From positions 1 through 18,003 of the forward strand of contig WFTN01000488.1 in NCBI GenBank assembly GCA_015485455.1: 18,003 bases of DNA, read 5' to 3'. The notes under the pieces are model-generated. The model was not told where the DNA came from. It saw nothing but the letters and a program-made list of their open reading frames with translations, and did not search any database. This stretch comes from Planctomycetota bacterium (GTDB lineage Bacteria > Planctomycetota > GCA-002687715 > DRQF01). Position 1 is the first letter of the stretch, and each line of letters begins with the position of its first letter. Position numbers and translations under genes: made by a program. Positions 1 through 18,003 of the stretch are shown here, piece by piece.

Positions 1-1241
1 ACTTGGATTGAACTGGGCACGGCTCTCGGATCGAATGCAGACCATCTAACTCGCTTCGCCACATTCCCGGATTCCACGTTTGAATTCGTCTCAGAGAGGT
101 TCGTGTCTCGATCAAGACCGTAGATTTCATGTGGGTCAATTGTCTCAATGTGCTCGAAGCCATCGTAGATAAGTTGCTCTTCAGCGAAACGACAAACCGG
201 ATCGAACGAGCAAATCCATTCAGCTTTCGGGGGCGTTCCTGATTGCGCGAAGAGCCTTGCACCTTTTTCCGTAGAAGCGAGGTGGGCGACCATACCTCGC
301 TCATGAGGAAGAAGCGATGATGGAGACCCCACTGCAAGTTTCAATGTCTTCTTGTACCATTCGTCCACATCATCTGCCCGCGCCGCCCAACACTCAAGTG
401 ACTCCCAAAGGTGGCGAAAGTCATCGGATAGTGAAAAGGGAATCTCCGTAACGCCTCGTTGTTTCCATTTGCTTTCTACGTGGCTGTCAGATTCAGGGCA
501 GAACACAAACACACGGCCTGAGTGTTCACGATTCTTGAGGGCCTCGAGCAGATACCTCACTGGTGGGTCATCGGCTTCATAACCAATAAAGACCACAATG
601 TGCCGATCCAGAACATCCTTGAGAAATTTCGTCGCCCAACCGTCGGACAAGTACGCTCTGCCGAAAGTAGAGCTAGACAAAACAAAACTCTCTTGAGCGC
701 CTTTTGCATCAGAGTTCAGACGACCATGAAGATAGACAATGCCATCCAACCAGTTTTCTTCAAGCGGGTTCGGTAGCGACGGAGGTTCTGAATATTTAGT
801 GCATCCTGCACACTCAAATAGGTGATCGAAATTCGTTGTAATTAACTGGGTCTTCCCGAGCTTGTTTCTTGCCAGTCGTAGCAAAATATCATGAGCCTTC
901 AGATCGACGTCCGATTCAACCGTCAGGCAGCGAGATACGGCATTCCCAATGTCTTGAGTGGAAAACTCTCGCTCAAATAAGCTAAACACCTGATCCGCCG
1001 AAATTACGCCCTGTACTCCGACTTCCTTCTCCACTCTTGGAATCTCTTCAATAAGGCGTCTTGCTGGTGAGTCGATTCGATCGCCAAGTTGCTCTGCCAC
1101 GTTCTTGGCAAGTTGCAAGAAATCAGGCAACCCAGCAAATGCTCTCGAAACGCCAGCGCCACAAATAAGAGCGACTTCACCGCGATCGCGAGCGACTAAT
1201 AATTCGTCCGGTATCGATGGACCATCTTGAAGAAAACGCAT
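1..1241 (-). CDS. SIR2-family protein, probable NADase-type defence effector (partial, C-terminus off the window)
   Basis: An uninterrupted minus-strand frame of 413 codons runs off the left edge without a stop. It starts at ATG 1241-1239, preceded by a purine-rich GGGGGCAGG. SIR2 motifs appear in order: GAGVS (residues 28-32) with GLPDF (37-41) for the NAD-binding Rossmann fold, TTNFDHLFE (135-143), YLHGRL (170-175), and FIGYEADDPPVRYLL (218-232). Asn137 and His172 sit where SIR2 enzymes carry their catalytic Asn and His. The opening MRFLQDGPSIPDELL resembles long bacterial SIR2 proteins annotated with a C-terminal DUF4020, from memory and unchecked. In many bacterial defence systems SIR2 domains hydrolyse NAD+ after phage sensing, and that role is inferred here. 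Residues after about 250 show no domain I recognise. No partner gene lies upstream within 700 bp. The SIR2 assignment is firm; defence is likely but unproven, and protein deacylation is the alternative. Confidence 0.88.
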   Translation of the reverse strand, partial: MRFLQDGPSIPDELLVARDRGEVALICGAGVSRAFAGLPDFLQLAKNVAEQLGDRIDSPARRLIEEIPRVEKEVGVQGVISADQVFSLFEREFSTQDIGNAVSRCLTVESDVDLKAHDILLRLARNKLGKTQLITTNFDHLFECAGCTKYSEPPSLPNPLEENWLDGIVYLHGRLNSDAKGAQESFVLSSSTFGRAYLSDGWATKFLKDVLDRHIVVFIGYEADDPPVRYLLEALKNREHSGRVFVFCPESDSHVESKWKQRGVTEIPFSLSDDFRHLWESLECWAARADDVDEWYKKTLKLAVGSPSSLLPHERGMVAHLASTEKGARLFAQSGTPPKAEWICSFDPVCRFAEEQLIYDGFEHIETIDPHEIYGLDRDTNLSETNSNVESGNVAKRVRWSAFDPRAVPSSIQ

Positions 1242-1918
1242 TGTGCCTGCCCCCATATCAGCAGGCTAACCCTACCACGCGCCCCTCACAAAAGAAGGCA
1301 TCAGTTTGTTCTGAGTAGCCCGACCTTAGAAACTTTCGCCACGTGTCGCCGTCTATGCATCGATGTGTGACGTTGAGCATATCGTTCTCGAGTCATGAAT
1401 TGACCTAACTGTAAGTCAAGACAAAATCAATCCTGACGCAGAACGCCTTAACTATTGGATTACGTACAGCGAGATGCCACAAAGACGTTTTTCCAGTGGC
1501 GATGTGATGGACAGTTCAAATGAAGTCCGTCCGTCAATGCGCCTTCCTTGTGTTCATTGGCTCCAAACCTGCTATGCCCGAAACTCACAAATGGACAGCG
1601 GCGCTCGTATCAAGTGTCGATTTGCTGGAGCCCCAGAATGGCTTTGGCGAACCTAATCGCATTCTGAATGCGCGAGCCTATCGTTGATCTTGCAAGAGAG
1701 TCTGGTCAAACTGTTCGCAGCCGTCATCGGCAAAAGTGTTAACCACCTTGCAAATAGAGCCATCCCGCACAGAGAGCGCGAAGAGTGTTTCGCTTGGGGT
1801 CCAAGAGAAACACGGGGGTATCTCGCTTGATCCCCGAGGTGGTCAATTCGAACAGAGAGTCATGGGGTTTTGGGGGCTGTCACATCCCGCGATGTTGTCG
1901 ATGGTTATGGCGGGGGTG
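1242..1918. other. Intergenic region without a recognisable gene
   Basis: About 680 bp separate the SIR2 start from the terminator of the next minus-strand operon. Open frames on both strands are short and none resembles a known family. The SIR2 promoter should lie here. On the minus strand a TTGACT hexamer near 1420 with a 17 bp spacer is a weak candidate, but it would leave a long leader. I see no tRNA, no tandem repeat and no mobile-element end. Confidence 0.5.
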
Positions 1919-1954
1919 AAAAAGGAAAAGCCCGTGGGGTTAACCACGGGCTTT
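1919..1954 (-). terminator. Rho-independent terminator closing the minus-strand operon
   Basis: A perfect 11 bp stem (AAAGCCCGTGG at 1927-1937 with CCACGGGCTTT at 1944-1954) encloses a 6-nt loop. Read on the minus strand it is followed by TTTTCCTTTTTC, a typical U-rich tail. The plus strand has no T-rich tail, so it works leftward and would end transcripts from the genes at 2229-9776. The small frameshifted frame upstream stops 2 bp before the stem. Confidence 0.85.
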
Positions 1955-1956
1955 GT

Positions 1957-2213
1957 TCAGTTGGGGTCGTTTGACCACCTTAGCTCCCCGAGTTGGACGC
2001 TGTTCACAACCGTTTTTGAGACTTTGAAATAGAGAACGATATGGTCGTCGATATCGAATTGAGCTTGCCCCTGCGCCCATGGACCTTGATTACGGGACCC
2101 CGTCACTTTTTCAATCTTAGGTCTTCTTTGCCATCAAACTCTAACTCATCAGAAACCTTCAAAAATCGCGAGCCTGATTTGCGCCAAACAAGATTAGGTC
2201 TCGGGATGCACAA
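1957..2213 (-). pseudogene. Small frameshifted open reading frame at the end of the minus operon
   Basis: Two overlapping minus-strand frames look like one coding sequence. The first runs from about TTG 2213 to a TGA at 2105-2103 and ends in EDLRLKK. The second, one frame back, continues VTGSRNQGPWAQGQAQFD and ends WSNDPN with TGA at 1959-1957. The switch falls on a run of five A (TTG AAA AAG TGA). One extra A would join both halves into about 85 residues, with alternating beta-like hydrophobicity such as DDHIVLYFKV. It lies 15 bp after the preceding gene and its stop abuts the terminator, so it belongs to the transcript. It could be a decayed gene, a sequencing indel, or a -1 frameshift on an AAAAAG slip site. 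I do not recognise the family and no convincing start codon is visible. Confidence 0.4.
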
Positions 2214-2228
2214 CTCTCCATGCCTTCA

Positions 2229-4184
2229 TTATTGAATAGAAACCTGTATGGCATTGCTCAGTGCAATGCTTGCACTATTCGCCCCTCCGGTCAGCATCAA
2301 ACATTGCAAGGTCGCCAAGATTCCTGGAGGAAGACTCGGTATGTGGACACCAAAGACACTCTCACCAATCGGCCCAGTATTGAAGAAAGGATTCACACCC
2401 ACCGGCAAATTCCCGTCGGCCAAGACGACTATGCCTGTGGGGATCCCTGAAACTGGATCCACCGAGTTGCCAATGTCTATGGTTCCGATAGCTGGATAAT
2501 TTGCAATGGCTGGATTCAAAACCCCCGCAAGAAGAAGAATCGGCATTTGCGGCACGCCGGAGAATTCCATGAGCATGACTTCATTTGGTTTGACAGTCGA
2601 AAAATACGGCCCACCTAACATGGCACTTAGGAGTTCCAAATTAGGATTGGTTGGCTCGCCAATCCGAAATGTCGCCAAGCCTATCTGAGGGTCTTGGCCA
2701 ACTGGTGTTACTTGATCATAGACGGCCACATCATCAATGAGAATCGAATGATTGTTATGGATCGATGACGTAAACCCTTGATCTGTAGGAGCTCGAAAAA
2801 TCAATCGGATGGACCTCCCTGCAAACATACCCAAATCTACATCTTGGCGCATCCAAGCCGTCGAAGAGAGACTTCCGATCGGGCCGAACACATCCAAAGT
2901 CAAGAGTCCAGTTTGGGTGTCCAAGACATCAACACTCAAGGTATTCACCCCTGCGCCATAAGAAAAACTTGACAACCAAAAACGCAACTTTGGATTCGAA
3001 AGATTGGCAAGATCGAGGCATGGTGAATAGAAAACAACGGAGGCGTGGTCCGAATAAAAGTCCTTGGTCTGTGCCCATCCACCACCAGCCCCTACCGTGT
3101 GGTCAGAGAAAGAGCTGAGCTCTTCAAAGTAATACCAATCCGAACCGTGTCCTACTGAATCGGTGCTGACTTGTTCCCATCCAGGCGGTGAAACCGTGAT
3201 GCTGACTGGGTGCAGCTCATTAAACGTTTCAACCCACGGAAAATTCGAAACCCTCCCCACTCCGCCACTGTTGACGGTCACACTTAGTACATCATTTGCC
3301 GCGTACTGGTCGACGCTGAAGTTATGAGAAAATATGATCGTGTGCTCTCCAAGACCGGCAAGATCCGCTGTCACTCCAAACGTGTGCGAAAAGGTCGCTT
3401 TCGGTGGAATTGCGTTCGTGACAAAGATAAACTCCGTCACACTTGGTTGGCCATCAACTTGGAACGACACAGGTATTACTTCGCCAACAAGAATCGCAGC
3501 TGAACCCAAGTTTTGGAACTCGACACTGAGCTGCTGATTACTCGAAAGTGAACTGCAAGACAATGGATTTGGAATCGGCGCATTCAGCGCTTTTGTAACG
3601 ACATCAGTCACGTAGGGACCATGGAGAGAATAATGCACATTCAGGGCCGGCGCCCCTGTGTTGCCATTGGCGAAATATCGACCCTGAGGAGAAAACACCC
3701 CCGTATTCATGAATAAGTCAGAGTTACTGGTGGATGTCGACGCGAACCCGCGCAAATCAGCACCAGCATCTGCGTTGACCACATAGAATCCCCGTGACTC
3801 TCCTCCCACGATCAAGATATCGAGGGACAGATTCAATGGTGTCCAAGAACCAAGTCCGGCAGGCACCACGTCAACAACCGACGCAAGGAGATCCCATTCA
3901 TTGGGATCAAAAAGAGAGTTGGCGGTGTAAGGGCCTCCGTTTTTTGTCACCCATACTTCAAAGCTCCTTGGCAAGCCTAAAATCGTTACGAACTCAACAT
4001 CGAAGGAATCGACGACCATGGTGTTGTTTGCGGCTAGGTCGAAAAAATAACCGCTGCTTGGTGGCGTGTAGGATGGATTCGAGAATCCTGTACTTAGGGT
4101 CTGCGAGAACGAGTGCATATGAAGATCAAACACAAGGAACAAGATAACCAAGGCTGTTCGACAAGACCTCACGTTGTCGTTCAT
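2229..4184 (-). CDS. Exported CARDB/MAM-like beta-sandwich protein, 651 aa
   Basis: The protein is secreted and probably binds or adheres; no catalytic motif is visible. It has an N-terminal signal peptide (hydrophobic core about residues 11-25, likely cleaved near SFSQ). Next come an N-terminal beta-sandwich (about 30-190), a CARDB-like domain (about 200-306), a MAM-like jelly-roll module of the kind labelled choice-of-anchor (about 314-490, beginning FPWVETF and ending ILIDDVAVYD), and a C-terminal beta domain (about 500-651, with GIPTG and a terminal SNA-V pattern). From about residue 200 on, the architecture matches the upstream neighbour, so the two are paralogs. Its ATG overlaps the neighbour's stop (TAATG at 4186-4182), which suggests translational coupling. 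The C-terminal domain resembles repeated domains in planctomycete exported proteins. Ligand and localisation after export are unknown. Confidence 0.82.
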   Translation of the reverse strand: MNDNVRSCRTALVILFLVFDLHMHSFSQTLSTGFSNPSYTPPSSGYFFDLAANNTMVVDSFDVEFVTILGLPRSFEVWVTKNGGPYTANSLFDPNEWDLLASVVDVVPAGLGSWTPLNLSLDILIVGGESRGFYVVNADAGADLRGFASTSTSNSDLFMNTGVFSPQGRYFANGNTGAPALNVHYSLHGPYVTDVVTKALNAPIPNPLSCSSLSSNQQLSVEFQNLGSAAILVGEVIPVSFQVDGQPSVTEFIFVTNAIPPKATFSHTFGVTADLAGLGEHTIIFSHNFSVDQYAANDVLSVTVNSGGVGRVSNFPWVETFNELHPVSITVSPPGWEQVSTDSVGHGSDWYYFEELSSFSDHTVGAGGGWAQTKDFYSDHASVVFYSPCLDLANLSNPKLRFWLSSFSYGAGVNTLSVDVLDTQTGLLTLDVFGPIGSLSSTAWMRQDVDLGMFAGRSIRLIFRAPTDQGFTSSIHNNHSILIDDVAVYDQVTPVGQDPQIGLATFRIGEPTNPNLELLSAMLGGPYFSTVKPNEVMLMEFSGVPQMPILLLAGVLNPAIANYPAIGTIDIGNSVDPVSGIPTGIVVLADGNLPVGVNPFFNTGPIGESVFGVHIPSLPPGILATLQCLMLTGGANSASIALSNAIQVSIQ

Positions 4185-6322
4185 TACTCTATCTCCAAAA
4201 GCACCGCGTTCGTTAGTGAAATGCCCGATGTGGAGTTGTACATCGCACCTTGGAAGGTCGTGAGCAACCCAATTGGCAGCAATGGAGTGGTTGTGATCAA
4301 TCCACTGACTCCGGTCACATCAGTTATGAACAAGGGGTTCAATCCTGTCGGTGAATTGCCATCAAAAAGAACACTGATGCCGGTTGGGATACCAGTCATT
4401 GGGTTAACATTCCCGCCCACGTCCATTTGTCCGATATTTGGAAAGGTTGCCGATGCCACGCCATAATTCCCAAAGAACAAGATGACCGGCTGATTGCTTT
4501 CACCTTCAAGGCGAATCTCCAAGGTTTCGCCAATGATTGACGATGCAAAATATGGGCCTGGCTCGAGAAAAGAAACCAACTCATTTCCAATATTCCGGCA
4601 AGAATTGATATCCAAGACTGCAAGTCCTGGTTGTGGTGCCTGCCCCGCACCGATCAGATGATCGACCAAACGGAGATCGTCACAAATTAAGTAGTGCGCG
4701 TCCTGGACATTCGAAGTAACACCACGAAAGCGGAGCATGATTTTCTGCATGACAAAGGGATTGAGATCTATGAACTGTCGGTTCCAAGCTGGCGAGGTCG
4801 TAGACAGAGCTCCTTGTGGGCCATAGACATCAAGCAGGGTGTTGCCCGAAGGCCAGTCAATCACGTCGACGCTTAAGGTGCTATCTTGTTGCCCCGACAA
4901 ATTGACACTATTTAGCCAAAAATCGAACCGTGCATTCGACATACCGTTCAGATCGAAGATGGGACTCAACATGCTTATGGTGATTCCTGTCGCAACACTG
5001 TTGAGTCCACCAAGGAACGCAAAATTACCACCACGTGCACCGCCAAAAGTATGGTCACCGACGTCAAAGTAGACCGGGCCATTGGCCTCATTCAAGAAAA
5101 GCCAATCTCCGTATGAAAAAGGAGCAGCATTGTCATTTGCTTCTTGTGACCAGCCAATTGGAGCATTGGAACCCGGGCCAACTGCGTCAAAGTCTTCGGT
5201 GTAGGGAAATTGTGCAACGAATGCGCTTTGGGTTCCGCGAAAAATCCGTTCCCGAGTATCGTTTAGCGGCTGAAGATCTCCTACCATCGCAACAACAATC
5301 TCTAGACGCTGATGCCCTTGTTGAGCCAAGTCCACTGTGGATGTAAAAGTGTAAGAAGCTGTCTCTCCTGTCTGAAGAGCATTCGATATGGCAAACGACT
5401 CAGTAGTTTGAACAACGCCGTCTAAGACAATGGACAGTGGAAGAATCGTTCCCGCAGCAAGTGTGTTCGACCCCAAATTACTGATCCGTACTTTCACTGT
5501 CTCTGCCGCGGAAAGAGGGACATATGGATTCTGCTTCGGGGGTTGACTCGGACTGATGATCTTGATGACCGCCACATCATCCAACTTGGCGTTGGCTTCC
5601 GTGAACATCCCGCCTTGAATCTCTTGCTCATTGAGAACTCTTTGCCAAATCCGAAATTCATCAATTAGACCTTGCCAAGGTGCGGTCCCATCGCCGCCGA
5701 TAAGAAAGCCCGCAATGCCTTGCAATCTGACTCGTCCGATTTGAGCGACCGTGCCTTGAGAAACGCCATCGACAAAGGACGTCAGTGTCATATTTACGGA
5801 ATCATGAACGATCGCTAAGTGCTGCCATGTCGAAATGGCACCGATTTGATTTGCCAAGATCGACTCTCGATTTGTAGCCTCAAGAATCATGCGATCAAAC
5901 ACTCCATTACCCAGATCAACTATCCAAGGCGACAGGATTGAATCTTTCCCAAAAAGAACTGAACCATGGTAGCCAGTCCTCTTCAACCAGACCTCAATCG
6001 TCCAATCACCATTGTAATTGATGCCAGCAGTTGTCGAACAAGTTGGTATGGGCCCGGTGGATGTGGTCGCATCCAAGCAAGATGCACCGAGTTTCGGATC
6101 CACGGAATCCCAAGATACGAGAGCATTCATCAAGGGTGCAGTCCCCGAAATCCCCGGAATAGCGAAGTCGGTCGTCGACACTCCAGCGCCCTCATTAAAA
6201 CGCAAGTAAAGCAGCTCTGGCCGTTGAGCTAAGAGGGGAACACTAATACCCGCGATCAAGACACCGAATAGACAATAGTAAGCGATCAACATCGCCCTGC
6301 GAAGTAGTTTTTCTCTTTCCAC
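4184..6322 (-). CDS. Exported LamG/CARDB/MAM-like protein, 712 aa
   Basis: This secreted multidomain protein probably binds carbohydrate or another extracellular ligand. Translation most likely starts at GTG 6322-6320, because GAGG lies about 8 bp upstream (TGAGGCGGAATC); an ATG at codon 11 is the alternative. A signal peptide (about 1-33) is followed by a LamG/concanavalin-like jelly roll (about 36-235), shown by WTIEVWLKR, WQHLAIVHD and GLIDEFRIWQRVLNEQEI. A CARDB-like domain (about 250-362), a MAM-like module (about 373-553) and the same C-terminal domain as the downstream gene (about 560-712, with GIPTG and LTNAV) complete it. It begins 61 bp after the hydrolase gene on the same strand and overlaps the next gene by one base, consistent with one transcript. 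Compared with its downstream paralog, it carries a LamG domain in place of the first beta-sandwich. It has no enzymatic residues that I can identify. Confidence 0.83.
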   Translation of the reverse strand: MEREKLLRRAMLIAYYCLFGVLIAGISVPLLAQRPELLYLRFNEGAGVSTTDFAIPGISGTAPLMNALVSWDSVDPKLGASCLDATTSTGPIPTCSTTAGINYNGDWTIEVWLKRTGYHGSVLFGKDSILSPWIVDLGNGVFDRMILEATNRESILANQIGAISTWQHLAIVHDSVNMTLTSFVDGVSQGTVAQIGRVRLQGIAGFLIGGDGTAPWQGLIDEFRIWQRVLNEQEIQGGMFTEANAKLDDVAVIKIISPSQPPKQNPYVPLSAAETVKVRISNLGSNTLAAGTILPLSIVLDGVVQTTESFAISNALQTGETASYTFTSTVDLAQQGHQRLEIVVAMVGDLQPLNDTRERIFRGTQSAFVAQFPYTEDFDAVGPGSNAPIGWSQEANDNAAPFSYGDWLFLNEANGPVYFDVGDHTFGGARGGNFAFLGGLNSVATGITISMLSPIFDLNGMSNARFDFWLNSVNLSGQQDSTLSVDVIDWPSGNTLLDVYGPQGALSTTSPAWNRQFIDLNPFVMQKIMLRFRGVTSNVQDAHYLICDDLRLVDHLIGAGQAPQPGLAVLDINSCRNIGNELVSFLEPGPYFASSIIGETLEIRLEGESNQPVILFFGNYGVASATFPNIGQMDVGGNVNPMTGIPTGISVLFDGNSPTGLNPLFITDVTGVSGLITTTPLLPIGLLTTFQGAMYNSTSGISLTNAVLLEIE

Positions 6323-6383
6323 GATTCCGCCTCAATGTTTGAGTATTGGGGATAACATCATTCTTGATACAAGCGTCGTTTCG

Positions 6384-9300
6384 TCATGGCCGACGATAAG
6401 GCCTTCTCATCCTCCATGCGTGGAGTAACCTACTGTTGTCCGCCGTTGCACGGTTCATGAGCACATTGTATCCTCGACCTGCACGCAAGCGCTCCTGCGG
6501 GAGCGGGGTAGCTTCTGGCAATGCCCCGGCTGGGAATCTGCCATTGTGGGTAACGCCTGAATTGACATTAGTAAATTGGTTATTGTTTTTGTCGATAGTC
6601 CTGATGAATGGCAGTGCCGGGGCATAATATTTATGGTCACCTGTGTAGTCACCCCAAACGACAGTAGGGTCGTTTTCCGGTGCATCGCCAATAAATAATT
6701 GATCTTCATAGTCTGAATAGAATAGGACTGCCCCCGGAGTGTTTGTGGGAGGAAGATAATTCTGGTTAGCAGTGCCACTATCAACTTTCATGGTCATTCC
6801 AGATTCGAAGAACATCGAAGATTGAAGAAAGTAGGTCGCTATTTTGCAATCAGTTGGAAATGGCCATCCAATAGTAGAAACCGCATAGGAAACAAGCCCA
6901 GTATTGCCCATCGGGAGAGAAATTGGGTTCGAGGCTGAATCCAAGGGAACAGCATTGACATAAGCGTAAACGTCACTGGTGGAAACAAAGCCCGATGTCC
7001 AGTATGCTTCCGCGTCATCTCCAACAGACGAGGGCATGGCTATATATTCAATTGCTTCATCTGGCCTTAGGCGATAGTGCTCCAACTGAACCGCCGGCAT
7101 AGGAGTCGATGTACTTGCTTCGTCAACCCAATACCCCCCCGTTGCGCCCGGTAGGTCAATGTACTTCAAGATTACGTCAGCTTCCTGCCCCGCGTTGGAT
7201 GTCATCGTATTCGCAAACGTCATGACGAGATTGGTCCAATCAAGTTGATGGGCACTTCTTTGAAGGAAACGGATTCGGTCGCCATCAACAAATGGACTTG
7301 GTGCACCATCTGATGCAGCCAACCAATGATGTGGTACATTCACATCTCGTAGACCTTGAAACAAGTCTGCCAATGATGTCAAGCGCCTCACAGATATGCT
7401 TGAATTGACTGGAAGATCCAACGCTTGCTCCATATAGGAAGGATCTCGTTCGAACATCGAAATGCTAGTGGGACTTGCCGAGTCTACGAACCACCAGTGC
7501 CCTTCCATCCCATGGTCTTCAGGACTGGGCAAGGTGGTCCCTTGTGGAACTGGTAGAACGGCCCGACCTGATCTCCTCGAGGAAAAAGCATAGTCATCTT
7601 GGACGATAGCATAGTACTCGTGGTTCCCAGTGTGTGCTAGGTCAATTGATGGGTTTGGCAAAACGATAGAACCAAACGGACTTGTGCTACCTGAGTTCGT
7701 CGACCAAGTAGTAACTGCCATTGGGTAACTACCAGTTTGGGTTGGAGCAGAATTCAAGAGTACTCTTCGTTCATCTGGATTGTGAAACGGCGAACAAATA
7801 AAATTGGAGACTGCCAAAGAACCACCTTGGTTTCGCCGGATCAGTCCTTTTTCAATACCTACCGGCGCCGTTGTAACTGAGTGAAATTTCCCAGAATTTA
7901 GGACCAAAGCAATGCGGATGTACTTTTCGGTATTTGCGGAATCTACCTTGCGAAGAAACGAAACCGTAAATTCGTTTGTCGGTTGCCCTTGCGCTGGTGG
8001 GAGGACCTGAATTCCCGGGATCACTTTCCATTCAGGATAAACCTGAAAAGCGTCTCCCTCGTCTGAGAATAACCAATCGCAAGCTTGAACCACATAGCTG
8101 TTCCCCAGTTTCCCATTGAATTTGGCCGTGATTTCCCAGTAATCATAGGGCGCCGCGATTGATTTCAGCTCTTTGGTCAACGATGTGAACTTAAAGGTCT
8201 TCGATGGGTCGGTAACTTCATTGACGCCACTGTGAACCCCGGCTAACCCAGCGTGAGCATACTCGTTTCCATCCAGTTGACCATCGCCGTCAATATCCGC
8301 CATGGGTGATCCAGGGATTTGCGGCGGCTCATTCGCATCGTCCAAGCCATCTCGATCCATATCAACAATACCGCGTAGATGTTCGTCAAAAAAGCACGCA
8401 TATTCACCACGGTCTTTTTTGTCCATATCGCGGTATCCATGTTTCTCGCCTCCTCTCGCTATCAATCGGTCAAACGGTGCCGCCGGGAAAATGTTGTCGT
8501 GGATTTGCTTGTAACGAGTAGGTTGATACGGCGAGACAACGGAATCACAGTCTCCGTACATGTAGAGAATAGGTGGATCATTCTGCGGAAAATTTGCTCC
8601 TATTTTGTCCGCAATTTGAAATCCCACAAATAGGTCAGCCCAAGCAGAGGGGAGATAGCCATAGAGGGGGCTGATTGAGTCTTCGTTGTTTCTAGCAGTC
8701 GCCTCATCGTCGCCGAAGACTGGTGTCTGGAATGAAAGCAAAGAACTAAAGGCACTAGAATTCACCTGTCTTTCCAATCCTTGATTGACTGTGACACCCG
8801 CTCTCAACTCTAAGTAGATTTCCGGAAAGAATCGGGCATCGGCATCGCCATTAATCCACTTTGTCAAAAGACTTGAAGTACTGCTGGGGAAGACAATCTG
8901 TTTGTTGACGTCAAGGTGCGTCGGCAATCCCAGGACCGAAGGGGTCGGGTAGCCGAGGCAGGTCAAATCAGCGTGGACATAGAGCGCTGCATTTCGACGT
9001 ACATAGCTAGTGTCGCCAAGAACACGCCAATTGTAGACATCAACCCCCGGAGATTCGACCGTGGCAGCTCCGATCGCTGTATCAACAGGCGTCAACCCAG
9101 ACAGGCCCGGTACTGGCAGCAGAGCCGTTTTCCTGTCCTCATTCTTGGTGAGTGCGACATCAAGCGCCAAATAGGCCGCCGAACTTGCGCCAATAGCACC
9201 CCACGACATGGGTAAATGAGGGTCACTTATCGGAAACTGATTGCCAGTCCAACCGCTGGGTGCTGCCAAGCCAGCAGTGTTGTTCACACACCATTTCTTG

Positions 9301-9776
9301 ATCTCCAAAACAGACTCCTCCACAAATTCCCGTATCTCTGCAGAGATATATCCTGGGTGGGATGAAGAGAAACCGGCCTGGTTACACAGGGGGACCCCAT
9401 TCGTATTATGGTCGTCCGGCACTACGAGAGCCGTCGGAGGGTGAGTCACGATGAAAACCGTATATCCCTTCCTTAGGTATCTTTGAAACAAGTTGAGAAC
9501 GGCGCCACCAGACCAATAGCTATCGTGATGGGAAACAAAGCCGGCACTATCCATCCAAATCAGACCATAACCATTCGGCTCTGGTGACTTTGGGACAAGG
9601 ACAACGATGCCGTTGTTTTCGTCATCAACGCCACTCCAATAATGCAGCGCAGGTGTCGATCTCGTTCGCGGGATCACATATCGATCGAACATCGCATGAG
9701 ATTCTGTTTGCCCAAACAAGAAAGTCCCAAAGCTAAGCAGAAAACAGAGTCCAGCAATTAGATTTATTCGTGACAT
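6384..9776 (-). CDS. Giant secreted alpha/beta-hydrolase-fold protein with EF-hand-like module, 1130 aa (paralog 1)
   Basis: The preferred start is ATG 9776-9774, with GAGGGA 5 bp upstream and an immediate signal peptide (MSRINLIAGLCFLLSFGTFL). The frame extends to 9869, but that would add 31 residues before the signal peptide and cover the candidate promoter. The first ~440 residues resemble a secreted esterase or peptidase-like alpha/beta hydrolase: nucleophile elbow GASSA (Ser198), acid in YGDCDSVVSPYQ (Asp411), histidine in GGEKHGYRD (His446). Two acidic calcium-loop motifs follow, DMDRDGLDD (472-480) and DIDGDGQLDGNE (494-505). A ~600-residue beta-rich region of unknown family comes next, with conserved SPEDHG, GHWWF, STIGWPFPTD and VVWGDYTGD. 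It ends in the basic tail WRMRRPYRRP. The nucleophile motif is GxSxA rather than GxSxG. The substrate is unknown. It heads the minus-strand operon. Confidence 0.8.
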   Translation of the reverse strand: MSRINLIAGLCFLLSFGTFLFGQTESHAMFDRYVIPRTRSTPALHYWSGVDDENNGIVVLVPKSPEPNGYGLIWMDSAGFVSHHDSYWSGGAVLNLFQRYLRKGYTVFIVTHPPTALVVPDDHNTNGVPLCNQAGFSSSHPGYISAEIREFVEESVLEIKKWCVNNTAGLAAPSGWTGNQFPISDPHLPMSWGAIGASSAAYLALDVALTKNEDRKTALLPVPGLSGLTPVDTAIGAATVESPGVDVYNWRVLGDTSYVRRNAALYVHADLTCLGYPTPSVLGLPTHLDVNKQIVFPSSTSSLLTKWINGDADARFFPEIYLELRAGVTVNQGLERQVNSSAFSSLLSFQTPVFGDDEATARNNEDSISPLYGYLPSAWADLFVGFQIADKIGANFPQNDPPILYMYGDCDSVVSPYQPTRYKQIHDNIFPAAPFDRLIARGGEKHGYRDMDKKDRGEYACFFDEHLRGIVDMDRDGLDDANEPPQIPGSPMADIDGDGQLDGNEYAHAGLAGVHSGVNEVTDPSKTFKFTSLTKELKSIAAPYDYWEITAKFNGKLGNSYVVQACDWLFSDEGDAFQVYPEWKVIPGIQVLPPAQGQPTNEFTVSFLRKVDSANTEKYIRIALVLNSGKFHSVTTAPVGIEKGLIRRNQGGSLAVSNFICSPFHNPDERRVLLNSAPTQTGSYPMAVTTWSTNSGSTSPFGSIVLPNPSIDLAHTGNHEYYAIVQDDYAFSSRRSGRAVLPVPQGTTLPSPEDHGMEGHWWFVDSASPTSISMFERDPSYMEQALDLPVNSSISVRRLTSLADLFQGLRDVNVPHHWLAASDGAPSPFVDGDRIRFLQRSAHQLDWTNLVMTFANTMTSNAGQEADVILKYIDLPGATGGYWVDEASTSTPMPAVQLEHYRLRPDEAIEYIAMPSSVGDDAEAYWTSGFVSTSDVYAYVNAVPLDSASNPISLPMGNTGLVSYAVSTIGWPFPTDCKIATYFLQSSMFFESGMTMKVDSGTANQNYLPPTNTPGAVLFYSDYEDQLFIGDAPENDPTVVWGDYTGDHKYYAPALPFIRTIDKNNNQFTNVNSGVTHNGRFPAGALPEATPLPQERLRAGRGYNVLMNRATADNSRLLHAWRMRRPYRRP

Positions 9777-9810
9777 TATCGTCCCTCTCAATTCTTCCTT
9801 GATTCCTGAA

Positions 9811-9834
9811 ATCATTGATGGAGAACTCAATGAT
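9811..9834. promoter_or_regulatory. 8 bp inverted repeat in the leader of hydrolase paralog 1
   Basis: ATCATTGA (9811-9818) and TCAATGAT (9827-9834) form a perfect inverted repeat with an 8-nt spacer, 35-58 bp upstream of the preferred ATG and just downstream of the candidate -10. It could be an operator or a leader hairpin. It is short and no equivalent is seen before paralog 2, so chance remains possible. Confidence 0.3.
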
Positions 9835-9840
9835 GAAGTG

Positions 9841-9869
9841 AGCGTAAACGTTACTCTGGAATGTGTCAA
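9841..9869 (-). promoter_or_regulatory. Candidate promoter of hydrolase paralog 1
   Basis: On the minus strand a perfect TTGACA (9869-9864) is followed after 17 bp by TACGCT (9846-9841), about 64 bp before the ATG at 9776. The -10 is poor by sigma-70 standards. The same arrangement precedes paralog 2: TTTGACAC, 17 bp spacer, TAC-S-S-T. Its position argues for the downstream start codon. Confidence 0.42.
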
Positions 9870-10082
9870 ATACCAAACGAAAATTCTCTTCCTAAGTCGA
9901 CATCACCTCTTCGAGACACTAGCCAAAATTGCCCGACCTGCTGGTTATACGATGATAGCAATTCTCAAGGTCAAGGGTGCCGTTAACTCATTGCTTCGGA
10001 AAGCCAAATCCCATTGAGGATAGCCATGCTGTTCAATCACTTGGCATTCTTCACCTTTTCTTCTTTCACCTTTGGGATCATG
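9870..10082. other. Short region between promoter of paralog 1 and IS66, with a possible gene remnant
   Basis: No known gene lies here. On the minus strand a ~49-codon frame begins after a TAA inside the IS66 left end and stops at 9947-9945. It reads YHDPKGERRKGEECQVIE, then HGYPQWDLAF. It has no good start and may be a fragment or chance. A competing 72-codon plus-strand frame (9799-10017) is no more convincing. A pyrimidine-rich tract repeats TTCACCTTT twice next to the IS66 end. Confidence 0.35.
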
Positions 10083-10103
10083 GTAAATGCCTGGTTAACC
10101 CAT
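10083..10103 (+). repeat. IS66 left terminal inverted repeat
   Basis: The 21 bp begin GTAAATGCC and end CCCAT. They pair with the right end at 14 of 21 positions, including the outermost GTAAA and the inner CCCAT. Confidence 0.6.
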
Positions 10104-10190
10104 CTGGGTTTTGAGGTACGACCTTCAACAAGATGGAGGCTCAGACTTTTCCCTAAAGGAGCTGCCTCAATGAATTAAATCGAAACTCAG

Positions 10191-10493
10191 ATGCGTGACG
10201 TGCTGGCTCAGCGTGATCACGAAAACAAAGAGTCTCTGCGTGCGCTGGCACAGCGGACAGGTGTTCACTATTCCAAAGTCATTTACTGGAATACGCGGTT
10301 TGAACGAAGAGCAGGCGGCCGCAAAGCGGCTGCTTCATTTGTTCCAGCGCAAGTCGTTCCTGATGCCACTTCGAAAGGTATGTCTTCTTCCTCTTTCGAA
10401 GTTGTCATCGATCAGGAACACCGGGTGGTCGTCCCAACAGGCTTCCATGCAACCGAGCTTTCCCGCCTGATAGGAGTTCTTCGCTCATGCTAA
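10191..10493 (+). CDS. tnpA: IS66 accessory protein TnpA (HTH protein), 100 aa
   Basis: This small protein, the first gene of IS66 elements, probably binds the transposon DNA and is needed with TnpB for transposition. An HTH-like segment (SLRALAQRTGVHYSKVIYW, about residues 15-33) is followed by a variable linker. The family's C-terminal motif comes last (FEVVIDQEHRVVVPTGF, then LSRLIGVLR, about 69-98). The ATG at 10191 gives a normal family length. Its TAA lies inside the start of tnpB (ATGCTAA, 7-base overlap), so the two are probably translationally coupled. No strong ribosome-binding site is visible. Confidence 0.85.
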   Translation: MRDVLAQRDHENKESLRALAQRTGVHYSKVIYWNTRFERRAGGRKAAASFVPAQVVPDATSKGMSSSSFEVVIDQEHRVVVPTGFHATELSRLIGVLRSC

Positions 10494-10849
10494 GCTTGCC
10501 ACCATCGGTGAAGATCTACGTCGCTCAAGAACCTGTCGACATGCGCCGCGGTTTCGACGGATTGAGCGGTCTTGTTTGCGATGTCGTCAAAGAGGACCCT
10601 CAGTCTGGTCATCTTTTTGTTTTCTCAAACAAGAGAAAAAATCTTTCGAAGATATTGTGGTGGGATCGTTCCGGCTATTTCCTACTTTGCAAGCGTCTTG
10701 AGCGGGGGACATTTTCATTCTTCGACGAAACCGCAAGGGGTGCAAGCAGCTACACCATAAGTTCTTCCGACCTCGCCTTGATCCTTGAGGGCATCGATCT
10801 GCGTGGGGCCAAGCGTCGTCCTGCTCATGACGACGGCTTCGAAGTTTGA
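10487..10849 (+). CDS. tnpB: IS66 accessory protein TnpB, 120 aa
   Basis: This is the Orf2 protein of IS66 elements, required for transposition, with a biochemical role that is still unclear. The family pattern is unmistakable: VKIYVAQEPVDMRRGFDGL (about residues 8-26), LFVFSNKRKNLSKILWWDR (about 43-61) and GYFLLCKRLERGTF (about 63-76). The length is normal and the frame undamaged. It overlaps tnpA by 7 bases and is followed after 8 bases by tnpC. Confidence 0.93.
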   Translation: MLSLPPSVKIYVAQEPVDMRRGFDGLSGLVCDVVKEDPQSGHLFVFSNKRKNLSKILWWDRSGYFLLCKRLERGTFSFFDETARGASSYTISSSDLALILEGIDLRGAKRRPAHDDGFEV

Positions 10850-10857
10850 AGCAATGA

Positions 10858-12435
10858 TTGTATTTCTTAGAATGTGTCGTGAACAATCCTGCTTGCGACA
10901 ACTCGATTGACGTTGATTGCCTGAGCCTCGAAGAGGCTCGGGATTTGATCCGGCAATTGATGCTTGAGATCGACTATCTCAGTGAAGACAAGAAGATTCT
11001 TCTCAACCGCCTCTTTGGCAAGAAGTCAGAAAAGACCAATCGCGATCAGCTTCATCTCTTTGAGCAAGAAGAGGAAGATGAGGATGAGGATGAAGAACAG
11101 GTCATTCCCACTCACACACGGCGCAAGAGCAAGAAAAATCGGCAGGGTCGTCCTGCCTTTCCTGCTCATCTTCCTCGCGAAGAGTTTCACTGCGAACTCA
11201 GTGGTGATGATCTTTCATGCCCAGATTGCGAAGCTGAACTCAAGCGCATCGGCGAAGACATCTGCGAGCGCGGCCATATTGTCCCAGCGAAGATCATCGT
11301 GAGGCGCTTCATCAAGGGCAAGTACGCTTGCCCCAATGGTCATGTCTTGAAAACGGCGGAAGCGCCGGCTGCGGTAGTCCCACGCGTTAAGTATGAGCCT
11401 TCGGTTTACGCGCACATTGCAGTCTCCCGGTTTGGGGATCACTTGCCCTATACCCGACAGGAGAGCATCTTCAAACGCCAAGGTTTTGCCATTCCACGCT
11501 CGACCATGGGCGACATGATGCAGAGACTCGGAGAAATCGCCGGAGAGCCTATCCTCAAGCAGATGCTAAAGGAACTCCTAACCGAAGACGTGGTTCAGGC
11601 GGACGAGACAACGATCACCGTCTTGAAAGAGGGCCAAAAGGGTACACTCTCTGGATACATGTGGGTCTATCGCAGCCCGACGAAAGTACTCTTTGACTTC
11701 ACCATCGGCAGAGAATCCCTTGGCCCGACGACAATTCTTGCGCTCTTCTTCGGCATCCTTCAGATCGATAGCTATTCTGGATACAACGAGATCGTCATCA
11801 AGAATAGCCTCATTCGGGCTGGATGTTGGAGTCATGCCAGACGCAAGTTTCACGATGCTTTGAAGAGCAACAAGAAACATGGCGCTGCCATGCTGTCCCT
11901 CATCGGACGGCTCTTTCGTATTGAAGCCATACTGAAATGGTTGCGTGTTCGACGGCATTTGTGCGACGATGATTTCTTTGCACTGCGTGTCGCTGTGCGA
12001 ACGCGTTACTCCAAGCCCGTGATAGAGAAGATCGAAACTCGTCTACTCGACGTGAAGGCGATGCGCTCAATATTGCCCAAGAGTGCTATGGGCAAGGCTG
12101 TGAAATATGCTTGGAACCAAAGAGAAACTCTGAAGGCTTTCATTGAGCATGGCTGTGTCGAGTTGGACAACAATGCTGCCGAACGTGCAATCAGGCAGGT
12201 CGCGGTCGGTCGCAAGAACTATATGTTTGCAGGCAGCGTCAAGGGTGGCAAGACTGCTGCGATTCTCTACTCGCTTATTGGCAGCTGTAAAGTCTTGGGC
12301 ATCAACCCGCAGGCTTACCTCGAAGATGTCTTGATGAAGGTTGCCATCACGCCACAGTCCGAGGCCCATATCCTGACACCCTGGGGCTGGCAAAAAAGCC
12401 AGGCGCAGAACTCAATAGCCAATCTAGCTGATTAA
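10858..12435 (+). CDS. tnpC: IS66-family DDE transposase TnpC, 525 aa
   Basis: This transposase catalyses cut and strand transfer of the element. An N-terminal leucine-rich coiled coil (about 23-52, LSLEEARDLIRQL) is followed by FGKKSEK, an acidic stretch of Glu and Asp (about 70-80), and the IS66 zinc-binding segment (Cys121, Cys124, Cys158, His162). The DDE core has Asp249 (VVQADET), Asp304 (LQIDSYSGYN), the family motif WSHARRKFHDA (324-334) and Glu442 (ELDNNAAERAIR). The C-terminal IS66 domain (SLIGSCKVLGINPQAYLED) is present, so the protein looks complete and active. The start is uncertain: TTG 10858 lies 8 bp after tnpB, and GTG 10879 is an alternative. Confidence 0.93.
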   Translation: MYFLECVVNNPACDNSIDVDCLSLEEARDLIRQLMLEIDYLSEDKKILLNRLFGKKSEKTNRDQLHLFEQEEEDEDEDEEQVIPTHTRRKSKKNRQGRPAFPAHLPREEFHCELSGDDLSCPDCEAELKRIGEDICERGHIVPAKIIVRRFIKGKYACPNGHVLKTAEAPAAVVPRVKYEPSVYAHIAVSRFGDHLPYTRQESIFKRQGFAIPRSTMGDMMQRLGEIAGEPILKQMLKELLTEDVVQADETTITVLKEGQKGTLSGYMWVYRSPTKVLFDFTIGRESLGPTTILALFFGILQIDSYSGYNEIVIKNSLIRAGCWSHARRKFHDALKSNKKHGAAMLSLIGRLFRIEAILKWLRVRRHLCDDDFFALRVAVRTRYSKPVIEKIETRLLDVKAMRSILPKSAMGKAVKYAWNQRETLKAFIEHGCVELDNNAAERAIRQVAVGRKNYMFAGSVKGGKTAAILYSLIGSCKVLGINPQAYLEDVLMKVAITPQSEAHILTPWGWQKSQAQNSIANLAD

Positions 12436-12453
12436 ATTCATCGGATTTTTCCT

Positions 12454-12511
12454 CCTCACCATTCGGTGAGGCCCCCATCAATTCTACTTCCAATCCGCCA
12501 GCCTCGGCGGA
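12454..12511 (+). other. Two short GC-rich hairpins downstream of tnpC
   Basis: CCTCACC and GGTGAGG (12454-12460 with 12465-12471) form a 7 bp stem with a 4-nt loop. TCCGCC and GGCGGA (12494-12499 with 12506-12511) form a second hairpin. Neither is followed by a T run on either strand, so they are not standard terminators. They lie in the IS66 right non-coding end and could reduce readthrough. Confidence 0.45.
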
Positions 12512-12528
12512 AATCAAGACTTCCTGGC

Positions 12529-12549
12529 ATGGGAAGAGCGTGCGTTTAC
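12529..12549 (-). repeat. IS66 right terminal inverted repeat
   Basis: On the minus strand the 21 bp begin GTAAACGCA and end CCCAT. They match the left end at 14 of 21 positions. Confidence 0.6.
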
Positions 12550-12580
12550 AACGCTTCGCGCTCGGAAGTCCCGTCACTGC

Positions 12581-12649
12581 TGGCCGAGATCACTGGCCCG
12601 CATTTGTCATTCACTCGGGGAAACGGGTGCTCACAGTGATCCCTGGCCA
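12581..12649. repeat. Long imperfect inverted repeat between IS66 and hydrolase paralog 2
   Basis: GATCACTG (12588-12595) pairs perfectly with CAGTGATC (12634-12641), flanked by a second 5 bp pairing of TGGCC (12581-12585) with GGCCA (12645-12649). Inside, CCCG and CGGG can pair again. This could fold into a ~69-nt structured element. Nothing coding is recognised around it in 12550-12736, and it lies about 90 bp upstream of the candidate promoter. Function is unknown; it may be a remnant of another mobile element. Confidence 0.4.
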
Positions 12650-12736
12650 ATAACGGACTCAAGAGGCTACCCGCAGATCCCAAAATGACTGGCAATCGAG
12701 TCCAGACGCGGAATCGCTGAAGATCAAGGAAATCAT

Positions 12737-12765
12737 TTGACACGCATGGGTACTTCAAATACCGT
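12737..12765 (+). promoter_or_regulatory. Candidate promoter of hydrolase paralog 2
   Basis: TTGACA (12737-12742), a 17 bp spacer and TACCGT (12760-12765) end 75 bp before the preferred ATG 12841. The hexamers and spacer length mirror those before the divergent paralog. Confidence 0.42.
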
Positions 12766-12840
12766 CCAAGGTCGTCTCTGATTGGATACAGGGCGATAAA
12801 CTAACGTAGCTCGCGTAGGGAATTGGGGAGGTTATTGACA

Positions 12841-15800
12841 ATGTACGTCAAACAGGTGATTGTCTTTTCGATTCTTATTCTCGGATTGTTCCAGTCACTC
12901 TTGAGATCGCAAACTTTGCCTCGAGCAACTTTTTCTAGATATATTATTTCACGCCCAAGAACGTCACCTCCTTTACATTATTGGGATCAAATGGATGACG
13001 AAAGAAACGGTGTCGTAGTGCTTATGCCCACGAATCCCGTTCCAAACGGCCTTGGAATTTTGTGGCTCGATAGCTCTGGGTTTTCGTCCCACAAAGACAC
13101 TTATTGGATTGGCGATATTCGCCTTAACTTGTTTCAACGTTTCCTAAGGAGAGGGTACACTGTATTTATTATTACTCATCCTGAAACGACCAAACTCGTA
13201 CATGAGAATTCTGGGAATCCAGCGGATCCCGTGCCCGGGTACATTACTCCGGAACAACGCGACTTTATTGCAGAGTCAATATTGGTGATCAAGCAATGGT
13301 GCGTCTCGAATCCACTTAATTTGGCCGCCCCCACGAGTTACACTGGCACTTTCTTTCCAGTAAATGCCCCACAGTTACAAGGCTCTTGGGCAATCACGGG
13401 TGCTAGTTCTGGAGGTTTTTTCGCCCTTGATATCGCCCTTGAAAAACACTCTAAGCGCAAGAGTTCACAGTTTCTCCACAACTCGGTCAACTACGATCTG
13501 GATACTCGTGTTGGTGCAGCTTTCGTCGAATCCCCAGGCTGCGACTCGTACAATTGGCGTTTCCCGGGTGACATTTCGCCTTTGCGCCGTGCCGCACAGA
13601 ATTATGTTCATCCAGATCTGTCAATGTGGGGTTATCCAGTCCCTGAAGCAGATCCAGCGCATGTTCCGAGTCACTATGTGCCTGGAAGTCAGATAGCTTT
13701 TCCGCCATCGAACTCGCAAGTCTTGAAAGATTCGGTGGCCGGCATTGCAAGCGCCAAAGATTTTCCTGAGATCTATCTCAAACTTAAGCCGAATTGGGCA
13801 ACAAATTCCTTGGACAGAGATGTTGAATGGGACGCTCTGAATTTCGTATTGCCAGGAACAATGCTTGATCCGCTCCTAAACGCAAACGCGAATACAAGTT
13901 ATCCACCGCTACCTAACGACTGGATGCAGATGTTTGCTGGTTTTCAGCCCGTAGACAAAATTGGTTCAAATCTAAGCAACTCCCCCCCGGAGATTGACGT
14001 ACCGATCTTGTATTTCTTTGGTGACAATGACTCGATTGTACCACCATATCAGGCAAAGTTATATAAAGATACCTACGATGCAGCCCATTCGACCGCGGGT
14101 CCTATGGGTAGCCCCTTGACGTTTGACACCCTATATCCGCGTATTGGAGGGCACCATGGATCTCGTGACTTGGATTCGAAAGACCGGGAGGAGGGGATTT
14201 CTTTTTTTGACCAGGAGCTGCGCGGAATTAGCGATGCAGACCGTGACGGATTGGAAGATACAAATGAAACTGGGTTGACAGCTGGATTTTCAGATACGGA
14301 CGGTGATGGCCAAATGGACGGCAATGAGTACATTCATTCGGGAGACAACATCACAGAAGCGGTTGATCCGTCCTCGAAATTTCAGATCACGTCGATGAGC
14401 AAGAAACTCGATCCGACGCAGACCGAATGGGATATTGAATTGTATTTCGATGGAAAAGGCTCGACTGCTGCAGATTATGTCCTACAGAGCTGCAAATGGC
14501 TCCTGAAGGACGATGGCAATGGAAGTTTTCGTACTTATCCTCGGTGGAAGGATATGGTGCAGTCTCCAATGATCACAAATCTGTCGACAGGGAAGTTTAA
14601 GGCCACTTTCAACAGAGCGGTCAATTCTGGGAGCGATGAGAAGTATTACCGTGTTGCGTTGGTTTCCACGAACAGCAATTTCAATTCAGTGACGACCGCA
14701 CCTGTGGGGATAAAGAAAGGGCGTATTCGCCGCGAGAATCATCCCCAAACGGGAACTTCGACGGCTAAAGACGTGGTCAATCTTATTTGCTCGCCTTTTC
14801 ACAATCCGGACGAACGACGAGTCGCTGTCCTTTCAAAATCGAACATTGCCCTAGTCACGACGTGGGTTACTCATGCTGGGCTCGCAATGCCGTTCTCAGC
14901 GAGAGGCAAACTGCAGACTCTACCGCTACATCCGACAAATACTAGTGATTTTGAATACTACGTCATTATTCAGAAGGATTTCTCGAAGTCTTCGAATCGT
15001 GCAGGCCGTTCTTCAGTCCCGCCCCCGGTCTACCTTCCAAGTCCTGAGGACCATGGTATTGAGGGGCACTGGTGGTTCTTGGATGGTGCCAGCGCAAACA
15101 GTATCACGATAACTGAACGCCATTCATATTTGACCCAGGCCTTTGACCTTCCTCTACACTCGAGTGTTTCGATTCGCAAACTGATTTCTTTGGCGGATTT
15201 GTTTGATGGATTAAAGAATACCGCGGCCGGGGCACCGGTGGACAGTTGGTTGCGCGCCTCCGCTGGGGCACCAAGTCCATTTGTCCATGGCGACAAAATT
15301 CGTTTCCTCAAGCGGGGTTCTCATAATGTCGTTTGGGAAACCCTAGGATCGTTCTCACCTCCAATTGCTAGTCAAGCGACGATTACCTTCGACGAAATGA
15401 CAAACCCTAGGATCGGACAATGGCGTGACGAAACCACAAATGCAGTCGTCAAATTAGAAGACTATCGGCTTATGCCAGACGAGGCCATCCAATATATCGC
15501 AAAGCCGGCCAACTACGGTTTAGACTACGAGACCTATTGGAATTCGGGCTTTGTGTCGACAAGTGATATTTACGCTTACGTTAACTCCCTTGCAGGCACC
15601 GCGACTCTACCCATTAATCCTCCGACAACCAATTTCGGAGGGGTAGAGTATGGCAGGTCGACTATTGGATGGCCATTTCCAACCGATTCAAGATTAGCCA
15701 CCTATTCTGGTCAATCGACTATGTTTTTTGACTCTGGACTGACGATGAAGATGAATAAGATTGATGCAGCGACTGGCCTCAGAACGACGACTGGAACTCT

Positions 15801-16158
15801 TGGTCAATCTAATCTACCTTCTACCGATACTGCGGGGGCTGTCATGTATTACACGGATTACCTAGGGCCAAACTATATTGGCGATTCACCGCTATCGGCT
15901 TCGGTAGTCTGGGGTGATTTCACAGGCGAATTCTTTTACTATGCGCCTGCACTACCGCTAATTCGATCGGTCGACGTTCGCGACCCCTCACAGATTGTCT
16001 ATGGGACGAATCTGGCAGCCGAAGGCGGCACCGTCGTGAATTCTAAACTCAAGTTAAGGGGCGGTCGTGGGTACAATATTCTGATGAATCGCAAACCTGG
16101 CGAAGAGCACATGTTTCTTCAAGAGTGGCGAATGAGGCGCCCCTACCGACGGCCATAG
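12841..16158 (+). CDS. Giant secreted alpha/beta-hydrolase-fold protein with EF-hand-like module, 1105 aa (paralog 2)
   Basis: The start is ATG 12841, with GGGGAGG 9 bp upstream; an in-frame TTG at 12823 overlaps that site and is unlikely. A signal peptide (about 1-24, hydrophobic VIVFSILILGLFQSLL) precedes an alpha/beta-hydrolase-like domain. Its nucleophile elbow is GASSGG (Ser189), the acid lies in FFGDNDSIVPPYQ (Asp397), and the histidine in GGHHGSRDLD (His438 or 439). Calcium-loop motifs DADRDGLED (465-473) and DTDGDGQMDGNE (485-496) follow. The remaining ~600 residues are beta-rich, of unknown family, and strongly similar to the divergent gene at 6384-9776 throughout (shared SPEDHG, EGHWWF, PFPTD, YAPALP). 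It ends WRMRRPYRRP. A canonical GxSxG makes catalysis plausible, but the substrate is unknown. No clear terminator follows. Confidence 0.82.
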   Translation: MYVKQVIVFSILILGLFQSLLRSQTLPRATFSRYIISRPRTSPPLHYWDQMDDERNGVVVLMPTNPVPNGLGILWLDSSGFSSHKDTYWIGDIRLNLFQRFLRRGYTVFIITHPETTKLVHENSGNPADPVPGYITPEQRDFIAESILVIKQWCVSNPLNLAAPTSYTGTFFPVNAPQLQGSWAITGASSGGFFALDIALEKHSKRKSSQFLHNSVNYDLDTRVGAAFVESPGCDSYNWRFPGDISPLRRAAQNYVHPDLSMWGYPVPEADPAHVPSHYVPGSQIAFPPSNSQVLKDSVAGIASAKDFPEIYLKLKPNWATNSLDRDVEWDALNFVLPGTMLDPLLNANANTSYPPLPNDWMQMFAGFQPVDKIGSNLSNSPPEIDVPILYFFGDNDSIVPPYQAKLYKDTYDAAHSTAGPMGSPLTFDTLYPRIGGHHGSRDLDSKDREEGISFFDQELRGISDADRDGLEDTNETGLTAGFSDTDGDGQMDGNEYIHSGDNITEAVDPSSKFQITSMSKKLDPTQTEWDIELYFDGKGSTAADYVLQSCKWLLKDDGNGSFRTYPRWKDMVQSPMITNLSTGKFKATFNRAVNSGSDEKYYRVALVSTNSNFNSVTTAPVGIKKGRIRRENHPQTGTSTAKDVVNLICSPFHNPDERRVAVLSKSNIALVTTWVTHAGLAMPFSARGKLQTLPLHPTNTSDFEYYVIIQKDFSKSSNRAGRSSVPPPVYLPSPEDHGIEGHWWFLDGASANSITITERHSYLTQAFDLPLHSSVSIRKLISLADLFDGLKNTAAGAPVDSWLRASAGAPSPFVHGDKIRFLKRGSHNVVWETLGSFSPPIASQATITFDEMTNPRIGQWRDETTNAVVKLEDYRLMPDEAIQYIAKPANYGLDYETYWNSGFVSTSDIYAYVNSLAGTATLPINPPTTNFGGVEYGRSTIGWPFPTDSRLATYSGQSTMFFDSGLTMKMNKIDAATGLRTTTGTLGQSNLPSTDTAGAVMYYTDYLGPNYIGDSPLSASVVWGDFTGEFFYYAPALPLIRSVDVRDPSQIVYGTNLAAEGGTVVNSKLKLRGGRGYNILMNRKPGEEHMFLQEWRMRRPYRRP

Positions 16159-16353
16159 AATCGTAGTTGGCCTTGCTCCGATTCAATTGATATCTCGGAA
16201 TACTGGATTTCCCCGCTTCGGCTGACAGTTTTTCGCTACGATATTCAATTGGAGATTCCCCATTCAGGAGGCATGACCAGAATCTAAGTATGAGTCGCAG
16301 AGAGAATTGCTGGTTCATCGCTGTGACGAACCATTTCTTGTGGACTGAAAAAG
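16159..16353. other. Intergenic region downstream of hydrolase paralog 2
   Basis: There is no gene here. The 9 bp direct repeat ATTCAATTG occurs at 16181-16189 and 16243-16251, and ATCGTAG (near 16162) pairs with CTACGAT (near 16240). These may be a weak terminator structure, but there is no clean stem with a T tail. Confidence 0.4.
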
Positions 16354-16534
16354 GGCTCTTCACGGATTTTAGTGGCTCTGGGTTGCGAGTTTTCTTTGGC
16401 AATGCGAAAATCTTCGAATGCTTAACTTACCTGAACACTATGCGCAGCTTCTTGGTCTCGACGAATCTTGGCACGTAGATGATGTGGATCTTTCGATCGA
16501 AGACAATCGAGTGACCATCAATCTACATGCTGTT
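16354..16534 (+). mobile_element. ISL3-family element, left-end fragment interrupted by an IS3 element
   Basis: GGCTCTTCACGGATTTTAGT at 16354 resembles ISL3-family terminal inverted repeats, which characteristically begin GGCTCTTC or close to it. It lies 64 bp upstream of an ISL3-like transposase start. The copy is cut at 16534 by the IS3-family element. Its remainder should lie to the right of 17966, mostly outside the window, so the right end and target duplication cannot be checked. Confidence 0.7.
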
Positions 16535-16537
16535 TGA
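16418..16537 (+). pseudogene. ISL3-family transposase, first 39 codons only
   Basis: ATG 16418 opens a frame reading LPEHYAQLLGLDESW, then VDDVDLSIEDNRVTINLHAV, which matches the usual N-terminus of ISL3 transposases (an LLGL motif, then V-x-D-L, just before the zinc-binding cysteines). The frame ends at TGA 16535-16537, the first three bases of the inserted IS3 element. The CxxC zinc finger and DDE core are therefore missing. The identification rests on family pattern from memory and a short piece, supported by the GGCTCTTC end upstream. Confidence 0.68.
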
Positions 16538-16560
16538 TCTTCCCCCAGTTTGGTAGACAC
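16535..16560 (+). repeat. IS3-family left terminal inverted repeat
   Basis: The 26 bp match the reverse complement of 17941-17966 at 19 positions. The shared core is TCTT, CCCC, TTGGT and GACAC. Confidence 0.8.
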
Positions 16561-16600
16561 GGAGAAAGGAGTATATAGTGCTCCAGAAAGGTGGCCCCAA

Positions 16601-16897
16601 ATGCCCAAGAAAAGAAAACAGTATAATCGCGAATTCAAGATCGAAGCGGTCAAGCTTACGGAAGATCCAGAGAGGTCGGTAGCAAGCGTGGCGTCGAGTC
16701 TTGGCGTTTCCACTAGCACTCTTCATTCATGGAAAAAGAAGTATTCCGTCGACGGGCTTTTCGCCTTCCCAGGTCATGGAAAACTTAAGCCGGTTGATGA
16801 CGAGCTTCGCAAAGTCAAGAAAGATCTTGCACGAGTACGGCAAGAACGAGACGTGTTAAAAAAAGCGATGGGCTACTTCGTGCACGACAAACGCTGA
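16601..16897 (+). CDS. IS3-family transposase OrfA (HTH and leucine zipper), 98 aa
   Basis: This protein binds the element ends and, alone, acts as a regulator; fused to OrfB by frameshifting it forms the transposase. ATG 16601 is preferred over upstream GTG codons because the protein then begins with the family pattern KKRKQYNREFKIEAVKL. An HTH (SVASVASSLGVSTSTLHSWK, about residues 27-46) and a leucine-zipper-like helix (LRKVKKDLARVRQERDVLKK, about 68-87) follow. An AGG lies about 12 bp upstream of the ATG. Near its end the gene contains a run of seven A, the -1 slip site. Confidence 0.9.
   Translation: MPKKRKQYNREFKIEAVKLTEDPERSVASVASSLGVSTSTLHSWKKKYSVDGLFAFPGHGKLKPVDDELRKVKKDLARVRQERDVLKKAMGYFVHDKR
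16858..16864 (+). promoter_or_regulatory. Programmed -1 ribosomal frameshift site (A AAA AAA)
   Basis: Seven consecutive A in the orfA frame (TTA AAA AAA GCG) form a classic slippery heptamer of IS3 elements. After a -1 slip the frame reads from 16864 without a stop straight into the orfB frame, through FRFIRDHRKSF and the ATG at 16945. This yields an OrfAB fusion ending at 17754. Confidence 0.85.
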
Positions 16898-16944
16898 GAT
16901 TTCGTTTTATTCGAGATCACAGGAAGTCCTTCGAAGTAGCCCTA

Positions 16945-17754
16945 ATGTGCAGAGTTTTGGAAGTCTCCCGGAGCGGCTTCTACGCTTGGTTGGAGAGACC
17001 AGAGAGCGAGCGAGCGAAGTCAGATAAAGCTCTGTTCGAAAAAATTGAAACGATCTACACGGAGAATCGCGGGGTCTATGGATCACCTCGAATTCACCGA
17101 GTACTGATTAAACAGGGCGATAGATGCGGCAAGAATCGAGTTGCGCGAATCATGAAAGAGCAAGGAATAAGAGCTAAGGGGAAGCGAAAGTTCAAGCCAC
17201 AAACGACAGATTCGAAGCACTCTCTTCCAATTGCGAAAAACTTGATCAAGCAAGACTTTAGCGCAGCAGGGCCCAATCAGCTCTGGTTGGCCGACATCAC
17301 CTATATAGCGACCGACAAAGGATGGATGTACTTAGCGGCGATCATCGACGCCTATTCACGAATGATCATCGGTTGGGCTATGGCGGATCACATGAGAAAG
17401 GAATTGGCTCTTGAAGCCTTGGAGATGGCCGTCCAGAGCCGGGGAGTCACTGAAGGACTCATTCACCACTCTGACCGCGGGTCCCAATATGCATCGAACG
17501 CATACCAAGAAGAACTGAGCAGGTTGGGCATCCTCTGCAGCATGAGCGGCGTTGGCAATTGCTACGACAATGCCATGATGGAGAGTCTCTTCCACACATT
17601 GAAAGTCGAGTGCGTTCACGGAGAGAACTTTGAAACGAGAAGCGAGGCGAAATCAGTAATTTTTGAGTACATAGAATGCTTTTACAATCGTCAGAGAATC
17701 CACTCGAGTCTGGGATACAAAACGCCAACTCAATTCGAAGAGCAGGTTGCATAG
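16945..17754 (+). CDS. IS3-family transposase OrfB (DDE integrase core), 269 aa plus transframe N-terminus
   Basis: This is the catalytic half of the IS3 transposase. The coordinates begin at the first ATG in frame, but the frame is open from 16864 and is most likely translated as OrfAB after the -1 frameshift. The HTH_21-like segment (GVYGSPRIHRVL, 43-54) precedes the rve integrase core: Asp117 (LWLADITYI), Asp177 (HHSDRGSQY) and Glu213 (NAMMESLFHTLK), a DD(35)E spacing. The conserved GNCYDNA and the closing FYNRQRIHSSLGYKTP are present. Length and ends are normal, so the copy appears functional. Confidence 0.94.
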   Translation: MCRVLEVSRSGFYAWLERPESERAKSDKALFEKIETIYTENRGVYGSPRIHRVLIKQGDRCGKNRVARIMKEQGIRAKGKRKFKPQTTDSKHSLPIAKNLIKQDFSAAGPNQLWLADITYIATDKGWMYLAAIIDAYSRMIIGWAMADHMRKELALEALEMAVQSRGVTEGLIHHSDRGSQYASNAYQEELSRLGILCSMSGVGNCYDNAMMESLFHTLKVECVHGENFETRSEAKSVIFEYIECFYNRQRIHSSLGYKTPTQFEEQVA

Positions 17755-17782
17755 AAGTGATGGACAAACAAACCCAAAATTC

Positions 17783-17870
17783 GCCCCATGGGGCCCGCCT
17801 TCGGCGGAAGAGCCCGAGCCCAGGGAGGAACTCCGCTTCGCTCCATTCCTCCCTGGGACCCCTCGGCCTT
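17783..17870 (+). terminator. Stacked GC-rich hairpins with T-tail downstream of orfB
   Basis: Three palindromic units lie in the IS3 right non-coding end. GCCCCATGGGGC is a perfect 12 bp palindrome (17783-17794). CCGCC-TTC-GGCGG follows (17795-17807). A large hairpin pairs CCCAGGGAGGAA (17819-17830) with TTCCTCCCTGGG (17846-17857), extended outward by CCGAG (17814-17818) with CTCGG (17862-17866) around a 4-nt bulge. CCTTTT follows on the plus strand, so a transcription terminator for orfB is plausible. The amount of structure exceeds a simple terminator and recalls REP-like elements. Confidence 0.6.
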
Positions 17871-17940
17871 TTGGATCATGAAGCACTTGCAATTCACCAT
17901 GTACAAGACTAAAGTCAAAGACGAAGTTTATCTTATGTTG

Positions 17941-17966
17941 GTGTCCACCAACTCGGGGTAAGACTA
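17941..17966 (-). repeat. IS3-family right terminal inverted repeat
   Basis: The reverse complement begins TAGTCTTACCCC and matches the left end at 19 of 26 positions. Confidence 0.8.
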
Positions 17967-18003
17967 ATTCGTATCGGTCGAACTCAATGGACCAGTAATG
18001 AGA
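17967..18003 (+). other. Possible continuation of the interrupted ISL3 transposase
   Basis: The last 37 bases after the IS3 right end are open in two plus frames. One frame reads FVSVELNGPVMR, which could precede the CxxC of an ISL3 transposase. The piece is too short to assign, and it does not restore the left-hand frame when exactly 16535-17966 is removed. Confidence 0.3.

Follow-up and report, generated by a model that had tools for sequence, protein, structure and literature searches.

A divergent gene pair encoding putative BD-FAE-type esterases with TIGR02597-like tails in an uncultured planctomycete lineage

BD-FAE (PF20434) is described as a bifunctional feruloyl/acetyl xylan esterase (PMC8165983). 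A carbohydrate esterase part within a multidomain enzyme is found in the GH43-CE structure 6mly, and D-x-D-x-DG loops characterize the bacterial TSP3 repeat (PF18884). TIGR02597 is a named secreted family of unstudied function, whose identifier was not found in the PMC literature searched; likewise, no related work on Planctomycetota esterase/sulfatase or on Verrucomicrobia was found in the literature searched. We analyzed an 18,003-nucleotide stretch of planctomycete DNA (the window), in which two genes encode hydrolase fusions that recall all of these: gene A (6384-9776, minus strand, 1130 aa) and gene B (12841-16158, plus strand, 1105 aa, without partner genes). We consider it reasonably probable that A and B are secreted BD-FAE-type esterases with an intact triad, TSP3 loops, a beta module and a TIGR02597-type tail, and that they belong to a duplicating and decaying, lineage-restricted family whose usual setting is an operon with LamG/MAM partners. 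On this reading, known parts are combined here in a new way, and the system as such is not of a new kind.

The initial annotation had described A and B as divergently transcribed paralogs, and both points held on comparison of the proteins. The BLASTP alignment starts at residue 6 of A and residue 7 of B and runs through to the C-terminal residue of each, with 530 identities in 1163 positions (46%, 906 bits), a similarity far beyond chance. Relatedness also extends, as had been proposed, beyond the hydrolase fold; by part, identity was 49% in the hydrolase half, 56% in the Asp-rich loops, 37% in the small beta module and 52% in the tail. The C-terminal half had been thought the better conserved one, and the direction is correct, although the margin is slight (52% versus 49%). 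Scans of A and B gave no Pfam model above its cut-off and no NCBIfam model near its cut-off, in agreement with the suggestion that the whole fusion is not a named family. Both halves were found together in 4 of the 392 genomes of the phylum that were searched, among the matches listed. One scan of viral contigs gave no relative, a tblastn search of plasmids with B gave no match, and GTDB contigs scanned with a highly diverse alignment yielded no relative; a GTDB contig scan with six rows gave four loci in one metagenome-assembled genome (MAG), the genome of A and B possibly lying outside that scan.

The hydrolase half comprises residues 25-471 of A (8364..9704, minus strand) and residues 25-464 of B (12913..14232, plus strand). 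Its assignment to the alpha/beta-hydrolases, made earlier by recognition, is now supported by matches of the family profile to eight stand-alone planctomycete proteins (hhalign, E 1.2e-32), which had been found with the same profile, and to the PDB carbohydrate esterases 6xyc (E 1.2e-6), 6tkx (E 1.3e-6) and 6mly (E 1.9e-5). PF20434 was present in all three of these eight stand-alone relatives that were scanned (E 2.4e-42 to 2.2e-31). However, the Pfam scan gave no PF20434 match for A or B, and in three of the nine homologs scanned the model remained below its cut-off (E 1.6e-4 to 0.02); a PDB sequence search with B alone returned at best antibody chains (E 0.11). The candidate triad in B consists of Ser189, Asp397 and His439, and the corresponding columns of the family alignment are conserved (Ser189 in 9/9 rows covering that column, Asp397 and His439 in 11/11). 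Judged by these relatives, the hydrolase half is a predicted divergent BD-FAE-type esterase that, like BD-FAE, is of the alpha/beta-hydrolase type and retains a Ser-Asp-His triad, whereas it differs in a longer Ser-to-Asp stretch than that of the stand-alone proteins and in its attachment to about 640 residues of other domains. It shares with 6mly the multidomain setting, but the partner domain of 6mly is another one, judged by name, and none of the 6mly matches listed extends beyond the hydrolase stretch 348-442.

Downstream of the hydrolase half lie Asp-rich loops with a D-x-D-x-DG pattern at residues 472-521 of A (8214..8363, minus strand) and residues 465-507 of B (14233..14361, plus strand), where the Asp and Gly columns are invariant in 11 rows. 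These loops had been called EF-hand-like, which the pattern bears out, and are probably of the TSP3 type. PF18884 exceeded its cut-off in two of the nine homologs scanned (L023 and L024) and fell below it in P0008, but the Pfam scan did not list it for A or B, in which the stretch is short. A small beta-rich module follows at residues 522-632 of A (7881..8213, minus strand), supported by alignment to B and by the strands of a low-confidence model of B, and at residues 508-615 of B (14362..14685, plus strand), where strands are predicted; in model residues 11-100 of this module in B, pLDDT per ten-residue block was 61-83, with 44 at 51-60.

The remainder of each protein is the tail, residues 633-1130 plus stop in A (6384..7880, minus strand) and residues 616-1105 plus stop in B (14686..16158, plus strand), which is beta-rich as first described. 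It had been left unrecognised, and this needs amendment: no Pfam or NCBIfam model covers the tail, but the family tail profile aligned to TIGR02597 with E 2.5e-9 over 319 columns, near full length on both sides, collinearly and with an identical order of motifs (hhalign), and that relative is named but not understood. The TIGR02597 alignment comprised 27 of the 33 proteins found and three read from genome loci. The link depends on the full 11-row alignment of the family, as the first seven rows gave E 9.5e-5 over 205 columns and B alone gave E 0.035. An HMM from the TIGR02597 alignment placed four of eight family proteins under E 0.01 in an eight-sequence search (A, 0.4; B, 0.13), and the NCBIfam TIGR02597 model (cut-off 50 bits) listed none of 11 family proteins (A, B and nine homologs) at E 1 and had no match in the genome of A and B. 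The tail resembles TIGR02597 as a putative remote and very divergent relative. The starts of TIGR02597 members also look signal-peptide-like by eye, whereas the tail of the A/B family is longer (approximately 490 versus 340 residues), shares 16-18% identity with them and is attached to an esterase. AlphaFold models were poor (pLDDT 54.2 for the tail of B and 47.8 for the full model), and Foldseek with these low-confidence models gave nothing at E 0.001 (best 1.9e-3 for the tail and 6.3e-3 for the full model); the best hit of a PDB sequence search with the TIGR02597 alignment had E 0.26. The C-terminal RRPYRRP was considered as a sorting signal and rejected, the hhalign alignment extending into that end. 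The TIGR02597 proteins read also end in W or a PY-type stretch. Because TIGR02597 ends alike and the alignment reaches this point, it is more plausible that RRPYRRP forms the final strand of the tail domain.

Gene A is followed on the minus strand by two partner genes, the first encoding a LamG (PF13385) and MAM-like protein of 712 aa (4184..6322; Pfam Laminin_G_3, E 2.6e-18) and the second a MAM/choice-of-anchor-J-like protein of 651 aa (2229..4184; NCBIfam NF038128, E 1.5e-5, below cut-off). In the genus, where the 3' flank is visible, a gene for a LamG/MAM secreted protein lies 3' of five of six large copies and of both relics, with B as the exception; this count excludes C302 (an N-terminal relic), C46 and C339 (whose contigs stop short of the 3' end) and the copies from G002 and G235, which belong to other genera. 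The second partner occupies the equivalent place at C135, C787, C132 and C799, so the usual order in the genus is esterase, LamG/MAM protein and, where the contig is long enough, a second MAM-type protein, all on one strand. No partner-gene remnants were detected downstream of B by tblastn. Esterase copies of the sister genus lie next to a different neighbour, and the LamG/MAM pair also occurs without an esterase (L064, L065). On this gene order, the predicted operon of esterase and LamG/MAM partners is a stronger pattern than the divergent pair.

Both proteins begin with a signal-peptide-like stretch, seen by eye at the N-terminus of A, and a likely mechanism is one in which the enzyme would be exported and its TSP3-like loops would bind calcium and so stiffen the linker. 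The tail, the lectin-like partners, which may be co-expressed with the esterase, or both would hold a polysaccharide or the cell surface, while the catalytic domain would remove acetyl or other acyl groups. B may have lost its partner genes or never had them. A tentative extension, which we regard as possible rather than likely, is that TIGR02597-type domains are substrate- or surface-binding modules, one of which has in this lineage been joined, through a linker stiffened by calcium, to a carbohydrate esterase whose operon includes lectin-like partners. If true, TIGR02597 would gain its first functional handle, and the fusion would be a modular secreted esterase of a new type. Linking a functionally blank family to an enzyme with guessable chemistry would make the function of the domain testable.

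The alpha/beta-hydrolase fold serves many different substrates, and the hydrolase part could instead be an S9-like peptidase, a lipase or some other ester hydrolase that acts on a different substrate. Weak Peptidase_S9 matches in four of the nine homologs scanned, all below cut-off, point in that direction, as does one of the weak PDB matches, the prolyl oligopeptidase 7c72 (E 0.018). However, among its profile relatives BD-FAE and carbohydrate esterases come closest, and the LamG partner is consistent with work on polysaccharides, as is the neighbourhood of the C547 copy, where a double sulfatase and a GH2 beta-galactosidase are encoded divergently from the esterase and which is the sole locus with a polysaccharide context; we consider this alternative rather unlikely. 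That the tail represents a structurally novel domain, its resemblance to TIGR02597 reflecting convergence of beta-rich motifs, is improbable. The silence of the TIGR02597 model, the lack of significant matches for single sequences and the empty fold search with a poor model would fit such convergence, but the near full-length collinear alignment scored 76.1, a value reached by none of 100 block-shuffled controls (best 35.1), and the reversed tail, the hydrolase part, the beta module and a further two beta-rich secreted families from this lineage gave nothing against TIGR02597. The hhalign E-values are somewhat generous here because one of the 100 block shuffles reached E 0.0011.

For the divergent arrangement, an inverted duplication followed by landing of IS66 in the shared upstream region had been proposed. 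The IS66 genes (10191..12435, plus strand) do lie between A and B, namely a small first ORF (10191-10493) without a significant Pfam match, TnpB (10487-10849; PF05717, E 2e-31) and TnpC (10858-12435; PF03050, E 1.1e-77). An IS3-family element downstream of B (16538..17963, approximate ends, plus strand; Pfam HTH_Tnp_1, rve and HTH_21) has transposase ORFs at 16550-16897 and 16945-17754 and an imperfect terminal repeat (15/20 bp), and B is thus flanked by IS66 and IS3. The adjacency and divergence of A and B agree with a single inverted duplication, as does the tree, in which A, B and C135 form one clade (100/99); in a second tree, excluding P0008 and two G002 proteins, A grouped with C135 (57/36.8), A+B sisterhood was not rejected (p-AU 0.405) and branching within the trio was weak. 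However, the genome holds four large copies, two beyond A and B, and one relic, and A-B identity is the lowest of the trio in the same alignment (49.0%, versus 53.5% for A-C135 and 52.0% for B-C135). The three-gene operon is common to A and C135 and absent at B, and blastn detected no similarity between the upstream regions of the two genes (approximately 420-440 bases each). As to the later landing of IS66, a terminal-repeat search gave just one 12-bp inverted match (11/12) beside the IS66 genes, an 8-bp target duplication was looked for and not found, and the ends of the element could not be delimited. We consequently judge the duplication scenario quite improbable. Because B has no partners and is located among mobile elements, the arrangement probably reflects an accidental rearrangement within a birth-and-death family and not a functional unit. 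Each contig retrieved for the other copies held one family ORF (BLAST of open frames) and therefore no second divergent pair. If this reading is right, the locus illustrates how an extracellular operon duplicates and decays in a lineage of uncultured planctomycetes, and how a conspicuous pair of divergent genes next to an insertion sequence can arise by such an accident. One further sequence, G002:C224, was dropped as a candidate stand-alone tail; its frame reaches the contig end, and the sequence resembles a third copy cut short.

We compared gene A (window positions 6384–9776, minus strand, 1130 aa) with gene B (12841–16158, plus strand, 1105 aa) using BLASTP and found 46% identity from residue 6 of A through the last residue, as expected of the paralog pair in the initial annotation, whose coordinates and sizes were correct. 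Both proteins begin, by eye, with a signal-peptide-like segment, and IS66 TnpB and TnpC are encoded between them. The accompanying interpretation, an inverted duplication of an unnamed fusion of a hydrolase with a beta-rich region, was partly supported overall. The joining of an esterase to a remote TIGR02597-type C-terminal part (the tail) is a new combination.

For the hydrolase half, the family profile matched the PDB carbohydrate esterases 6xyc, 6tkx and 6mly, and aligned with eight stand-alone planctomycete proteins, themselves found by the same profile, at E = 1.2e-32. PF20434 (BD-FAE) was detected in all three of the eight that were scanned, and a full-length relative from a further genome of the phylum (G235), scanned alongside them, had no Pfam match. 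The A/B family shares one architecture and one candidate triad, Ser189-Asp397-His439 (gene B numbering), with Ser present in the 9/9 alignment rows covering it and Asp and His each in 11/11; in the copy on contig C135 of the window genome, GASSGG lies in a longer frame, the database form starting later. According to PMC8165983 on BD-FAE, the founding enzyme likewise has a Ser-Asp-His triad, with feruloyl and acetyl esterase activity, and its more distant homologs either lie in alginate loci or have no such locus around them.

The initial annotation regarded the C-terminal half as an unrecognized region. This held for the NCBIfam TIGR02597 model, which listed neither A, B, nine homologs nor any place in the window genome (8 of 392 phylum genomes matched, 4 over the cut-off), but not for hhalign, which aligned tail positions 7–493 of 503 with positions 21–343 of 344 of a TIGR02597 alignment (probability 96%, E = 2.5e-9, 319 columns). 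That alignment comprised 30 proteins, namely 27 of the 33 returned by a search, several carrying the TIGR02597 name from their sources, and three read from genome loci. The controls gave E-values of 0.26 (hydrolase part), 0.093 (beta module) and 0.61 (reversed tail), the best of 100 block-shuffled tails scored 35.1 versus 76.1 for the real tail, and comparison of TIGR02597 with two further secreted, beta-rich families from this lineage gave nothing. One shuffle did reach E = 0.0011, so hhalign is somewhat lenient with its E-values in this case. With the seven first rows only, the E-value was 9.5e-5; single inputs were non-significant (B, 0.035; P0008, a database protein, 0.029; the pair from the sister-genus genome G002, 0.022), and an HMM of the TIGR02597 alignment detected 4 of 8 family proteins below 0.01, A and B not among them. 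We therefore call the tail a remote relative of TIGR02597 and not a member.

The Asp-rich loops between the two parts are, judged by sequence, of the TSP3 kind; PF18884 exceeded its cut-off in both G002 homologs, and the biofilm-associated surface protein 7c7r matched the loops (E = 0.0012). Directly after them lies a beta-rich module of ~108 residues, one of the stretches predicted better in the tail model. The AlphaFold models were poor (pLDDT 54.2 for the tail and 47.8 for the whole protein), and Foldseek returned no match at E = 0.001 with either; the top match of the full model was 2fuk (E = 0.0063), a serine hydrolase of the alpha/beta type, and antibody chains were interspersed among the hits.

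The family is rare in the genomes searched. With B as the query, 3 of 99 genomes matched, namely the window genome (4.13 Mb, 614 contigs, 77% complete), G001 of the same genus and G002 of the same family; the window genome contained five matches (A, B, the C135 and C547 copies and a short piece in C302). A profile search of the phylum, scoring two candidates per genome, gave matches in at least 118 of 392 genomes; among the matches listed, both halves were spanned in these three genomes and in G235, where the match reaches only position 903 of 1087, and the remainder were confined to either the hydrolase part or the Asp-rich loops. In the protein database, B retrieved at least 8 proteins among the best 8000 candidates scored, including P0001 (a piece of B) and P0002 (A). 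The 11-row alignment retrieved at least 22, four known and 18 new, in a search that was not exhaustive, since it missed the known members P0006–P0008; as each of the 18 contains PF18884 and they span 3–10% of the query, we read them as TSP3-only matches. GTDB contigs contained four family loci, all within one MAG, Dive96_bin3.79.

The gene order, esterase followed by partners, recurs in the genus. A 712-aa LamG/MAM protein and then a 651-aa MAM-type protein are encoded 3' of A; the C135 copy has both (49.6% and 45.0% identical to those of A, ends overlapping), as do the C787 copy and the relics on C132 and C799 in G001, and the start of the first partner is visible behind C547 and C457, where the contigs end. 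The first partner thus follows A, C135, C547, C787 and C457, 5 of the 6 large copies whose 3' flank can be seen, and 2 of 2 relics (C132 and C799); the second is present at 5 of these 7 loci, the contig ending first at the other two. The sole one of these copies without either partner is B, followed by a 39-aa ORF (16418–16537, plus strand) just 5' of an IS3 element; this ORF presumably resembles the start of an ISL3-type transposase. The converse fails: loci L064 and L065 carry the LamG/MAM pair but no esterase. In G002, an FG-GAP-type secreted protein, not the LamG/MAM pair, lies behind the copies on C270 (L023:3–869, minus strand, by eye) and C234 (L024:12200–13912, plus strand, by Pfam). 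The LamG partner as a query gave 27, 37 and 13 matches in the window genome, G001 and G002, respectively. Secreted MAM-like proteins with a common C-terminal domain form a large family (window 2229–6322, L015, L018, L021, L022, L064 and L065).

A is most likely an exported serine esterase acting on an acylated polysaccharide, a chemistry and a substrate that we infer; the calcium loops would serve as a spacer, and the beta-rich tail and lectin-like partners as the means of attachment. B probably represents that enzyme, parted from its partners. Divergent neighbors of the C547 copy (L016:3693–11088), a two-sulfatase-domain protein and a GH2 beta-galactosidase, each with F5/8 type C, hint at sulfated polysaccharide degradation. 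Near an esterase fragment on C46 of G001 are three tandem ORFs of 535–587 aa (L019:1956–7440, minus strand) that look alike and, by eye, porin-like.

In the tree, A, B and C135 formed a supported clade (100/99), within which A+C135 received 57/36.8 and neither A+B (p-AU 0.405) nor B+C135 (0.236) was rejected; pairwise identities were 53.5 (A–C135), 52.0 (B–C135) and 49.0 (A–B). Each contig retrieved for the remaining copies carried one family ORF and no second, so the divergent pair was seen once. A relic of ~65 N-terminal residues on C302 (L017:4452–4646) overlaps the start of a MauE-like frame, and the C799 relic has two in-frame stops; together with C132 and the trio, these look like birth and death of copies. 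At the window edge (3–1256, minus strand), the contig end truncates a Dsr1-type SIR2 anti-phage defence protein, leaving its N-terminal part (NCBIfam Dsr1, E = 4.7e-55, below the full-length cut-off; PADLOC Dsr1, E = 5.1e-48; Pfam SIR2_2).
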